Assembly (NCBI RefSeq): GCF_019635515.1
Contig: NZ_JAHBZI010000001.1
Coordinates: 992,001 to 1,056,000 of the forward strand
Direction: 5' to 3'
DNA length: 64,000 nucleotides
DNA from: Sphingomonas sp.
GTDB lineage: Bacteria > Pseudomonadota > Alphaproteobacteria > Sphingomonadales > Sphingomonadaceae
Positions 1-64,000 of this stretch are shown here, piece by piece (the first letter of the stretch is position 1; each line of letters opens with the position of its first letter). Below the pieces are notes generated by a model. It searched no databases and was not told the DNA's origin. It worked only from the letters and a program-made list of their open reading frames with translations. A program made the position numbers and the translations under genes.

Positions 1-675
1 GGGGCAGAGGCATGCATTGACAAGGTTAGTCTCGGGGCATTTGCTGCCGCGCGAGCACTATCCACCGGCTACAATACTACCCCGGAACTGGCGTCGAGGC
101 CGTTCGACACCGAGCGCGATGGTTTCGTAATGTCCGAAGGGGCGGGTCTGATCGTCATAGAGGAATTGGAACATGCCCTCGCTCGGGGTGCTAAGCCCAT
201 AGCCGAACTAGTAGGATACGGCACTACCGCTGATGCACACCATATGACTGCCGGTCCAGAGGACGGTCGAGGTGCGGCCCGTGCGATGAAAATCGCGCTC
301 CAGAGTGCCGGGTTGAAGCCAGTCGATATTCAGCATTTGAACGCTCATTCGACCTCCACCCCCGTAGGGGACCGTGGAGAAATAGCGGCGATAAAATCCG
401 TTTTTGGCAATCATGATGTGGCCGTAAGCGCCACGAAATCGGCGACCGGACATTTACTTGGTGCAGCAGGCGGTATTGAGGCGATTTTCACGATACTCGC
501 CCTACGGGATCAAATCGCTCCCCCAACGAGAAACTTAGCAACCCCCGATCCTGTTGCCGCAGGTATCGACCTCGTGCGCCAGTCTTCACGTCCTATTCTC
601 GTGGAACATGCCATTTCCAACGGATTCGGTTTTGGCGGCGTTAATGCAAGTGTCGCTTTCCGGCGATGGCAATAA
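1..675 (+). CDS. Beta-ketoacyl-ACP synthase II (FabF-like), 5' end outside window
   Basis: The frame is open from base 1 to the TAA at 673-675 and gives about 224 residues matching the C-terminal half of FabF/KAS-II, the fatty-acid condensing enzyme. Visible landmarks are the motif NAHSTSTPVGD with its catalytic His at 346-348, the TKSATGH motif with Lys at 436-438 and His at 451-453, and the closing NGFGFGGVN loop. The active-site Cys would lie upstream, off the window. GC and codon use are clearly lower than in the chromosome to the right, so this is not the resident fabF. It sits at the outer edge of the resistance block. Whether the gene is complete to the left cannot be seen. Confidence 0.88.
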   Translation, partial: GAEACIDKVSLGAFAAARALSTGYNTTPELASRPFDTERDGFVMSEGAGLIVIEELEHALARGAKPIAELVGYGTTADAHHMTAGPEDGRGAARAMKIALQSAGLKPVDIQHLNAHSTSTPVGDRGEIAAIKSVFGNHDVAVSATKSATGHLLGAAGGIEAIFTILALRDQIAPPTRNLATPDPVAAGIDLVRQSSRPILVEHAISNGFGFGGVNASVAFRRWQ

Positions 676-758
676 CAGCCCCGGACGGTGCTTCCGCGAC
701 CGCTTCGGCACAGCGCACTTGCTGCTGGCTAATTGTACGGTGCCGATGGACTTGCAGT

Positions 759-1676
759 TCACGCCCTCGCTATCCGTGGCAGTACCGAATTCGTGCAGAC
801 CTGCCGGCCCATGTCGTTAGCGAGGCTGAGCAGGTTGCGAAGCGCCGCGCTGCGATTGGACGGCGACCAGACAGCCGAGAAGGCGACCGGCTCCGGCTCG
901 TCGGTGAAGGGCAAAAAGACAATGCCGTTTGTCGGCAACAGCGCCGTGGCCGCGCCGACGATGGTGATGCCAAAGCCCTGTCCGACCAAAGACAAAAGGG
1001 TGCCACGCCCCACGTCGAAGCGCAGGATCGACGGCGCAGGCAAGCGCTCGGCATGGCGTAGCACGATATGGCTATGAACCTGCGGTCCAGTGCCGCCATG
1101 CCGGACAAGGAACGTCTCGCCTGCCAAATCGGGCCATGTGACGGCTGACCGCTTGGCGAGCGGATGCCGTTCCGGTAGCACCGCCAAGAGCGGTTCGGTC
1201 CATGTGCGACGGGAATGGCAGTCGGGTGGTTGGGGCGTGCCCGCGACGAACGCCACGTCCAACCTGCCGGCGCGAAGCTGCACCACCGCTTCACGGGCCG
1301 GGCCTTCGGCGATCTCGACTTCAACATCGGGGTAATCCTTGCGGTATTGGCCGATCAGCTTTGCGAGGAAGCTATGCGGAATCAGGGCATGGATACCGAT
1401 ACGAAGCCGGCCGCTTTCTCCGGCTGCCGCCATGCCGGCGGTTTTCACCGCATGGTCGAGTTGGTCAATACCTACGGCTATCCGCTCGACGAAATGGCGT
1501 CCGGCCTCGGTCAGCCGAACGCCGCGCGCATGACGCTCGAACAAGAGGATGCCGAGGTCTTCTTCCAGTGCCTTCACGCGGGCGCTGACGCTGGACTGTG
1601 CAACGCCGAGCGCATTGGCGGCGTGACGGAAGTTGAGATATTCGGCGACAGCGAGAGTGTGAACTAAGGTCATCAT
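759..1676 (-). CDS. LysR-family transcriptional regulator of the floR/tet(G) cluster
   Basis: This is a protein of about 305 residues with an N-terminal winged helix-turn-helix (HAANALGVAQSSVSARVKALEEDLG) followed by a periplasmic-binding-like effector domain, the normal LysR plan and length. The open frame extends upstream to 1745, but the Met at 1674-1676 places the helix-turn-helix at the usual distance from the N terminus, so it is chosen as start. It lies just downstream of tet(G) on the same strand. The same gene accompanies floR/tet(G) in Salmonella genomic island 1 and ISCR-borne floR segments (recalled knowledge). Its ligand and target promoter are not evident from the sequence. Confidence 0.88.
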   Translation of the reverse strand: MMTLVHTLAVAEYLNFRHAANALGVAQSSVSARVKALEEDLGILLFERHARGVRLTEAGRHFVERIAVGIDQLDHAVKTAGMAAAGESGRLRIGIHALIPHSFLAKLIGQYRKDYPDVEVEIAEGPAREAVVQLRAGRLDVAFVAGTPQPPDCHSRRTWTEPLLAVLPERHPLAKRSAVTWPDLAGETFLVRHGGTGPQVHSHIVLRHAERLPAPSILRFDVGRGTLLSLVGQGFGITIVGAATALLPTNGIVFLPFTDEPEPVAFSAVWSPSNRSAALRNLLSLANDMGRQVCTNSVLPRIARA

Positions 1677-1765
1677 TGGCACTCGCCCCGAAAGGAGATG
1701 ATTGCTCAACAGATTTAATCTGTCATTTCTCCTAAGTCTACGCATGCCAATTCACCATGACTAAA

Positions 1766-2941
1766 TCACAATGAAGTTGCGAATGGTCTGCGTAGTATTG
1801 GCAGACATATTAAATAGAGGATCGCGCCGACAATCCAAACCCAACCGTTCCATGCTCCGGCGGTGGCAGAATAGAGTGCTGTGAAGCCAAGCGGTCCTGC
1901 GATAGAGCTTAGATTGGTGAGGCTCGTTAGCGTTCCCTGCAAAGCCCCTTGCTTGTTACTGCTGACATTGTTTGAGAGCATTGCTTGCAAGGCCGGCATG
2001 CCAACACCCCCGGCGGCAAGCAGCAACAGAATCGGGAACACCATCCATCCCTGCGTGGCAAAAGCCAGAAGAACGAAGCCAGTCGCATCCGCAGCCATGC
2101 CAAACAGTAGCGTGCGCCGCTCTCCAAGCCGGCTTGAAAGCGGGCCGGTAACAAACGCTTGGAAGATCGCATGTGTTGCCCCAAACGCCGCGAGCGACAA
2201 ACCAACGGTCGCGGTGTTCCACTGAAAACGATCCTCGCCATATATAACCCATAGGGCCGCAGGCACTTGGCCGATCAGTTGAATAATGAAGAAAACGGCG
2301 AAAAGAGCAGTCAACCCACGCAACACATCGTCCAGCCGGAATAGAACAAATGGTTGGATACGAACCGGCTTTCCGGTCTTGCCATGACCGCGACGGGTCT
2401 CCCTGAGGAAAATGCAGGCAAGCAGGAACGCGAACCCGTTGAGAAGGGCGGCGGCGATAAATGGGGCATGAGCAGAGATACCACCGAGCATGCCACCAAG
2501 TGCTGGCCCGGCAATCATGCCCGCCCCATAACAGGCCCCCATGTAGCCGAACCAGCGTGCGCGAGAACCTTCCCCCGTCGAATCGGCAATGGTTGAGGCA
2601 GCTACAGCTCCGGTTGCGCCCGTGATGCCGGAGACGAGTCGGCCGATATAGAGCACCCATAAGACCGGCGCTGATGCCATAATCGCATAATCGACTGCGG
2701 CTCCCGCAAGGGAAGCCAGAAGCACCGGACGCCGACCGTAAGAATCCGAAAGCTGTCCAAGCACGGGTGCGAAGACGACCTGCATCAATGCATAGAGCGA
2801 CAGCAAGGCACCATAGTGACCGGCGACCTGCTCTGCTGGCACAAGCTCACGCAGAAGCGTCGGAAGGACGGGCATGATGAGGCCGAGACCCATGGCGTCG
2901 AGCCCCACGATCAGCAGGGCAATGATGGCAGAGCTGCGCAC
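1766..2941 (-). CDS. tet(G): Tetracycline/H+ antiporter Tet(G)
   Basis: This 391-residue major facilitator protein exports the tetracycline-Mg complex across the inner membrane in exchange for protons. It has twelve hydrophobic segments. The loop 2-3 signature GQLSDSYGRRPVLL is present, as is the Tet-efflux start MRSSAIIALLIVGLDAMGLGLIMP. I recognise it as class G over its whole length, with a few substitutions against the SGI1 protein as I remember it (for example around residues 185-200). It starts with GTG at 2939-2941 and is divergent from tetR. Two tet operators in the 104-bp gap show drug-inducible control by TetR. The gene is full length and appears intact. Confidence 0.96.
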   Translation of the reverse strand: MRSSAIIALLIVGLDAMGLGLIMPVLPTLLRELVPAEQVAGHYGALLSLYALMQVVFAPVLGQLSDSYGRRPVLLASLAGAAVDYAIMASAPVLWVLYIGRLVSGITGATGAVAASTIADSTGEGSRARWFGYMGACYGAGMIAGPALGGMLGGISAHAPFIAAALLNGFAFLLACIFLRETRRGHGKTGKPVRIQPFVLFRLDDVLRGLTALFAVFFIIQLIGQVPAALWVIYGEDRFQWNTATVGLSLAAFGATHAIFQAFVTGPLSSRLGERRTLLFGMAADATGFVLLAFATQGWMVFPILLLLAAGGVGMPALQAMLSNNVSSNKQGALQGTLTSLTNLSSIAGPLGFTALYSATAGAWNGWVWIVGAILYLICLPILRRPFATSL

Positions 2942-2974
2942 CTGAAACTCCAGCGCCGCTCAATGCGAGCGACT

Positions 2975-2987
2975 TTATCAACGATAA
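2975..2987. promoter_or_regulatory. tet operator 1 (tetA-proximal)
   Basis: TTATC-AAC-GATAA is a 13-bp dyad in the tetA-tetR intergenic region. Its centre is exactly 30 bp from the second copy at 3005-3017, the arrangement expected for TetR dimers controlling divergent tetA and tetR promoters. Confidence 0.9.
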
Positions 2988-3004
2988 GGATGTGGACATA
3001 GAGC

Positions 3005-3017
3005 TTATCGGTGATAA
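3005..3017. promoter_or_regulatory. tet operator 2 (tetR-proximal)
   Basis: TTATC-GGT-GATAA has the same arms as the operator at 2975-2987 with a different 3-bp centre. It lies 28 bp before the tetR start codon and so should mediate autoregulation of tetR. Confidence 0.9.
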
Positions 3018-3045
3018 ATTGTCAAGCACTGGCGAAGGAACGTGA

Positions 3046-3672
3046 ATGACCAAACTGGACAAGGGCACCGTGATCGCGGCAGCGCTGGAGCTGTTGAACG
3101 AGGTTGGCATGGACAGCCTGACGACGCGGAAGCTCGCTGAACGCCTCAAGGTTCAGCAGCCTGCGCTTTACTGGCATTTCCAGAACAAGCGAGCGCTGCT
3201 TGACGCATTGGCGGAGGCGATGCTGGCGGAACGCCACACCCGCTCACTACCCGAAGGCGATGAGGACTGGCGGGTGTTCTTGAAAGAGAACGCCCTGAGC
3301 TTCAGAACGGCGTTGCTCTCTTATCGCGACGGCGCGCGTATCCATGCCGGCACTCGACCGACAGAACCGAATTTTGGCACCGCCGAGACGCAAATACGCT
3401 TTCTCTGCTCGGCGGGCTTTGGTCCGAAGCGCGCCGTTTGGGCGCTCCGGGCGGTCAGTCACTATGTGGTCGGTTCCGTTCTCGAGCAGCAGGCATCTGA
3501 TGCCGATGAGAGAGTTCCGGACAGGCCAGATGTGTCCGAGCAAGCACCGTCGTCCTTCCTGCACGATCTGTTTCACGAGTTGGAAACAGACGGCATGGAT
3601 GCTGCGTTCAACTTCGGACTCGACAGCCTCATCGCTGGTTTCGAGCGGCTGCGTTCATCTACAACAGATTAG
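3046..3672 (+). CDS. tetR(G): Tetracycline repressor TetR(G)
   Basis: The 208-residue protein has the TetR N-terminal helix-turn-helix (SLTTRKLAERLKVQQPALYWHFQNK, residues about 25-49) and the class-specific C-terminal drug-binding core, ending HELETDGMDAAFNFGLDSLIAGFERL. It binds the two operators upstream and releases them when tetracycline-Mg binds. The ATG at 3046 is preceded by AAGGAA at 3035-3040. Its stop is followed at once by a stray relaxase 3' end (about 3688-3784), so the junction of the tet unit with ICE-derived DNA lies right behind this gene. Confidence 0.96.
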   Translation: MTKLDKGTVIAAALELLNEVGMDSLTTRKLAERLKVQQPALYWHFQNKRALLDALAEAMLAERHTRSLPEGDEDWRVFLKENALSFRTALLSYRDGARIHAGTRPTEPNFGTAETQIRFLCSAGFGPKRAVWALRAVSHYVVGSVLEQQASDADERVPDRPDVSEQAPSSFLHDLFHELETDGMDAAFNFGLDSLIAGFERLRSSTTD

Positions 3673-3851
3673 AGGCTTATGCCCCTTTGCCGCCCCAACT
3701 GCCACGACACCGATCCGCTTTGCACGATGCCCATGACCTCACGGCCGAGCTGGCGGTCGATGACCGGCCGCCACGGGACAAGGGAAATGAGCGGTATCTT
3801 GCCAGACAGGATACCGCCATTCACGAGGTTTCGATGATTATTGCGCCGCAT
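3669..3851 (-). pseudogene. Detached 3' end of a VirD2/TraI-type relaxase gene
   Basis: The C-terminal 40 or so residues of this short frame (LVPWRPVIDRQLGREVMGIVQSGSVSWQLG...) repeat the C terminus of the full relaxase ending at 5310 (LVPWRPIIDRQLGREVAGIMQGGSVSWQLG...). At the DNA level 3688-3784 and about 5331-5425 are near-identical direct repeats with scattered differences. The N-terminal part of this frame is unrelated. It is therefore a remnant lying behind floR, not a functional gene. Together with the intact copy it brackets floR. Confidence 0.85.
3688..3784. repeat. Direct repeat flanking floR, copy 1 (relaxase 3' end)
   Basis: About 97 bp closely resemble 5331-5425, the true 3' end of the relaxase gene. 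Both include ACTGCCACGACACCGA and CGGCCGCCACGGGACAAGGG. The two copies are in the same orientation and bracket the floR gene. They differ at several positions, so this is not a fresh duplication. Confidence 0.85.
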
Positions 3852-3878
3852 CGGAGCGGGCTTGCTTCCAGTCGTCGG

Positions 3879-5093
3879 CTAGACGACTGGCGACTTCTCG
3901 GTGGCAGCATCACGGGATCGAAGGAGCGCCAGCCCCAACGACACCAGCACTGCCATTGCCGTGGCGTAACAAATCACGGGCCACGCTGTATCGCCGTTTA
4001 ACAGCGTCACCGCCAATGTCCCGACGATACTGACTATCAGGCTTTGGATGCAGAAGTAGAACGCAACCGCTGATCCAGCGATGTCGTCGAACTGCGCAAG
4101 TGCGCCGTTGGCGGTAACGGACACCGTGAAGACAATGCCGACCGCGACAACCCACATCGGCAGGATGAAGCTGAAAAATGACGGCGATCCGAAAAGTTGG
4201 CCGATCCCTAACAGGATCGCGCCGGAAACGAGCAACGCCATCCCGCGCGCTACGCATCCCGCGATACCCCATTTGGCAACGAAGGACTTTGCGAAGCGGG
4301 TTGTCGTGACCATGACCAGCGCGACAGTCGCGAAGGCCAAGCTAAATCCGATCTCGGAATAGCCGGCTTGGCCTATGAGAACACGGGGGGCTGTCGAGAA
4401 GAAAACGAAGAATGTGCCCATGCCGGCACTAAATCCGACCGTGTAAACCCAAAAGGCCAGACTCGCGAAGATCGGCAAAACAGATCGTTGCGTTCTGGCC
4501 TGATCCAACGGTCGGGTTTCATGCCACCTGAAACTGGCGTTCAAGAGTGCGAGCGAAGCCAGTGCAGCCAGTGTGATGAAGATCGCCTGCCATCCCCAAA
4601 ACTCGCCGATCAGCGCACCGGCTATAGGGCCGAGCGCAGGCACGAACGCCAGCATCGAACTGAAAAGGCCGTAGATGACGGCACCTTCGGGACGATTGGC
4701 ATATACGTCGCGCACGGTCGCGAAGGTGGCCACCAGCATGGCCGATGCTCCAACTGCCTGAACCAGACGAAACGCAACAAAGGCTAATGCAGTTGAAGAA
4801 CAAGCCGCTCCCAGAGACGCAGCAACGAAAGCCGTTGCGCCTACAAGCACGATCGGCCGTCGCCCGACGCGATCGGAGAGTGGCCCAAAGATCACTTGGC
4901 CCACACCGAGCATCACCATGTAGAGGCTCAACGTGAGTTGGATTATGGATGGAGTCGTGTTCAGGACGCCCGGCATCGCCGGAACGACTGGAAGATAAAT
5001 ATCCATCGCCAGCGAGGCGAGGATGTCGAAGGGAGCCATAAGCAGCAAGGCTGCCGGCAGCGTATAGGCCCACGCGGGGCGTGTGGTGGTCAT
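3879..5093 (-). CDS. floR: Florfenicol/chloramphenicol exporter FloR
   Basis: The 404-residue Bcr/CflA-type major facilitator protein has twelve hydrophobic segments. It starts MTTTRPAWAYTLPAALLLMA and ends ATEKSPVV, as FloR does, with the loop motif GPLSDRVGRRPIVL near residue 75 and the GPIAGALIGE antiporter motif near residue 155. It pumps phenicol drugs out of the cytoplasm. Scattered substitutions suggest a variant relative to the SGI1 protein as I recall it. It lies co-directionally just behind the relaxase gene, with no strong ribosome-binding site, and is followed by a second relaxase 3' end. The order floR-tetR-tet(G)-LysR matches SGI1 in reverse orientation. Confidence 0.95.
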   Translation of the reverse strand: MTTTRPAWAYTLPAALLLMAPFDILASLAMDIYLPVVPAMPGVLNTTPSIIQLTLSLYMVMLGVGQVIFGPLSDRVGRRPIVLVGATAFVAASLGAACSSTALAFVAFRLVQAVGASAMLVATFATVRDVYANRPEGAVIYGLFSSMLAFVPALGPIAGALIGEFWGWQAIFITLAALASLALLNASFRWHETRPLDQARTQRSVLPIFASLAFWVYTVGFSAGMGTFFVFFSTAPRVLIGQAGYSEIGFSLAFATVALVMVTTTRFAKSFVAKWGIAGCVARGMALLVSGAILLGIGQLFGSPSFFSFILPMWVVAVGIVFTVSVTANGALAQFDDIAGSAVAFYFCIQSLIVSIVGTLAVTLLNGDTAWPVICYATAMAVLVSLGLALLRSRDAATEKSPVV

Positions 5094-5309
5094 GACGAAT
5101 CAACCGCTCGATTAAGGATACCGGGCAGCGTCTGCTCGCCAGCAATCAGATGGGATTGGTCTTACAGAGCGCCGCAACAACAATTCTGATGTTGCGGCTT
5201 ACTTGTCTGCTGACTTGGAATTTCCCATGCTGATGGCTCCACGATTACGAAATTGAATAGCAGCTCTTATCGAATTAGTTGTTGCGTTGCAATGCGGTAT
5301 CGTTGGCTC

Positions 5310-7364
5310 CTATAGCCCCAACCCCCGCCGCCGCCCTAACTGCCACGACACCGAACCGCCCTGCATGATACCCGCGACCTCGCGGCCGAGCTGGCGGTCG
5401 ATGATCGGCCGCCACGGGACAAGGGTGAACTCGTGGCTCTTTTCCACGATGGCGAACTTGCCGCTCGTTAGCTGGACAGTCCCGGTGAACTTGCCGCTGA
5501 CACTCTCACCATCCTTGGCGGCTCGGAACGGCAGCGCCTTGCCCTCGGCCATCTCCGCACCGGCGCGCGCAACTTCCCGCTCGCGCAGGGTGGCGAGAAG
5601 ATTGCGCCGGTAGAAGATTCGGCCGTCCCGCGCTCGGGTGGCATCGCCCTGTTCGATATGATGCTCGCGCCGCTGGTCCATCGCCTCGCGCACCTGCTGG
5701 CCGAAGCCGGCCGGGGCAAGGTCGGCCGTCTCGCCATGGATCAGCCTCCGGTCCAGCCAGGTCGCACCGTCCGATCCGATCTGCCTTTGCAGATCGACCG
5801 GGGAAAGGACGTGAACGCTGGCCTGCCGGTCGCGGCCGGCGTCGTATTCGGCCGCGCGGCTGACCAGATCGTCGGGGATGCGCCATTGGTCGGCGTCGAT
5901 CCGCTCCGCGATCCCGGCGCGGCGCAACGCCTCCAGCCGCCGGACATGGGCATCGAGATAGCCCTCATAGTCGCCACCCGGAACGCGGCCCTCGAATTTC
6001 GCCTGCTCCAGATGACGGCTCGGCCGATAGATGCGGTCCTCGGCGATGGCGATGATGGTGCGGTCGGAGGGCCGGGCCGTCACCTCGGCCGGGCCGATCT
6101 CGACGACGCTGCCTATGCGGGCATCCTCCAGCCGCTCGGGCGCGACGCCGGCGATGTGGTGTGTGCGGCCGTCGATCCCGTCCACCACGATTGTCAGGTT
6201 CTCGCCCAACTCGTCGGACAGATGCTTGTCCACGGCACGGCCGATGATGGGTGTCTCGGGCGCTCCGTCATGGATTTGGAAGCTCATGGGATCGCGTTCG
6301 CCGCCCTGCGGGCCGAGCGCCTTCTGCATGGTGCGGATAATGTCGCCCCGCTCGCCCAACTCGCGCAGGGCCAGCTCCATGTCCTTGCTCAATTCCCAAA
6401 CGCCGGGCGCGTGCTCGGTCGCCAATCCCATCTTCTCCAGCTTGCCGAGACGGCGCAGGCGCAGCGTCCGCTCGAACTGCCGCCTCGGCGCTGCCGGCTC
6501 ATGGCGCAAGTCGAGGAAACAGGCGTCGGCTTCCTCTGTCATCGCGCGGTCGAACCGGGTGAATCGGTCTTGGTCGATTTCGGCCGACAGCTTGCGGGTC
6601 CGCTCGATCTCGGTGACAGGACCGAGTTCCAGACTGGCAAGCTCGCTCGCCCGCTCGCGCAGGCCGGCGGAAAGGTAGTCGCCGTTGATGACTAGATCCC
6701 CGCCCGTGTCGTCGCGGCCGTTGACGATGACATGCACATGGGGATGGCCGGTGTTGTAGTGGTTCACCGCAACCCAATCGAGTTTCGTGCCGAGGTCGGC
6801 TTCCACCTGTTTCATGAAATCGCGGGTGTAGGCCGTGAGGTCCGATAACTCCGCGCTGTCCTCTGGCGAGACGATGAATCTGAACTGATGGCGGTCGTCC
6901 TTGCCGCGATCAAGGAAGGCGTCGCCATCGGCGCGGTCCTCGGTTCCCGAATAGAGCTGGCCGCGCTCGCCGTCGCGTGACGTGCCGTCGCGCTGAACAT
7001 AGCGCAGATGCGCGCGGGCACGGCCGCCCTTCCATGCGGCCCGGACGCTGCGCTGCTTGACGATCACACGGCGGCTGCCCGGCTGGCGATGTTGCCATTG
7101 GCCGGAGATGTTCCGGGCGCGCACGAAGCTCGCGCCCCGGCCGCGCTTCACGCCCTTGCCGCTGGCGACCACGGAACGGGACCGGCCCGGCGATGACGGG
7201 CGGGCGGATGACGGCATGGAAGGATCGCGGGCGGCTGCCGCCTGATGCTGCCGGGTGATCTTCTTGACCTGCGTGAAAAAGCTCTTGGTCTTGCCAGCCT
7301 TCGGCGTGTCGGATCGGATGCGGCCGGGCTTCGGTCGGAAGCGGTTTTCGTCGTCGGTGCTCAA
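5310..7364 (-). CDS. VirD2/RlxS-type conjugative relaxase with DUF3363 C-terminal region
   Basis: The 684-residue protein should nick oriT and pilot the transferred strand. After a basic N terminus (residues 1-120) comes a relaxase core. The metal-binding histidine motif NHYNTGHPHVHVIVNGRD is at about 201-218 (His 202, 207, 209, 211), and a candidate nucleophile tyrosine lies near residue 122. Residues from about 270 to the end form the large C-terminal part typical of the relaxase-DUF3363 family, closing with the WRPIIDRQLGREV box. In the Mesorhizobium symbiosis ICE the equivalent is RlxS; floR literature calls fragments of it virD2. It heads no downstream transfer genes here because floR and tet(G) follow. 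A candidate oriT lies directly upstream at about 7400-7560. Confidence 0.9.
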   Translation of the reverse strand: MSTDDENRFRPKPGRIRSDTPKAGKTKSFFTQVKKITRQHQAAAARDPSMPSSARPSSPGRSRSVVASGKGVKRGRGASFVRARNISGQWQHRQPGSRRVIVKQRSVRAAWKGGRARAHLRYVQRDGTSRDGERGQLYSGTEDRADGDAFLDRGKDDRHQFRFIVSPEDSAELSDLTAYTRDFMKQVEADLGTKLDWVAVNHYNTGHPHVHVIVNGRDDTGGDLVINGDYLSAGLRERASELASLELGPVTEIERTRKLSAEIDQDRFTRFDRAMTEEADACFLDLRHEPAAPRRQFERTLRLRRLGKLEKMGLATEHAPGVWELSKDMELALRELGERGDIIRTMQKALGPQGGERDPMSFQIHDGAPETPIIGRAVDKHLSDELGENLTIVVDGIDGRTHHIAGVAPERLEDARIGSVVEIGPAEVTARPSDRTIIAIAEDRIYRPSRHLEQAKFEGRVPGGDYEGYLDAHVRRLEALRRAGIAERIDADQWRIPDDLVSRAAEYDAGRDRQASVHVLSPVDLQRQIGSDGATWLDRRLIHGETADLAPAGFGQQVREAMDQRREHHIEQGDATRARDGRIFYRRNLLATLREREVARAGAEMAEGKALPFRAAKDGESVSGKFTGTVQLTSGKFAIVEKSHEFTLVPWRPIIDRQLGREVAGIMQGGSVSWQLGRRRGLGL
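5331..5425. repeat. Direct repeat flanking floR, copy 2 (within intact relaxase gene)
   Basis: This is the counterpart of 3688-3784 and encodes the final residues of the full-length relaxase. Recombination between the two copies would excise a circle of about 1.6 kb carrying floR. Confidence 0.85.
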
Positions 7365-7399
7365 GGGCGCGACTCCAGCCCAAACCGTCGAAAACAGGC

Positions 7400-7560
7400 C
7401 GATATGGGCCTATGGTGCCGCTCGAAACCCTGCAAAGCCAAGGCTTTGCACGAAATCGCGGCACGCGGCCCCTCAAAACCATGGTGCCGGAACCGGCCAC
7501 CTAACCAGTGTGCAGACAACAATAATTTCCAGAAGCGGCCCGATATGGTGCCGTCTTCTT
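7400..7560. other. Candidate origin of transfer (oriT) upstream of the relaxase
   Basis: This lies in the 313-bp gap between the relaxase and the transglycosylase gene, which has no convincing ORF. It contains three direct copies of ATGGTGCCG at 7412-7420, 7481-7489 and 7544-7552. Between the first two is a perfect inverted repeat with 9-bp arms and a 2-bp spacer at 7431-7450 (TGCAAAGCC / GGCTTTGCA). Hairpin plus spaced direct repeats beside the relaxase gene is the usual oriT design. The nick site cannot be named by eye. Confidence 0.5.
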
Positions 7561-7677
7561 TAATCTTGCCCTCCGCCCTTTCCGCCTGTTCTGCCCCTCC
7601 TGCCGGGAATCCAGCCGGGCAAAAACCTGCCTGACAGGACACCGGAATGAACGCCGCCGAGCGCGGGAACGCCGTCC

Positions 7678-8610
7678 TCATGGCGTTCCCGAACCGCTCG
7701 CGTCGGCGACGAAAATGCTGTCGCCCCGTGACTCCGCATCGACGGGATCGCGCGCCGGAACGCTCGCGCGGCCGTCGCCGGATCGTGCGTCGGACGGCGG
7801 CACGGCGACAGCCTGCGCATCGCCCGGACGCATGACGAATAGCGGTGCCTCGCGCCAATCCGGCGGCGGTGGCGGTGCCGATGACGGCGCTTCGGTTGCA
7901 GCCGCGCCGCCGAGGGTCGGCGCAAGCGCGGCGACATAAGCCCGCGTTTCGGCCGGCAGGGTGCGGCCGGTCGCAAGGTATTCGTCATAGCGGCCGGGAC
8001 CGGCATTGTAGGCCGCCAGCATCGCCGCGACATTGCCGTAGCGGTCGAACATTTCGCGCAGGTAGGCCGTGCCCGCCATGATGTTGTCGCGCGGATCGTA
8101 AGGATCGCGGCCGAGGCCGTAGCGGACGCGCAGGCCCGCCCATGTGTCGGGCATCACCTGCATCAATCCCATCGCGCCGGCCGACGAAACCGCGCGCACA
8201 TCGCCCGCGCTCTCGGCGCGCAGCACCGCGACGATCCAATGCTCCGGTATGCCGAACCGCTGCGATGCCTCGGCGATGTGAGCCGCATAGGGATGGGCGG
8301 CGGCGGGGCGCTCGACGGGCGCGGATTGCGCGACCGCGACGCCCGATCCGTCGCAGACGGAAAGCGTGCCGGCCAGTATCAGGACGGCATAATGCCATGC
8401 AGTCCTGTCTCCGCTTCGACACCAGCCTGCCAGCGTGCGCGCTGCGGTCAAGGGCAAGGCGCAAGCGCCGGCCGATGGCCGCCCCTGACCTTCGCTGCGC
8501 GCGCCGGCCGTCCGGTGGCCGAGCGGGACGAAGGGATGAGACGGCTTTCCCGCGAACAAAGGGATGACGATCTTGGGCCGAATGGCGGGCCGGACGCGCG
8601 CGGCCGTCAT
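7678..8610 (-). CDS. Lytic transglycosylase of the conjugation module
   Basis: The soluble-lytic-transglycosylase fold is clear from about residue 100. It has the catalytic Glu in VLRAESAGDVRAVSSAGAMGLMQVMP, then the YDPRDNIMAGTAYL and AAYNAGPGRYDEY motifs. It would open peptidoglycan for the transfer channel. A hydrophobic stretch at about 70-90 (HYAVLILAGTLSVCDG) looks like a signal or anchor, so the real start may be further in than the ATG at 8610. The C terminus is proline-rich. The ATG overlaps the stop of the DUF736 gene in an ATGA, showing translational coupling within the transfer operon. Confidence 0.88.
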   Translation of the reverse strand: MTAARVRPAIRPKIVIPLFAGKPSHPFVPLGHRTAGARSEGQGRPSAGACALPLTAARTLAGWCRSGDRTAWHYAVLILAGTLSVCDGSGVAVAQSAPVERPAAAHPYAAHIAEASQRFGIPEHWIVAVLRAESAGDVRAVSSAGAMGLMQVMPDTWAGLRVRYGLGRDPYDPRDNIMAGTAYLREMFDRYGNVAAMLAAYNAGPGRYDEYLATGRTLPAETRAYVAALAPTLGGAAATEAPSSAPPPPPDWREAPLFVMRPGDAQAVAVPPSDARSGDGRASVPARDPVDAESRGDSIFVADASGSGTP

Positions 8611-8942
8611 TCCTCATCCTCGACTTTCCGGGGGTGCTTCCAACGTAGCGTCCAGACCGAAGGATCGTCGTTGGACTGGAACAGCTTGGCGCGGATCGGG
8701 AACGGGAAGATCGGTCCCTCCAACCGCATCGACACGAAGTCGCCGGCATTTTCGCTGGCGTCCTTCCATGCCGGGCCGGCGTCCGGGCCGTCCTCGCTAT
8801 CGAGACGCACGCGATAGTCGGGGGTGTTTTTCACGTCGCTCGGCTTGGCCGGGACTATGAACAGCTTTTCGTGGAGGCCGAACGAATGAAGCTCCCCGGC
8901 GTAGCCGGTTTCGGTGCGGGTGAAGGTGCCTATTTCTGCCAT
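8607..8942 (-). CDS. DUF736 family protein
   Basis: This 111-residue protein begins MAEIGTFTRTETGYAGELHSFGL, the standard DUF736 opening; the open frame extends upstream but that segment overlaps traF. DUF736 proteins of this size are constant members of ICE transfer blocks in Rhizobiales and Sphingomonadales, between TraF and the transglycosylase. Their biochemical function is unknown. The stop overlaps the start of the transglycosylase gene by 4 bp. Confidence 0.85.
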   Translation of the reverse strand: MAEIGTFTRTETGYAGELHSFGLHEKLFIVPAKPSDVKNTPDYRVRLDSEDGPDAGPAWKDASENAGDFVSMRLEGPIFPFPIRAKLFQSNDDPSVWTLRWKHPRKVEDEE

Positions 8943-8977
8943 GGGAATCTCCTGTGGTTGGCTTTCGGGGGATGGTT

Positions 8978-9523
8978 TCATTGCGTCGGTGCGCGCCACT
9001 CGTAGCGGCCGACGCCTTCCTCATCGGTCCAGAGCTGGACCGCTCGGCCGATGACGGAAGCTGCGGGGATGGGTCCGAAATAGCGGCCGTCGAGACTGTC
9101 GCGGACTTCCCAGTTCATGAGGAAAAGCTGGCCGTCGCCGATCACGCGGCAGCCCTGCCAGACGGGCAGATCGCGGCCGAGCCTGTCGCGCTCCAGCGTC
9201 TCGCCCATCTCGATCCCGTCAACCGTGATCGTGCGGCCGGTGCGGCAAACCCGCTGTCCCGGCAGACCGACGACGCGCTTCAACAGCGGGACGCCCTGCG
9301 CAATATAGCCGCGCTCGACCATGAAGGCGGCGAGCGGTTCGGGCGGCATGACGGCGACCAGCTCGGGCACGTCGAGCGCGTCGGCCGGCTCGACGGTGTA
9401 GAAGCCGATGGGCGCGCTGGCGGTGGCGTTCCAGATGAGTTTCGTCGGCGTCTCGACCGCGCTTGCGGCGGCGATGCCGATGATGGCGAGCGCCGTCACC
9501 GTGAGGGTGCGGCGGCGCGTCAT
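8978..9523 (-). CDS. traF: Conjugative transfer signal peptidase TraF (S26 family)
   Basis: The 181-residue inner-membrane serine peptidase has one N-terminal hydrophobic segment (residues about 6-22), then NATASAPIGFYTVEP with the catalytic Ser, and LLKRVVGLPGQRV with the catalytic Lys, the S26/LepB-TraF pair. In IncP systems TraF matures the pilin. The ATG at 9521-9523 overlaps the stop of the DUF2840 gene in an ATGA. In the Mesorhizobium ICE, traF lies in the operon governed by rdfS, matching the order here. Confidence 0.9.
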   Translation of the reverse strand: MTRRRTLTVTALAIIGIAAASAVETPTKLIWNATASAPIGFYTVEPADALDVPELVAVMPPEPLAAFMVERGYIAQGVPLLKRVVGLPGQRVCRTGRTITVDGIEMGETLERDRLGRDLPVWQGCRVIGDGQLFLMNWEVRDSLDGRYFGPIPAASVIGRAVQLWTDEEGVGRYEWRAPTQ

Positions 9524-10038
9524 GGGTCGATCCTTCGGCGATGAAGCCAAGCGGCATGTCGCTCGGCGGTGTAGGCGTGCGGCTCCAGATTGGCGGTCAG
9601 CCGGTTGTGGACGTGCCGCCAATGCTCCGGCGAAGCGTCGGCTGGATCGAGGCCGAGCGCGTCCACGTCGTCGATGGCTGCAAGCGCACGCTGCACCTTG
9701 GGCCAGCTATCGAGGCGCAACAGGATTGCGCCACCGGGGCGCACGAACGGCAATGTCTGGAACGGCTCGCCGCGACCGATGGCGCGCACAATGTCGATGC
9801 GCGAAACGACAGTGCCGTGCTCGCCAGATGCCCAACGGACGAAGGCGAAGACGCTGCCCGGCGCGAAGCCGACGATGCTGCGGCGACGGTCGATGATCTG
9901 CTCGTAGCTCTTGCGGCCGAAGCGTATCCAGTGCTCGACCTTGCGTTTCTCGAAGGTCAGCTCGACCAATGTTGTGAAGGGCGCAGGTCCGTCCGGCAGC
10001 GGATGGCCGTGCGCGCTGCGATGGGCGCGACGGGTCAT
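9520..10038 (-). CDS. DUF2840 family protein
   Basis: This 172-residue protein carries the conserved block TFEKRKVEHWIRFGRKSYEQIIDRRRS and GSVFAFVRWASGEHGT typical of DUF2840, again a fixed ICE companion with no known activity. The ATG at 10036-10038 has GGAG eight bases upstream. The stop overlaps the traF start. Upstream only a 22-codon frame separates it from repA, where related elements usually carry a parA gene. Confidence 0.84.
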   Translation of the reverse strand: MTRRAHRSAHGHPLPDGPAPFTTLVELTFEKRKVEHWIRFGRKSYEQIIDRRRSIVGFAPGSVFAFVRWASGEHGTVVSRIDIVRAIGRGEPFQTLPFVRPGGAILLRLDSWPKVQRALAAIDDVDALGLDPADASPEHWRHVHNRLTANLEPHAYTAERHAAWLHRRRIDP

Positions 10039-10102
10039 TGTTCGTCTCCGGTGATGTGCTGGGGGCTGCGCGGGCGCAGCGCGTCGAGCGCGGCGGCCGT
10101 CA
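10037..10102 (-). CDS. 22-codon frame between repA and the DUF2840 gene
   Basis: ATG at 10100-10102 overlaps the repA stop, and the frame runs MTAAALDALRPRSPQHITGDEQ to a TGA that overlaps the DUF2840 start. The double ATGA overlap looks like coupled translation. The sequence resembles no domain I know. It may be the scar of a deletion that removed parA, or a coupling peptide. Confidence 0.35.
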
Positions 10103-11176
10103 TGGCTCGCCCCTTCGGGCAGAACCGGCACCACGCTTCGCCTGCGCGCGCGTCAAAGAAAAAGAGTTAGAATCTCTGTTAGATAAGTTAGCGGTCGGAT
10201 TCCGCTTTTCAGGCCAAAGCGTTAGCTGCGGTTCGTGCGCCTGATCTGCCGATAGTGGTGCGCCTGATGTGCCGATACCCCGTGCGCCTGATCTGCCGAT
10301 GGCATTAACAGGGTTATCAACAGTGCCTGTTGACAGGTTTTCGGGGCGGATGCGCAGCAGCTCGCGGCCGTCTTCCCGCTCGATCTGGAGCCGATAGCCG
10401 GGGAGTGGCTGGCGGGCCGCGATCCGGCGCAGGTCGAGCGCGAAGTCGGACGGCCGCGCGAGGCTGCCGGATTTCTGGTGAAGATGCGCGACCTCGAAAA
10501 TCCAGCCGTGGCGCTGGTGCCCGGCGTGCTTTCTGGCGACGCGGTAAAGCCATCGCTCGATGCCGCCAGTCAGCCGGAAATAGGCCGGGTCGATGGTCAG
10601 GACCAGCGAACGGTCGATGACGCTGTTGTAGAACCATTCGGGCAGGACGAACTCCATGCCCTCGACGCGGCCGGCGCGCGTCGTCATTTCCTCCCATTCG
10701 TTGATCCATGAGAATTGCCGGCGACGCCAATGCGGGCCGTTGCGGATCGTGGTGGCGATGACGGTCGATTGCAGCCGCGCCAGCGCGGCTTTCAGAAGCC
10801 GGTATTGGTGATTGCCGGTCGGCCGCCCGATGGCGCGCAACAGATGGTAAGGCGTAAACCGGACAAAGCGCGACGTGGTGAGGCCGTTGTTCTCGGCCGC
10901 GACGATCTGCGAGGCGGCCCATATGAGCACATCGGCATCCCAAATGGTCGCCATGCCGTGATCGGGCATCCCGAACACCTGCACCTCGATGTCGGCGGCC
11001 TTGTAGAGAATCGGCTTGGTGCGTGGGGTCTTCGCCAGCGAGAAAAACGGCCGTTCCATCAAGTCGCGCTGGTCGCGCGGCGGCGCATCGCCCGTTGCGA
11101 CCACGAAGGGGTCTAGGCGGCTGCGCTCGCTGTCCTCGGTAGGGTGCGCGGGGTCGTGATCGTCCTCGCGCAGCAT
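10100..11176 (-). CDS. repA: Replication initiator protein A (RPA family)
   Basis: The 358-residue initiator has the conserved RPA block, from DQRDLMERPFFSLAKTPR through GMATIWDADVLIWAASQI and RFTPYHLLRAIGR to LYRVARKHAGHQRHGW. RPA proteins start replication of broad-host plasmids and let excised ICEs persist. The gene follows directly on the rdfS-like gene. Oddly, its C-terminal coding part (10235-10300) contains three 19-bp direct repeats plus a DnaA-box-like site, so the origin may be inside the gene. The last 60 residues are less conserved in type than the core. Confidence 0.9.
   Translation of the reverse strand: MLREDDHDPAHPTEDSERSRLDPFVVATGDAPPRDQRDLMERPFFSLAKTPRTKPILYKAADIEVQVFGMPDHGMATIWDADVLIWAASQIVAAENNGLTTSRFVRFTPYHLLRAIGRPTGNHQYRLLKAALARLQSTVIATTIRNGPHWRRRQFSWINEWEEMTTRAGRVEGMEFVLPEWFYNSVIDRSLVLTIDPAYFRLTGGIERWLYRVARKHAGHQRHGWIFEVAHLHQKSGSLARPSDFALDLRRIAARQPLPGYRLQIEREDGRELLRIRPENLSTGTVDNPVNAIGRSGARGIGTSGAPLSADQAHEPQLTLWPEKRNPTANLSNRDSNSFSLTRAQAKRGAGSARRGEP
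10235..10300. repeat. Three 19-bp iteron-like direct repeats inside repA
   Basis: Copies of GTGCGCCTGATCTGCCGAT lie at 10235-10253, 10258-10276 (one mismatch) and 10282-10300, with periods of 23 and 24 bp. This is the size and helical phasing of Rep-binding iterons. Confidence 0.85.
10314..10322 (+). promoter_or_regulatory. DnaA-box-like 9-mer next to the iterons
   Basis: TTATCAACA differs by one base from the consensus TTATCCACA and lies 13 bp from the last iteron. A small dyad CCTGT-TG-ACAGG follows at 10326-10337. Such 9-mers occur by chance; the position beside iterons is what makes it notable. Confidence 0.5.
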
Positions 11177-11446
11177 CTAGCACTCGTCCCGTTCTTCGGG
11201 CGTGAGCGGACGCGCCGGAAAGACGGTGCCGGCGGTCTTGTCGCGGGTGGATTTGCGTTCGCCGACCGCACTCCAGTCTTCCAGATCGCGGACGGTGTAG
11301 AGGACGCGACCGCCGACCTTGCGATAGGTCGGCCCGGTGCCATAGGTTCGATGCTTCTCAAGGGTTCTGATGGATATGCCGAGGAAGCGCGCGGCTTCCT
11401 TGGTGCGCAATAGGCGCGGCGGCAGGCCCGCAAGCGGGTTGGGCAT
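11177..11446 (-). CDS. AlpA/HTH_17 excisionase, RdfS-like recombination directionality factor
   Basis: The 89-residue protein has a MerR-like winged helix typical of excisionases: LLRTKEAARFLGISIRTLEKHRTYGTGPTYRKVGGRVLYTVRDLEDW. In the Mesorhizobium ICE the homologous RdfS turns the integrase from integration to excision and leads the operon with traF. The gene here heads the minus-strand run rdfS-repA-DUF2840-traF-DUF736-transglycosylase in the same way. Its promoter must lie in the 462-bp gap upstream, shared with the divergent DUF2285 gene. The cognate integrase is not in the window. Confidence 0.85.
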   Translation of the reverse strand: MPNPLAGLPPRLLRTKEAARFLGISIRTLEKHRTYGTGPTYRKVGGRVLYTVRDLEDWSAVGERKSTRDKTAGTVFPARPLTPEERDEC

Positions 11447-11908
11447 GGATCACCTCCAGTCGGGATTGGACTGCCGGGGGGCGGCAGCGGACTGTGGCGA
11501 ACCATGGCGAGGGATCGGCGGCGCGTAGCGTGCCGCATTTGCGACTATGCGTTGGCGGCACCCCCCTCGGGGATGTGACTGCCCAAATAGATGAGAGATT
11601 TCAGCGGTCGTCGCCTGCCGTGCTGAATAGGCAAAGACATTCGCACGTGGTTCAGCTAAGAATGTGGGTGGAGCAGACGCGCTGCTCTGGGGCGTCGAAA
11701 CCCCTCACGAATGGCTGGTGCTGGCCAGAACGGCACCAACTCCTTGACCTATGGTCGGGGAGCCTGTGGCGTATACAACAGGCTTTCCGAGCTAAAGGCC
11801 ATGGGGCCGTTTCGTGACGGTTTCGAACTCCCCGATCACCAAGAGTCAGAGAGAATCGTTTGCGGGGGCGCACCGCAGACAAAGTTCTCTCGGATACGGG
11901 GAATAGCT
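11447..11908. promoter_or_regulatory. Divergent control region between rdfS-like and qseM-like genes
   Basis: This 462-bp region holds no convincing gene; the short frames in it lack coding character. It should contain the promoters of the excisionase operon (leftward) and of the DUF2285 gene (rightward). An inverted repeat GAGCAG-ACGCG-CTGCTC at 11671-11687 is a candidate operator. I could not fix a -35/-10 pair with normal spacing. Confidence 0.5.
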
Positions 11909-12196
11909 ATGCGGGTTCCCGTCGAACTCGATCCCGATGTGGATGATAACGCGCCGACCGGCGATGCGATAACTGCCTATGACGAACGGCACTACGTCAC
12001 CTATCTGCGCCTTCTCGATGCGAACGCCGAGGGTGCGGACTGGAAGGAAGTGGCTCGGATCGTGCTTCACCGCGATCCGGCGGCCGAGGAACTTCGGACC
12101 TATCGTTGCTGGCAAAGCCATCTCGAACGCGCGCAATGGCTTTCGCATGAGGGCTATAGGAAGATTCTGGAACAGGCGGCAGCTAACAAGGCGTGA
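11909..12196 (+). CDS. DUF2285-only protein, QseM-like antiactivator
   Basis: The ATG at 11909-11911, with GGGGAA about eight bases upstream, gives a 95-residue acidic protein. Its body (DERHYVTYLRLLDANAEGADWKEVARIVLHRDP...RCWQSHLERAQWLSHEGYRKIL) is the DUF2285 helix-turn-helix variant without a DUF6499 partner. In the Mesorhizobium ICE, QseM is a DUF2285-only antiactivator that binds FseA and keeps the element silent. It is one of the few plus-strand genes of the ICE segment and is divergent from the rdfS-like gene. Assignment to QseM rests on domain content and position, so the exact role is inferred. Confidence 0.75.
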   Translation: MRVPVELDPDVDDNAPTGDAITAYDERHYVTYLRLLDANAEGADWKEVARIVLHRDPAAEELRTYRCWQSHLERAQWLSHEGYRKILEQAAANKA

Positions 12197-12321
12197 TGAG
12201 CGGCGATTTTCAGTTTGCTTTGTATCGCAAGTTTCGGGATTTCGCGTCATCCGACCGGCGGGAAACGACCTCATCGCCGACGTTTCGAGTGGCTTTGAGA
12301 CTTCCTAAAAGTGATATGCCT

Positions 12322-12855
12322 TCAGTTGCTGGTCCATTCTGAACAGGTCAGCTCATACGTTACCTCGCCGTGCTCCGTGCCAGGTATGGGGTCGGGAAAA
12401 TCCAAGAAATCCGTCCGCGTGTGTTTCATACCAATCTTCTCCATTACCCGGCGCGACCCTTGGTTGACCGCCATTGTATTGGCCACAATTTTATCATACC
12501 CGGCAACCTCGAAGCCCCAACTGATGAGAGCCGACGCGCCTTCAGATGCCAGCCCCCGACCCCAAGCTTCCCGGCGTAGTCGATATCCAATTTCAGCTAC
12601 CGCCTTCACTTTCGGCAACAAGCAGAACCAGCCGACGAACTCGTCATCCACATTGCGTCGCGCCGTCCAGACGTTCGGCTCGGTCCCTCTTGGCATGAGA
12701 AACGGCGCGGTCGCCGGATCGGCCCAATGATGATCAACCGCGCCATTGTTGAGAAAGCGCATCACTTCTGGGTCAAGCTCTAGCTGGATGAAGTCGATGC
12801 GATCTACCGGGATGCAAGGACTGAGCGTCAAACGCACCGTCTTTAGTAAGGCCAT
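12322..12855 (-). CDS. GNAT-family N-acetyltransferase (RimJ/RimL type)
   Basis: The 177-residue protein starts MALLKTVRLTLSPC, as RimJ-like acetyltransferases do. It keeps the acetyl-CoA fold: a central sheet with EIGYRLRREAWGRGLASEGASALISWGF and the C-terminal NQGSRRVMEKIGMK helix. The longer frame to 12915 adds an unlikely leader. The substrate is unknown; relatives acetylate ribosomal proteins, amino acids or small toxins/drugs. It is a passenger between the two ICE control genes, with base composition lower in GC than the chromosome. Confidence 0.82.
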   Translation of the reverse strand: MALLKTVRLTLSPCIPVDRIDFIQLELDPEVMRFLNNGAVDHHWADPATAPFLMPRGTEPNVWTARRNVDDEFVGWFCLLPKVKAVAEIGYRLRREAWGRGLASEGASALISWGFEVAGYDKIVANTMAVNQGSRRVMEKIGMKHTRTDFLDFPDPIPGTEHGEVTYELTCSEWTSN

Positions 12856-13092
12856 AGCAAATGCTCTCAAAAGAAATTTCGAGTTGGTCGTGCGAATTCG
12901 TGGATTGCGCAACAATGTTAGTCAGTTGAGCGTCCGATTTGTATTCTATTAGCTTTTCCAACCCATTCATACCGAAGTTATCGCGTAAATCCACTTCTCC
13001 GAAGGCCGGTTTTCTAGCCTTTTTCATGTCGCACGTCATCGTTGCAGTTGGCAGAAAATTTGCGACATACAACAAGATGGTGCTCGGAATAA
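12856..13092. other. AT-richer spacer upstream of the GNAT gene
   Basis: This 237-bp stretch is lower in GC than either neighbour. A 107-codon minus-strand frame crosses it (13096 to 12773), but that frame overlaps the GNAT gene by more than 80 bp and shows no recognisable domain, so I do not call it a gene. It probably contains the GNAT promoter. Confidence 0.4.
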
Positions 13093-13681
13093 TCAACGTT
13101 TGTTGGGCCTGATTGGATAGTGGAGCAACAGGCGATAGCCGCCGAGCATCATCTTAATACCGTGAGCGACTAGGCGGCGGGCCTTGTTCTTGCGCGGGTC
13201 GTTCTCGAAATCCTCTTTGGTGCCGCGAAAGCAGAACAGGACTTCGGCGATGGTGCGATAGCTTTCGCCGCGCAACCGCGCGTCGAGCGCGCGCAGGGAC
13301 AGAATATGCCATTGCCGGAGCTGGGCGGGAACGGTCCGGAAGTCGGGGCCGGGTGCGCGGCCATTGAGGGACCGCCAGAAACGGCGGGCGGCGTGAGCGC
13401 GAAGCTCCAGAAAATTATCCATCGGTAACGTGGCGGCGAAGGCACCCGAGTCCGACACCGCCTCGGGCAGCCAGAATTGATGTGAGACGCCATCCACCTG
13501 CCAGATGCCGTGCCAGCCATCGGCAGCACGGCGCATGTCGAGGTCGGAGAGATGGGCCAGCGTCAATATTGGTTCGGTGTCGCCACCCTTATGCTCGACC
13601 GGCGAGAGCATCACCGCTTGAGGATGAAGGCTCGGGCTCCAGATTGGTGGCGACCGGTCATGCGGCGCGTCGGGATCGCAC
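13093..13681 (-). CDS. DUF2285 domain half of an FseA-like activator (entered by +1 frameshift)
   Basis: This frame carries the activator body: KNKARRLVAHGIKMMLGGYRLL at the end and QLRQWHILSLRALDARLRGESYRTIAEVLF (the DUF2285 helix-turn-helix) in the middle. It is open upstream to 13740, but from 13682 upward it encodes nonsense overlapping the DUF6499 frame. The natural reading runs from GLRFP in the other frame directly into CDPDAPHDRSPPIW here, if one base (13681) is skipped. Spliced that way the product has about 259 residues. FseA of the Mesorhizobium ICE is made the same way from two frames. No good independent start with a ribosome-binding site is seen, though Met at 13611 is possible. 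Confidence 0.78.
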
Positions 13682-13873
13682 GGGAAATCGCAAGCCCCAG
13701 CGATCCGCGAACGCTTCAAGGTCACGGCCGGATGGTCCACCGGTCAGTGCGATAGTCTGGAACTCATGACGATAATCGTCATTCCGGCGCAAATATTCCC
13801 AAGCGAAACCGGCGGCCGGAATATGCTTCGCGTGCCTGTATGCCGCCGGCGAACGCCAGTCGGTGCTTAGCAT
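13658..13873 (-). CDS. DUF6499 domain half of an FseA-like activator
   Basis: Starting at ATG 13871-13873, this 71-residue frame begins MLSTDWRSPAAYRHAKHIPAAGFAWEYLRRNDDYRHEF, the DUF6499 N-terminal domain that precedes DUF2285 in FseA-type activators. Read in zero frame it ends VRSRRAA at 13658. The shift site is TTT CCC GTG, with CCC at 13684-13682: a +1 slip of the prolyl-tRNA from CCC to CCG puts the ribosome into the DUF2285 frame. The 201-bp gap upstream contains an imperfect dyad (GCCGCT...AGCGGC, 13951-13978) that could be an operator. A sequencing error of one base would look the same. Confidence 0.8.
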   Translation of the reverse strand: MLSTDWRSPAAYRHAKHIPAAGFAWEYLRRNDDYRHEFQTIALTGGPSGRDLEAFADRWGLRFPVRSRRAA

Positions 13874-14074
13874 GGCGTCACCTCCAAAAGCTCGGGCGCG
13901 CAAGGCAGCGCCCAGCCCTTAGAGGTTCAAAGATCGCTAGAAATATAGAAGCCGCTTAAAGCAGATACCTTGAGCGGCTAACACGATCATTCGTAGTTAT
14001 TTTCTGCTTAACAATATTTCGGATGAATCTGCGAGACGCCCGCCCGCAGAAGTGCGGGCAAGGCGTTCCGACTT
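13874..14074. promoter_or_regulatory. Promoter region of the FseA-like gene
   Basis: This AT-richer gap of 201 bp holds the arms GCCGCT (13951-13956) and AGCGGC (13973-13978) and, next to ardA, a perfect hairpin GCCCGCA-GAAG-TGCGGGC at 14042-14059 that may end ardA transcription, although no T-run follows. No LuxR/TraR-type tra box was recognised. Confidence 0.4.
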
Positions 14075-14605
14075 TCATCTGCTGGAAAACACATGCATCT
14101 CGTCGTGTGCGGTTTCGACTGTAAAAAACTCGCCGTTCATTTCAGCGTCACGGGCCATTGCTTTCCAATCAATGTAGTAGCGCAGTGCCTCGGGGATCGT
14201 GACGCCGCTTTCAGCGGTCAAGTCCTCCATGAAGTCGGCAAGGCTAGCGAACTGGCCGTGATAGCAGTCCCGCAAGGCGGTTTCGGCTTGGTCCATGTCA
14301 CCGTCGCACTGATCCAGCAGGCCAGCACCTAGCGCGCCATGCTCGGCGATGAAAGCGCCCATACGTGCCACGGTGTCGATGCCGGCATATTCTTTGATGG
14401 TCACGCCCTCGAAGCCTTCATAGTCGTGAATGGCGTATTCCTCCGCGTGCTCGATGGGGGACCGTGCGAGCATGGCCGCAATCTCGTCCCTGATTGCGTC
14501 TGCGTCCTGATCCGCGTCGATCCAAGCCCCATGCAGATAGCCGTTGTTGTAGGCGGCAAGGCAGGCGACATAGATGTGGGGATTGCTGTCGGAAAGGTTG
14601 GTCAT
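14075..14605 (-). CDS. ardA: Antirestriction protein ArdA
   Basis: This very acidic 176-residue protein is typical of ArdA, which mimics bent B-DNA and occupies type I restriction enzymes. Visible landmarks are IYVACLAAYNNGYLHGAWIDADQDADAI at the start, the antirestriction stretch with LARSPIEHAEEYAIHDYEGF, and EALRYYIDWKAMARDAEMNGEF at the end. It protects the element when it enters a new cell as unmodified DNA. A strong hairpin lies 21 bp ahead of the start codon, in the leader. ArdA should not block the type II enzyme encoded further right. Confidence 0.93.
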   Translation of the reverse strand: MTNLSDSNPHIYVACLAAYNNGYLHGAWIDADQDADAIRDEIAAMLARSPIEHAEEYAIHDYEGFEGVTIKEYAGIDTVARMGAFIAEHGALGAGLLDQCDGDMDQAETALRDCYHGQFASLADFMEDLTAESGVTIPEALRYYIDWKAMARDAEMNGEFFTVETAHDEMHVFSSR

Positions 14606-15072
14606 GTCTCTGATCCTCGGGTTTGGGGTTCAGAGCAGCGAAGCGCTGCTCCTGAACCCTTGCCCGGCGGCGAGCCAAGGGTAGCAAGGCGCAGGAAAAG
14701 CCTCTGGCACCGTGGAATAAATGGAGGGGACCCGCTTGCGGGGAGAGGGCCGTTTATGCCGCGAAAGGCCGGAGAGTTTTCTTGCGCCGCGCGAGGGCAA
14801 CGCCCTTAGCAACCTATGTAAGAGAACCAGCGGCAACCGTCGGCCCGGAGGCGACTGCGCGTCATGATGTATGGGTTCAATCATGTGGTTGAATGCCCCC
14901 GACATGGCTCTCAACGGTGCGGTCCGGCACCTTTCTCATTGACCCAAACCCGTGCCTATGATCTTCTTTTGTTCACATTTTCGTTCCGTCTGAAACGGGT
15001 CGATTCGCGCCAACGTAATTGGGCACGGAGGCATTAGTCCTTTATCTGCTCGAATGAACGATAAGGAACGTG
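14606..15072. other. Gene-free gap between ardA and the defence operon
   Basis: This region has no convincing ORF. Apart from the ardA leader hairpin it holds smaller palindromes, such as TTCAA/TTGAA at 14876-14893. The AT-richer stretch 14950-15060 should carry the rightward promoter of the defence operon. No controller (C) protein gene is present. Confidence 0.5.
14626..14659. promoter_or_regulatory. Strong hairpin in the ardA leader
   Basis: Arms 14626-14640 and 14644-14659 pair over 15 bp with a 3-nt loop and one bulged base (AGCAGCG/CGCTGCT inner, GGGTTCAG/CTGAACCC outer). It lies in the 467-bp gene-free gap between ardA and the methyltransferase gene. It may be an RNA leader structure or a single-strand promoter for expression on entry. 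Confidence 0.65.
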
Positions 15073-16791
15073 ATGACCAATATTGATCTCGCCACCATGC
15101 TACGGGAACCATCGTTTCCCGGCCTGTGTCCCGTTACCGATGCAGTGGATTCGATGGCAAATGCGGGCATCGAGGAACGTGGCGCGATCTTCACGCGACG
15201 CGAGGTTGTCGAATTCATTCTCGACCTTGCTGGCTATGACGCCGCCTCTCCACTGCACACGCGCCGCCTTCTCGAACCGTCCTTTGGACATGGCGATTTC
15301 TTGCTACCTGCAATTGATCGTTTGCTGGTCGCATGGAAGCGCAGCGGGGTCGGATCAGACGCTCTCCTAGACGCCATCCGGGGCGTGGAGCTTCACCGTG
15401 CGTCATTCAACCGGACCCATGCTCTCGTGGTTCAGAAGCTTCGCGTCGCTGGCATCGGGTTGCGGGATGCAGAAAGCCTTGCCGATCGGTGGTTGATGCA
15501 AGGCGATTTCTTGCTCGTCCCTCTGCCGGGCAAGTTCGATGTCGTCATCGGAAACCCGCCCTATGTGCGACAGGAGCTAATCCCGAATGCGCTCATGGTC
15601 GAATATCGCAGCCGCTACCGGACCATCTATGACCGCGCCGACATCTATATCCCGTTCATCGAACGGTCGCTGAGTCTGCTGGCAAAAAACGGGCAGCTCG
15701 GTTTTATCTGTGCGGATCGTTGGATGAAGAATCGCTACGGTGGGCCGTTGCGCGCGATGGTCGCGGATGGTTTCCACTTGAGCGTTTATGTGGACATGGT
15801 GGACACTCCGGCCTTCCATCAGGAGGTTGTTGCCTATCCGGCCATCACCATCATCGGGTGTGAGAAATCTGGCCTGACTCGCGTTGCCCTTCAGCCTGAG
15901 ATTTCTGATAGCGCCCTCTCGCAGCTTGCCGCTACGCTCCGATCCCCAGAAACACCTCTTTTGGCTTCTGGTGTGAGAGAGATTCAGGCCGTCACCTCCG
16001 GCGCAGAACCGTGGATTTTGGACTCATCCGATCAACTCTCGCTTGTGCGTAGACTCGAGTCTGAATTCCCATTGATTGAGGATGCCGGATGCAAGATTGG
16101 CATCGGTGTGGCGACCGGAGCCGACAAGGCGTTCATCGGAAACTTCGACGCGCTTGATGTGGAGGAGAACCGGAAACTTCCGCTCGTGATGACCCGCGAT
16201 ATCATGGATGGCAGCGTCAAATGGCGCGGACTTGGCGTGGTCAATCCGTTCGGTGACGATGGCAAACTGGTGAAGCTCGACCAATTCCCGAAGTTGAAAC
16301 GCTATCTTGAAGAGCGCCGTGGGCTAATCGCCGGGCGGCATGTTGCGCAGAAGGCCCCGGCCAATTGGTATCGTACCATCGACCGGATTTATCCCGAGCT
16401 GGCGGATGAGCCGAAGCTGCTGATCCCGGATATTAAGGGCGCAGCGCATATTGTTTACGAGGAAGGTCGCCTCTATCCCCATCACAACCTGTATTTCATC
16501 ACGTCCGACACATGGGAGATGCACGCGCTACAAGCGGTTCTACTTTCGGGCATAGCAAGGTTGTTTGTAGCAACGTACTCGACGCGGATGCGAGGCGGCT
16601 ATCTTCGCTTTCAGGCACAATATCTGCGACGCATTCGTTTGCCGGACTGGAAAGGCGTGACGCCGAAGATGCGCCAAGCTCTTAAGAAAGCCGCCGAAGC
16701 GAGTGATGTTGAGGCATGCAACAACCTGACGTTTGATCTATACGGCTTGTCAACTCAGGAGAGGGCCACGCTTGGGGGAGCGGAAAAGTAA
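15073..16791 (+). CDS. N6-adenine DNA methyltransferase of a PaeR7I/XhoI-type system
   Basis: This 572-residue enzyme is predicted to methylate adenine in CTCGAG and so protect host DNA from the neighbouring endonuclease. It has the AdoMet-binding motif [11 protein letters not shown] at about 66-76 and the catalytic NPPY motif at 161-164 ([12 protein letters not shown]), followed by [15 protein letters not shown] target-recognition region of about 300 residues completes it. ATG 15073 is preferred to the GTG at 15070 because AAGGA lies 5 bp upstream. The stop overlaps the endonuclease start (TAATG). The predicted specificity comes from its partner, not from this protein alone. Confidence 0.9.
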
Positions 16792-17537
16792 TGGGATTGG
16801 ATTTAGCGGATTACGAGGCGAAAGCCCGAGATGCAGCGATGGCATTTTGGGGAAATCGCCAAAAAGCCCTTCAAGCAAAAGTTGAGGCTGGAAAGACAGA
16901 CACAGGTGAACGCGGCGCTGTGACCGCTGGCAATACAATGGATGGGTTCACGGCGCTGATGATCGACCTCGTTGAGGCGAATGGTCTAGGACACGCAGAA
17001 ATCTACCGGCACCGAAAAGTGCTGACTTTGCCGGGATTTTTCCGCCCGACCAAACTCTGGGATATTCTCGTCATCCTTGATGGCAGACTGATTGCTGCTG
17101 TCGAAATGAAGAGCCATGTTGGCCCGTCATTCGGAAACAACGCGAACAACCGTGCCGAAGAAGCCATCGGCACGGCGCACGATTTCTGGACGGCGTATCG
17201 TGAAGGCGCATTCGGCGCTGATGCAGCCCGACCCTTTGTCGGCTGGCTGGTGATGGTGGAAGATGCTGATAAGTCACGGCGTCCATCCAAGCGGGAAGCC
17301 TCGCTACACTTCCCGATTTTTGAGGATTTCAAGGGGGCGTCATATCTCGAGCGCTACGACATCCTTTGCAAGAAGCTCGTCCTTGAAAACCTCTATACAG
17401 CCGCCTGCGTCCTTGCCTCGCCGCGTTCCGCCGAAACAACGGGCGACTATTCAGATATGTCGGACCTAACGAGTTTGAAGTCCTTCGTTGCAGCATTCGC
17501 CGCGCACATCGCAGCCGAAGCTGCCCGGTCTCAGTAA
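16791..17537 (+). CDS. Type II restriction endonuclease, XhoI/PaeR7I family
   Basis: At 248 residues it matches the family's usual length, and it carries the family signature: [16 protein letters not shown] and [28 protein letters not shown]. The nuclease centre is D91 with E105-x-K107, a PD-(D/E)xK arrangement. Family members cut C^TCGAG. The gene starts within the stop of the methyltransferase gene (TAATG), the usual coupling of modification and restriction. A CTCGAG site occurs inside the gene itself (17346-17351) and in the methylase gene (16054-16059). The catalytic residues are intact, so activity is expected. Confidence 0.92.
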
Positions 17538-17549
17538 CCGGAGGGGAAC

Positions 17550-18875
17550 ATGAATCTCGACGACAAGCATGTTTATCGTGTCGGGAGCCATTCCGAATCT
17601 TGGAATGACCTCCCCGCAGGCGATGACGAACTCGACAAATTTATCGCTACGGCGCGCAAGCGGATCGAGCCGTGGCTGTCCGCCGTGTTTCAGGCTGAGC
17701 ATCTTAATCTGCTTATCGGGAGCGGCTTCACAACCGCAGTAGGATATATGGCCGGGGCCGCTGCAACGGGCATGGGCAAGGTTGTGTTCGGTAGTGAATT
17801 TGACGCGGAGATCGACAATTATGCCGCGAGTGAAGCCGCGCTCATGGGGCGCGGCACGGCCAATATTGAGGATCAGTTCCGCGCGGCCCTCTCAGTCTAT
17901 GAAGGACTGAGGATCATCGATGCGGCGAAAGCGTCCGCCCTCAAAGACGCAATGGATCGGCAACTCCGGGATTTCCTTGAGTCACTTCTCAAAACTGAAG
18001 CGGGGCTAATCGGTGGCGATCCGGAAAAACGGGTTGTCGCCGAAGGTGCGGTGCAATCGTTCCTCCTCAGCTTTGCCAGCCGCGCGGCTTCGCGGGAGCG
18101 GCTTCATGTCTTTACGACGAACTACGACCGTTTGATTGAGCATGGCTGCGATCTCGCCGGGCTTCGTATCATCGACCGTTTCGTTGGGGCGCTCACGCCA
18201 GTTTTCCGGTCAGCCCGTGTCGAGGTTGACGTACATTATAACCCGCCAGGTATTCGCGGAGAGCCCCGCTTCATGGAAGGCGTCATCCGACTGACGAAAC
18301 TTCACGGCTCCCTCGACTGGCTGTTCAGCAAAGCAGACCGGAAGATTTCGCGGAAGGGCATACCCTTCGGTGCGCCAACCGATCACACTGACCTGCCTAA
18401 AAATCCCGTCGATACGGTAATGATCTATCCGAACCCGGCAAAGGATGTCGAAACCACCCAGTACCCCTATGCCGAGCTATTCCGCGATTTTGCCGCCGCC
18501 ACGTGCAGGCCCAATGCAGTCGTCGTGACCTACGGCTATGGCTTTGGCGACGATCATATCAACCGTGTGCTGCTCGACATGCTGACGATCCCGTCAACGC
18601 ATCTAGTCGTGTTTGCTTACTCAGCGGATGACCGATTGAAAGGCTTTCTCGCGCGGACTCGGGATGCACAGGTATCGCTGCTGATCGGCTCTCACTTCGG
18701 CGACCTTACTACGTTGATCGAGAATTATCTCCCGAAGCCAACGCTAGACTATATTACCGGGCGTATGACCGAACTTATGAAGCACCGTCCGCCGGAACAT
18801 ACGCAAGCGCCGGACCCTGCTCTCCCGGTTGCGGATGACTTCGACGAAGTATTGGGCGGTGGAACAACGGCATGA
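17550..18875 (+). CDS. SIR2-domain NADase of a SIR2-HerA defence pair
   Basis: In this 441-residue protein the NAD-binding loop LLIGSGFTTAVG is at 54-65. FTTNYDRLIEHGC at about 188-200 carries the invariant Asn (N191), and KLHGSLDWLF has the catalytic His (H252). This is the defence-type SIR2 arrangement, which destroys NAD rather than deacetylating proteins. ATG 17550 has GGAGGGG just upstream and comes 12 bp after the endonuclease stop. The gene overlaps herA by 4 bp (ATGA). SIR2-HerA pairs (also called Nezha) form large complexes that deplete NAD on phage infection (established for the family). Here the pair is the rear half of a four-gene operon. Confidence 0.9.
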   Translation: MNLDDKHVYRVGSHSESWNDLPAGDDELDKFIATARKRIEPWLSAVFQAEHLNLLIGSGFTTAVGYMAGAAATGMGKVVFGSEFDAEIDNYAASEAALMGRGTANIEDQFRAALSVYEGLRIIDAAKASALKDAMDRQLRDFLESLLKTEAGLIGGDPEKRVVAEGAVQSFLLSFASRAASRERLHVFTTNYDRLIEHGCDLAGLRIIDRFVGALTPVFRSARVEVDVHYNPPGIRGEPRFMEGVIRLTKLHGSLDWLFSKADRKISRKGIPFGAPTDHTDLPKNPVDTVMIYPNPAKDVETTQYPYAELFRDFAAATCRPNAVVVTYGYGFGDDHINRVLLDMLTIPSTHLVVFAYSADDRLKGFLARTRDAQVSLLIGSHFGDLTTLIENYLPKPTLDYITGRMTELMKHRPPEHTQAPDPALPVADDFDEVLGGGTTA

Positions 18876-21070
18876 CTACACCCATCGAGTCCATTGCTGG
18901 CTTGGTGATCGGCGCGGTTGAGTCCGTTTCTCCCGATGAAATCCGCATCCTGCTCGATCTGGATGCACCGCAGGCAACTGCGCTCAACACGGGGACGCCT
19001 GCCGCCTTTCCCCGACTTAACGGTTATGTCCTCGTACCCAATGAGGCAGGGGCGACAGTTGCCTATATATCATGGATCGGGATCGAACGGTCGCCCTATC
19101 CCAAGCGGTCGGGCCTGAAAGATTTCGGCCTGATCGACCTCCCGTTTCCACTGCGAAAGATGTGCGTCTCTCCTGTCGGTACGCTGACCTCTCGCCGGGA
19201 TCGCGCGTCGAAACAGACAGTTTATGAACTGTCGCGCGGTGTCGCCGCGTTTCCCTCGGTGGGCGACCAAGTACTCATGCCGACGCCTGAACAGGTCGAA
19301 GCTATTGTTGGCGCGAAAGAGTCGGATCGGCGTGTCCGCATCGGAACCTCGGCCCTTGCGTCGAGCGCCGAGATTAAGGTTGATCCCGACAAGCTGTTCG
19401 GCAGGCATCTCGCCGTGCTTGGCAACACGGGTAGCGGCAAATCCTGTACGGTTGCTGGGCTGATCCGCTGGTCGCTCGACGCCGGAGCAAAAGCGATGCG
19501 TGATGCGGGCCGAAAAGGCCATCCGAACGCGCGCTTCATCGTTCTCGATCCTAATGGCGAATATGCAAAAGCCTTTACGGATCAAGGAGATCAACTCCGT
19601 CTGTTCCGCGTCCCTCCCGTTGTTGGAGTTGAAAAGGAGTTGGATGTCCCGGCATGGCTTTGGAGCGGTCATGAATGGACCGCTGTTGCTCACGCAGCGC
19701 CGGGTACGCAGCGCCCGCTTCTGCTCCGTGGTATACGCGAGCTGAAATCAAACCAGACGGAGGAGCTTCCCCGTGAGGTTCAGGTACGACGCTACGTCCA
19801 TTCATACTTGATCCAAATCCGCGACATGCTCGGTCGGGGTGTCGGTGCGTTTACGGGAAACAAGAAATACGAGTGCCGCGACCTGCTTCAGAATATTTCT
19901 TCGGACTGCGAGGCATTCCAGCCATCTGTCGAAGAACCTTGGAGTAGCGTGTTGGGTGCAATCGTTCAGGAGGCTTCGGCCCTTATCGCTGCACGGCGCT
20001 CAGGTCCGCAACTTCAATATGTAACGGATTTCAGCATAGTCGACATTGAAGCCATCAGAGACAGACTGACGGCTTACATGGATAGCGTTGACGACGATGC
20101 CGTCGCTACCTCGATCAGTGAGGACGCACCCATCCCGTTTGATGTGAACCTTTTGGCAGACCATCTTGACCGCATAGCTGCTGGACAAGGTAATTTGGCC
20201 GGGTTCATCAGCACACTTGGACTTCGTATTCGTAGCATGCTCGCGGATCAGCGGCTTGGAAACGTTATTGGAAAGACACCACCAACCAGCTTCGAGGAGT
20301 GGCTTAAGAGTTACATCGGCGACGACGGCGCAAGCAATGGCCCATTAGCGATCATTGATCTTTCCTTGGTTCCATCCGAGGTTGTTCACGTTGTTGTTGC
20401 CGTGCTGGCGCGGGTAATTTTTGAATCCTTGCAACGCTATCGGCGGCTTCATGCAGAGGGGCTATCCCTACCCACGGTACTCGTTCTGGAAGAAGCCCAC
20501 ACTTTTATTCGGCGGGGCAAAGACGATGAAGGTCCAGCGTCCAGCCCTAGCCAACTCTGCCGAGAAACCTTCGAGCGCATTGCCCGCGAGGGACGCAAAT
20601 TCGGTTTAGGTTTGGTGCTGTCTTCGCAGCGCCCATCAGAGCTGTCGCCGACCGTGCTGGCTCAGTGCAACACCTTCATTCTTCATCGTATCGTCAACGA
20701 TTCCGACCAGAACCTCGTCGCACGTCTCGTGCCTGACAATGTGGGAGGGTTGTTGCGCGACCTACCCAGCCTGCCATCAAGGCAGGCGATCCTATTGGGG
20801 TGGGCGACGCCTATTCCCGTACTGGTCGAGATCGACGAACTGGTAAAGGAGCATCAGCCTCAATCTGCCGACCCTGATTTTTGGGATGTCTGGACAGGAG
20901 CTAACGAAAGGCCCATTAATTGGGGCGAAGTAGCCATGCAATGGTCGGTTTCATCTCCGTCAGCCGTTGCAAAAGCGGAAGAGGCGGACGGTGCTGGTGT
21001 CCCGGTCGTCCCTGATCCACCGGCGGGTTTGGCCGATCCGTTTGGGTTAGACGATGATATTCCATTTTAA
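18872..21070 (+). CDS. herA: HerA-like hexameric ATPase of a SIR2-HerA defence pair
   Basis: The 732-residue HerA/FtsK-superfamily ATPase has an N-terminal HAS-barrel-like region (1-150), then Walker A GNTGSGKS at 184-191. It has a long inserted helical region at about 270-470, Walker B VLVLEEAHTFI near 534-544, and the HerA signature SSQRPSELSPTVLAQCNTFILHR. In the known system it forms a ring on which SIR2 assembles. It starts inside the SIR2 stop codon. Its last 24 bp overlap a convergent short frame. Behind it the accessory DNA ends within about 300 bp. Confidence 0.92.
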   Translation: MTTPIESIAGLVIGAVESVSPDEIRILLDLDAPQATALNTGTPAAFPRLNGYVLVPNEAGATVAYISWIGIERSPYPKRSGLKDFGLIDLPFPLRKMCVSPVGTLTSRRDRASKQTVYELSRGVAAFPSVGDQVLMPTPEQVEAIVGAKESDRRVRIGTSALASSAEIKVDPDKLFGRHLAVLGNTGSGKSCTVAGLIRWSLDAGAKAMRDAGRKGHPNARFIVLDPNGEYAKAFTDQGDQLRLFRVPPVVGVEKELDVPAWLWSGHEWTAVAHAAPGTQRPLLLRGIRELKSNQTEELPREVQVRRYVHSYLIQIRDMLGRGVGAFTGNKKYECRDLLQNISSDCEAFQPSVEEPWSSVLGAIVQEASALIAARRSGPQLQYVTDFSIVDIEAIRDRLTAYMDSVDDDAVATSISEDAPIPFDVNLLADHLDRIAAGQGNLAGFISTLGLRIRSMLADQRLGNVIGKTPPTSFEEWLKSYIGDDGASNGPLAIIDLSLVPSEVVHVVVAVLARVIFESLQRYRRLHAEGLSLPTVLVLEEAHTFIRRGKDDEGPASSPSQLCRETFERIAREGRKFGLGLVLSSQRPSELSPTVLAQCNTFILHRIVNDSDQNLVARLVPDNVGGLLRDLPSLPSRQAILLGWATPIPVLVEIDELVKEHQPQSADPDFWDVWTGANERPINWGEVAMQWSVSSPSAVAKAEEADGAGVPVVPDPPAGLADPFGLDDDIPF

Positions 21071-21334
21071 GACGGCCGAACGCTGTACGTGCCCATCGGA
21101 ACCGTTGTCGCGAGTATTGGATAGGTTGGAGCGGCCGACTTTGCGGATGGCCAACCAAGCATCGTGACGGTACAATCCTGTTTCATCGAGCACATTCACC
21201 GAGTCGATGCCAAACTTCCGGCAGTTGCCGTCTCCAGCGATAGATGGCGAAATGTCGAGCTTCATCGCCAGCCCAAAAAGCTCAATAAATTCAAGATCGA
21301 ACTTTCCTGACGGTAAGCTTGACGGTATCTTCAC
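21047..21334 (-). CDS. Hypothetical 95-residue protein at the element boundary
   Basis: A GTG-initiated frame, convergent with herA and overlapping its end by 24 bp, fills most of the gap before the chromosomal lipoprotein gene. The sequence (KFDLEFIELFGLAMKLDISPSIAGDG...) resembles no family I recognise, and the codon use is moderate. It could be a genuine small gene, a fragment left at the insertion end, or chance. No clear ribosome-binding site is seen. Confidence 0.3.
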   Translation of the reverse strand: MKIPSSLPSGKFDLEFIELFGLAMKLDISPSIAGDGNCRKFGIDSVNVLDETGLYRHDAWLAIRKVGRSNLSNTRDNGSDGHVQRSAVLKWNIIV

Positions 21335-21335
21335 A

Positions 21336-21355
21336 TGCGAAAAAATATTTTCGCA
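21336..21355. repeat. AT-rich perfect palindrome at the accessory/chromosome boundary
   Basis: TGCGAAAA-AATA-TTTTCGCA has 8-bp arms and a 4-bp centre, and more T residues follow on the plus strand. It lies where GC and gene content switch from accessory to chromosomal. It could be a weak terminator, an operator, or part of an end sequence. Confidence 0.6.
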
Positions 21356-21426
21356 TTATTTTTCAATGCACTAGGTTATCTCAAAATAATCGAGTGGGAA
21401 TAGGCTGGCTGCTGAGGAACATGACG

Positions 21427-22053
21427 ATGAACAAGATGATCCTGCTCGGTGCCACGACGCTGCTCGCCGCGCTCGCCGGCTGCAAGAGTGAGACCACCAC
21501 CAACGCCAGCACGATCGTGGCCAACGAAGCCGCCGATTTGACCGCACCGGCTCCGGCGGCGGCCGGCGCCAATGTCACCGCCGAGATCAACCCGGCCACG
21601 CCGGCGCTCAACCTCGCGCCCGACGAGCTGACCCTCATTCTCGATAATGGCAGCGCCCGCCATGTCACTTTCGGCATGGGCAAGGAAACCGCGACGACGA
21701 TGGTCTCGTCCGCGCTCGGCAATCCGATCGAGCAGGAGGCCAATCAGGATTGCGGCGCCGGCAAGCTCGATTACGCCGCATTCCGGGAAGGGCTCTCGCT
21801 CTATTTCCAGGACGGCAAGTTCGTCGGCTGGGATCTCGACGGGCGCGAAAACGGCAAGTTCCAGACCGCCAACGGCATCGGCATCGGCATGACCCGCAAG
21901 GCGCTGGAGGCCGCCGCCGGCAAGGTAACGGTCGAGGAATCGACGATCGGACAGGAGTTCATGATCGGCGAGATGTCCGGGCTGCTCAGTTCGGCCGCGG
22001 CCGACGGCAAGGTCACCAACCTCTGGGCCGGCGCGACCTGCATCGCACGGTGA
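21427..22053 (+). CDS. Predicted lipoprotein, function unknown
   Basis: From ATG 21427, with GAGGA eight bases upstream, the 208-residue product begins with a lipoprotein signal, MNKMILLGATTLLAALAGC, with lipobox LAGC at about residues 16-19. A low-complexity Ala/Pro/Thr linker and a globular domain of about 140 residues follow. It should be anchored in a membrane facing the periplasm. No family is recognised. It is the first chromosomal gene after the element, with high GC, and its stop overlaps the GTG of the acetyltransferase gene. Confidence 0.8.
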   Translation: MNKMILLGATTLLAALAGCKSETTTNASTIVANEAADLTAPAPAAAGANVTAEINPATPALNLAPDELTLILDNGSARHVTFGMGKETATTMVSSALGNPIEQEANQDCGAGKLDYAAFREGLSLYFQDGKFVGWDLDGRENGKFQTANGIGIGMTRKALEAAAGKVTVEESTIGQEFMIGEMSGLLSSAAADGKVTNLWAGATCIAR

Positions 22054-22466
22054 TAGAGACTGCAAGTCTGGAGGATCGGGAGGCCGTGGTCGCGCTGTGG
22101 CGTGACTGCGGCCTAACCCGCCCGTGGAATGATCCGGACGCGGATTTCGCGCTGGCGCTGGCCAATGACGCCAGCGTTGTGCTTGTCGTGCGCGAGGGGG
22201 ACGGTATCGCCGGCAGCGTCATGGCCGGTTTCGACGGGCACCGCGGCTGGGTCTATTATCTGGCGGTGGCACCGGGTCATCGGCGCGGCGGGCGGGGCAG
22301 GACGCTGATGGCCGCCGCCGAAGCCTGGTTGCGCGAGCGCCGCGCACCCAAGATCCAGCTTATGGTACGCGGCGGCAACGCGGAGGCGCTCTGCTTCTAC
22401 GAGGCGCTTGGCCTCGAGCGGCAGGATGTCGTAACGCTGGGGCGCTTCCTGAAGGACCCCGAATGA
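22050..22466 (+). CDS. GNAT-family acetyltransferase (YpeA-like)
   Basis: The 138-residue protein starts at GTG 22050, overlapping the previous stop (GTGA). The acetyl-CoA loop is VAPGHRRGGRGRTLM and the fold ends with NAEALCFYEALGLERQDVVTLGRFL, the pattern of the short YpeA group. The substrate is unknown. It overlaps the next gene by 4 bp, so lipoprotein, GNAT and ArsC-like genes form one translationally coupled unit. Confidence 0.85.
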   Translation: MIETASLEDREAVVALWRDCGLTRPWNDPDADFALALANDASVVLVVREGDGIAGSVMAGFDGHRGWVYYLAVAPGHRRGGRGRTLMAAAEAWLRERRAPKIQLMVRGGNAEALCFYEALGLERQDVVTLGRFLKDPE

Positions 22467-22810
22467 GCGTCACCATCTACGGCATCAAGAACTGCGACAC
22501 GATGAAGAAGGCCCGCGCCTGGCTGGCCGAAAACGGGATCGCCGCGAATTTCCACGACTATAAGGTCTCGGGCATCGATGCCGCGCGGCTCGCGCACTGG
22601 GTCGACAGCGCCGGCTGGGAAAGGATCCTCAATCGCGCCGGCACCACCTTCCGCAAGCTGCCCGACGACGCCAAGACCGGTCTCGATGCCGCCAGGGCGA
22701 TGGCGCTGATGCTGGAACAGCCGTCGATGATCAAACGCCCGGTGGTGGAATATCCCGGCGGGCTGCTGATCGGCTTCAAGCCCGATGAATACGCCCGAAC
22801 CCTTCTCTAG
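22463..22810 (+). CDS. ArsC/Spx-like reductase (YffB type)
   Basis: The 115-residue thioredoxin-fold protein has a single N-terminal Cys in YGIKNCDTMKKARAWL, the YffB/ArsC-like signature, and a C-terminal IKRPVVEYPGGLLIGF block with the cis-Pro region. YffB-type proteins are thought to be glutathione-dependent thiol reductases; true arsenate activity is doubtful because the Arg triad pattern differs. It is the last gene of the coupled trio. Confidence 0.88.
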   Translation: MSVTIYGIKNCDTMKKARAWLAENGIAANFHDYKVSGIDAARLAHWVDSAGWERILNRAGTTFRKLPDDAKTGLDAARAMALMLEQPSMIKRPVVEYPGGLLIGFKPDEYARTLL

Positions 22811-22859
22811 CGCCGGGATTTCGGATATGTTTCCGTAACAAGTCGCGAATTTCGGGGGA

Positions 22860-23297
22860 ATGGCGATGACTGTTGCGAAGCGGCCCGGCTGGTTCATCAT
22901 TCTCGTCAGCGTGCTGATCGTCTGGGGGCTCGCGGGCTGCGCGGCATTCTACGCGCATGTCGCCTATGGCCCGGCCATCGATCCGCATGCCACCGATTGG
23001 GACCGCGCCTATTTCGCCGCGCTGCCGGGCTGGTTCACCTGGGACTATGCCGCCGCGGTCGGGGCCGGGCTGCTCGGCTCGATCGCCCTGCTCGCGCGTT
23101 CGAAGGTGGCGGGCCCGCTCTACATTCTGTCGCTGGTCGCGGTGGTGATCCAGTTCGGCTATGTCTTCTTCGCGACCGACATGCTCGCGCACAAGGGCGC
23201 GGCGATGACCGTGCCGTTCCCGCTCTTCATCATCGCCATGGCGGTTCTGCAGGTCTGGCTGGCCGGCTACGCCCGCGATCGCAACTGGGTCAGCTGA
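22860..23297 (+). CDS. Small integral membrane protein, unknown
   Basis: The 145-residue protein has about four hydrophobic helices (residues 11-33, 60-78, 84-103, 112-132) and a loop rich in acidic and aromatic residues after the first. No family is recognised. It is separate from the upstream trio by 49 bp and convergent with the next gene. Confidence 0.75.
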   Translation: MAMTVAKRPGWFIILVSVLIVWGLAGCAAFYAHVAYGPAIDPHATDWDRAYFAALPGWFTWDYAAAVGAGLLGSIALLARSKVAGPLYILSLVAVVIQFGYVFFATDMLAHKGAAMTVPFPLFIIAMAVLQVWLAGYARDRNWVS

Positions 23298-23303
23298 CGC
23301 GGC

Positions 23304-23753
23304 TCAGAAGCCGTTGGCGAACTTGCCGCGCACCCAGGCTTCGACATCGCCGGTAACGACCGGCGAGAAATAGTCGCCGCGCCCGCAAACGGTGTTGAGC
23401 ATGGTCAGCAGCACCGATTGGGGCTTGGCGATCATGATATCCCCCGGGCCGTCTTCATGCCCCAGGAACTTGCTGCCGACATAGAAGTCGCTGTTGCGCA
23501 TGCTTGAGGAATAATCGCTGCAATCGGCGTCGCGCCACAGCATGGATCGGGTGAAGTCGCGCGTCGCGGTGACCTCCTGATAGATGGTCATCTGGCGAAA
23601 GCTGACCTTGGTGCCGTCGCGCTTGATCGAATCGATATCGACGAAATAGGCCAGTTGCGGCGCGCTGTTCGAATAGGCGGCAAGGCGCCACGCTTCGGCC
23701 GATGCGGTGTGCGGAACCAGAAACGCCACAAGAGCGAGAAGCGAAGCGCGCAT
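23304..23753 (-). CDS. Secreted protein, unknown
   Basis: The 149-residue protein begins with a signal peptide (MRASLLALVAFLVPHTASA) and should be periplasmic. The body (WRLAAYSNSAPQLAYFVDIDSIKRDGTKVSFRQMTIYQE) resembles the small surface-adhesin-like proteins that follow the same W...Y-D-S-I-K-R pattern, but I cannot assign a function. Convergent with the membrane protein gene to the left. Confidence 0.75.
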   Translation of the reverse strand: MRASLLALVAFLVPHTASAEAWRLAAYSNSAPQLAYFVDIDSIKRDGTKVSFRQMTIYQEVTATRDFTRSMLWRDADCSDYSSSMRNSDFYVGSKFLGHEDGPGDIMIAKPQSVLLTMLNTVCGRGDYFSPVVTGDVEAWVRGKFANGF

Positions 23754-23815
23754 GAAAATCCCCCGTTGTTGCGTGAAAGCTAGCGTTTATCCCAAACCAC
23801 GCAAGACGGTACCGC

Positions 23816-24028
23816 TCACTCCTCCCATTGGAACACCTCCTCCAGCGGCTTGCCGAACACCCGCGCGATCCGGAACGCGGCCTCCAGCGTTGGCGAATAT
23901 TTGCCGGCCTCGATCGCCGCGATCGTCTGGCGGGTCATGCCGATCTTCTCGCCGAGCTCGGCCTGGGTCATCTCCCCGGCCAGGAAGCGCAGCGTCCGGA
24001 CCTGATTGGCGATGTGCGATTTAGCCAT
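23816..24028 (-). CDS. XRE-family transcriptional regulator (YozG/YgzD type)
   Basis: The 70-residue protein is almost entirely one Cro/CI helix-turn-helix: VRTLRFLAGEMTQAELGEKIGMTRQTIAAIEAGKYSPTLEAAFRIARVFG, ending PLEEVFQWEE. It is the last gene of a three-gene unit, overlapping the membrane protein before it by 8 bp. Such regulators often sit with small membrane proteins and repress their own operon. A matching dyad stands ahead of the first gene (24942-24961). Confidence 0.88.
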   Translation of the reverse strand: MAKSHIANQVRTLRFLAGEMTQAELGEKIGMTRQTIAAIEAGKYSPTLEAAFRIARVFGKPLEEVFQWEE

Positions 24029-24443
24029 GCCAGCCGCGCCGATAGCTTAGGATGACGATGCCCTGATCGACCAGCTCGGCGATCACGATCGCCAGCAGCG
24101 TGGTGTTGACGATCTTCCACGGCGTCTCGCTGAACGGCATCATCACCCCGGTCAGGATCGTGCCGCCGAGCAGCACCAGATACGCGATGCTCCGCCCGCG
24201 CCGCGCGATCGCCCGGTCGCGTTCGTCGGGCGGGGCGCGCCCTTCGGCGCCCGCCTGAACCTTGATCGCGAACCCGATGCCGCCATAGAGCAGCGCATGC
24301 ATCGGCGCGGCGATGCCGAACAGCCACAGCATGTCGATCAATCGCGGTGCGGGTGGATGCGTGGCGATGGCGATGAAATACACCGAATAGACCAATGCCA
24401 TCACGGCGAAATTGAGCGCGGCGAGCTTTTCGCGATAGGCCAT
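24021..24443 (-). CDS. Four-helix membrane protein, DUF2178-like pair member
   Basis: The 140-residue protein begins MAYREKLAALNFAVMALVYSVYF and has four hydrophobic segments. The central cytoplasmic DERDRAIARRGRSIAYLVL stretch recurs in the next protein as DREKAIALLGYRSAYVTL, so the two are paralogues. They resemble the DUF2178-type proteins found with XRE regulators. Function unknown. Confidence 0.78.
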   Translation of the reverse strand: MAYREKLAALNFAVMALVYSVYFIAIATHPPAPRLIDMLWLFGIAAPMHALLYGGIGFAIKVQAGAEGRAPPDERDRAIARRGRSIAYLVLLGGTILTGVMMPFSETPWKIVNTTLLAIVIAELVDQGIVILSYRRGWHG

Positions 24444-24444
24444 G

Positions 24445-24909
24445 TCAGCCCTCCATCCGGAAGCGGATCAGCTGAGTCACCGAATTGGCGACCTCCGCGA
24501 TCACCAATGCGGCGAGCAGCGTGTTGCCGGTCAGCACCGGCGCCATGCCGTGCGGGAAGGCCGGGGTCCATTCGGCGGCGATGCGCAGCAGCACCGGCCC
24601 GGTGATCATCAGCATCACCACGATCAGGCTGAGGGTGACATAGGCCGAGCGATAGCCGAGCAGGGCGATCGCCTTTTCGCGGTCGTCGGCGGGGCTCTGC
24701 GCATCGCGCCCGGACATCAGCGCCAGCACCACCGCCAGCACGATATGGACGATGACGAGCAGGACGATGGCGAGGATGAAGTCCCCCGTCTCCATCGCCT
24801 GGTCGAAACGCCCGGCGCGAACCGCGCCGGCGAAGCCCCAGAAATACCAGCCCCATATCGCCAGCGTGCTGGCCAGTGACGCCCAGAGCATCTTCTCGCG
24901 GAAAGCCAA
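24445..24909 (-). CDS. Four-helix membrane protein, paralogue of the neighbour
   Basis: The 154-residue protein begins MAFREKMLWASLASTLAIWGWYF and has the same layout as the downstream neighbour: two helices, an acidic/basic loop (SPADDREKAIALLGYRSAY) and two more helices. It is first in the three-gene unit with the XRE regulator. The upstream 124 bp hold a TACAT/ATGTA-rich operator region and the divergent panB promoter. Confidence 0.78.
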   Translation of the reverse strand: MAFREKMLWASLASTLAIWGWYFWGFAGAVRAGRFDQAMETGDFILAIVLLVIVHIVLAVVLALMSGRDAQSPADDREKAIALLGYRSAYVTLSLIVVMLMITGPVLLRIAAEWTPAFPHGMAPVLTGNTLLAALVIAEVANSVTQLIRFRMEG

Positions 24910-24935
24910 AGCTCCCTCCCATGTTTGTGATTCGC

Positions 24936-24961
24936 TACATCATGTAAAAAATATCTTACAT
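24936..24961. promoter_or_regulatory. Putative XRE operator upstream of the membrane-protein operon
   Basis: TACAT-C-ATGTA (24936-24946) overlaps a second perfect dyad ATGTAA-N8-TTACAT (24942-24961). Three copies of the same half-site in an AT-rich stretch just before the operon suggest autoregulation by the XRE protein encoded in it. Confidence 0.5.
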
Positions 24962-25033
24962 AGAGTCAAATAAGGCAAACATGATTGCCGCCGTTGCTTC
25001 CCACGCTTCCGCGCCCTCGCTAGGAAGCGCGCC

Positions 25034-25891
25034 ATGTCCCACATGACTCTCGATACCGCGACGAGCCGCGCGAACCCGACGCCGGCGCCGATGAAGCGGC
25101 TGACCATTCCCGCGATCCGCAACCGTAAGGGCAAGGATCCGATCGTGATGCTGACCGCCTACACGACGCGGTTCGCGCAATTGCTCGATCCGCATTGCGA
25201 CGTGCTGCTGGTCGGCGACAGCCTGGGGCAGGTGATCTACGGTTTGCCGTCGACGCTGCCGGTGACGCTCGAGATGATGATCGCCCATGGCGCGGCGGTG
25301 GTGCGCGGCAGCTATCATGCGGTGGTGATCGTCGACATGCCGTTCGGCAGCTATGAGGCGAGCCCCGAACAGGCCTTTGCCTCGGCGTCGCGGGTGCTCG
25401 CCGAGACCGGCGCGGCCGGGGTCAAGATGGAAGGCGGCGAGACGCTGGCGCCGACGGTCGAGTTCATCACCCGGCGCGGCATCCCGGTGATGGGGCATGT
25501 CGGCCTGACCCCGCAAGCGGTCAACGCGCTCGGCGGCTATGGCGCGCGCGGGCGCAGCAATGCCGAGCATGCCCAGATTCTCGACGATGCCCGCGCCATC
25601 GCCGAGGCCGGCGCGTTCGGTGTCGTCGCCGAGGGCGTGGTCGAGACCCTCGCCAACGAAATCACCGCCGCAGTCTCGGTTCCGGTGATCGGCATCGGCG
25701 CCTCGGCCCAGTGCGATGGCCAGGTTCTCGTCACCGAGGACATGCTCGGCATGTTCGAGCGGACGCCGCGTTTCGTGAAGAAGTTCGACGACCTGGCTGG
25801 CCGCATTTCCGCCGCGGTTGAGACCTATGCCGCCGAGGTTCGCTCGCGGGCTTTCCCGGGTGCCGAACAGGTCTATGCGCCGCGGGATTGA
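25034..25891 (+). CDS. panB: 3-methyl-2-oxobutanoate hydroxymethyltransferase
   Basis: The 285-residue protein makes ketopantoate from alpha-ketoisovalerate and methylene-tetrahydrofolate, the first step of pantothenate synthesis. Signatures are [27 protein letters not shown] with the Mg-binding Asp, MPFGSY, KMEGGE, and [18 protein letters not shown] near the C terminus. The length is near the usual 265-280 because of a short N-terminal extension; [11 protein letters not shown] at residue 20 is an alternative start. Transcribed away from the XRE operon. Confidence 0.96.
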
Positions 25892-25962
25892 ACGGCTAAC
25901 CAGACGAACTTTCCCAAGGCACGGATCGAGGTCCGCGCGCTACGAGACCGATGGAGTAGATT

Positions 25963-26673
25963 TTGGCGCTTCCCCCCTCCGGCACGACAGACGATGGCTT
26001 CCTGCGCGAAGTCGATGAGGAGTATCGCCGCGACCGGCTGCTCAGCATCTGGCGCGATTATGGCCGCTGGATCATCGGCGGCGTCATCGCCGCGCTCGCC
26101 GCGCTCGCCTTGTACCTCTATCTCGGCCACCGCGCTTCCAGCGCCGCCGGCACGCAGGGCGAGCAGTTTGACGCGGCGCTGCGTCTCGCTGAGGAAAACC
26201 AGCCCGACAAGGCGATCCCCGAGTTCGACAAGATCGCCAGGCAGAGCGGCAAGGGCTATGCCGGCCTCGCGCTGATTACTGAGGGCAATCTGCTGCTCCA
26301 GAAGGGCGACACCAAGGGCGCGACCGCCAAGTTCGCCGAAGTCGCCGGCGACGCCAGCTATCCGCAGCCCTATCGCGATCTCGCCTTGCTGCGCCAGACC
26401 TCCAACGAATATGACACGCTCAAGCCCGAGCAGGTGATCGAGCGGCTCAAGGGCCTCGCCATATCCACCTCGCCCTGGTTCGGCACCGCCGGCGAGATGG
26501 TCGCCGCATCCTATCTGAAGCAGGGCAAGCGCGCCGAAGCGGGCAAGCTCTATGGCCAGATCGCCCAGGGCGGCGAGAATGTGCCGGAGAGCATTCGCCA
26601 GCGCGCGGTCACGCTGGCCGGCGTCCTCGGCGTCGACGCCATCGATCAATCCACGGGAAATACCACGCGATGA
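25963..26673 (+). CDS. Tetratricopeptide membrane protein, YfgM-like
   Basis: The 236-residue protein starts at TTG 25963 with GGAG seven bases upstream. It has a short cytoplasmic tail (DGFLREVDEEYRRDRLLSIWRDYGRW), one membrane helix (about 38-58) and a periplasmic tetratricopeptide-like domain. The family (DUF2133/YfgM) is an accessory of the Sec translocon and periplasmic chaperones. It overlaps bamB by 4 bp; yfgM-bamB-der is a widely conserved order in proteobacteria, which supports the call. Confidence 0.88.
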   Translation: MALPPSGTTDDGFLREVDEEYRRDRLLSIWRDYGRWIIGGVIAALAALALYLYLGHRASSAAGTQGEQFDAALRLAEENQPDKAIPEFDKIARQSGKGYAGLALITEGNLLLQKGDTKGATAKFAEVAGDASYPQPYRDLALLRQTSNEYDTLKPEQVIERLKGLAISTSPWFGTAGEMVAASYLKQGKRAEAGKLYGQIAQGGENVPESIRQRAVTLAGVLGVDAIDQSTGNTTR

Positions 26674-27992
26674 ATAACAAGGTGAGGATTGCCGCGGCGC
26701 TCGGGGCGCTCGCGCTGGTCAGCGGGTGCAATGTGTTCAAGGGCGGCGGCAAGAAGACGCCCGTGCTCGGCGAGCGCGTGCCGATCCTGCTGTCGGAAAA
26801 CGATATCACCGCCGATCGCTCGCTCTCGGGCGTCGATGTGCTGGTGCCGGAAGCCGTCACCAATGAAAGCTGGAATCAGCCGGGTGGCAATGCCTCCAAG
26901 TCGATGGGGCATCTGACGCTTGGGCAGAACCTCAACCGCGCCTGGTCCAGGTCGATCGCCAAGACCTCGAAGAGCGCGCGCCTTGCCGCCTCGCCGGTGG
27001 TCGCGGACGGCAAGCTGTTCGTGATCGACACCGCCGGTATCGTCCACGCACTGGCCGCCGATACCGGTGCCGAGCTGTGGGCCGCCAACACCGTCAAGGA
27101 AGACGGCAACAAGGCCGCGCGCTTCGGTGGCGGAGCCAGCGTCGATGGCGAGCATGTCTTCGCCGCCAACGGCCTTGGCGATCTTGTCGCGCTCAACGTC
27201 GCCGATGGCACCGAAGTCTGGCGGAAGCGTCCGGGCGGCCCGCTTCGCGGCGCACCGACCGTGGCCAATGGCAATGTCTATGTGATCACGCAGGACAACC
27301 AGCTTTTCGCCTTGTCCCAGAGCGCGGGCGAGGTCGTCTGGACCGCCTCGGCCAGCCTCGAGTCCCAGGGCGTGTTCGGCGTCGCCGCCCCGGCTTCGGC
27401 CAACGGCACTGTGGTTGCCGGCTTCTCGTCGGGCGAGCTCAATTCCTATCGCTACGAAAACGGCCGCTCGCTCTGGGCGGAAGTCCTTTCGCGCAGCTCG
27501 ATCTCGACCTCGGTGTCGTCGCTATCCGATATCGATGCCGAGCCGGTGATCGATCAGGGCCGGGTTTACGCCGTTGGCCAGGGCGGGCGCATGGTCGCGA
27601 TCGATCTCTCCAGCGGGCAGCGCATGTGGGAACAGAATATCGCCGGCCTGTCGACGCCATGGGCGGCGGGCGAATGGCTGTTCGTCGTCACCGACGATTC
27701 CCGCCTGCTGGCGATTGCGCGTGGCAGCGGCAAGATCCGCTGGATGGCGCAGCTCACCCATTATCGCAATGAGAAGAAGCTCAAGGGCGAGTATAGCTGG
27801 GTCGGCCCGGTGCTGGCCGGCGGACGCCTGCTCCTCGCCAATTCGCAAGGCCAGTTGGTTTCGGTCAATCCGGCCGATGGCAGCGTGATCTCGACGCTGG
27901 ACGTGAAGGCGCCGGTGTCGCTTCAGCCGATCGTTGCCAACAACATGCTCTATATCCTCGACGACAAGGGTAATCTGAGCGCGTATAGGTAA
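26670..27992 (+). CDS. bamB: Outer membrane assembly lipoprotein BamB
   Basis: The 440-residue protein starts with a lipoprotein signal ending LVSGC (Cys at about residue 20) followed by an eight-bladed PQQ-type beta-propeller. Recurring blades carry G-x-x-A/V-W motifs (GAELWAANTV, GTEVWRKRPGG, GEVVWTASA, GKIRWMAQL). BamB is the Bam-complex lipoprotein that helps BamA insert outer-membrane proteins. Followed by a strong terminator at 28051-28083. Confidence 0.94.
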   Translation: MNNKVRIAAALGALALVSGCNVFKGGGKKTPVLGERVPILLSENDITADRSLSGVDVLVPEAVTNESWNQPGGNASKSMGHLTLGQNLNRAWSRSIAKTSKSARLAASPVVADGKLFVIDTAGIVHALAADTGAELWAANTVKEDGNKAARFGGGASVDGEHVFAANGLGDLVALNVADGTEVWRKRPGGPLRGAPTVANGNVYVITQDNQLFALSQSAGEVVWTASASLESQGVFGVAAPASANGTVVAGFSSGELNSYRYENGRSLWAEVLSRSSISTSVSSLSDIDAEPVIDQGRVYAVGQGGRMVAIDLSSGQRMWEQNIAGLSTPWAAGEWLFVVTDDSRLLAIARGSGKIRWMAQLTHYRNEKKLKGEYSWVGPVLAGGRLLLANSQGQLVSVNPADGSVISTLDVKAPVSLQPIVANNMLYILDDKGNLSAYR

Positions 27993-28050
27993 CGCGCGGA
28001 TTTGTTTATATCGCCCTCACGGCGCAAGGCCGGGGCGGCGAAGAGTTTGG

Positions 28051-28085
28051 AACGGGCGGGGCGCGATGCTCCGCCCGTTTCTTTT
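28051..28085 (+). terminator. Rho-independent terminator after bamB
   Basis: A 9-bp GC stem (AACGGGCGG / CCGCCCGTT, 28051-28059 and 28071-28079) with an 11-nt loop is followed by TTCTTTT. Confidence 0.85.
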
Positions 28086-28115
28086 ATTCCCATGAATTGA
28101 GTCTATAGCCGTCCC

Positions 28116-29483
28116 ATGCCCCAGCCCGTCGTCGCCATTATCGGCCGTCCCAATGTCGGCAAATCGACGCTGTTCAACCGGCTGGTCGGCAAGCGCCTGG
28201 CGCTGGTCGACGATCAGCCGGGTGTGACGCGCGACCGCCGCGAAGGCGATGCGTCACTGCTGGGGCTCGATTTTCGCATCATCGATACCGCCGGCTATGA
28301 AGACGACGATGTCGCCACCCTGCCGGGCCGGATGCGTGCGCAGACCGAAGCGGCGGTGCGCGATTCGGACGTGTCGCTGTTCCTGATCGACGCCCGGGTC
28401 GGCGTGACGCCGCTCGACGAGGAAATCGCCCGCTGGCTGCGCGGGACCAATCGCCCGGTGGTGTTGATGGCCAACAAGGCGGAAGGAAAGGCGGGCGAGG
28501 CGGGCATCTTCGAAGCCATGGCGCTGGGGCTCGGCGACCCGATCGCCTTCTCGGCCGAGCATGGCGAAGGCGTCGCCGATCTGTTCGAGGCGCTGCGGCC
28601 GCATATCGAGCGTGAAGACGACGAGCCGGAGGACGACGCCGATGAGGCCGATGCCATCCTCAAGATCGCCATTGTCGGCCGCCCCAATGCGGGCAAATCG
28701 ACGCTGGTCAATCGCCTGCTCGGCGAGGACCGGCTGATCACCGGCCCTGAGGCGGGGATCACCCGCGATTCGATCTCGGTCGATTGGGAATGGACCGATT
28801 TCGAGGATCAGCCGCGCAAGGTCCGCCTGATCGACACCGCCGGCCTTCGCAAAAAGGCTCGCGTCGAGGAGAAGCTCGAAAAGCTCTCGGTGATGGATAC
28901 GCTGCGCTCGATCGACTTCGCCGAAGTCGTCGTGCTGCTGCTCGACGCCACCCGCGGGCTCGAAGTGCAGGATCTCAAGATCGCCGATCGCGTCCTTCAG
29001 GAGGGCCGCGCGCTGATCATCGCGCTCAACAAATGGGACGTCGCCGAAAACGCTTCCAGCCTGTTCAACGGCGTCAAAGGCGCGCTCGAAGAGGGGCTGT
29101 CACAGGCCAAGGGCATTCCGGTGCTCACCGTCTCGGCGGTGACCGGCAAGGGCCTCGACATGCTGATGAAGGTCGCGTTCGAAACGCGCGAAGCCTGGTC
29201 GCGCCGCGTCTCGACCGGCCAGCTCAACCGCTGGTTCGAGCGCGCCATCGAAGCGAATCCGCCGCCGGCGCCCGGCGGCAAGCGGATCAAGCCGCGCTAC
29301 GTCACCCAGAACAAGACCCGCCCGCCCAGCTTCGTTTTGTTCGGTACCCGCGTCGATCTGCTGCCGACCAGCTATCAGCGTTACCTGATCAACGGGCTGC
29401 GCAAGGAATTCGATTTCGGCGCGGTGCCGGTGCGCCTGAGTCTCCGCGCGCCCAAGAACCCGTTCGATCACAGTAAGGATTAG
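28116..29483 (+). CDS. der: Ribosome-assembly GTPase Der (EngA)
   Basis: The 455-residue protein has two tandem GTPase domains, unique to Der. The first P loop GRPNVGKST is at about 10-18 with DTAGYE and NKAEGK; the second is GRPNAGKST near 188 with DTAGLRKK and NKWD near 306. A C-terminal KH-like domain follows from about 355 ([29 protein letters not shown]). It acts in 50S subunit maturation. It has its own promoter region after the bamB terminator. Confidence 0.97.
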
Positions 29484-29612
29484 CGTTCCGCTGCAGGATC
29501 TTAATCCTTGCCTACGCGCAAATACCCATATCGGTAAAATCAACCTGCTGTTTACTTCCACCTCATAATAATGACGCCGTACCTCCTGGAGTGCGGAGTT
29601 GGGGTAGATGCG

Positions 29613-30023
29613 ATGATCGGCGGCGATCCTCTGGTGAACTGGGCCAGCTTTGGCCAGGCGCGTAGCGAGTTGGGCGCGAATTTCGTGCGTATTCTCGGCT
29701 ATTTTCGCGAGGACGGCGTCAAGTCGGTCTCGCAGATCGAGGACGCGATGCGCGGCCAAAGCGCCGCCGCGATGGTGATTCCCGCGCACACGCTGAAGGG
29801 TGAGGCACGTCAGTTCGGCGCCGATGTGCTTGCGGACATGGCTGAGGAAATCGAGACGATCGCGCGCCTGTGTGTCGAACGCCACGATACGCCGACCAAT
29901 GCGCTCGAGCAGGTCGTCAAGCTGCGTCCGCTGTTCGAATCGACGCTGGAGATGCTCGAACGCGAAGCCAATCCGCTGGTCGCGCGCCGCCCCGCCTTCG
30001 GCCGCCGCAGCCTCGCCGACTGA
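29613..30023 (+). CDS. Histidine phosphotransfer (Hpt) domain protein
   Basis: The frame opens at 29571, but Met at 29613 (MIGGDPLVNWASFGQARSELG) gives the normal Hpt start and a protein of 136 residues. The phosphorylatable His lies in IPAHTLKGEARQFGA. It should relay phosphate between a hybrid kinase and a response regulator; no kinase or receiver gene is adjacent. The C-terminal tail is basic. Confidence 0.85.
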   Translation: MIGGDPLVNWASFGQARSELGANFVRILGYFREDGVKSVSQIEDAMRGQSAAAMVIPAHTLKGEARQFGADVLADMAEEIETIARLCVERHDTPTNALEQVVKLRPLFESTLEMLEREANPLVARRPAFGRRSLAD

Positions 30024-30041
30024 CGCACTACCAGCCCGCCG

Positions 30042-31052
30042 CTAGCGCGCGCCGCGGCCCTTTCCCCGCACCGCGGCATTGGCGAGCAGTTCCGCCGCCG
30101 TCGCCTTGCGCGCCGGGGACGGCACGCCATCCGATCCCCGGACGAGGCGCCCGCGCAGATCGGGCAGCGCGAAATGCGTGTCGGTCACGCCAAACCTGTC
30201 GCCGAGCGTGGCGTGAAGCGCTTCATAGGTCCGGCTTTGCATCTGTCCTTCGGCGCGTTGCCAGTCGCGCGGTACTTCTTCGGATGCGGTCGCGACGATC
30301 TGGCCGATGAACGGCATGTGGTGCGCGATATCGCGGCCGCGTTCGAAATCGGGGAAGCTGCCGCCCGTGGCGATCAGATGATGCAGCGCCAGCGCCGCCG
30401 GGCGGTCCGCGCCGGCGGCGATCGTCTCGCCCGGCGTCAGTGGGACCGCGCCATCGCGGGCACCCGCTCCGGCAACCGCCTTGCCGCGCAGATCAGGCAA
30501 CGCGAAGGTGGTTGCGCCGTCGCCGCCGAAACGCGCGCCGATCGCCGCGAACAATCGCGGCTCCGCAGCCACGTCAAGCATACGGCCATCGGCGATCAGC
30601 CAGCCCGGCGGGGCGAAATCGCCCGCGAACGGGATCAGCAGGCCCGGCTGGTCAAATCCCCATTGATCCGCGGGCAGCCGCGCGATCAGCCAGGTTACCG
30701 CGAGCGCGCCCGGTGGCGTGCCGACCGCACCGGCGCCGGTCGCGAAGCACCCGCGCAGGTCGGGGATGTTGATGTGATGGACGTCGCGCGCACCATAGCG
30801 CCCACCGATCGTGAGCTGGAGCGAGGCCCCGCGCCGATCGCGAATCTCGAATTCCTCGCCATCGGCGAGCGACCCCAGCACCCGGCGCACATCGCCCGCG
30901 AAGCTGTGGATCATCCCCAGCGTCGCGTCGGCGGTCTCGGCGGGCCGGAAGCTCTCGCTCCGGCTCGGGAACGCGCCGGCGTCGGCCATCATGTAGTGCA
31001 GGTCGAGCACCGGCAGCGCCGGATCGGTGCCCTTGTCGATATCAGGCATCAT
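30042..31052 (-). CDS. Protein with three tail-collar (microcystin-dependent protein type) modules
   Basis: The frame opens at 31067; starting at the tandem Met codons (31052 or 31049) the protein has about 336 residues. Three modules end in the phage tail-collar signature: NIPDLRGCFATGAG, FALPDLRGKAVAGAG and FALPDLRGRLVRGSDG, each preceded by a W-x-x-A-D/E-G-R/Q turn in modules two and three. Such modules occur in phage tail fibres and in bacterial Mdp-like surface proteins. No other phage genes are near, so a cellular role or a lone phage relic are both possible. Confidence 0.75.
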   Translation of the reverse strand: MMPDIDKGTDPALPVLDLHYMMADAGAFPSRSESFRPAETADATLGMIHSFAGDVRRVLGSLADGEEFEIRDRRGASLQLTIGGRYGARDVHHINIPDLRGCFATGAGAVGTPPGALAVTWLIARLPADQWGFDQPGLLIPFAGDFAPPGWLIADGRMLDVAAEPRLFAAIGARFGGDGATTFALPDLRGKAVAGAGARDGAVPLTPGETIAAGADRPAALALHHLIATGGSFPDFERGRDIAHHMPFIGQIVATASEEVPRDWQRAEGQMQSRTYEALHATLGDRFGVTDTHFALPDLRGRLVRGSDGVPSPARKATAAELLANAAVRGKGRGAR

Positions 31053-31140
31053 CCATCTCCAGCGCAATTTCCGCAGGAGACGAGGCTAATGTGCTGGCAA
31101 GGGGCTTACAATCGCGGGACGGACCGAAACGGCCGGAGCC

Positions 31141-31626
31141 CTATTCCCCGTCGGCTTCCGGCTTGGAATTGAGCTGGATGTAATTTTCCAGTCCCATCCG
31201 CTGGATCATCTCGAACTGGCGCTCGAGCGTGTCGACATGCTCTTCCTCGCTGTCGAGGATGCGGCGGAACAGGTCGCGGCTGACATAGTCGCGCACCTTC
31301 TCGCTATGCTCGATCGCATCCTTGAGCACCGCGATCGCCTCGATCTCCAGCGCCAGATCCGAACGCAGCGCTTCCTCGACCGTCTCGCCGATGCGCAGCC
31401 GCCCGAGCAGCTGGAAATTGGGCAGGCCGTCGAGGAACAGGATGCGCTCCGAGACCATGTCGGCGTGCTTCATCTCGTCGATCGACTCGTGGCGCTCGAA
31501 CTCGGCGAGGCGCTTGACGCCCCAATGGTCGAACATGCGGTAATGCAGCCAATACTGGTTGATCGCCGTCAGTTCGTTCTTGAGCACCTCGTTGAGGTAT
31601 TCGATAACCTTCGCGTCGCCCTTCAT
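31141..31626 (-). CDS. bfr: Bacterioferritin
   Basis: From Met 31626 the protein has 161 residues, the usual length, and begins [31 protein letters not shown]. Ferroxidase ligands E18, E51, H54, E94 and E127-type positions fall in NELTA, DEMKHAD and later helices. The haem-ligand Met52 is present in IDEMKHADM. It stores iron in a 24-mer. The bacterioferritin-associated ferredoxin gene lies just upstream on the same strand. Confidence 0.95.
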
Positions 31627-31730
31627 GTGCCCGTCCAATCGCTGAAATCCGGGCACGACAATACGCCCGCTTGGCAGCGTTGGACAGCTAAAAAATGGCG
31701 GATTTCTGCGGTTTTTCGCTGTTGCGACTG

Positions 31731-31901
31731 TTACGCAGCAGCACGCTCTTCAGCGATAATGGCTCGCGCGAACGGCACGCACTGGCCGCATTTTGGCTGC
31801 ATGCCCAGCGCCCGATAGGCCTGGCAGGCGCTGACCGCGCCTTCGCGCGCCGCGGAGCGGACTTCGCGCTCCCGAATTGCATTGCAAACGCAGACGACCA
31901 T
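31731..31901 (-). CDS. bfd: Bacterioferritin-associated ferredoxin
   Basis: From ATG 31899-31901 it is a 56-residue [2Fe-2S] protein with Cys at 4, 6, 38 and 41 (MVVCVCN... and KCGQC), the Bfd pattern C-x-C-x31-C-x2-C. It reduces iron in bacterioferritin so it can be released. A Fur-like site about 35 bp upstream (31935-31954) fits induction by iron starvation. Confidence 0.94.
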
Positions 31902-31934
31902 GGAACCCTCACACTCGATATCCCGCATCTAGGG

Positions 31935-31954
31935 CTATTGAGAGTGATTCGCAA
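31935..31954. promoter_or_regulatory. Fur-like box upstream of bfd
   Basis: The sequence CTATTGAGAGTGATTCGCAA resembles the site at 42291-42310 upstream of the siderophore-receptor operon, sharing TTGA-x-A-x-TGATTCGCAAG. Location ahead of bfd supports iron control. Confidence 0.55.
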
Positions 31955-31978
31955 GGGTATTGCGACGCGTTCGCAAGT

Positions 31979-33205
31979 TCAGTCTTTGGCGGCTCCGAAC
32001 ATCGTCTGCGGCCTTCCGCGCGCGAGACTGCGCCATAGCCACTCGAATGGCCCGAATCGGAAATGGTCGAGCCAGGGCTTCGACCACAGCAGGATCAGCG
32101 CCCATATCGCCAGCACGACGAGATAGAGCTCGGCGCGGCCGAGATGGCCGAACCAGCCCAGTCCATAGCCGTAGAACAAGGTGGTGCAGATCAGGCTGGT
32201 GCCGAGATAGTTGCTGAACGCCATCCGTCCCGCCGCGGCGAGGCGCCCGGTCAGCCACCCGCCGGGCCGGGCGAGGAGGATGATCAGGCACATCCAGCCG
32301 AACACCATCACCGGCCGCACCGCGATGCTCAGCGCGAAGACCAGCGCGACCGCGAACAGGCTGAAATCGGCGTTGATCAGATACACCGCCAGCGCGGTAT
32401 AGGCGGGGATCGAAATGGCGAAGGCGATCCACGCCCAGCGCCGGTAGCGCGCCGGCTCCCATTCGCCGCGCAACAGCCCCGATCGCAGCGACACCATGCC
32501 GAGCAGCATATAGGCCAGCGTCTCCCAGCTGAACAGGAAGGTCATCATGAAGGGTCCGCCCGGATACTCCTCGATCCGCGCCGCGAACACGCTGGCATAA
32601 TCGCCGCGATAGGCGGTCAGCGCGTGCTGGATCACCGAAGGATCCGGTATCCCGAAGCCGTTGGTCAAATCCCGCAGCATCGCGGCATTGCCGGGCGCGG
32701 CCGGGTTGAGCTGCGCGAAATGCACCGTCACCGGCAGCATCATCACGAACAGCGACAGCGCGATCAGCAGCAGCACCAGCGCCAGCCCGACCTGCCGCGC
32801 CGGCGGCATCCGGTAGCAGAGATAGGCGACCATCCCGATCAGCGCATAGCCGTTGAGGATGTCGCCGAACCATAGCAGGTAGAAATGCGCCAGCCCGAAT
32901 AGCAGCAGCCAGATCATCCGCGAGAAATGGACTCTGGCCGGGCTCTCGCCCTTGGCCTCGGCCCGCTCGATCACCAGCAACATCGAAGCGCCGAACAGGA
33001 ACGAGAACAGCCCCCGCATCTTTCCGTCGAACAGGACGAAGTTGAACAGATAGACCGCGAGATCGAGCCCGTCCGCGCCGCCATAGGCGCGCGGATTGAA
33101 ATAGGCGGTCTCGGGCATGCCGAAGCCGACGATGTTGAGCAGCAATATGCCCATCACCGCGACGCCGCGGACGACATCCAGTGACTGGAGGCGAGCGGCG
33201 CTCAT
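31979..33205 (-). CDS. DUF418/YeiB-family membrane protein
   Basis: The 408-residue protein has about ten hydrophobic helices. It begins RLQSLDVVRGVAVMGILLLNIVGFGMP, the conserved opening of DUF418 proteins, and carries the C-terminal DUF418 stretch GRLAAAGRMAFSNYLGTSLICTTLFYGYGLGWFG. Members resemble acyltransferase-3 type proteins and are thought to move or modify acyl groups at the membrane; the substrate is unknown. Its start overlaps the stop of the next upstream gene by 4 bp. Confidence 0.88.
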   Translation of the reverse strand: MSAARLQSLDVVRGVAVMGILLLNIVGFGMPETAYFNPRAYGGADGLDLAVYLFNFVLFDGKMRGLFSFLFGASMLLVIERAEAKGESPARVHFSRMIWLLLFGLAHFYLLWFGDILNGYALIGMVAYLCYRMPPARQVGLALVLLLIALSLFVMMLPVTVHFAQLNPAAPGNAAMLRDLTNGFGIPDPSVIQHALTAYRGDYASVFAARIEEYPGGPFMMTFLFSWETLAYMLLGMVSLRSGLLRGEWEPARYRRWAWIAFAISIPAYTALAVYLINADFSLFAVALVFALSIAVRPVMVFGWMCLIILLARPGGWLTGRLAAAGRMAFSNYLGTSLICTTLFYGYGLGWFGHLGRAELYLVVLAIWALILLWSKPWLDHFRFGPFEWLWRSLARGRPQTMFGAAKD

Positions 33206-33639
33206 CCGCGCCGCGCCGTCAGCGCGATCGGCCAGCCGACCAGCACGATGTGGCAGAACAGCTGCTTGGCGATGGCGATGGGATCATGCGGGATCGGCGC
33301 CCCGAAGCGGGTCGGCAGCACCAGGAAATACATCACCAGCCAGATGCCAATGCCATATAGCGCGCCCCAGATCAGCGGCTGGCGCTTGAGCGCCGCGAGC
33401 CGGTCGGCGGCGAGCACGAACACGGTGGCCATGATCGCCATCAGCATGAAATGCGTCGCCAGACCGATCGCGGCCCCCGCCATCCCCATTTCCCTGGCGG
33501 CGGGGAATGGGCCTGATCCCACGCTGCGCAGCATGCCGCGCACGGTGCCGCCGGCGGATATCGAGAGTATCATCGCGGCCAGAATATCGAGTGTGCCCGC
33601 GATCCCGGTGGCGATCAGGATGCGCTTTGTCGCGGCCAT
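33202..33639 (-). CDS. Four-helix membrane protein, unknown
   Basis: From ATG 33637-33639 the 145-residue protein has four hydrophobic segments (MAATKRILIATGIAGTLDILAAMIL..., GAAIGLATHFMLMAIMATVFVLA, LIWGALYGIGIWLVMYFLVLP, ...HIVLVGWPIAL). GGGGG-rich sequence upstream gives a ribosome-binding site. It ends overlapping the DUF418 gene, so the two are co-translated. Function unknown. Confidence 0.8.
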   Translation of the reverse strand: MAATKRILIATGIAGTLDILAAMILSISAGGTVRGMLRSVGSGPFPAAREMGMAGAAIGLATHFMLMAIMATVFVLAADRLAALKRQPLIWGALYGIGIWLVMYFLVLPTRFGAPIPHDPIAIAKQLFCHIVLVGWPIALTARRG

Positions 33640-33829
33640 ATGGTCCCCCTCCCAATTATCCCGCCTGTCTACCGGTTTTCGCGGCGCGTCACCAGCTTGC
33701 GTCCCGCGACCGCGCAGAGCTTGATACCGATCGACGGCCTTTGCCTGACGGCATTTGCACGTGCGAGCTAGCCTCGCTTCTTGATATGCGCCATCATGCC
33801 TGCACGGAGTTGAACATGGGGAGAATCGC

Positions 33830-34141
33830 ATGATCCTGAGCAGCCTGATCGCCCTTGCCTTGGCGCCCGCCCAGGCGACCTGCGTCCGCTCGCCGCAGGA
33901 CGGCCATACCGGCGCGGCGCGGCTGTCCTGGTACATCAACGACGAGGCGGTCACGGTCGATCGCAAGAAGTTCGTGAAATACGGCTTGCCCCGCGTCCTG
34001 GAGCCGGGCGATGTCGATCTGCACGCGCCCTACGGGAACGGGTATTTCTACCGCGAGAAGGGCACGCACATGCCCGACCTGCTGTATCTGCTGATCGACC
34101 TGAAAGACTGCGAATTCCAGCCCTATCAGGTCGCGCAATGA
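33830..34141 (+). CDS. Small secreted protein, unknown
   Basis: The 103-residue protein has a short signal peptide (MILSSLIALALAPAQA) and two Cys (CVRSPQ and DCEF) that could form a disulfide in the periplasm. It overlaps the following gene by 4 bp; the two share size, signal, terminal Cys and the VxxxKF/TKFG...P layout, so they look like distant paralogues. Confidence 0.72.
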   Translation: MILSSLIALALAPAQATCVRSPQDGHTGAARLSWYINDEAVTVDRKKFVKYGLPRVLEPGDVDLHAPYGNGYFYREKGTHMPDLLYLLIDLKDCEFQPYQVAQ

Positions 34142-34503
34142 TCCTCATCGGGGCAGTGATCCTGCCCGCGGCGCTGCTGTCCGCTTCGCCGCAGGCGCAG
34201 CCATGCGGCTATGATCGCGCGCAGCACAAGATCACGGGGGGCCAGGCGACGCCGGACGCGCAGATGTCCGCCAAGCCCGCCTGGTTCGCCAGCGGCGAGG
34301 TGCGGCTGGGCGGCGTCACCTATACGAAGTTCGGCGCCCCCATGCAGATGTCTCCGTTCGAGACCGATGCCTTCCAGGCCGTCGATGAGAAGGGCGGCGT
34401 GCCGGTCTTCATGATGGTCGTCGACGGCGAACGCGACGACTCGGTCGTCTATGCGATGGTCAGTTCGGCGGAGTGCAGCTTCCAGCGCTTCGGCAAGCCC
34501 TGA
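34138..34503 (+). CDS. Small secreted protein, paralogue of preceding
   Basis: The 121-residue protein starts with a signal peptide (MILIGAVILPAALLSASPQA) and again has one Cys near the N terminus (PCGYD) and one near the C terminus (AECSF). No family is recognised. The stop abuts the convergent purL stop at 34504. Confidence 0.72.
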   Translation: MILIGAVILPAALLSASPQAQPCGYDRAQHKITGGQATPDAQMSAKPAWFASGEVRLGGVTYTKFGAPMQMSPFETDAFQAVDEKGGVPVFMMVVDGERDDSVVYAMVSSAECSFQRFGKP

Positions 34504-36723
34504 TCAGGCGAGCGCGGCGTCTTCCTCCATCAGCGCGGGGAAGAAGCCTTCGTGCGCCGCGCGGAGTTCGTCGAGGCTGACGCAGTGATCGCCTTGCTCG
34601 AGCTCGAAGATCAGCCGGTCCTTGATCGTGCGGCCGATCGGATCGGCGGCGAGGCCGGCCTTGTCGGCGGCGACGAGGAAGTCGGCCAGCGCCTCGTCCT
34701 TGACCGTGACGACGTACAGCCCCTGATCCTCGCCGAAGAACGATCCCGCCACGCCGAACGGCTGCGGTGCATCGATGATCGCGCCGATCCCCGACGCCAG
34801 CGCCATCTCGGCGATCGCGACCGCGAGACCGCCGTCGGACACGTCATGACAGGCGGTGATCGCGCCGGTGCAGATGCCCGAGCGCACGAACGCGCCGGTG
34901 CGGCGCTCGGCCATCAGATCGACCGGCGGGGGAGGGCCTTCCTCGCGGCCATGGATTTCGCGCAGCCAGATCGACTGACCGAGATGGCCGGAGCGCTCGC
35001 CCAGCGCGATGATGATGTCGCCGGTGCCCTTGAAGGCGATGGTGCAGCTCTTCGACCAGTCCTTGAGCAGCCCGACCCCGCCGATCGCGGGAGTGGGAAG
35101 GATCGCCGATCCGCCGCCGGTCGCCTTGCTTTCATTGTAGAGCGAGACGTTGCCCGAGACGATCGGGAAGTCGAGCGCGCGGCACGCCGCCGACATGCCT
35201 TCGAGGCAGCCGACGATCTGGCCCATAATTTCGGGGCGCTGCGGGTTGGCGAAGTTGAGGCAGTTGGTCACCGCCAGCGGTGTCGCGCCGACCGCGCACA
35301 GGTTGCGCCAGGCTTCGACGATCGCCTGCTTGCCGCCTTCGACCGGGTCGGCGAAGCAATAGCGCGGGGTGCAGTCGGTGGTGATCGCCAAGCCCTTCTG
35401 GGTGCCATGGACGCGGACCACCGCGGCGTCGCCACCGGGGCGCTGGACGGTATCGCCGCCGACCTGGCAATCATATTGCTCCCAGATCCAGCGGCGCGAG
35501 GCGATGTCGGGCGAGCCCATCAGCTTGAGCAGGTCCGCCGCCACGTCCGTGCTTTCGGGCACATCGGTCAACTCGGCCGGCCTGGGCGTCGGCACGTGCG
35601 GGCGGTCGTAGAGCGGCGCTTCGTCCGCCAGCGGCGCCAGCGGAATATCGGCGACGGTTTCGCCCTTCCACTTGAGCACCATATGCCCGGTGTCGGTAAC
35701 CGTGCCGATCACCGCGAAGTCGAGCTCCCACTTCTTGAAGATCGCCTCGGCAAACGCCTCGCGGCCGGGCTTGAGGACCATGAGCATCCGCTCCTGGCTC
35801 TCGCTCAGCATCATCTCGTACGGCGTCATGCCGGTCTCGCGCTGAGGAACATCGTCCATGATCAGCTCGATGCCGACGCCGCCCTTGCTTGCCATCTCGA
35901 CCGAGGATGAGGTCAGCCCCGCCGCGCCCATGTCCTGGATCGCGACGATCGCGTCGCTGGCCATCAGCTCCAGGCATGCTTCGATCAGCAATTTCTCGGT
36001 GAACGGATCGCCGACCTGCACCGTAGGCCGCTTCTCTTCCGAATCCTCGCCGAAATCCGCCGACGCCATCGTGGCGCCATGGATGCCGTCGCGCCCGGTC
36101 TTGGAGCCGACATAGACGATCGGATTGCCCACGCCCGAGGCCGCCGAATAGAAGATCTTGTCCTGATCGGCGACGCCCACGGTCATCGCGTTGACCAGGA
36201 TGTTGCCGTCATAGGCGGGGTGGAAATTGACCTCGCCCCCCACGGTCGGCACGCCGACGCAATTGCCGTATCCGCCAATGCCGTGGACGACGCCCGCGAT
36301 CAGGTGGCGCATCTTGGGATGATCGGGCCGCCCGAAACGCAGAGCGTTGAGGTTGGCGACGGGCCGCGCGCCCATCGTGAACACATCGCGGAGAATGCCG
36401 CCCACGCCCGTCGCCGCGCCCTGATAGGGCTCGATATACGAAGGGTGATTGTGGCTCTCCATCTTGAAGATCGCCGCCTGCCCGTCGCCGATGTCGATCA
36501 CCCCGGCGTTCTCGCCTGGCCCGCAGATCACATGGGGGGCCTCGGTCGGCAGCTTTTTCAAATGGATACGCGAGCTTTTATAGCTGCAATGCTCGGACCA
36601 CATCACGCTGAAGATGCCCAGCTCGGTCAGGTTCGGCGCACGCCCCATCGCGTGTAGGACGCGTTCATATTCCTGCGGGGACAGGCCGTGCTCGGCGACG
36701 ATCTCGGGGGTGATTCCGCTCAT
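34504..36723 (-). CDS. purL: Phosphoribosylformylglycinamidine synthase subunit PurL
   Basis: The 739-residue small-type PurL makes FGAM from FGAR, ATP and ammonia supplied by PurQ, with PurS as third subunit. It has tandem AIRS-like halves: [18 protein letters not shown] near residue 40 with the ATP-site His, [34 protein letters not shown] near 90, GGEVNFHP, and [14 protein letters not shown] near 520. The chosen start [16 protein letters not shown] replaces a longer frame beginning at 36747. purQ and purS are not adjacent here. Confidence 0.97.
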
Positions 36724-36823
36724 GAGCGCAGCCCATAGCGGGGGCAACGCGGCGCGTCATCACCCGAGCGTGACTTGATGCGGCGAGCCCCGATTTTCCG
36801 CGTTGCCGCAGCTACCGGCTGGC

Positions 36824-37249
36824 TTATTCGAGATTGATGTTGAGCTCGCCCGAATACCAGCGCGCCTGGTTGTCGTTGACCGGAGCGAACTCGCCGTTGC
36901 GCGAGCGCATGAACACCGTGTAGCCGACCAGCTGCTCGATCTGGCGGCAGCCGATATCGGATACGAGGATGCGCGAGAAGCTGCCATCCGCCTCGATCTT
37001 CACGGCATAGGGCACGGTGATATCGAAGTGCCTGGCCTGCTGGCCGGGAAACCTGCATTTGCGCGTGCTCAACGTATCTTCGACAAGCAGCGACAGCGCG
37101 GCATAATCGGTATGATCCACCCGGGACGCGAGCCGCGGGAATTTGCCCCATGGTGCCTTGCCCACATCGATGGTGATCTTGTCGCTATTGTCCTGCGCCA
37201 TCGCGGGGGTCGCCAGGACCGCTAGAGCGGCCGCCAACACGATCTTCAT
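36824..37249 (-). CDS. Secreted protein, unknown
   Basis: The 141-residue protein has a clear signal peptide (MKIVLAAALAVLATPAMAQ) and a body with VPYAVKIEADGSFSRILVSDIGCRQIEQLVG, which vaguely recalls TonB C-terminal-type folds, but the match is too weak to call. Stands alone downstream of purL on the same strand. Confidence 0.75.
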   Translation of the reverse strand: MKIVLAAALAVLATPAMAQDNSDKITIDVGKAPWGKFPRLASRVDHTDYAALSLLVEDTLSTRKCRFPGQQARHFDITVPYAVKIEADGSFSRILVSDIGCRQIEQLVGYTVFMRSRNGEFAPVNDNQARWYSGELNINLE

Positions 37250-37411
37250 ATACCTCTCCCAACCGGCGGACTTTGATACCCAAGCCTAGCAAAGTTTCGT
37301 ATCGCGGCAAGCACATGGCGCGCTGCCGGCGAGTATCGCGCCTGTCCTGTGCTGCGCGATACGCGTTTTCCACTGCCTTCTGGCATGATATCGTCCGCTA
37401 AGGAGGCATGG

Positions 37412-38149
37412 ATGGGCATATTCGAACGTCTTTTCAGATCGAAATTCATGCCGGCCGATGGCGGCTATCTCTACCGTGTTCAGGAGGTGGACTATTGGTT
37501 TGATGCCGAACGCATCGAGCAATTCGTCGCCAAATGGCGCCAGCATTGGAACCCCATCGCGCTGGCAATGTATCTCCTGCTTGGTGTGGCGCTTCCCGCC
37601 TATCTCTACTTCCAGGAATATTGGGGAATGGCGTTCGTTATCGGCACGATCGCTGGAATCGTGATGGCGGTAAACCTCATCCACCCGCTCCGTGAGCCGG
37701 TGGAGGCGACACGGGACATGTTCGGATACGAGAAGCAACGGCCGTTCGTCGCGACCACCGGCGCGGATGTGATCATCGCCTTTGCTGGCTTCCTGGTGAT
37801 CGTCGTAGGGGCATGGTTTCTTCAAAGGCCAGGCACACCCTGGTTCGATTCATCGAACATGTTGGTGATTTTTTGGGTGATTAATCTGGGATGCGCCTCG
37901 GGTCTGGAGTTTGTGCTTTGGTGGCGCGAGCGCCGCGGCACGGTATGGCCGCTCGCGGCCGGCGAGAAGTACCGTGTCCAACTGCGCGGATTCTATGTGG
38001 TCCTGCCGGTCCTCGCCATCATGGTCTGGCTGTCACCGGCCAGCGGTTGGCTGGATCGCGCCTTTCCATTGATGATGCTGGGCATCCTGATCGCGATCGA
38101 CGTCTGGGGCTGGCTGAAGAAGCGGATCGAGAAACAAGCGGCGCCCTGA
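37412..38149 (+). CDS. Polytopic membrane protein, unknown
   Basis: AGGAGG at 37401-37406 selects ATG 37412 (MGIFERLFRSKFMPADGGYLYRV), giving 245 residues. Six hydrophobic helices follow a 45-residue cytoplasmic head. No family is recognised. It has lower codon regularity than its neighbours but high GC. Confidence 0.75.
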   Translation: MGIFERLFRSKFMPADGGYLYRVQEVDYWFDAERIEQFVAKWRQHWNPIALAMYLLLGVALPAYLYFQEYWGMAFVIGTIAGIVMAVNLIHPLREPVEATRDMFGYEKQRPFVATTGADVIIAFAGFLVIVVGAWFLQRPGTPWFDSSNMLVIFWVINLGCASGLEFVLWWRERRGTVWPLAAGEKYRVQLRGFYVVLPVLAIMVWLSPASGWLDRAFPLMMLGILIAIDVWGWLKKRIEKQAAP

Positions 38150-38160
38150 TCCGCGCCAGC

Positions 38161-38496
38161 CTAGAGTATCTCCCGCACGCTCTCCGGTGGCCGCCCCATC
38201 CGCACGCCCTTTTCGGTCTCGACCAGCGGCCGCTCGATCAGGATCGGATCGGCGGCCATCGCCGCCAGGATCGCCGCGTCATCGGCGCCGGTCAGGCCCT
38301 TCGCGCCCGGTTCGCTTTTGCGCAGCACCTGCGCGGGCGAAAGCCCGCCCCGCGCGAACACGCGCGCCAGCTCGTCCGCGTCCGGCGGTGTCCTGAGATA
38401 TTCGACGATCTCCACCTCGGCCCCGGCATCCTGCAGGATCGCCAGCGTCTCGCGCGATTTGGAGCAGCGCGGATTGTGCCAGATCCGGGCTTTCAC
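38161..38496 (-). CDS. arsC: Arsenate reductase (glutaredoxin) ArsC
   Basis: GTG 38494-38496 overlaps the accC stop (GTGA) and gives 111 residues, the normal length. The catalytic Cys is C11 in [12 protein letters not shown], and [19 protein letters not shown] carries the substrate-binding Arg positions. It reduces arsenate to arsenite with glutaredoxin. No ars operon genes adjoin; coupling to accC is unusual but seems only positional. Confidence 0.9.
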
Positions 38497-39854
38497 GCCT
38501 CTGCCGCGTCCTGGCGCGCCAGCCACTCTTCCAGCCACTTGATCGTATAGTCGCCGCTCTGGAATTCGGGATCCTCGATCAGCGCCTGATGCAGTGGGAT
38601 CGTCGTCTTCATTCCGTCGATCACGAATTCCTCCAGCGCGCGCCGCAGGCGCCGGATCGCGCCCTGGCGGGTCGTGCCATAGACGATCAGCTTGGCGATC
38701 ATGCTGTCGTAATAGGGTGGCACCTTGTAGCCGGCATAGAGCCCGCTATCGACGCGGACGTTCATCCCGCCCGGCGCGTGATAGCCCTTCACCAGCCCCG
38801 GCGACGGCGCGAAGGTGCGCGGGTCTTCGGCGTTGATGCGGCATTCGATGGCATGGCCGCGGAAATGCACGTCTTCCTGCCGCAGCGTCAGGCCATGCCC
38901 CTCCGCGACGCGGATCTGCTCGCGGACGAGGTCGAGCCCAGTGATCGCCTCGGTCACCGGATGCTCGACCTGCAGGCGGGTGTTCATCTCGATGAAGTAG
39001 AATTCGCCGTCTTCCCACAGGAACTCGATCGTGCCCGCGCCGCGATAGCCCATATCGGCCATCGCCCTGGCGCAGATCCCGCCGATGCGGTCGCGCTCTT
39101 CGGGCTTGAGGACCGGGGAGGGGGCCTCTTCCAGCACCTTCTGGTGGCGGCGCTGGAGCGAGCAGTCGCGCTCGCCGAGATGGATGGCATTGCCCGCGCC
39201 ATCGCCGAACACCTGGATTTCGATATGGCGCGGATTGCCGAGATATTTTTCGAGATAGACGGTGGCGTCGCCGAACGCCGCCTTGGCCTCGCTGCCCGCC
39301 TGCAGCATCTGCGCTTCGAGCTCGGCGGGGTTGGTCACGACCTTCATGCCGCGTCCGCCGCCGCCCGATGCGGCCTTGATGATCACCGGATAGCCGGCCT
39401 CCTCGGCGATCGCCTTGGCCTCTTCCACATCGCTGATCGCGCCGTCCGAGCCGGGGACCAGCGGCAGCCCCAGCGCGCCGGCGGTCCGCTTGGCCTGGAT
39501 CTTGTCGCCCATGGTAACGATATGCTCGGGCTTGGGCCCGACGAAGATGATCCCGTGCGCCTCGACGATCTCGGCGAACTTGGCGTTCTCCGAGAGGAAG
39601 CCATAGCCCGGATGGATCGCGTCGGCGCCGCTGATCTCGGCGGCGGCGATGATCCGGGGAATGTTGAGATAGCTCTCGGCGGCCGCCGGCGGCCCGATGC
39701 AGATCGCCTCGTCGGCCAGCCGCACATGCATCGCGTCGCTGTCGGCGGTCGAATGCACCGCGACGGTCCTGATGCCCATCTCATGACAGGCGCGGTGGAT
39801 GCGCAGCGCGATCTCGCCGCGATTGGCGATCAGGAGCTTCTTGATCTCCGGCAT
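38493..39854 (-). CDS. accC: Acetyl-CoA carboxylase biotin carboxylase subunit
   Basis: The 453-residue ATP-grasp enzyme carboxylates the biotin on AccB. Features are [15 protein letters not shown] at the N terminus, the glycine-rich ATP loop [14 protein letters not shown] near 160, [30 protein letters not shown] near 290 and the biotin carboxylase C domain. The start MPEIKKLL at 39854 lies one base from the accB stop; the longer frame to 39932 only reads through accB. accB-accC is the standard bacterial operon. Confidence 0.97.
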
Positions 39855-39855
39855 G

Positions 39856-40344
39856 CTACTCGACGACCACCAGCGGCTGGTCGAACTCGACCGGCTGGCC
39901 GTTCTCGACGAGCACCGCCTGCACCGTCCCACCGCTGGTGGCGTGGATCGGGTTCATCACCTTCATCGCCTCGATGATCAGCAGCGTGTCGCCCGCGGCG
40001 ACCTTGTCGCCGACCTGGACGAAGTTCTTGGCTTCGGGATTGGGCGCCAGATACACGGTACCGACCATCGGCGACTTGACCGCGTTGAAGGAGGCCGGCG
40101 CGGCCTCGCTGGCGGGTGCGGTGGCGGCGGCCGCCGGAGCGGCCGCTGCGGCAGGCGCGGGCGCATAGGCCGGCGCCTGCATCATCGCCGGCGCGGCCTG
40201 CACGGTGCGTGCGACGCGCACCTTGCGATCGCCGTCCTCGACTTCGATTTCGGTGAGGTTGGTATCGTCCAGCACGGCGGCGAGCTGGCGCACGAGATCG
40301 ATGTCTACGTGCATCGCCCCCGCCTTGTCGTTCTTTTCGGCCAT
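39856..40344 (-). CDS. accB: Biotin carboxyl carrier protein of acetyl-CoA carboxylase
   Basis: The 162-residue protein has an N-terminal acidic domain, an Ala/Pro linker (about 50-85) and the biotinyl domain with the biotinylated Lys128 in [10 protein letters not shown]. It carries CO2 between AccC and the carboxyltransferase in fatty-acid synthesis. Directly followed by accC. Confidence 0.97.
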
Positions 40345-40377
40345 TTGACTCTTCTTCCGATGAAAGCGCGCGCTCTG

Positions 40378-40812
40378 TCAGAGTCGCGCGGCGGCTTCAA
40401 GCGCAAGCATGTACGAAAGCGCGCCGAACCCTGAGATGGTTCCGCGCGCGGCACGACCAACAAAGCTCTCGTGGCGGAATTCCTCGCGCGTGAGCGGGTT
40501 GGAAAGATGGACCTCGATCACTGGCGTCCGAATCGACTTCATCGCGTCGTACAGCGCCAGGCTGGTATGGGTGAAAGCGCCGGCATTGAGCAGCACCGCC
40601 CTGGCGCCGCGCGCCTGCGCTTCGTGCAGCCAATCGACCAGATGCCCCTCGTGATTCGATTGGCGCATGTCGATGGTCAGATCGAGTTCGCGGGCGCGGT
40701 CTTCCAATTGCCCGGCGATGTCGTCCAGCGTGTCCGAACCATAGATTTCGGGCTCGCGCGTGCCCAGCAGATTGAGGTTGGGGCCGTTGAGGACGAAGAT
40801 CGTATCGGTCAC
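40378..40812 (-). CDS. aroQ: 3-dehydroquinate dehydratase, type II
   Basis: The 144-residue enzyme is the dodecameric type II dehydroquinase of the shikimate pathway. It shows NGPNLNLLGTREPEIYG with the catalytic Tyr, QSNHEG, LNAGAFTHTSLAL and EVHLSNPLTREEFRHESF. It starts at GTG 40810-40812, which overlaps the stop of a small upstream membrane-protein frame. It lies upstream of accB in the same direction, a common arrangement. Confidence 0.96.
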   Translation of the reverse strand: MTDTIFVLNGPNLNLLGTREPEIYGSDTLDDIAGQLEDRARELDLTIDMRQSNHEGHLVDWLHEAQARGARAVLLNAGAFTHTSLALYDAMKSIRTPVIEVHLSNPLTREEFRHESFVGRAARGTISGFGALSYMLALEAAARL

Positions 40813-40979
40813 TGCGAATCTTTCGATCGGCGGGAAAACATGTGGCGGGCGTCCGTGCGCAATTGCCTACGCGCTGGTCTGGGATCCATCAACCGGGTGC
40901 GCCGAAGCCAGCCGCCTAGCAGCGCCGGCCCCACGATACATGCCGCGAACAACGCCACAAGGGCGGCAGTGGCAATCAT
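40809..40979 (-). CDS. 56-residue single-helix membrane protein coupled to aroQ
   Basis: From ATG 40977-40979 the frame reads MIATAALVALFAACIVGPALLGGWLRR, one membrane helix, then a basic tail. Its TGA (40809-40811) overlaps the aroQ GTG (GTGA), which argues for real coupled translation. GGAA lies about 5 bp and AAGGAG about 17 bp upstream of the start. Function unknown. Confidence 0.55.
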   Translation of the reverse strand: MIATAALVALFAACIVGPALLGGWLRRTRLMDPRPARRQLRTDARHMFSRRSKDSQ

Positions 40980-41042
40980 GTTTTCCAGGCACAGCTCCTT
41001 TCGGGTGGCGCTATCGATTACGTCCCTATATCGCGATTTGCC

Positions 41043-41270
41043 ATGAATACCATGCACACCGACGGCACCGTCTCGATCCGCGTCAATGGCGAGCACAAGC
41101 GCGTCGCCGCCGGGCTGACCATTGCGGGTCTTGCCGAGGAGCTGGGACTTGTTCCCGCCAAGCTCGCGGTGGAGCGCAATCTCGAAGTCGTGCCGCGCTC
41201 GACGCTCGATCGGGTGCTGGTCGAGGATGGCGACGAACTGGAGATCGTCCACTTCGTCGGCGGCGGCTGA
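41043..41270 (+). CDS. thiS: Sulfur carrier protein ThiS
   Basis: The 75-residue ubiquitin-like protein ends in VGGG; the C-terminal Gly is adenylated and thiocarboxylated to deliver sulfur to the thiazole of thiamine. [24 protein letters not shown] and [12 protein letters not shown] match the family. Followed after 97 bp by thiG; the gap carries a repeat hairpin. No TPP riboswitch is visible upstream. Confidence 0.93.
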
Positions 41271-41277
41271 CGCACTT

Positions 41278-41301
41278 GGGCTCCTGCGAAAGCAGGAGCC
41301 C
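41278..41301. repeat. Sphingomonad-type intergenic palindrome between thiS and thiG
   Basis: Two 10-bp arms (GGGCTCCTGC / GCAGGAGCCC) close over a GAAA loop. A second, related half-element (CCTGGATTCCTGC... at about 41334-41358) follows in inverted orientation. The same core occurs at 59837-59909. Confidence 0.85.
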
Positions 41302-41367
41302 AGGATTATTTCGCGGGCCGCCGATTGCCTGGCCCTGGATTCCTGCTTCCGCGGGAACACGAGAAGA

Positions 41368-42174
41368 ATGGACGCACCAATGAATATCGCTGCCCCCGTG
41401 ACGATCGACGACACCTGGACCGTCGCCGGCAAGACCTTCCGCTCGCGGCTGATCGTCGGCACCGGCAAATACAAGGATTTCGAGCAGAACGCCGCCGCCG
41501 TCGCCGCATCGGGCGCCGAGATCGTCACCGTCGCCGTCCGCCGCGTCAATGTCAGCGATCCCAAGGCGCCGATGCTGACCGACTATATCGATCCGAAGAA
41601 GATCACCTATCTCCCCAACACCGCCGGCTGTTTCGATGCCGAAAGCGCGATCCGTACGCTGCGCCTCGCCCGCGAGGCCGGCGGCTGGGATCTGGTCAAG
41701 CTCGAAGTGCTGGGCGAGGCCCGCACCCTCTATCCCGACATGGTCGAGACCCTGCGCGCGACCGAAATCCTCGCCAAGGAAGGCTTCAAGCCGATGGTCT
41801 ATTGCGTCGACGATCCCATCGCCGCCAGGCGGCTGGAGGATGCCGGGGCCGTCGCGATCATGCCGCTCGGCGCCCCGATCGGCTCCGGCCTCGGTATCCA
41901 GAACCGCGTCACGATCCGGCTCATCGTGGAGGGCGCCAAGGTCCCCGTGCTGGTCGATGCCGGCGTCGGCAGCGCCAGCGATGCGGCGGTGGCGATGGAG
42001 CTGGGCTGTGACGGCGTGCTGATGAACACTGCCATCGCCGAGGCGAAGGATCCGGTGATGATGGCGGCGGCGATGAAGGCGGCGGTGGAAGCGGGGCGCC
42101 TCAGCTACCGTGCCGGGCGGATGGGCAAGCGGATGTACGCCGATCCGAGCAGCCCGCTGGCGGGGCTGATCTAG
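41368..42174 (+). CDS. thiG: Thiazole synthase ThiG
   Basis: The 268-residue TIM-barrel enzyme forms the thiazole phosphate from DXP, ThiS thiocarboxylate and dehydroglycine. It shows [15 protein letters not shown], the Schiff-base Lys in [10 protein letters not shown], and [38 protein letters not shown] 41368 follows GAGAAGA; Met 41380 is an alternative. A long open frame continues upstream through the repeat and part of thiS but is not coding. Confidence 0.95.
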
Positions 42175-42290
42175 CGAAGCGAACGCCGGTACACCTGCTG
42201 CCTCGTAGCACCTTGCGGACCGCGATCCGTTATCAGAGGCGCCGGCCCAGCTAGCGGCGCGCTCGTTGCGCTCGGCAGGCGCAATCGCTT

Positions 42291-42310
42291 CTTGATAATG
42301 ATTCGCAAGA
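42291..42310. promoter_or_regulatory. Fur-like box upstream of the PepSY/receptor operon
   Basis: CTTGATAATGATTCGCAAGA lies 19 bp before the start codon of the PepSY gene. GATAATGATT matches the core of the Fur consensus, and the right half matches the site upstream of bfd. Confidence 0.65.
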
Positions 42311-42328
42311 GCGTATAGCGATGCTGCA

Positions 42329-43480
42329 ATGCAGCGTTCGACGATCCGCGCTTGGTACCTCGTCCACAAATGGACGAGTCTCGTCTGCACGATATTCCTG
42401 TTGATGCTGTGCGTTACCGGCCTGCCGCTGATCTTCCATGACGAGATCGATGCGCTGACCGGTGATGCTCCGGCTTACGCCGCGGATGCGCCTGCCTCGT
42501 CCCAGGGCGGGCTCCCGCTCGATACCATGCTGGCCAAGGCGCTCGCCGCGCGGCCGGGCGAGGTGCCACTGTTCATGGCGTTCGACAACGCGTCGCCGGT
42601 GCTGACGGTCACCACCGGCCCGGCGCCCGACGCCCCGGCTAGCGCGATGACGCTGCAGCTGTTCGATCGCTCGACCGGCACGACCACCGGCGCCGTCGAT
42701 GAAAGCGGGGTGATGCATTTCATCCTCCAGCTGCATACCGATATGTTCCTGGGCCTGGGGGGAATGCTGTTCCTCGGTGCGATGGGTGTGCTGTTCGTCG
42801 TCGCGCTGGTATCCGGTACGGTTCTCTACGCCCCGTTCATGCGCAAGCTCGATTTCGGCACGCTACGTACCGGCCGCAGCAAGCGGGTGAAGTGGCTCGA
42901 CTACCACAACCTGCTCGGCATCGTCGCGCTGATGTGGATGACCGTCGTCGGCGTGACCGGCGTGATCAATGCGCTTGCGACGCCGATCATCGGCATATGG
43001 CGAATGAGCGAGCTTGCCGACATGACCAGGAGCCATGCGGATCGCGAGCCGCTGCCGCCGTCCCGCTACGGCTCGCTCGACAAGGCGATGGCCGAGGCGC
43101 GCAAGGCGCTCCCCAATGCCAATCCGCAGTTCATCGCCTTCCCCGGCGGTTCCTATAGTAGCAAGCATCATTATGCGGTGTTCTTCCAGGGAAACAGCCC
43201 GATCACTGAGCGGCTGCTGACCCCCGCCTTGATCGATGCCGAGACCGGAACGCTCACCGATGTGCGGCCGATGCCCTGGTACACCCAGGCGCTCTCGCTT
43301 TCGCAGCCGCTGCATTTTGGCGACTATGGTGGGCTGGTGCTCAAGATCCTGTGGGCGATCCTCGACATCTTCACCCTCTATGTGCTCGGCACCGGCCTGT
43401 ATCTGTGGCTGGGCAAGCGCCGCGCGCCGCTGGAGCGGCGCGTGCGCGAGGTCGAGACCGGCGGAGCCGCAGCGGCATGA
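42329..43480 (+). CDS. PepSY-associated transmembrane protein (iron-uptake type)
   Basis: The 383-residue protein begins RAWYLVHKWTSLVCTIFLLMLCVTGLPLIFHDEI, the PepSY_TM opening with its conserved HKW motif. It has four membrane helices and a large periplasmic loop. Relatives accompany TonB-dependent siderophore receptors and probably reduce or move ferric siderophore across the inner membrane. It overlaps a small membrane gene by 4 bp, then the receptor gene follows: one iron-regulated operon. Confidence 0.9.
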   Translation: MQRSTIRAWYLVHKWTSLVCTIFLLMLCVTGLPLIFHDEIDALTGDAPAYAADAPASSQGGLPLDTMLAKALAARPGEVPLFMAFDNASPVLTVTTGPAPDAPASAMTLQLFDRSTGTTTGAVDESGVMHFILQLHTDMFLGLGGMLFLGAMGVLFVVALVSGTVLYAPFMRKLDFGTLRTGRSKRVKWLDYHNLLGIVALMWMTVVGVTGVINALATPIIGIWRMSELADMTRSHADREPLPPSRYGSLDKAMAEARKALPNANPQFIAFPGGSYSSKHHYAVFFQGNSPITERLLTPALIDAETGTLTDVRPMPWYTQALSLSQPLHFGDYGGLVLKILWAILDIFTLYVLGTGLYLWLGKRRAPLERRVREVETGGAAAA

Positions 43481-43641
43481 CCCGCTCGACCTTCGCGCTT
43501 CCGGCAATCCTCGCCGCCGCCACCCTGTTCGGGCTCGTCGTCGCACTCACCGGCGATGGCCTGCGCGACGCGCTGGCGTGCTTTGCCCTGTCGTTACCGG
43601 TTGCAGCCGTCGCCTGGGCGATGCGCGGCAAGCGCACCTGA
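43477..43641 (+). CDS. 54-residue two-helix membrane protein
   Basis: It starts within the stop codon of the PepSY gene (ATGA) and encodes two hydrophobic helices with a short loop (MTRSTFALPAILAAATLFGLVVAL...LACFALSLPVAAVAWAM). Small proteins of this type recur between PepSY and receptor genes. Precise role unknown. Confidence 0.75.
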   Translation: MTRSTFALPAILAAATLFGLVVALTGDGLRDALACFALSLPVAAVAWAMRGKRT

Positions 43642-43660
43642 TTTCACATCGAAAGGCTTA

Positions 43661-45817
43661 ATGATGTTTCGTCTCACTTTCCGTCTTGCCGCCACCGCCT
43701 CGGCGCTGGCGCTCGCCATGCCCGCGTTCGCTCAGGATGCTGAGCGCGTCGGTGGCGACGAAATCCTCGTCACCGCGCAGCGCGACAACCAGACCGAAGT
43801 GACGCCCGGCGGTAGCCTTGGCGCGCTGGGCGACAAGGCTGCCGAGGACGTGCCGTTCAGCATTAAGAGCTACAATGCGGCGCTGATCCTCAACCAGCAG
43901 CCGCAAACGCTGGGCCAGGTGCTCGAGAACGACCCCTCGATCCGCACGTCATACGGCTTCGGCAATGCCGCCGAGCAGTTCGTGGTTCGCGGTTTCACAT
44001 TGTACGGCGACGATGTCGGACTGGACGGCCTGTACGGTATCGCCCCGCGCCAGCTGATCGCGCCCGAGCTCTATGAGAGCGTCCAGGTGCTCAACGGCGC
44101 CAGCGCCTTCCTCAATGGCGCCGCGCCCGGCGGCAGCGGCCTTGGCGGCAACGTCAATCTGATCCTCAAGCGCGCCGGCGCTCGCGACCTCAACCGCGCC
44201 ACCGTCAACTACACGTCGAGCCAGCATTTTGGCGGTGCCTTCGATGTGTCGCGGCGCTTCGCCGATGGTGCCTGGGGCCTTCGCGTCAATGGCGCGTTCC
44301 GCTCGGGCGACATCTCGATCGACGATGAATTTCGCCAAACGGCGGTGATCGGCGGGGCGCTCGATTACCGGGGCGCCGATGTCCGCCTGTCGCTCGATCT
44401 CGCCTACCAGCGCGTCAGGGTCCGCAACCTGCGTCCCAAGGTCACCATCGGCACCGCGGTTATCCCGCGCGTCCCGGCCGCCGACCATAATTACGGTCAG
44501 GCGTTCAGCTATACCACGCTGCGCGACGTGTTCGGCGTGGTGAAGGGCGAATGGGATGTCGCCGACAATGCCATGCTTTACGCCTCTTACGGCGCGCGCG
44601 ACGGCTCCGAGCGGGGCATCTATGACGGCATAACCGTGCTCGATGCGGTCACCGGTGCCGCCAATGGCAATGCGCTGTACGTGCCGCGCACCGACAATAA
44701 CGAAGCCGCGACCGTCGGCATGCGTGTCAAGCTCGGCACCGGCATCACCCATGAGATCAATTTCGGCGGATCGTATAGCTGGCTGGTCAATCGCAACGCG
44801 TATGATTTCCTCTACGGTCCGGGCTTTGCGGGCTATGCGACCAATATCTACAACACGCCGGCCGTGGCGCTGCCGGCATCGACGCTGGTCGGCGGCAACC
44901 TCGCCGATCCGTATCCGATCTCGCGCACGCGCCTCGGCAGCATGTTCGTATCGGACACGGTCGGTTTCTTCGACGATCGCCTGCTCGTCACCGGCGGGCT
45001 TCGCCTCCAGAAGATCAAGGTGATCAGCTATTCGAGCGCGGGCGGCGCGCAAACCGGCGTGTACGATGAAAGCGCGGTCACGCCGGTGGTCGGCGTGGTC
45101 GTCAAGCCCGCTGCGGGCCTGTCGCTGTTCGCCAACCGGATCGAGGGCCTGGTCCAGGGCGATACCGCGCCGATCGACCCGCTGCTCAGCAATTCGGGCG
45201 AGGTGCTGGCGCCGTTCAAGACCGTGCAGTACGAAATCGGCGGCAAGCTCAATTTCGGCCGCTTCAACGCCAGCCTCGCGGCGTATCAGATCGATCGGCC
45301 CAGCGCCTATGCGGTGGCCGATCCCGCGCGTCCGGGCTTTTCGCGCTTCGGCACCAACGGCGTGCAACGCAATCGCGGCGTGGAGTTGAGCCTGGACGGC
45401 GAACTGACCAAGGGTCTGCGCGTGATTGCCGGCGCCTCGATCAACGATGCCAGGTTGCGCCGCTCCGCGGGTGGGGTGAACCAGGGCAACAAGGCGGTCG
45501 GCGTGCCGGACTATACCGCCAACGCCAATATCGAGTGGGATGTCGCCGATACCGGCTTCACGCTCACCGGCCGCGTCGTGCACACCGGCAGGCAGATGGT
45601 GAACATCGCCAACACGCTGGAAATCCCGGAATGGACCCGCTTCGATCTCGGCGCGCGCTACGTCGCGATTCTCGGCGCCACGCCGCTGACGCTGCGGGTC
45701 AATGTCGATAACGTCGCCAACCGGCGCTACTGGGCATCGGCGTTCGACGTTTTCAACGCGGCGCTGCTCCAGGGCGCGCCGCGCACGTTCAAGGCTTCGG
45801 CCTCGATCGATTTCTAA
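43661..45817 (+). CDS. TonB-dependent siderophore receptor
   Basis: The 718-residue outer-membrane protein has a signal peptide (MMFRLTFRLAATASALALAMPAFA). A TonB-box-like start (EILVTAQRD) is followed by a plug domain (VLENDPSIRTSYGFGNAAEQFVVRGFTLYGDDVGLDGLYG) and a beta-barrel closing with RRYWASAFDVFNAALLQGAPRTFKASASIDF, ending in Phe. It matches the FhuA/FpvA-like siderophore group. The start with GAAAGG upstream is at 43661 or 43664. It is last in the Fur-preceded operon and is followed by a terminator. Confidence 0.93.
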   Translation: MMFRLTFRLAATASALALAMPAFAQDAERVGGDEILVTAQRDNQTEVTPGGSLGALGDKAAEDVPFSIKSYNAALILNQQPQTLGQVLENDPSIRTSYGFGNAAEQFVVRGFTLYGDDVGLDGLYGIAPRQLIAPELYESVQVLNGASAFLNGAAPGGSGLGGNVNLILKRAGARDLNRATVNYTSSQHFGGAFDVSRRFADGAWGLRVNGAFRSGDISIDDEFRQTAVIGGALDYRGADVRLSLDLAYQRVRVRNLRPKVTIGTAVIPRVPAADHNYGQAFSYTTLRDVFGVVKGEWDVADNAMLYASYGARDGSERGIYDGITVLDAVTGAANGNALYVPRTDNNEAATVGMRVKLGTGITHEINFGGSYSWLVNRNAYDFLYGPGFAGYATNIYNTPAVALPASTLVGGNLADPYPISRTRLGSMFVSDTVGFFDDRLLVTGGLRLQKIKVISYSSAGGAQTGVYDESAVTPVVGVVVKPAAGLSLFANRIEGLVQGDTAPIDPLLSNSGEVLAPFKTVQYEIGGKLNFGRFNASLAAYQIDRPSAYAVADPARPGFSRFGTNGVQRNRGVELSLDGELTKGLRVIAGASINDARLRRSAGGVNQGNKAVGVPDYTANANIEWDVADTGFTLTGRVVHTGRQMVNIANTLEIPEWTRFDLGARYVAILGATPLTLRVNVDNVANRRYWASAFDVFNAALLQGAPRTFKASASIDF

Positions 45818-45824
45818 AAGGGGG

Positions 45825-45861
45825 ATGGACGGGCCCGGTTCGCCGGGTCCGCCCATTTTTT
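45825..45861 (+). terminator. Rho-independent terminator after the receptor gene
   Basis: A 14-bp stem with two mismatches and a TTCG loop (45825-45838 / 45843-45856) is followed by a run of T to 45861. Confidence 0.88.
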
Positions 45862-46139
45862 CCCCGCACCAGCCGTGGCTCGGCGGCCCAGCGCGCGATC
45901 CTGTTGCCATGTAGGATTTCGCCTGTTTCGCGCGTCCCCGCGACGCGCTGCGCCGCCGCTTTCTGACTCGTCCGGTCCCTTCCTGAAGCGCTTGCGAGAT
46001 CGCGAGGTCTCCCGCCCGCTGTTATTTCAGGCTGGATGGGGCAAGCGAGAAGCCCATGGTCAGTGCGAACATTGGGGAACATTCGCGCCTGCTGCGCCGA
46101 TCACAGGGGCGCGGTCGCGCCCCTCACTGGCCCCCGCGC
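45862..46139. other. Gene-free spacer
   Basis: This convergent gap between the receptor terminator and the methyltransferase stop shows no ORF with coding character and no recognisable repeat or RNA. Confidence 0.5.
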
Positions 46140-46739
46140 TCAATGCCCCCGCCGCACGAACCACACGCTGCGCCCGCCGACATGATGATCGTCGGGCACG
46201 AAGTCGATCTCCATCAGCCCATGTTCCTCGAACAGCGCCCGATATTCGAACGGCGCCAGGCTGGCATGGTAGATATCCTCATCGAATTGCGTGCCGATCG
46301 CCTCGCCGCGCGCCGGGCCGGTGTTGAACAGCATCGCGCCGCCCGGCTCCAGCCAGTTCGCCATCCTGGCGATCATCGCCGCCTGGTCGTCGTGTCCCAG
46401 GTGAAACAGGCTGTCCCACGCCAATATCCCCTCGAAGCGGCGGCTCATCACCGCCTTGCGCATATCGGTATGCAGCCAGATGTGCCGCGGGAAGCGGGTG
46501 CGCGAGAGCGCGATCATCTTGGCCGAGACGTCGACGCCGGTGATGTGATAGCCCCTGTCGACCATATAGCGACCCACCGGCTCGCCCGCGCCGCAGCCGA
46601 GATCGAGGATATGGCCGCCCTTCGCCACCCCGAGCAGGAAGCGGTCGAGCCAGAAGCGCTCGACGAAGTTGCGCCGCCGCGCCGCGTCGAACGCGTGCGC
46701 GTGGCGCTCATAATGTTCCGCAATCCGGTCGGGCATCAT
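46140..46739 (-). CDS. Class I SAM-dependent methyltransferase
   Basis: The 199-residue protein has the AdoMet-binding motif ILDLGCGAGEPVGRYMVDRGYHITGVDVS at about 44-72 and the post-motifs ILAWDSLFHLGHDDQ and LEPGGAMLFNTG. It belongs to the small-molecule methyltransferase group (Methyltransf_25-like). The substrate is unknown. Divergent from the CsbD gene. Confidence 0.88.
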   Translation of the reverse strand: MMPDRIAEHYERHAHAFDAARRRNFVERFWLDRFLLGVAKGGHILDLGCGAGEPVGRYMVDRGYHITGVDVSAKMIALSRTRFPRHIWLHTDMRKAVMSRRFEGILAWDSLFHLGHDDQAAMIARMANWLEPGGAMLFNTGPARGEAIGTQFDEDIYHASLAPFEYRALFEEHGLMEIDFVPDDHHVGGRSVWFVRRGH

Positions 46740-46828
46740 GTGGAACCCCCGCCGCGCATAAAGTGTTGAAGCTGGACGAGAATGGCCGGCGCCCCCTGCG
46801 CCGGGATCGTGCCAGGAGTTTGAAAATC

Positions 46829-47032
46829 ATGGGTGAACTCACCGACAAGATCAAGGGCAACGTCAACGAGATGGTCGGCAAGGCCAAGCAGGCGATGGCC
46901 GGCGATGCCGACGATCCCCAGCGCACCCATGCCGACGACAAGCTCGCTGCCGAGGGCAAGGCCCAGGAACTCAAGGGCAAGGGCGAGCAGTTCATCGGCA
47001 AGGTCAAGGGCGCGCTCGGCGACGACATCTGA
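46829..47032 (+). CDS. CsbD-family stress protein
   Basis: The 67-residue, highly charged protein (MGELTDKIKGNVNEMVGKAKQAMAGD...KGKGEQFIGKVKGALGDDI) carries the two repeated KIKGN/KVKGA motifs of CsbD. Such proteins rise under general stress; their mechanism is unknown. AGGAG at 46814-46818 sets the start. A terminator follows. Confidence 0.92.
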   Translation: MGELTDKIKGNVNEMVGKAKQAMAGDADDPQRTHADDKLAAEGKAQELKGKGEQFIGKVKGALGDDI

Positions 47033-47080
47033 TTGAGCCGGCGCCGGCCCCCTCCCGAACAAGCTGTGCCGGCAACGCAG

Positions 47081-47116
47081 AAAGAGGCCGTTTCCCATTG
47101 GCGAAGCGGCCTTTTT
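47081..47116 (+). terminator. Rho-independent terminator after csbD-like gene
   Basis: AAAGAGGCCG (47081-47090) pairs with CGGCCTTTTT (47107-47116) around a 16-nt loop, with the T-run forming part of the stem end. Confidence 0.8.
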
Positions 47117-47218
47117 CTCATCCTGCCGCATGACTCCACCGCGGCACCGCAGCATATTTGACTCATGCGGCATAGAGGCGGACATCGCACCCACGCCGAC
47201 TCAGTCCGGGGGGACGCA

Positions 47219-47533
47219 ATGTTTCATTCCCAGCTTGCTTATTCCGACGATGCCGTATTGCCGTTCGGGCAGGACGAAATCGCGCAGGTGGATCTCGGCA
47301 AGCTCGGCCCGACGCTCAAGCGCGCCCGCGAAGCCCGCCGCCTGACGCTCGAGGATGTGGCCGCCACCACCCGCATCAGCCTGCGCTACCTCACCGCGAT
47401 CGAGAATTCGCGTTTCGACGCGTTCGTCGGCACGGTCTATGCGCTCGGTTTCGTCCGCGCCTATGCGCGGATGGTCGGCATGTCCGAGACCTGGGCCGCC
47501 GACACCCTCCGCGCCGAGGCCGGCTGGCGCTAA
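47219..47533 (+). CDS. Helix-turn-helix protein, RodZ-N-like
   Basis: From ATG 47219 (GGGGGG upstream) the 104-residue protein has a Cro-like domain of the HTH_25/RodZ type: GPTLKRAREARRLTLEDVAATTRISLRYLTAIENSRFDAFVGTVYALGFVRAYARMVGM. Unlike RodZ it has no membrane helix or C-terminal domain, so it is a stand-alone small regulator or a truncated relative. Convergent with the next gene, overlapping by 4 bp. Confidence 0.82.
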   Translation: MFHSQLAYSDDAVLPFGQDEIAQVDLGKLGPTLKRAREARRLTLEDVAATTRISLRYLTAIENSRFDAFVGTVYALGFVRAYARMVGMSETWAADTLRAEAGWR

Positions 47534-49176
47534 CCTCCCCGAATGCCGGTGACCGTAAGTCCCGGCGTGATGAACTCGACATCGGTCTTGAGGTGCAGCA
47601 GCCGCACGCCGCCCGCCGCCAGCGCCCGGTCGAGCGCGTGGGCGAACTGCTCGGTCGCATCCACCGTCTCGGCCCAGGCGCCATAGGCGCGGGCGAGCGC
47701 GGCGAAGTCGGGATTACGCAGCGTCGTGCCGCTGAGCCGCGCCGGATATTCGCGCTCCTGATGCATGCGAATCGTGCCGTAAACACCATTGTCGATGACC
47801 AGCACGAGGATGTCGGCATGGTGCTGGATCGCGGTGGCGAGTTCCTGGCCGTTCATCATGAAATCGCCATCGCCCGCCAGCGCCACTACCGGACGGTCGG
47901 GCGCGCGCAGCTTGCCGGCGATCGCCGCGGGCACGCCATAGCCCATCGCGCCGGCGGTCGGCGCCAGCTGCGAGGGCTGCGCGGCATAATGCCAGTAGCG
48001 GTGCCACCACGACGAGAAATTGCCAGCGCCGTTGCAGATGATCGCGTCCGGTATCCGCTCCCGCATCGCCGCGACGCACTGGCCGAGATCGAGCGCCACG
48101 CCCTCGCGCGGCTTGGGGCTCGACCAGTCGAGCCATTCGGCGTGCGCGGCGGCGCCGTCGAAGGTCGGCAGCTCGGGCTCCTCCGCCGCCACCGATACCG
48201 CGAATTCGAACGGCCGCGCGCAGATCGGCAGGTCGGCCAGATAGACGCGGTTGAGCTCGTTGGGATCGGGATGAACGTGGATGATCGTCTGGCCCGGATG
48301 ATCGGGGGTGATCAGCGTGTAGCCATCGGTCGTCGCCTCGCCGAGCCGCGCACCGACCACCAGCAGCACGTCGGCGTCCTTGATCCGCTGGACCAGCCTG
48401 GGGTTCGGCCCATAGCCGAGATTGCCGGCCCAGACCGGCGAGCTGTTGGGGATCGCGTCCTGCCGCCGGAATGCGCCCGCCACCGGCAACCCGATCCGCT
48501 CGGCGAACTTGGCGAAGTCCGCGCCGCTATCCTCGTCCCAGCCGGCACCGCCGACGATGGCGATCGGGTTCTTGGCGCTGCCGAGGATCTCGAACATCTG
48601 ATCGAGGTCATAGGCATCGGGCGCCTGCAGGGCAGGAGCCAGTTCCGGCCGGTCCACCGCCTCGACGACATCGCACAGCATGTCCTCGGGCAGTGCCACC
48701 ACCACCGGTCCCGGCCGGCCCGACATGGCCACGTTCCACGCCCGCGCGACATATTCCGGAATGCGCCGCGCGTCCTCGATCCGCGTCGCCCATTTCGCGA
48801 TCGGCGAGAAGAACGCGGTGAAATCGACTTCCTGGAATCCTTCGCGGTCGCGCATGCCGCGATCGACGTCGCCGATGAACAGGATCATCGGCTGCGAATC
48901 CTGCATCGCGACGTGGACGCCGATCGAGGCGTTGGTCGCGCCCGGCCCACGCGTCACGAAGGCCACGCCCGGCCGCTGCGTCATCGCCCCGTCGGCGCAG
49001 GCCATGAAGCCGACCCCGCCTTCCTGCCGGCAGGTCACCACGTCGATCGCCGGCACGTCGTGCAGCGCGTCGAGCACGGCGAGGAAGCTCTCGCCCGGCA
49101 CATGGAAGATACGGTCGCAGCCCTGCGCGACCAGATTGTCGACGAGGATCCGGCCCCCGGTTCGTTTCGCGGTCAT
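47530..49176 (-). CDS. Thiamine pyrophosphate-dependent enzyme, acetolactate synthase-like
   Basis: The 548-residue enzyme has three TPP-enzyme domains: an N-terminal PYR domain with the catalytic Glu in TCRQEGGVGFMACADG, a central domain, and a C-terminal PP domain with the cofactor motif AGDGDFMMNGQELATAIQHHADILVLVIDNG. It resembles catabolic acetolactate synthase/benzoylformate decarboxylase-type proteins rather than IlvB, since no small subunit gene is near. Substrate unknown. Divergent from the GST gene. Confidence 0.88.
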   Translation of the reverse strand: MTAKRTGGRILVDNLVAQGCDRIFHVPGESFLAVLDALHDVPAIDVVTCRQEGGVGFMACADGAMTQRPGVAFVTRGPGATNASIGVHVAMQDSQPMILFIGDVDRGMRDREGFQEVDFTAFFSPIAKWATRIEDARRIPEYVARAWNVAMSGRPGPVVVALPEDMLCDVVEAVDRPELAPALQAPDAYDLDQMFEILGSAKNPIAIVGGAGWDEDSGADFAKFAERIGLPVAGAFRRQDAIPNSSPVWAGNLGYGPNPRLVQRIKDADVLLVVGARLGEATTDGYTLITPDHPGQTIIHVHPDPNELNRVYLADLPICARPFEFAVSVAAEEPELPTFDGAAAHAEWLDWSSPKPREGVALDLGQCVAAMRERIPDAIICNGAGNFSSWWHRYWHYAAQPSQLAPTAGAMGYGVPAAIAGKLRAPDRPVVALAGDGDFMMNGQELATAIQHHADILVLVIDNGVYGTIRMHQEREYPARLSGTTLRNPDFAALARAYGAWAETVDATEQFAHALDRALAAGGVRLLHLKTDVEFITPGLTVTGIRGG

Positions 49177-49223
49177 GCCGTGTCTCTAGACCGGACAAGG
49201 CTCCTCACGTAACCCCTGCAACC

Positions 49224-49967
49224 ATGCTGATCATTGGCAATCATGTCTCGCCCTATGCACGCAAGACATTGGTCGCGCTCGCACTCAAGGGCGTGGCGCA
49301 TGAAATCGATCCGATCGTGCCCTTCTACGGCACCGGCGAATTCACAAGGGTCAGCCCGCTCCGGCGGATCCCGGTGCTGATCGACAAGGATCTGGTGCTC
49401 AACGATTCGACGGTGATCTGCGAATATCTCGACGAAGCCTATCCCGAACCGCCGCTGATGCCGAAGAGCCCCGCCGATCGCGCCCGCGCGCGCTGGCTTG
49501 AGGAATATGCCGACAGCCGTTTGGGCGACCTGATCATCTGGCGGTTATTCTACCGCAAGGTCGTCGCGCCGCGCGTGTTCAAGGTCGAGCCGGACGCCGC
49601 CGCGCTGGCCGAAGTCACCGATCGCCTGCTGCCCGAAGCGCTCGACTGGATCGAGGCGCAGGCGCCTGCGGACGATTTTCTTTTCAGCCATTTGTGCATC
49701 GCCGACATCACTTACGCGTCTTTCTTTCGTAATGCCCTGCTGGCAGGCTGGACGATCGATCCCGCTCGCTGGCCGCGCACCGCCGCATGGATGCGGCGGG
49801 TCGAAGCTGTGCCCGCCTTCGCCGACTCGATCCGCATGGAGCAGGTGATCGTCAACGTCCGCGGACCCCAGCGCGCCGAGGCGATGCGCGCCGCCGGCGC
49901 CAATGTATCGCAGCGCAGCTATGGCGGCGCCACGCCCGCCGCCAGCATCATGCTCGACCAGAGTTGA
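49224..49967 (+). CDS. Glutathione S-transferase family protein
   Basis: The 247-residue protein has an N-terminal thioredoxin-like domain (MLIIGNHVSPYARKTLVALALKGVAHE...RRIPVLIDKDLVLNDSTVICEYLDEAYP) with the glutathione-binding Val-Pro-like cis-Pro and D/N-S-x-x-I, and an all-helical C-terminal domain. The activated residue may be Ser9. Substrate unknown; the C terminus is about 30 residues longer than the typical core. Confidence 0.9.
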   Translation: MLIIGNHVSPYARKTLVALALKGVAHEIDPIVPFYGTGEFTRVSPLRRIPVLIDKDLVLNDSTVICEYLDEAYPEPPLMPKSPADRARARWLEEYADSRLGDLIIWRLFYRKVVAPRVFKVEPDAAALAEVTDRLLPEALDWIEAQAPADDFLFSHLCIADITYASFFRNALLAGWTIDPARWPRTAAWMRRVEAVPAFADSIRMEQVIVNVRGPQRAEAMRAAGANVSQRSYGGATPAASIMLDQS

Positions 49968-50041
49968 ATACCTATTCAGGTTGCCTTGACCGCCAGGCGC
50001 GCGGGAGACTATCGCGCGGCCAACCCACGGAGAATCGGCAT

Positions 50042-50749
50042 ATGAAGAAGCTCTATCCCAACGCAGAAGCAGCGCTGGAAGGGCTGCTGTTCGACGGCAT
50101 GACGATTTGCGCCGGGGGCTTTGGCCTGTGTGGCATCCCCGAGCGGCTGATCGATGCGATCGAGGCCAATGGCGTCAGGAACCTGACCATCGCCAGCAAC
50201 AATGCCGGGATCGACGGGCAGGGGCTCGGCAAGCTGCTGCGCACCCGTCAGGTCAAGAAGATGATCTCGTCCTATGTCGGCGAGAACAAGGAATTCGAGC
50301 GCCAGTATCTGTCGGGCGAGCTTGAGGTCGAGTTCTGCCCGCAGGGCACGCTCGCAGAGCGCTGCCGCGCCGGCGGCGCCGGCATCCCCGGCTTCTACAC
50401 CAAGACCGGTGTCGGCACCCAGGTGGCCGAGGGCAAGGAGGTCAAGACCTTCGACGGGCAGGACTATATCCTCGAGCGCGGCATCCGCAGCGACCTGTCG
50501 ATCATCAAGGGCTGGAAGGCCGATGAAAGCGGCAACCTGATCTTCCGGAAGACCGCGCGCAACTTCAACCAGCCGATGGCGACCGCGGGCAAGATCTGCG
50601 TCGCCGAGGTCGAGGAAGTGGTACCCGTCGGCAGCATCGATCCCGATCACATCCATCTGCCCGGCATCTATGTGAAGCGGATGATCGTCGGCGCGCCCTA
50701 TGACAAGAAGATCGAATTCCGCACCGTCCGCGAACGGGCGGCGGCATGA
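50042..50749 (+). CDS. scoA: 3-oxoacid CoA-transferase subunit A
   Basis: The 235-residue subunit begins KKLYPNAEAALEGLLFDGMTICAGGFGLCGIPERLIDAI, the CoA-transferase family I alpha signature, and ends with HLPGIYVKRMIVG. With subunit B it moves CoA from succinyl-CoA to acetoacetate. It overlaps the following phosphatase gene by 4 bp; subunit B comes only after that gene. Confidence 0.95.
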   Translation: MKKLYPNAEAALEGLLFDGMTICAGGFGLCGIPERLIDAIEANGVRNLTIASNNAGIDGQGLGKLLRTRQVKKMISSYVGENKEFERQYLSGELEVEFCPQGTLAERCRAGGAGIPGFYTKTGVGTQVAEGKEVKTFDGQDYILERGIRSDLSIIKGWKADESGNLIFRKTARNFNQPMATAGKICVAEVEEVVPVGSIDPDHIHLPGIYVKRMIVGAPYDKKIEFRTVRERAAA

Positions 50750-51813
50750 GCATCCGTCCCGCGCTCGCGGCCCTGATGGCCGGGTCGGTCCTGCTCTCCG
50801 GCTGCGTCGTCGCCGCATTGCCGGTGATCGCCGCGGCCGGCATCGGCAAGAATGCGATGGACGGGCAGGACGGCAAGAAGCGCAAAGCGTCGAAAAGGGC
50901 CCGGCAGCAGGCGGCGCCCAAGCCCGGCCAGGTGATCCGCACCGAAAACGGCACGGCGGTCATAACCGGCCTTACCGCGCTCCCGCCCCCCAGTGGTGCC
51001 GCCCCGGCGACCGCGAAGCCGGCGGTCGTTCCGCCCGAGATGCAATATCTCTATGGTTCGGGTGAAGGCTCGGCGATCAGTCTGCAAGCGTATCGGGGCC
51101 TGTGGAACTTCCTCCACAACGAGATCGGCTATCGCCGCGACAAGAGCCAGATCAGTTCGGTGGTGCTGTCGCGCGGCTCGACGCTGACCTCGCCCAAATT
51201 CGATCTGTGCGGCAAGCGCAAGCTGGCGGTGGTGCTCGATGTCGATGAGACCGCGCTGCTCAATCTCGGCTTCGAATATGACGCGGCGGCCAAGCCCGCG
51301 CCATACGACCAGAGCAAATGGTCGCGCTGGGAACAGACCGGTGCCGGCAAGGTGGTCGCCGTGCCCGGCGCGGCCGACACGCTGGCGGCGGCGCGCAACG
51401 AAGGCATCACCGTGATCTTCAACTCGAACCGCTCGACCAGTAGCGCCGCGCAGACCGCCGCCGCGATCGAGGCGGCCGGGCTGGGGCCGGCAGTGCTCGG
51501 CGATACGCTGTGGCTGCGCGACGATGGCGCCCCCAGCGGCAAGGACGAACGGCGCTGGAAGATTTCCGAGACCTATTGCGTCGTAGCGATGGTCGGCGAT
51601 CAGCTTGGCGATTTCAGCGACCTGTTCAACACCGGTGAATACAGTCCAGCTATGCGCCGCAACATGACCAGCGAGAGCCTGCTCGCCACCTTGTGGGGCG
51701 CCGGCTGGTTCGTGCTGCCCAACCCGGTCTACGGCTCGGCGCTGCATGGCGGGCTCGACGAGGTGTTTCCCAAGGACAAGCAATGGGCCGATCCGGCCGA
51801 GGAGAAAAAGTAA
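50746..51813 (+). CDS. HAD-type acid phosphatase lipoprotein (5'-nucleotidase, e(P4)-like)
   Basis: The 355-residue protein has a lipoprotein signal ([12 protein letters not shown]) and a HAD phosphatase domain of the class B/C acid phosphatase type. The nucleophile motif is [14 protein letters not shown] near 165, motif II is IFNSNRS near 225, and [14 protein letters not shown] near 285 carries the acidic pair. It should dephosphorylate nucleotides in the periplasm. It is wedged between scoA and scoB with overlapping ends on both sides. Confidence 0.9.
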
Positions 51814-52448
51814 TGCCCTGGACCCGCGACGAGATGGCCGCCCGTGCGGCCAAGGAACTCGAGGACGGCTATTACGTCAATCTCGGCATCGGCATCCCGA
51901 CACTTGTGGCGAACCACATTCCCCCGGGCGTGGAGGTCACGCTCCAGTCGGAAAACGGGATGCTCGGCATCGGCCCGTTCCCCTATGACGACGAGGTCGA
52001 TCCCGACCTGATCAACGCCGGCAAGCAGACGATCAGCGAGCTGCCGCAATCGGCCTATTTCGGTTCCGAGCAGAGCTTCGCGATGATCCGCGGCGGCCAT
52101 ATCGACCTGACCGTGCTCGGCGCGATGGAGATCAGCGAGACCGGCGATATCGCCAACTGGATGATCCCCGGCAAGATGATCAAGGGCATGGGCGGGGCGA
52201 TGGATCTCGTCGCCGGCGTCAAGAAGATCATCGTCGTGATGGAGCATACCAGCAAGAACGGCGATCCCAAGTTCATCGCCGAATGCTCGCTGCCGCTGAC
52301 CGGCAAGAACGTCGTCGACATGATCATCACCGATCTCGCGGTGTTCCAACGCCCCGATCATGACAGCCCGTTCAAACTGATCGAGATCGCTCCGGGCGTA
52401 ACCGCAGAAGAAGTGGCGGCGAAGACGACGGCGAAGTACGTCAGCTGA
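51813..52448 (+). CDS. scoB: 3-oxoacid CoA-transferase subunit B
   Basis: The 211-residue subunit begins [37 protein letters not shown]. It carries the catalytic Glu in the sequence [14 protein letters not shown], as in beta subunits of this family. Its ATG shares a base with the TAA of the phosphatase gene, and its stop shares a base with the hydrolase start, so all four genes are translationally coupled. Confidence 0.95.
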
Positions 52449-53329
52449 TGTGGCGTAAGGCCGGGCTCGCCGCACTGGCGATCGTGGCGGGGCTCGGGAT
52501 CATGGTTGCATTCACCTCGCCGCCGGCTTTGCTCTCGTTGCTCGACGGGGTGATGGGCGGCGGATCGGGCGCGATCCGCACCGCCAGCGCGGTGCCGTTC
52601 GGCACGCACGGTCAGACGCTCGACGTATGGCGCCCGGCGGGCGCTGCGGTGCCCAACCGCCCGGTAGTGATCTTCTGGTATGGCGGCGGCTGGGTGAAGG
52701 GCGACCGCCGCGCCTATAGCTTCGCGGCCCGGGCATTGGCGCGCGAAGGCTTTGTCGTCGTGGTGCCCGATTACCGCAAGGTGCCGACGGTACGCTTTCC
52801 CGCCTTCCTTCAGGACGGCGCCGAGGCGGTCAAATGGACCCACGATCATGTCGCCGAATTCGGCGGCGACCCGGCCAGGATCGCGGTTATGGGGCATTCG
52901 GCTGGTGCCTACACCGCGGCGATGCTGGCGCTCGACCGGCGCTGGCTCGAAGCCGAGGGTGTGGATCCGGGGACCGTCAAGGCGGCGGTCGGCCTGTCTG
53001 GTCCCTATGATTTCTTCCCCTTCACCTCGAAGCGCGCGATCGATGCGTTTCAGGGCGCCGCCGATCCGCAAATGACCCAGCCGCTGCATTTCGCGCGGCA
53101 TGATGCGCCGCCGATGCTGTTGATCACTTCCACCACCGACGACACGGTTCGCCCCAGGAACGCGATCAATCTCGACGCCAGGCTCAGGGCATTGGGCGCG
53201 CCGGTGGAACTCAAAAACTATCCCGGGCTCAGCCATGAGGAGGTCGTAATGGCGCTTTCGGTGCCGTTCCGCGGCAAGGGGCCGACGCTGGCCGACAGCG
53301 TGGAATTCCTGAAACGCAGCTTGCGTTGA
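52448..53329 (+). CDS. Alpha/beta hydrolase (carboxylesterase type)
   Basis: The 293-residue protein has an N-terminal membrane anchor or signal (about 6-28) and an alpha/beta hydrolase fold. It shows VIFWYGGGWVKGDRR (oxyanion GGGW), the nucleophile in MGHSAGAYTAAML, an Asp in STTDDTVRP and the His in GLSHEEVV, matching kynurenine formamidase/carboxylesterase-like enzymes. It is the last gene of the sco operon. Confidence 0.9.
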   Translation: MWRKAGLAALAIVAGLGIMVAFTSPPALLSLLDGVMGGGSGAIRTASAVPFGTHGQTLDVWRPAGAAVPNRPVVIFWYGGGWVKGDRRAYSFAARALAREGFVVVVPDYRKVPTVRFPAFLQDGAEAVKWTHDHVAEFGGDPARIAVMGHSAGAYTAAMLALDRRWLEAEGVDPGTVKAAVGLSGPYDFFPFTSKRAIDAFQGAADPQMTQPLHFARHDAPPMLLITSTTDDTVRPRNAINLDARLRALGAPVELKNYPGLSHEEVVMALSVPFRGKGPTLADSVEFLKRSLR

Positions 53330-53360
53330 CTCAGTATCCACGAAGGCGCAGCCTCCGTAA

Positions 53361-54032
53361 ATGTTAGCCGCCTTCCGCCGCCGGTATCTCGACCTTCTCG
53401 GTTCGATCTACATCTATAACGAACATCGCGGCTATACGAGCATCGACCGCGTGCTCGAAGCCGTGAAGGCGCGCGAGCCGGGCAACACCCAGCTCATCGC
53501 CGATATCGAGAAGCACCGCGCCGACGAGCGCAAGCACTATGTCATGTTCAAGCGCTGGTTCGAGCTGCAGGGCAAGATGCCGCTCCAGGTCGATCGCACC
53601 TGCGGACATATCGATCGCTTCGTCGAGATCGTCTTTCGCCGCACTATCGACGAGCTCGATACCAACAAGATCATTGCCGAGGATGACGGGTTCGAGAAGT
53701 TGTGCCGCGTCATCTCGCTCACCGAGCAGCGCGGCATGAAGCAGGTCGAGATTCTGCTCAAGCACCCGCTGGTCCGGGACGACAAGACGCTGATCAAGAT
53801 CTTCAAGATCATCGAGAAGGACGAGCCGAGCCACTGGGCGCCCTATGATGGCTGGCTAAAAGCCAATGGAAAGCGCGATCCCAAATGGTGGGAGCGGGCG
53901 ATCGACACCTTCATCCATTCCGAGCTGCTGTTCCTCAAGCTGCCGGCGCTGTTCCTCAATCCGTGGGTCAAGCGGCGCACCGATTGGCAGGACGAGCACG
54001 ATCCCGTGCCGCTGGTCGCCCAAGCCGCCTGA
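53361..54032 (+). CDS. Ferritin-like domain protein
   Basis: The 223-residue protein resembles a four-helix di-iron fold: E21 in YNEHRGY, ExxH-like KHRADERKHYVMF near 50-65, an acidic DELDTNKIIAEDDGFEK helix and KIIEKDEPSHWAPY near 150. This suggests an oxidoreductase or iron-storage-like role, but no exact family is known to me. It stands 31 bp after the sco operon. Confidence 0.75.
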   Translation: MLAAFRRRYLDLLGSIYIYNEHRGYTSIDRVLEAVKAREPGNTQLIADIEKHRADERKHYVMFKRWFELQGKMPLQVDRTCGHIDRFVEIVFRRTIDELDTNKIIAEDDGFEKLCRVISLTEQRGMKQVEILLKHPLVRDDKTLIKIFKIIEKDEPSHWAPYDGWLKANGKRDPKWWERAIDTFIHSELLFLKLPALFLNPWVKRRTDWQDEHDPVPLVAQAA

Positions 54033-54146
54033 GCCTCTGCCGCCGGACCCTCTTCCGCCGGCCCCTTCGTCGCATCCTCGTCGCGAACGAAGCGACTGTC
54101 GTTTCGCTGCCGATATGTGCAGATTTCGCCAAAGGGAGGGCGGAAC

Positions 54147-54983
54147 ATGCGGAAATGGATTGTGCGCGGCCTGATCGGGCTGGCCGGCTTCATCGTGCTC
54201 GCGCTGGTTGTAACCTATGCGGGATCCGAGATGGTGATCCGCAAGGGCTATGCCGCGGCATTGCCGCGGATCGCCGCAGACCGCACGCCCGATGGGATCG
54301 CCGAAGGCGCCCGGCTCGCCGCCGCGCTGGGTTGCCGCGGCTGTCACGGCCCTGACGGCAACGGCCGGGTGATCGTCGACATTCCCGGCGTGATCCATGT
54401 CGCGCCGCCGGCGCTGGCACCGATCGTGGCCAACTATTCCGATCCCGAACTGGCGCGGCTGATCCGTCATGGCATCAAGCGGGGCGGCGGTGGCGCGTTC
54501 ATCATGCCGGTGCAGGGGCACAACGGTGTCGCCGATGAGGACCTCGCCCGGATCATCGGCTGGCTGCGCTCGCTCAGGCCCTCCGCCGCCGACAGCAAGG
54601 ATACGCTGCGCTTCGGGCCGGTCGGGCGCTTCGCGGTTCTGACCGGCGGCATCGTACCCGAGGTGCTCGAAACCACGCGCGCACCGGCCAAGCGCCCCGC
54701 GGACAAGGGCGCCTACATTGTCGATACGGTCTGCGCCGGCTGCCACTCGCTGCGCGAGGAGCGCAAGGCGCATGACGATGGCCGCCCGGTTCCGGCGCTG
54801 GCGGTGATCGGGCCGGCATATGACCTGCCTGCACTCCGGAAGCTGCTGAGTACCGGCGTCGGCATGTCGAACCGCGATCTCGGGCTGATGAAGCAGGTCG
54901 GCAAGGACGATCTTTCGCATCTGACCGCCGATGAGGTCGAGGCGGTCCATAGCTATCTGATGGCCGAAGCCACCAAGCAATAG
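54147..54983 (+). CDS. Di-haem cytochrome c
   Basis: Starting at ATG 54147 after a GGAGGGCGG site, the 278-residue protein has an N-terminal membrane anchor (about 5-27) and two haem-binding sites, CRGCH near residue 70 and CAGCH near 195. Both are followed by cytochrome c domains. It probably passes electrons on the periplasmic side to or from a dehydrogenase. Its stop codon is embedded in a long inverted repeat that reaches toward leuC. Confidence 0.9.
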   Translation: MRKWIVRGLIGLAGFIVLALVVTYAGSEMVIRKGYAAALPRIAADRTPDGIAEGARLAAALGCRGCHGPDGNGRVIVDIPGVIHVAPPALAPIVANYSDPELARLIRHGIKRGGGGAFIMPVQGHNGVADEDLARIIGWLRSLRPSAADSKDTLRFGPVGRFAVLTGGIVPEVLETTRAPAKRPADKGAYIVDTVCAGCHSLREERKAHDDGRPVPALAVIGPAYDLPALRKLLSTGVGMSNRDLGLMKQVGKDDLSHLTADEVEAVHSYLMAEATKQ

Positions 54984-55017
54984 CCCAGCTTCACGACTTT
55001 AAATTGCTTGGTGGCTT
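54967..55017. promoter_or_regulatory. Perfect 15-bp inverted repeat before leuC
   Basis: Arms 54967-54981 and 55003-55017 pair perfectly (AAGCCACCAAGCAAT and its complement) over a 21-nt loop. The left arm overlaps the end of the cytochrome gene. No T-run follows, so it is not a plain terminator. A second hairpin CTTGCG-GGAG-CGCAAG at 55015-55030 shares its first three bases, so the two may be alternative. Confidence 0.75.
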
Positions 55018-55053
55018 GCGGGAGCGCAAGATTCGATTAGAGGCAGGCACATC

Positions 55054-56496
55054 ATGGCCAGCCGTCCCCTCACGCTCTACGAAAAGATCTGGGCCGATCA
55101 CGTCGTCGAACGCCGCGATGACGGGACGTGCCTGATCTATATCGATCGCCACCTCGTTCATGAGGTCACCAGCCCGCAGGCCTTTGCCGGGCTGCGCGCC
55201 GAGGGCCGCAGTGTCCGCCGCCCCGATCTGACGCTGGCGGTGCCCGATCATAACCTGCCGACCACCGCGCGCGTCGATGCGGCGGGCAATCCGCTGCCGA
55301 TCAAGGATCCCGAAAGCGCCAACCAGTTGGCGACGCTCCGCCAGAACGTCGCCGAATTCGGAGTGCCCTATATCGACGCGCTCGATGCCCGGCAGGGTAT
55401 CGTCCACGTCATCGGCCCCGAACAGGGCTTCACGCTGCCCGGGACCACCCTGGTCTGCGGCGACAGCCACACCTCCGCACATGGCGCGCTGGGCGCGCTG
55501 GCGTTCGGCATCGGCACCTCCGAGGTCGAGCATGTCCTCGCCACCCAGACGCTGCTGCTCCAGCAATCCAGGACGATGGAGATCCGTGTCGATGGAGCGC
55601 TCGGCTTCGGCGTCAGCCCCAAGGACGTCGCCCTCGCCATCATCGGCAAGATCGGCGCCGCGGGCGGCACCGGCTATGTCATCGAGTTCACCGGCGACGT
55701 GATCCGCGCCATGTCGGTCGAGGGGCGGTTGACCGTATCGAACATGTCGATCGAGGGCGGTGCGCGTTCGGGGCTGATCGCGCCCGACGAGACGACCTTC
55801 GCCTATCTCAAGGGCCGGCCGATGGCGCCCGCCGGCGAGGCTTGGGACAAGGCGGTCGCCTATTGGCGCACGCTGCCCAGCGACGCGGGTGCGAACTACG
55901 ACAAGACAGTCACCCTGCACGCCAGCGATATCGCGCCGTCGCTCACCTGGGGCACCAGCCCCGAGGACGTCGTGCCGATCACCGGCAGCATCCCCGATCC
56001 CGAGAGTTTCGCCGACCCGAGCAAGCGCGTCGCCGCGCAGAAGTCGCTCGATTATATGGGGCTCAGCGCGGGCACGCGGATGCAGGACATCGGCATCGAA
56101 CACGTCTTTATCGGTAGTTGCACCAACAGCCGCATCGAAGACCTTCGCGCCGCCGCCGCGGTGGTCAACGGGCGCCATGTCGCGACCAGCGTTCGCCAGG
56201 CGCTAATCGTGCCGGGGTCCGGACTGGTCAAGCGCCAGGCCGAGGAGGAGGGGCTCGACAAGGTCTTTATTTCGGCCGGATTCGAGTGGCGTGAGCCTGG
56301 CTGTTCGATGTGTCTCGCAATGAACCCCGATAAAGTACCAAGCGGCGAACGTTGTGCTTCCACCTCGAATCGAAATTTCGTAGGAAGACAGGGTCCGGGT
56401 GCACGGACCCACCTGCTATCCCCCGCAATGGCGGCGGCTGCGGCGGTCACGGGGCGCCTTACCGATGTCAGGGAGCTGATGCCGGCGGATGCGTGA
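55054..56496 (+). CDS. leuC: 3-isopropylmalate dehydratase large subunit
   Basis: The 480-residue [4Fe-4S] enzyme isomerises isopropylmalate in leucine synthesis. It shows [60 protein letters not shown] and the cluster Cys in IGSCTNSR and [10 protein letters not shown]. The length is standard. Partner leuD follows after a 34-codon frame. Confidence 0.97.
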
Positions 56497-56507
56497 GGGG
56501 GTGTCAC

Positions 56508-56612
56508 ATGAAGCGTGCGTTGATCGTGCTTATCGCCGGAACTGTGCTCAGCGGCCTCGCCGCGGCCTATGCGGGCACGCTGCCCGCGCCGAAGACCGCC
56601 GCCGTCCGCTAA
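56508..56612 (+). CDS. 34-residue signal-peptide-like frame between leuC and leuD
   Basis: ATG 56508 after GAGGGGG opens a frame reading MKRALIVLIAGTVLSGLAAAYA followed by 12 residues. It is a good signal or membrane helix with a strong ribosome-binding site. No known family. It may be a real small protein retained in the leu operon or a chance frame. Confidence 0.5.
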   Translation: MKRALIVLIAGTVLSGLAAAYAGTLPAPKTAAVR

Positions 56613-56667
56613 CAAGCGGAGGCATTGATGCGCTAACGGGCTTCCGCCCAGCGTGGAGGTCTGTGTC

Positions 56668-57279
56668 ATGCAGCCTGTGAAGCAGGTCGAAGGGCGTGCC
56701 TATCCCTGGGGCGCCAAGAATATCGACACCGACATCATCATCCCCGCGCATTGGCTCAAGACCACCACGCGCGAGGGGCTGGGTAAGGGCGCGTTTGAGA
56801 CCGTCCGCGCGGTGGAGGGCAATGTCTTCGACGATCCGCGCTACGCGGGCAGTCCGGTGCTGATCGCCGGCGATAATTTCGGCTGCGGTTCCAGCCGCGA
56901 GCATGCCGCCTGGGCGCTGGCGGACATGGGCGTGAAGGCGGTGATCGCGCCGAGCTTCAGCGACATCTTCTCGGGCAACGCCTTCAAGAACGGCATCGTC
57001 CCCGTCGTGCTGCCGCAGGAAGCGGTAGACCGGCTCGTCGAGGTCGCCAGGACCGACGAGATCACCGTCGATCTCGAGACGATGACCGTCACCACCCCGT
57101 TTCAGGACCGCTTCCCCTTCGAGCTCGATCCGTTCCGCCGCCAATGCCTGCTCGAAGGGCTGGACGAGATCGGCCTGACGCTGGCAAGGGATACCGCGAT
57201 TTCGAAATACGAATCCGGTGCCGCCGAAGCGCGTCCCTGGGTCAGTGTGGGAGCGGGAAATGAAGGCGTTGCTGTCTAA
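56668..57279 (+). CDS. leuD: 3-isopropylmalate dehydratase small subunit
   Basis: The 203-residue swivelling-domain subunit has [15 protein letters not shown] near the N terminus and [45 protein letters not shown], the LeuD signature. It completes the LeuCD enzyme. The last 20 bp overlap the start of the quinone reductase gene (ATG 57260), so the two are co-translated. Confidence 0.96.
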
Positions 57280-58261
57280 GGCCGTTGGCGGACCGGATAC
57301 TCTAAGTCTCGACGAACTGCCCGATCCCGTCGCCGGTCAGGGCCAGGTCGTGGTCGCGGTAAAGGCCTGTGCGATCAATTTCCCCGATGTGCTGATCATC
57401 GAGGATAAATATCAGTTCAAGCCGCAACGCCCCTTCGCGCCGGGCGGCGAGATCGCCGGGGTGATCGAGAGCGTGGGCGAGGGCGTCACCGGCTGGGCGG
57501 TCGGTGATCGCGTCATCGCCGTCCCCGGCAATGGCGGGCTGGCCGAGAAGATGGCGCTCAGCCCGGCGCAACTGTTCCGCCTGCCCGAAGGCCGCAGCTT
57601 CGAGGACGGTTCGGCGCTGCTGCTGACCTATGCGACGACGATCCACGCGCTGCTCGACCGCGGCAAGCTCAGGGAAGGCCAGACCCTGCTCGTCCTCGGC
57701 GCCGCCGGCGGCGTCGGTCTCGCCGCGATCGAATTGGGCAAGGCATTCGGCGCGCGCGTGGTCGCGGCGGTATCGTCGGAAGAGAAGGCGGCAGCCGCCA
57801 AAGCCGCGGGTGCCGACGCAACCCTCGTCTATGGCCGCGCTCCGTTCGACAAGGACGCCAGCAAGGCGCTTGCCGAGCAGTTCAAGGCGGCGGTCGGCCC
57901 GAAGGGCGCCGATGTGATCTACGATCCGGTGGGGGGCGATTACGCCGAACCGGCGCTCCGCGCGATCGCCTGGGAGGGCCGCTACCTCGTCGTTGGCTTC
58001 CCCGCCGGCATTCCCAAACTGCCGCTCAACCTCACCCTGCTCAAGAGCTGCGACGTCTGCGGCGTGTTCTGGGGCGCCTTCGCCGCGCGCGATCCGCAGG
58101 CCAACCAGGCGCATGTCGATCGCCTGTTCCGGCTGTGGAGCGAAGGCAAGATCGCCCCCAGGGTCACCGAGACTTTCGCGCTCGCCGATGGCGGCAAGGC
58201 CATCGCCAAGCTCGGTGCGCGCGACGTGATCGGCAAGGTCGTCGTGCGAGTGGGTGCGTAA
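57260..58261 (+). CDS. Zinc-independent quinone oxidoreductase (MDR family)
   Basis: The 333-residue medium-chain dehydrogenase/reductase begins [24 protein letters not shown] and has the NADPH-binding loop [33 protein letters not shown] near 145-175. It lacks the structural-zinc Cys cluster, as quinone reductase/QorA types do. It reduces quinones or enals. It overlaps leuD and is followed directly by a GST gene. Confidence 0.92.
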
Positions 58262-58263
58262 GG

Positions 58264-58884
58264 CTGGACACGCTCTACAGCTTCCGCCGCTGCCCCTATG
58301 CGATGCGCGCGCGCATGGCGCTGCTGGTGCGCCGCAAGCCGTTCGAAATCCGCGAGATCGTGCTCCGCGACAAGCCGGCGGAGATGCTCGCCGCCTCGCC
58401 CAAGGCCACTGTGCCGGTGCTGGTACTGACGGACGGCGCGGTCATCGAAGAGAGCATCGACATCATGCGCTGGGCGCTGGCCGACCACGATCCCGAAGAC
58501 TGGCTGGCAGGCGACGATCCGGCGCTGATCGCGCTGTTCGACGACCGCTTCAAACACCATCTCGACCGCTACAAATATGCCGAGCGCCACAATACCAACC
58601 CCGCCGAGCATCGCGCCGCTGGCCTCGCCATGCTGCGAACGCTCGAAGCGCGATTGACAGCACATGCCAATCTCTGCCGGGATGCGCGCGGGCTCACCGA
58701 CATCGCGCTCTTCCCCTTTGTCCGCCAGTTCGCCGCGGTCGATCCGTCCTGGTTCGACGCCCAGTCCATCCCGCGCGTGCGCCGATGGCTGGCGGGGCAT
58801 ATCGGCTCGCCGCTGTTCGAACAGGCATTCGCGCGCCTGAAACCGTGGAAGAAAGGCGATACGCCCATTCACTGGCCCGCCTGA
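58264..58884 (+). CDS. Glutathione S-transferase N-terminal domain protein
   Basis: About 206 residues read DTLYSFRRCPYAMRARMALLVRRKPFEIREIVLRDKP...VPVLVLTDGAVIEESIDIMRWAL, a glutaredoxin-like N domain with the active Cys in FRRCPYAMR, and a helical C domain. No ATG, GTG or TTG is in frame near the start. The frame runs open through the preceding gene, and the best site is a CTG at 58264, three bases after the TAA of the upstream gene. Coupled reinitiation is likely. The true start is uncertain. Confidence 0.8.
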   Translation: MDTLYSFRRCPYAMRARMALLVRRKPFEIREIVLRDKPAEMLAASPKATVPVLVLTDGAVIEESIDIMRWALADHDPEDWLAGDDPALIALFDDRFKHHLDRYKYAERHNTNPAEHRAAGLAMLRTLEARLTAHANLCRDARGLTDIALFPFVRQFAAVDPSWFDAQSIPRVRRWLAGHIGSPLFEQAFARLKPWKKGDTPIHWPA

Positions 58885-58944
58885 TGGTTGCCACGGCTCA
58901 CCCGCTTACCTATCTCCGCTCAAACAGCATTTGAGGGAGCAGGC

Positions 58945-59268
58945 ATGACCACGTTCGACGATCGCGAAAAGGCATTCGAGGCGAAGTACGCGCGCGACGA
59001 GGACATGGCTTTCCGCGTCACCGCTCGCCGCAACCGGCTGGTTGGGCAATGGGCGGCGGCCAAGATGGGTCTCACCCCCGAAGAGACCGACGCTTATGCC
59101 AAGGCGGTGGTTCAGGCCGATTTCGAGGAAGCCGGCGACGAGGACGTTATCCGCAAGGTCCTGGGCGATTTGCTCGGCGCCGGGGTCGAGACCGATGACG
59201 CCACGGTGCGCCAGGCGCTGCACGACCAGACCGTCGAGGCCCGCCGCCAGCTGATGGAAGCCAAATAA
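58945..59268 (+). CDS. DUF1476 protein, F1-ATPase inhibitor zeta subunit
   Basis: The 107-residue protein begins MTTFDDREKAFEAKYARDEDMAFRVTARRNRLVGQWAA, matching the alphaproteobacterial zeta subunit that blocks ATP hydrolysis by F1. It is rich in charged helices. ATG 58945 follows GGGAGCAGGC. It is followed by bolA- and grx4-like genes. Confidence 0.92.
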   Translation: MTTFDDREKAFEAKYARDEDMAFRVTARRNRLVGQWAAAKMGLTPEETDAYAKAVVQADFEEAGDEDVIRKVLGDLLGAGVETDDATVRQALHDQTVEARRQLMEAK

Positions 59269-59269
59269 C

Positions 59270-59509
59270 ATGCCGATGGCCGCTTCCGAGATCGAGGAGC
59301 TGATCCGCGCTGGCATCCCCGATGCCAATGTCGAGATCACCGATCTTGCCGGTGATGGCGATCATTATGCGGCGCGCGTGGTGGCGCCGATGTTCCGGGG
59401 GATGCCGCGCGTGCGGCAGCACCAGGCGGTTTATGCGGCGCTGGGCGACCGGATGGGCGGAGTGCTCCACGCGCTCCAGCTCACCACCGCAGCGCCAGTC
59501 GAGGAGTGA
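59270..59509 (+). CDS. BolA-family protein
   Basis: The 79-residue protein shows IEELIRAGIPDANVEITDLAGDGDHYAARVVAPMFRGMPRVRQHQAVYAALGDRMGGVLHALQL with the BolA His pair (HYAA, RQHQAVY). It forms a [2Fe-2S]-bridged heterodimer with the monothiol glutaredoxin encoded next to it, a known partnership. Confidence 0.94.
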   Translation: MPMAASEIEELIRAGIPDANVEITDLAGDGDHYAARVVAPMFRGMPRVRQHQAVYAALGDRMGGVLHALQLTTAAPVEE

Positions 59510-59514
59510 ATGCC

Positions 59515-59826
59515 GTGAGCGACGATGTACAGGACCGCCTGAAGGCTTTGGTCGAAAGCAATGAAGTCGTGCTGTTCATGAAGGGCAGCCCGCTGTTCCC
59601 GCAATGCGGTTTCTCCAGCCGCGCGGTGGCGATCCTCAATCATCTTGAGACCGAGTTCGAAAGCGTGGACGTGCTGCAGGATCAAGGCATCCGCCAGGGG
59701 ATCAAGGAATTCTCCGATTGGCCGACGATCCCGCAGCTCTACGTGAAGGGCGAATTCGTCGGCGGATCGGACATCATGATGGAGATGTACGAAAGCGGCG
59801 AACTGGCCGAGCTGGTAGGGAAGTAA
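59515..59826 (+). CDS. grxD: Monothiol glutaredoxin Grx4
   Basis: The 103-residue protein has the CGFS active site in FPQCGFSSRAVAIL. KGSPLFPQCGFSS and DWPTIPQLYVKGEFVGGSDIMMEMYESGEL match the family. GAGGAG at 59501-59506 favours the GTG at 59515; another GTG at 59506 overlaps the bolA stop. It carries or transfers [2Fe-2S] clusters and pairs with BolA. Confidence 0.94.
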   Translation: MSDDVQDRLKALVESNEVVLFMKGSPLFPQCGFSSRAVAILNHLETEFESVDVLQDQGIRQGIKEFSDWPTIPQLYVKGEFVGGSDIMMEMYESGELAELVGK

Positions 59827-59836
59827 GGCCCTTGGC

Positions 59837-59909
59837 GCTCCTGCGAAAGCAGGAGCCCAGGGTAGTAAGTGCAACGCTTGAGACTCTGGGCTCCTGCTTT
59901 CGCAGGAGC
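59837..59909. repeat. Inverted pair of sphingomonad intergenic palindromes, convergent terminator
   Basis: Two 24-bp arms (59837-59860 and 59886-59909) are perfectly complementary around a 25-nt loop, and each arm itself contains a GCTCCTGC-GAAA-GCAGGAGC hairpin. It lies between convergent genes and should stop transcription from both sides. Related to the palindrome at 41278-41301. Confidence 0.85.
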
Positions 59910-59916
59910 ACGGAAA

Positions 59917-61095
59917 TCAGCCGCAGCGCTCTCCCAGTTTCACAAGCCGGTAGCTCACCGTCCGGCTGCCCCCGCGTCCGCGATACCGCATGCTGTCGGT
60001 TGCCGCGGAGTCGCACTTCGAGCCTTCCAGCCACGCACCGCCGACCTGGCATTGCGCCCTGTGAAACCCGCTCGCGCAAACCCGAAACCCCGCCGGAACG
60101 GCAACCGCCGCCGACCAGCCCTTCGCCGGCACCACCAGTGTTTCCGGCGTCTGCACCACCGGCTTCGCCGCCGCCCTGGGCGCCTTCGCCGCCAGCGCAG
60201 TCACGCTCGCCTCCAGATCCTTATACCGATCCCCCATCCACCCGGTAAGCGTTACGCGCTCCTGCTTGGCGGCGGCGATCACCGCCTCATCCTCGGGCGT
60301 GATCGCTTCGCCGCGCTCCAGCCGGGTGCGGATTTCGCGAAGCTGTGCCGCGCGCGCTTCGTTGCGGCGCTGCTCCACCAGCCGCTCGACCTTGGCGAGT
60401 TCGTCATCCTGCGGCCGCCCGGTCCGCATCCATGCCGGAACGCCCAGACTGGCGAGCGCGCGCTCAGGGATCAGCATGTTCCCGAGCGCGATCAGCAGCG
60501 CCAGCAGCGGCAGCCCGATGAACACCGCTTCTTCCAGCTTCGGCGCGACTCGCCCGAACAGCCACAATGCCAGTACCACCACCGGCGCCAGCACCACGAA
60601 GGGCAATGAAGCGCCGAGCGACCGGTCCCCGGGGGCCAGCGCGAACAGCAGCAGCGGGATCAGGAAGGCGAGAAATATCCGCGCAAGGATGCGGCCATAG
60701 CCGAGCAACGCGCCCCCGGCGGTTCCCGCACCACGCACCACCGCGACGCCGCCGCCGACCAGCAATAGCCCCACCAGATGCGTCGGCTGGAGAAACGCAT
60801 AGAGCGCGGCGAGGCCGAACCCGGCGATCAGCGCATAGTTCATCCACGCCAGCCCCAGGCTGCGGAATAATGCACCGAGGAACAGCATCACGATCAGCCC
60901 GGCGATCACCAGGATCAGCCGCCGGTGCATCTTCTCGACCGAGACCCCCGCCGCCTCGATCGTCTCGCCGACTTCACTGCGTGCCTTGCCGAGCATTTTC
61001 AGCGTCCCGGCCTTGACCGATTGCAGTGCGGAGCGCCGCGCGGGTGGCGCAATCGCCGCGGCCTGTGTGGCCGTTGTCGCCGGAAGGTCGTTCAT
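59917..61095 (-). CDS. Membrane protein with helical domain, unknown
   Basis: From ATG 61093-61095 (MNDLPATTATQAA) it has 392 residues: an Ala-rich head, six hydrophobic helices at about 60-205 (RLILVIAGLIVMLFLGALF, MNYALIAGFGLAALYAF and others), then an alpha-helical charged region. It ends with a Cys-containing domain with two CxxG/C-rich segments (FRVCASGFHRAQCQVGGAWLEGSKCDS). No family is recognised. The longer upstream frame is not used. Confidence 0.75.
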   Translation of the reverse strand: MNDLPATTATQAAAIAPPARRSALQSVKAGTLKMLGKARSEVGETIEAAGVSVEKMHRRLILVIAGLIVMLFLGALFRSLGLAWMNYALIAGFGLAALYAFLQPTHLVGLLLVGGGVAVVRGAGTAGGALLGYGRILARIFLAFLIPLLLFALAPGDRSLGASLPFVVLAPVVVLALWLFGRVAPKLEEAVFIGLPLLALLIALGNMLIPERALASLGVPAWMRTGRPQDDELAKVERLVEQRRNEARAAQLREIRTRLERGEAITPEDEAVIAAAKQERVTLTGWMGDRYKDLEASVTALAAKAPRAAAKPVVQTPETLVVPAKGWSAAVAVPAGFRVCASGFHRAQCQVGGAWLEGSKCDSAATDSMRYRGRGGSRTVSYRLVKLGERCG

Positions 61096-61486
61096 CGCTG
61101 CCCCCAATGCCTGCCGACTCGTGCATAGACGAGCACGCGAATCGCGGGAAGTGGCGGCTGGTTCGGAGAGAAGCCCGGGGCGGGTGGGTCGACGCGAGAC
61201 CGGGTAAAAGCTGGTCGACCCACCCTGGAATGAAGCGTCAAACGCTCGGGGTATCCTTATCCTTGCAGTCCGCGTGCCAGTTCGAACGAAGCACGCTTTC
61301 TCAAGTGTTTGGATGGTTAACACCCTCGGCAACCACATCGCATCTGTAAGCGATTCCGACAGTTTCGGCGCCGTTCCGGCCCGCATGCGCTCGTCACCTT
61401 TCCGCATTGTTCATCCCGCGTTCACTCGCTTGACTACAGACGTAATCACGACGATTACAAAGATAGTCGATGAAAGAGGGACTGCG
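61096..61486. other. Divergent region between the membrane-protein gene and blaI-like gene
   Basis: This 391-bp region has no convincing gene. It holds the paired operator at 61432-61468 just ahead of the blaI-like start. The middle part carries no repeat or RNA structure that I can support. Confidence 0.5.
61432..61468. promoter_or_regulatory. Two BlaI-type operators
   Basis: GACTAC-AGAC-GTAATC (61432-61447) and GATTAC-AAAG-ATAGTC (61453-61468) are two dyads of the form GAYTAC-N4-RTARTC with centres 21 bp apart, two helical turns. The inner arms also match each other (GTAATC/GATTAC). Location just upstream of the BlaI-like gene suggests autorepression. Confidence 0.65.
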
Positions 61487-61855
61487 ATGACCGAACGTAT
61501 CAGCGACGCCGAGCATGCCGTGATGGAAGTGCTGTGGGAGAAGTCGCCGCTCACCGCCCAGGAAGTCGTCGAGCGCGTGCCCGCCGAGCGCGGCTGGAGC
61601 GCCAACACCGTCAAGACGCTGCTCGGCCGCCTGCTCGCCAAGTCGATCATCGCGCATGAGGAAGAGGGGCGGCGCTATCTGTATCGCCCGCTCGTCGCCC
61701 GCGCCGATTATGTCGCGGGTGAATCGCGCAAGCTGATGGATCGGCTGTTCGGCGGCAAGCTCACCCCGCTGGTGGCGCACCTCGCCGAGCGCGACCAGAT
61801 CACCGATCAGGATATCGCCGAGATCGAGGCGCTGCTCAAGGATCTCAAATCGTGA
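61487..61855 (+). CDS. BlaI/MecI/CopY-family repressor
   Basis: The 122-residue protein has the penicillinase-repressor winged helix: ISDAEHAVMEVLWEKSPLTAQEVVERVPAERGWSANTVKTLLGRLLAKSIIAHEEEGRRYLYRPLV. It then has the dimerisation/cleavage stretch with SRKLMDRLFGGKLTPLVAHLAE. AGAGGG precedes ATG 61487. It overlaps the M56 peptidase gene by 4 bp. The beta-lactamase or target gene is not obvious nearby. Confidence 0.93.
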   Translation: MTERISDAEHAVMEVLWEKSPLTAQEVVERVPAERGWSANTVKTLLGRLLAKSIIAHEEEGRRYLYRPLVARADYVAGESRKLMDRLFGGKLTPLVAHLAERDQITDQDIAEIEALLKDLKS

Positions 61856-63381
61856 GCGCCGGGCTCTCCGGCTGGGCGATCGAGACGATCGTCGCGACCA
61901 CGCTGCTGATGCTGCTGGTGCTTGCCGTCCGCGCGCCAGTCCGCAAGGCGTTCGGGCCGTATATGGCCTATGCGCTGTGGCTGCTGCCGGTGCTGCGCAT
62001 GCTCATGCCGCCGCTGCCGGCGAGTTGGACCGAGCAGGCGGCGGCGCCGGTCGCCGCGGCCAGCGACGTCATCGCCTATTATGTTGTCGAGCCGATCGCC
62101 AGCATCTCGGACACCCCGGTCACCGCTGCCACGGCAAGCTCGATCAACTGGCTGCTGATCGCCGGCATCGCCTGGGCTGCGGGGGCACTGCTGTTCCTGG
62201 GCTATCATCTGATCTCGCACACCCGTTATTGCCGGAATCTGCTCCGCGCCGCGCGGGTCGATCGCACTGTGGCCGAGGGTAGGGTGCGGGTGATCGAGAC
62301 CGATGCAGCGCACGGTCCGCTCGCCTTCGGCGTGTTCCGCAAATATGTCGCCTTCCCGCGCGATTTCTCGGAGCGCTATGACGAGCAGGAGCGCGATCTG
62401 GCGCTGGCACATGAGCTTGGCCACCATGTTCGCGGGGATCTGATCGCCAACTGGGTCGCGCTCATCGTCCTCGCCATCCACTGGTTCAACCCGGTTGCCT
62501 GGAGGGCCTTTCGCGCCTTCCGCGCCGATCAGGAAATGGCCTGCGACGCCCTGGTGCTCGCCGGCCGCGCCCAGGCGCTGCGCCATGCCTATGGCCGCGC
62601 GATCGTCAAGTCCGCGCATGGCGGTGCGGTCTCGGCGGCATGTCACTTGCACACGATAAATGAAGTCAAAGGGAGGTTACGCATGCTTTCGAAGACCGGA
62701 AAACTATCTCCCACGCGCCTTGCTTGCGGGTTGGTTGGTGTCAGCGCCCTGAGCCTGGCCGCGCTGGGGCTCACCGCCTCCGGCACCCAGGCCGCCGAGA
62801 CGATCAAGAACGAGGTCGAGGCCGTCACCGGCGTCACGCTCGGCCAGGATGTGCCCGCGCCGCCGGCGCCCGCCGCCGCGCCGCGCGCACCGGCCGCTCC
62901 GGAAGCCCCCGGGGCGCCCGAAGCTGGCAACCGCCATGTCGAGCGCCACGTCTATCGCTTCAGCGACGACGACAAGGACGGCAAGGGCGGCAAGCGCGTC
63001 AAGAAGATCGTGATGGTCCATGCCGACGGCACCCGCACCGAAACCGAAATGCCCGATATCGACAAGATCATGGCCGATATGCCCCAGATCCGCGACGGCA
63101 AGTGCGGCGGTGGTGGCGAGCCGACCGTCGAGCACCGCATCGATGGCGGCAAGAAGGTGATGATCATCTGCACCGATCGCATTGAGCGCGTCACCGCCGA
63201 TGCCACCCGTTTGGCGATGCGCGGCAAGCGCTTCGGCATGCAGGGCGCGCTGATGAGCCTGCGTCACGCCCGCCGCAGAGTCGAGATGGACGGCGAGCTC
63301 AACGGCGACGAGCGCGCCAAGGCACTCAAGGGCATCGACGAGGCGATCCGCGAGCTCGAGAAGAACAGCGACAAGGACTAG
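61852..63381 (+). CDS. M56-family membrane metallopeptidase, BlaR1-like sensor lacking a penicillin-binding domain
   Basis: The 509-residue protein starts at GTG 61852, inside the blaI-like stop (GTGA). It has membrane helices at the N terminus and the zinc motif LALAHELGHHVRGDL near 190 (HELGH). Membrane and loop segments follow to about 320. BlaR1 and MecR1 end in a penicillin-binding sensor domain; here the C terminus is instead a Pro/Ala- and charge-rich stretch (PAPPAPAAAPRAPAAPEAP, DDKDGKGGKRVKK) with no SxxK/SxN/KTG signature. The signal it senses is therefore unlikely to be a covalently bound beta-lactam. Confidence 0.88.
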   Translation: MSAGLSGWAIETIVATTLLMLLVLAVRAPVRKAFGPYMAYALWLLPVLRMLMPPLPASWTEQAAAPVAAASDVIAYYVVEPIASISDTPVTAATASSINWLLIAGIAWAAGALLFLGYHLISHTRYCRNLLRAARVDRTVAEGRVRVIETDAAHGPLAFGVFRKYVAFPRDFSERYDEQERDLALAHELGHHVRGDLIANWVALIVLAIHWFNPVAWRAFRAFRADQEMACDALVLAGRAQALRHAYGRAIVKSAHGGAVSAACHLHTINEVKGRLRMLSKTGKLSPTRLACGLVGVSALSLAALGLTASGTQAAETIKNEVEAVTGVTLGQDVPAPPAPAAAPRAPAAPEAPGAPEAGNRHVERHVYRFSDDDKDGKGGKRVKKIVMVHADGTRTETEMPDIDKIMADMPQIRDGKCGGGGEPTVEHRIDGGKKVMIICTDRIERVTADATRLAMRGKRFGMQGALMSLRHARRRVEMDGELNGDERAKALKGIDEAIRELEKNSDKD

Positions 63382-63434
63382 ACCTTAGGGGGAGGGCGTT
63401 TGCTTTAGTGCCCCTTTCGCAAATGCCCTTCAGG

Positions 63435-63474
63435 AAGGGGCCGGCTGAACTCCTTCGCAGCCGGCCCCTTTTTG
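63435..63474 (+). terminator. Rho-independent terminator after the M56 peptidase gene
   Basis: A 13-bp perfect stem (63435-63447 / 63458-63470) with a 10-nt loop ends in a T-run. Confidence 0.92.
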
Positions 63475-63516
63475 CTGTGACTTGTTGAATGCACGCGCCG
63501 GGGGCATGCACAGGGC

Positions 63517-64000
63517 ATGACGACTGGCGCGCCTCACAGCAAAGCTCCCGCAACCGCTGACGCGGCGCTGCGCACCCGGCAAATCTGGTTCACGCTGGTC
63601 GTCGCCGCGCTGGCACTGTGGATGGTGCTGCCCTTCGCCACGCCGATCGCCTGGGCGGTGGTGATCGCGATTGCAGAATGGCCGCTGTTCCGCCGCGGCA
63701 TCCGCCGCTTCCCCGGCCATCCGCTGCTCGTGGCGCTGGGGCTTACCCTCGCGACTGCCTTGCTCGTCATCCTGCCGCTGTCGATCGCGGCGGTAACGCT
63801 GGCGCAGGAAAGCCAGGTGGCGCTGGCCTGGTTCCAGCAGGTCCAGCAGAACGGCCTTCCCGAACCGGGCTGGCTGCACGATCTGCCCTTGGTCGGCGAG
63901 CGTGTCGCGGCGTGGTGGCGCGAGCACCTCGTCCACGGCCCGCAAGCCAGCGCGCTGCTCGCCGCGGTCAGCGCGACATCGGTGCTCGCCTGGACCCGCT
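63517..64000 (+). CDS. AI-2E family transporter, 3' end outside window
   Basis: ATG 63517 opens a frame running off the right edge. The visible 161 residues show alternating hydrophobic helices (FTLVVAALALWMVLPFATPIAWAVVIAIAEWPLFRR..., LLVALGLTLATALLVILPLSIAAVTLAQE) and then an amphipathic loop, the layout of AI-2E/PerM transporters. Substrate unknown. It begins after the M56 terminator. Confidence 0.82.
   Translation, partial: MTTGAPHSKAPATADAALRTRQIWFTLVVAALALWMVLPFATPIAWAVVIAIAEWPLFRRGIRRFPGHPLLVALGLTLATALLVILPLSIAAVTLAQESQVALAWFQQVQQNGLPEPGWLHDLPLVGERVAAWWREHLVHGPQASALLAAVSATSVLAWTR

What the first reader, a model, noticed from the sequence alone, without database searches (positions are those of the whole stretch)
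13093..13873. FseA-like ICE activator split across two frames, probable programmed +1 frameshift
A DUF6499 frame and a DUF2285 frame join seamlessly (GLRFP to CDPDAPHDRSPPIW) if one base is skipped at TTT-CCC-G-TGC (13687-13678). CCC followed by G allows the proline tRNA to slip +1 onto CCG. FseA of the Mesorhizobium symbiosis ICE is known to be made by +1 frameshifting between two such frames. Here the same domain split recurs in a sphingomonad element.
Basis: partly seen in the sequence, partly recalled or inferred. Interest (0 to 1): 0.8.

Follow-up and report, generated by a model that had tools for sequence, protein, structure and literature searches.

The report
FseA ICE activator needing +1 frameshift

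Summary
On the minus strand a DUF6499 frame (13873-13658) and a DUF2285 frame (to 13093) stand in +1 relation and join at TTT-CCC-G-TGC (13687-13678). It is not an error or a decayed gene: I collected 178 homologous pairs split in the same +1 way, and both halves are under purifying selection. Among 79 close relatives (69-96% identical) 78 are split and one is fused. This is FseA. Its +1 frameshift is published, with about 61% of 4,709 homologues split and UUU named as the shift site. The proposed proline slip on CCC-G is not supported: TTT followed by C or T is kept in 177 of 178 split genes, while the next codon is CCC in only 25 of 93 broadly sampled ones. The best reading is that tRNA-Phe slips from UUU to UUC. 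Extra detail: GGG in the WG motif and CGA just before TTT are strongly over-used. The gene lies in a 38-kb ICE at guaA with integrase, Trb/TraG, relaxase, an RdfS-like gene preceded by a perfect inverted repeat (candidate FseA box) and an acidic QseM-like protein. A new, well-preserved member of a known kind; frameshifting was not measured.

The parts
13658..13873 (-). fseA frame 0: DUF6499 (PF20109) with the FseA-type motif AWEYLRRN; ends at TGA 13660-13658
13093..13687 (-). fseA +1 frame: middle region and DUF2285 (PF10074, RovC DNA-binding domain)
   Evidence: A1 profile matches RovC 6xz5 at 1.3e-8
13681..13699 (-). frameshift site TGG GGC TTG CGA TTT CCC G: SD-like/WG motif, CGA codon, slip codon UUU followed by C
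   Evidence: comparison of 178 split homologues
11530..11561 (.). perfect inverted repeat GTGCCGC-N18-GCGGCAC, candidate FseA box, 84-115 nt upstream of the rdfS-like start codon
   Evidence: 1 match, 0 in 100 shuffles; conserved upstream of most rdfS orthologues in related loci
11177..11446 (-). RdfS-like HTH_17 gene, expected FseA target
11909..12196 (+). DUF2285-only acidic protein (pI 5.1, net charge -6, read from MRVPVEL), QseM-like candidate antiactivator; the start codon is a choice within the open frame 11711-12196
5310..11176 (-). transfer operon: RlxS-type relaxase (DUF3363), SLT transglycosylase, DUF736, TraF-type S26 peptidase, DUF2840, RPA replication initiator
21389..21402 (+). 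probable right end (attR) of the ICE, holding an 11-bp copy of the guaA 3' end (GAGTGGGAATA)

Best explanation
The two frames are one gene, fseA, encoding the transcriptional activator of ICE excision and transfer. Most ribosomes read frame 0 and stop at the TGA at 13658, giving only the DUF6499 domain. A minority shift +1 when tRNA-Phe (GAA) on UUU re-pairs with the overlapping UUC, and go on to make the 259-aa DUF6499-DUF2285 activator. The SD-like UGGGG and the CGA codon just upstream probably raise the slip rate. The activator would bind the inverted repeat ahead of the rdfS-like gene and switch on excision and transfer, and the acidic DUF2285-only protein would oppose it. Shown here: gene structure, conservation, codon bias, inverted repeat, gene neighbourhood. 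Inferred: that shifting occurs in this strain, its rate, the slip codon, and the regulatory links.
For: 178 homologous pairs split +1 at the same place; 78 of 79 close relatives split. TTT-Y in 177 of 178. In 99 non-redundant split genes TTT is 99/99 against 31% background, GGG 65/98 against 15%, and CGA 34 of 39 Arg codons against 9%. Substitutions fall mainly at third codon positions in both halves. Fused homologues mostly lack the site. Literature: FseA frameshift and about 61% split (PMC10359603); UUU named as the FseA shift site, and UUU_Ynn called especially prone to +1 shifting in bacteria (PMC5009743). Context: integrase, Trb/TraG, relaxase, rdfS-like gene and candidate FseA box.
Against: No translation data for this strain. 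The Gly codon here is GGC, so the SD-like element is weaker than in most relatives. SD-to-slip spacing is 6 nt, not the 3 nt of prfB, so its role is uncertain. No 3' RNA structure stands out (z -0.67). Homologues are related by descent, so codon-bias p-values overstate independence. No LuxR/TraR-type regulator lies in the ICE.
Confidence: 0.9

Rival explanations
1. Same programmed shift, but the proline tRNA slips on CCC to CCG.
For: The site reads TTT CCC G here; CCC-N slips are known for E. coli tRNA-Pro (PMC8324841); CCC is common in close relatives (65 of 79).
Against: The codon after TTT is CCC in only 25 of 93 broad relatives and 33 of 99 non-redundant ones; a slip on it that keeps the amino acid is possible in 29 of 93, against TTT-Y in all but one. 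Under this account the first T of TTT would not need conserving.
Confidence: 0.08
2. The two frames are made as separate proteins that associate, the second from an internal start.
For: Proposed for Azorhizobium rihF1a/b (PMC9601964). GTG/ATG codons exist about 24 codons into the +1 frame.
Against: No start codon in the +1 frame near the SD-like motif, no clear ribosome site ahead of the downstream GTG/ATG, the D-P and W residues between the site and that start are conserved, and the codon constraint at TTT and CGA would be unexplained.
Confidence: 0.04
3. A sequencing error or decayed gene.
For: A few relatives do carry extra lesions (L158, L219) and one is fused with one base fewer (L175).
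Against: Same site and direction in 178 split genes from many genera and assemblies; purifying selection on both halves.
Confidence: 0.02

Closest known systems
FseA (msi172-msi171) of ICEMlSymR7A, Mesorhizobium japonicum
   Same: DUF6499-DUF2285 order, +1 split after a WG motif whose Trp codon is four codons before UUU, linked rdfS-traF-rlxS type genes, inverted repeat upstream of rdfS, DUF2285-only acidic partner
   Different: No TraR-type regulator in this ICE; inserted at guaA; the candidate box is a 7-bp repeat with an 18-bp spacer lying further upstream of rdfS than the published 28-bp box, whose exact sequence could not be compared
RovC of Yersinia (PDB 6xz5)
   Same: DUF2285 family (profile match 1.3e-8)
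   Different: Published as an activator of a type VI secretion system; only distant sequence similarity, single-sequence search 0.88
prfB (RF2) +1 frameshift
   Same: +1 slip at a pyrimidine run after an internal SD-like stretch of G
   Different: prfB slips at CUU-U before a UGA with 3-nt SD spacing (PMC12421855); here UUU-Y, no stop codon in the A site, 6-nt spacing

Membership tests
FseA | N-terminal DUF6499 with AWEFLRRN-like motif and C-terminal DUF2285 | tested here: met
   PF20109 4e-25, PF10074 7e-29, AWEYLRRN
FseA | +1 frameshift site at the end of DUF6499 (W G . . UUU) | tested here: met
FseA | frameshifting occurs and yields the fused protein | not testable with these tools
   needs a reporter or mass spectrometry
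FseA | inverted repeat (FseA box) upstream of rdfS | tested here: inconclusive
FseA | carried on an ICE with rdfS, TraF, RlxS and Trb genes | tested here: met
FseA | antagonised by a QseM-like acidic DUF2285 protein | tested here: inconclusive
   candidate present (27.6 bits, pI 5.1); antagonism untested
FseA | transcription controlled by TraR quorum sensing (R7A arrangement; not a defining feature of the wider family) | tested here: not met
   no autoinducer-binding regulator within the ICE

The most novel reading that the evidence does not exclude
The fseA shift signal is an extended cassette, UGG-GGG-YUN-CGA-UUU-Y, in which an SD-like stretch at 6-nt spacing and a weakly paired CGA codon in the E site act together to drive tRNA-Phe forward, a stimulator layout different from prfB.
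Probability: 0.4. Interest if true: 0.4.

Novelty: new member of a known kind. Interest (0 to 1): 0.27.

Why it matters
The activator is missed or misannotated by gene finders, so ICE control in many alphaproteobacteria is under-recognised. The comparison supports one slip codon over the other and gives codon-level evidence for upstream stimulators that can be tested directly. The element carries tet(G)- and floR-type resistance genes, so control of its transfer has practical bearing.

Tried and rejected
NCBIfam has no model for these proteins. A downstream RNA stimulator was looked for and not found. The 2015 PNAS paper on FseA and a 2015 commentary are not held, so the original site mapping was taken from a review. 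No tRNA gene in the window or the 40 kb to its left. A direct-repeat search with 15-base words for att sites failed; a short guaA-derived repeat was found instead. Slip at the codon before UUU was rejected: synonymous re-pairing in 0 of 93. Transcriptional slippage was rejected because the T run is only three long (sequence; general knowledge that slippage needs longer runs).

Full report
OBSERVATION. On the minus strand an ATG at 13873, behind GGAGGTGACGCC, opens a frame with DUF6499 (PF20109, 4e-25) that ends at a TGA at 13658. A second frame, displaced by +1, carries DUF2285 (PF10074, 7e-29) to 13093. At TGG GGC TTG CGA TTT CCC G TGC (13699-13678) skipping one base joins them into a 259-aa protein.

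IS IT PROGRAMMED. PF20109 was searched in 299 genomes of the order, 385 of the class and 398 of the phylum, and the regions were extracted and re-scanned. Together with 80 loci found from the DUF2285 half this gave 178 distinct pairs in +1 relation and 28 fused; one further split pair, L222, has the site but a second indel. Among 79 close relatives (69-96% identity; Shinella, Paracoccus, Brucella, Sphingomonas, Devosia and others) 78 are split and one, Neomegalonema L175, is fused with one base fewer. Counts of substitutions by codon position show a third-position excess in both halves (DUF6499 part 586/422/1466; DUF2285 part 1634/1030/4145), so both frames are translated and selected. Exceptions: L103 has TGTC in place of TTTC, and L158 and L219 have extra stops.

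WHICH CODON SLIPS. In 93 split loci of the order and class the codon after TTT is CGC in 41, CCC in 25, CCT in 9, TGC in 4 and others, and a slip on it would keep the amino acid in only 29. TTT followed by C or T is kept in all 178 but one (a few have it one codon later). A synonymous slip at the codon before TTT is never possible (0 of 93). The conserved element is therefore UUU-Y, on which tRNA-Phe can re-pair to UUC or UUU. The peptide is the same for a UUU or a CCC slip, so this rests on comparison, not on the product. The literature agrees: a 2016 review names UUU as the FseA shift site, notes the WG beginning four codons upstream, and calls UUU_Ynn especially prone to +1 shifting in bacteria (PMC5009743). 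CCC-G is a feature of part of this lineage only, and 13 of 79 close relatives have TCC.

CONTEXT OF THE SITE. In 99 non-redundant split genes TTT is used 99/99 against 31% elsewhere in the same genes; the Gly codon of WG is GGG in 65/98 against 15%; and where the codon before TTT is Arg it is CGA in 34/39 against 9%. Four fused genes of one clade with Arg there use CGC. The review states that only the first two bases of the Gly codon are conserved; the third-base bias seen here adds an RNA-level component, in line with the UGGGGG remark in PMC10359603. Weak E-site pairing has been proposed to favour +1 shifting in RF2 (PMC5009743), which is why CGA is read here as a possible stimulator; that step is inference. 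The window itself has GGC and CGA. The p-values assume an independence that related genes do not have. The spacing from the G run to UUU is 6 nt against 3 in prfB (PMC12421855). No strong downstream structure was found (z -0.67). Split and fused states change at least ten times by parsimony on an approximate tree, with at least four forced by well-supported branches.

ELEMENT. The window holds the right part of an ICE. Integrase lies at C1:975379-976635 beside guaA (C1:973504-975060); Trb/VirB-type transfer genes (CagX/TrbG, VirB8/TrbF, TrbL, a TrbE-like ATPase, a T2SSE-family ATPase) and TraG follow to about 989.6 kb. A copy of the guaA 3' end (GAGTGGGAATA) occurs exactly twice in 84 kb, at C1:975048 and window 21391, giving an element of about 38.3 kb. 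In the window lie the relaxase-to-RPA transfer operon 5310-11176, an rdfS-like gene 11177-11446, a QseM-like gene ending at 12196, an acetyltransferase 12322-12915, fseA, and ArdA 14075-14605. Ahead of the rdfS-like gene a perfect inverted repeat (11530-11561) has no match in 100 shuffles and is kept in most related loci. In R7A the FseA box is two hexamers 16 bp apart upstream of rdfS; the one here is similar in form but further from the start codon, and the sequence of the R7A box was not readable, so it is called a candidate.

KNOWN OR NEW. FseA, its +1 frameshift, the share of split homologues (about 61% of 4,709), the QseM antagonism and the spread through alpha-, beta- and gammaproteobacteria are published (PMC10359603). 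This locus is a new, intact-looking member of that kind.

Noticed in passing
window 1766-5093: The ICE carries a tet(G)-type efflux gene (above the NCBIfam cut-off), a TetR repressor and a FloR-type florfenicol efflux gene next to the relaxase.
   Followed up: partly
window 15070-21070: XhoI-like restriction-modification pair followed by a SIR2-like protein and a HerA helicase: two defence systems as ICE cargo.
   Followed up: partly
own genome C2:614195-615272 and C1:681173-684197: Two further FseA-like genes in single frames; one has an RdfS-like gene downstream, the other a LuxR-type autoinducer-binding regulator nearby. Split and fused forms coexist in this genome.
   Followed up: no
L175, around the frameshift site upstream of 5001: Neomegalonema perideroedes: close relative whose fseA is in one frame with one base fewer near the site; natural fusion or sequencing error.
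   Followed up: no
L158, L219: Split fseA copies with an extra stop in the +1 frame, apparently decayed.
   Followed up: no
many split loci, e.g. L011, L018, L022: A DUF2285-only ORF lies just upstream of fseA on the same strand, a recurrent pairing of a possible antiactivator with the activator; in the window the QseM-like gene is instead on the opposite strand.
   Followed up: no
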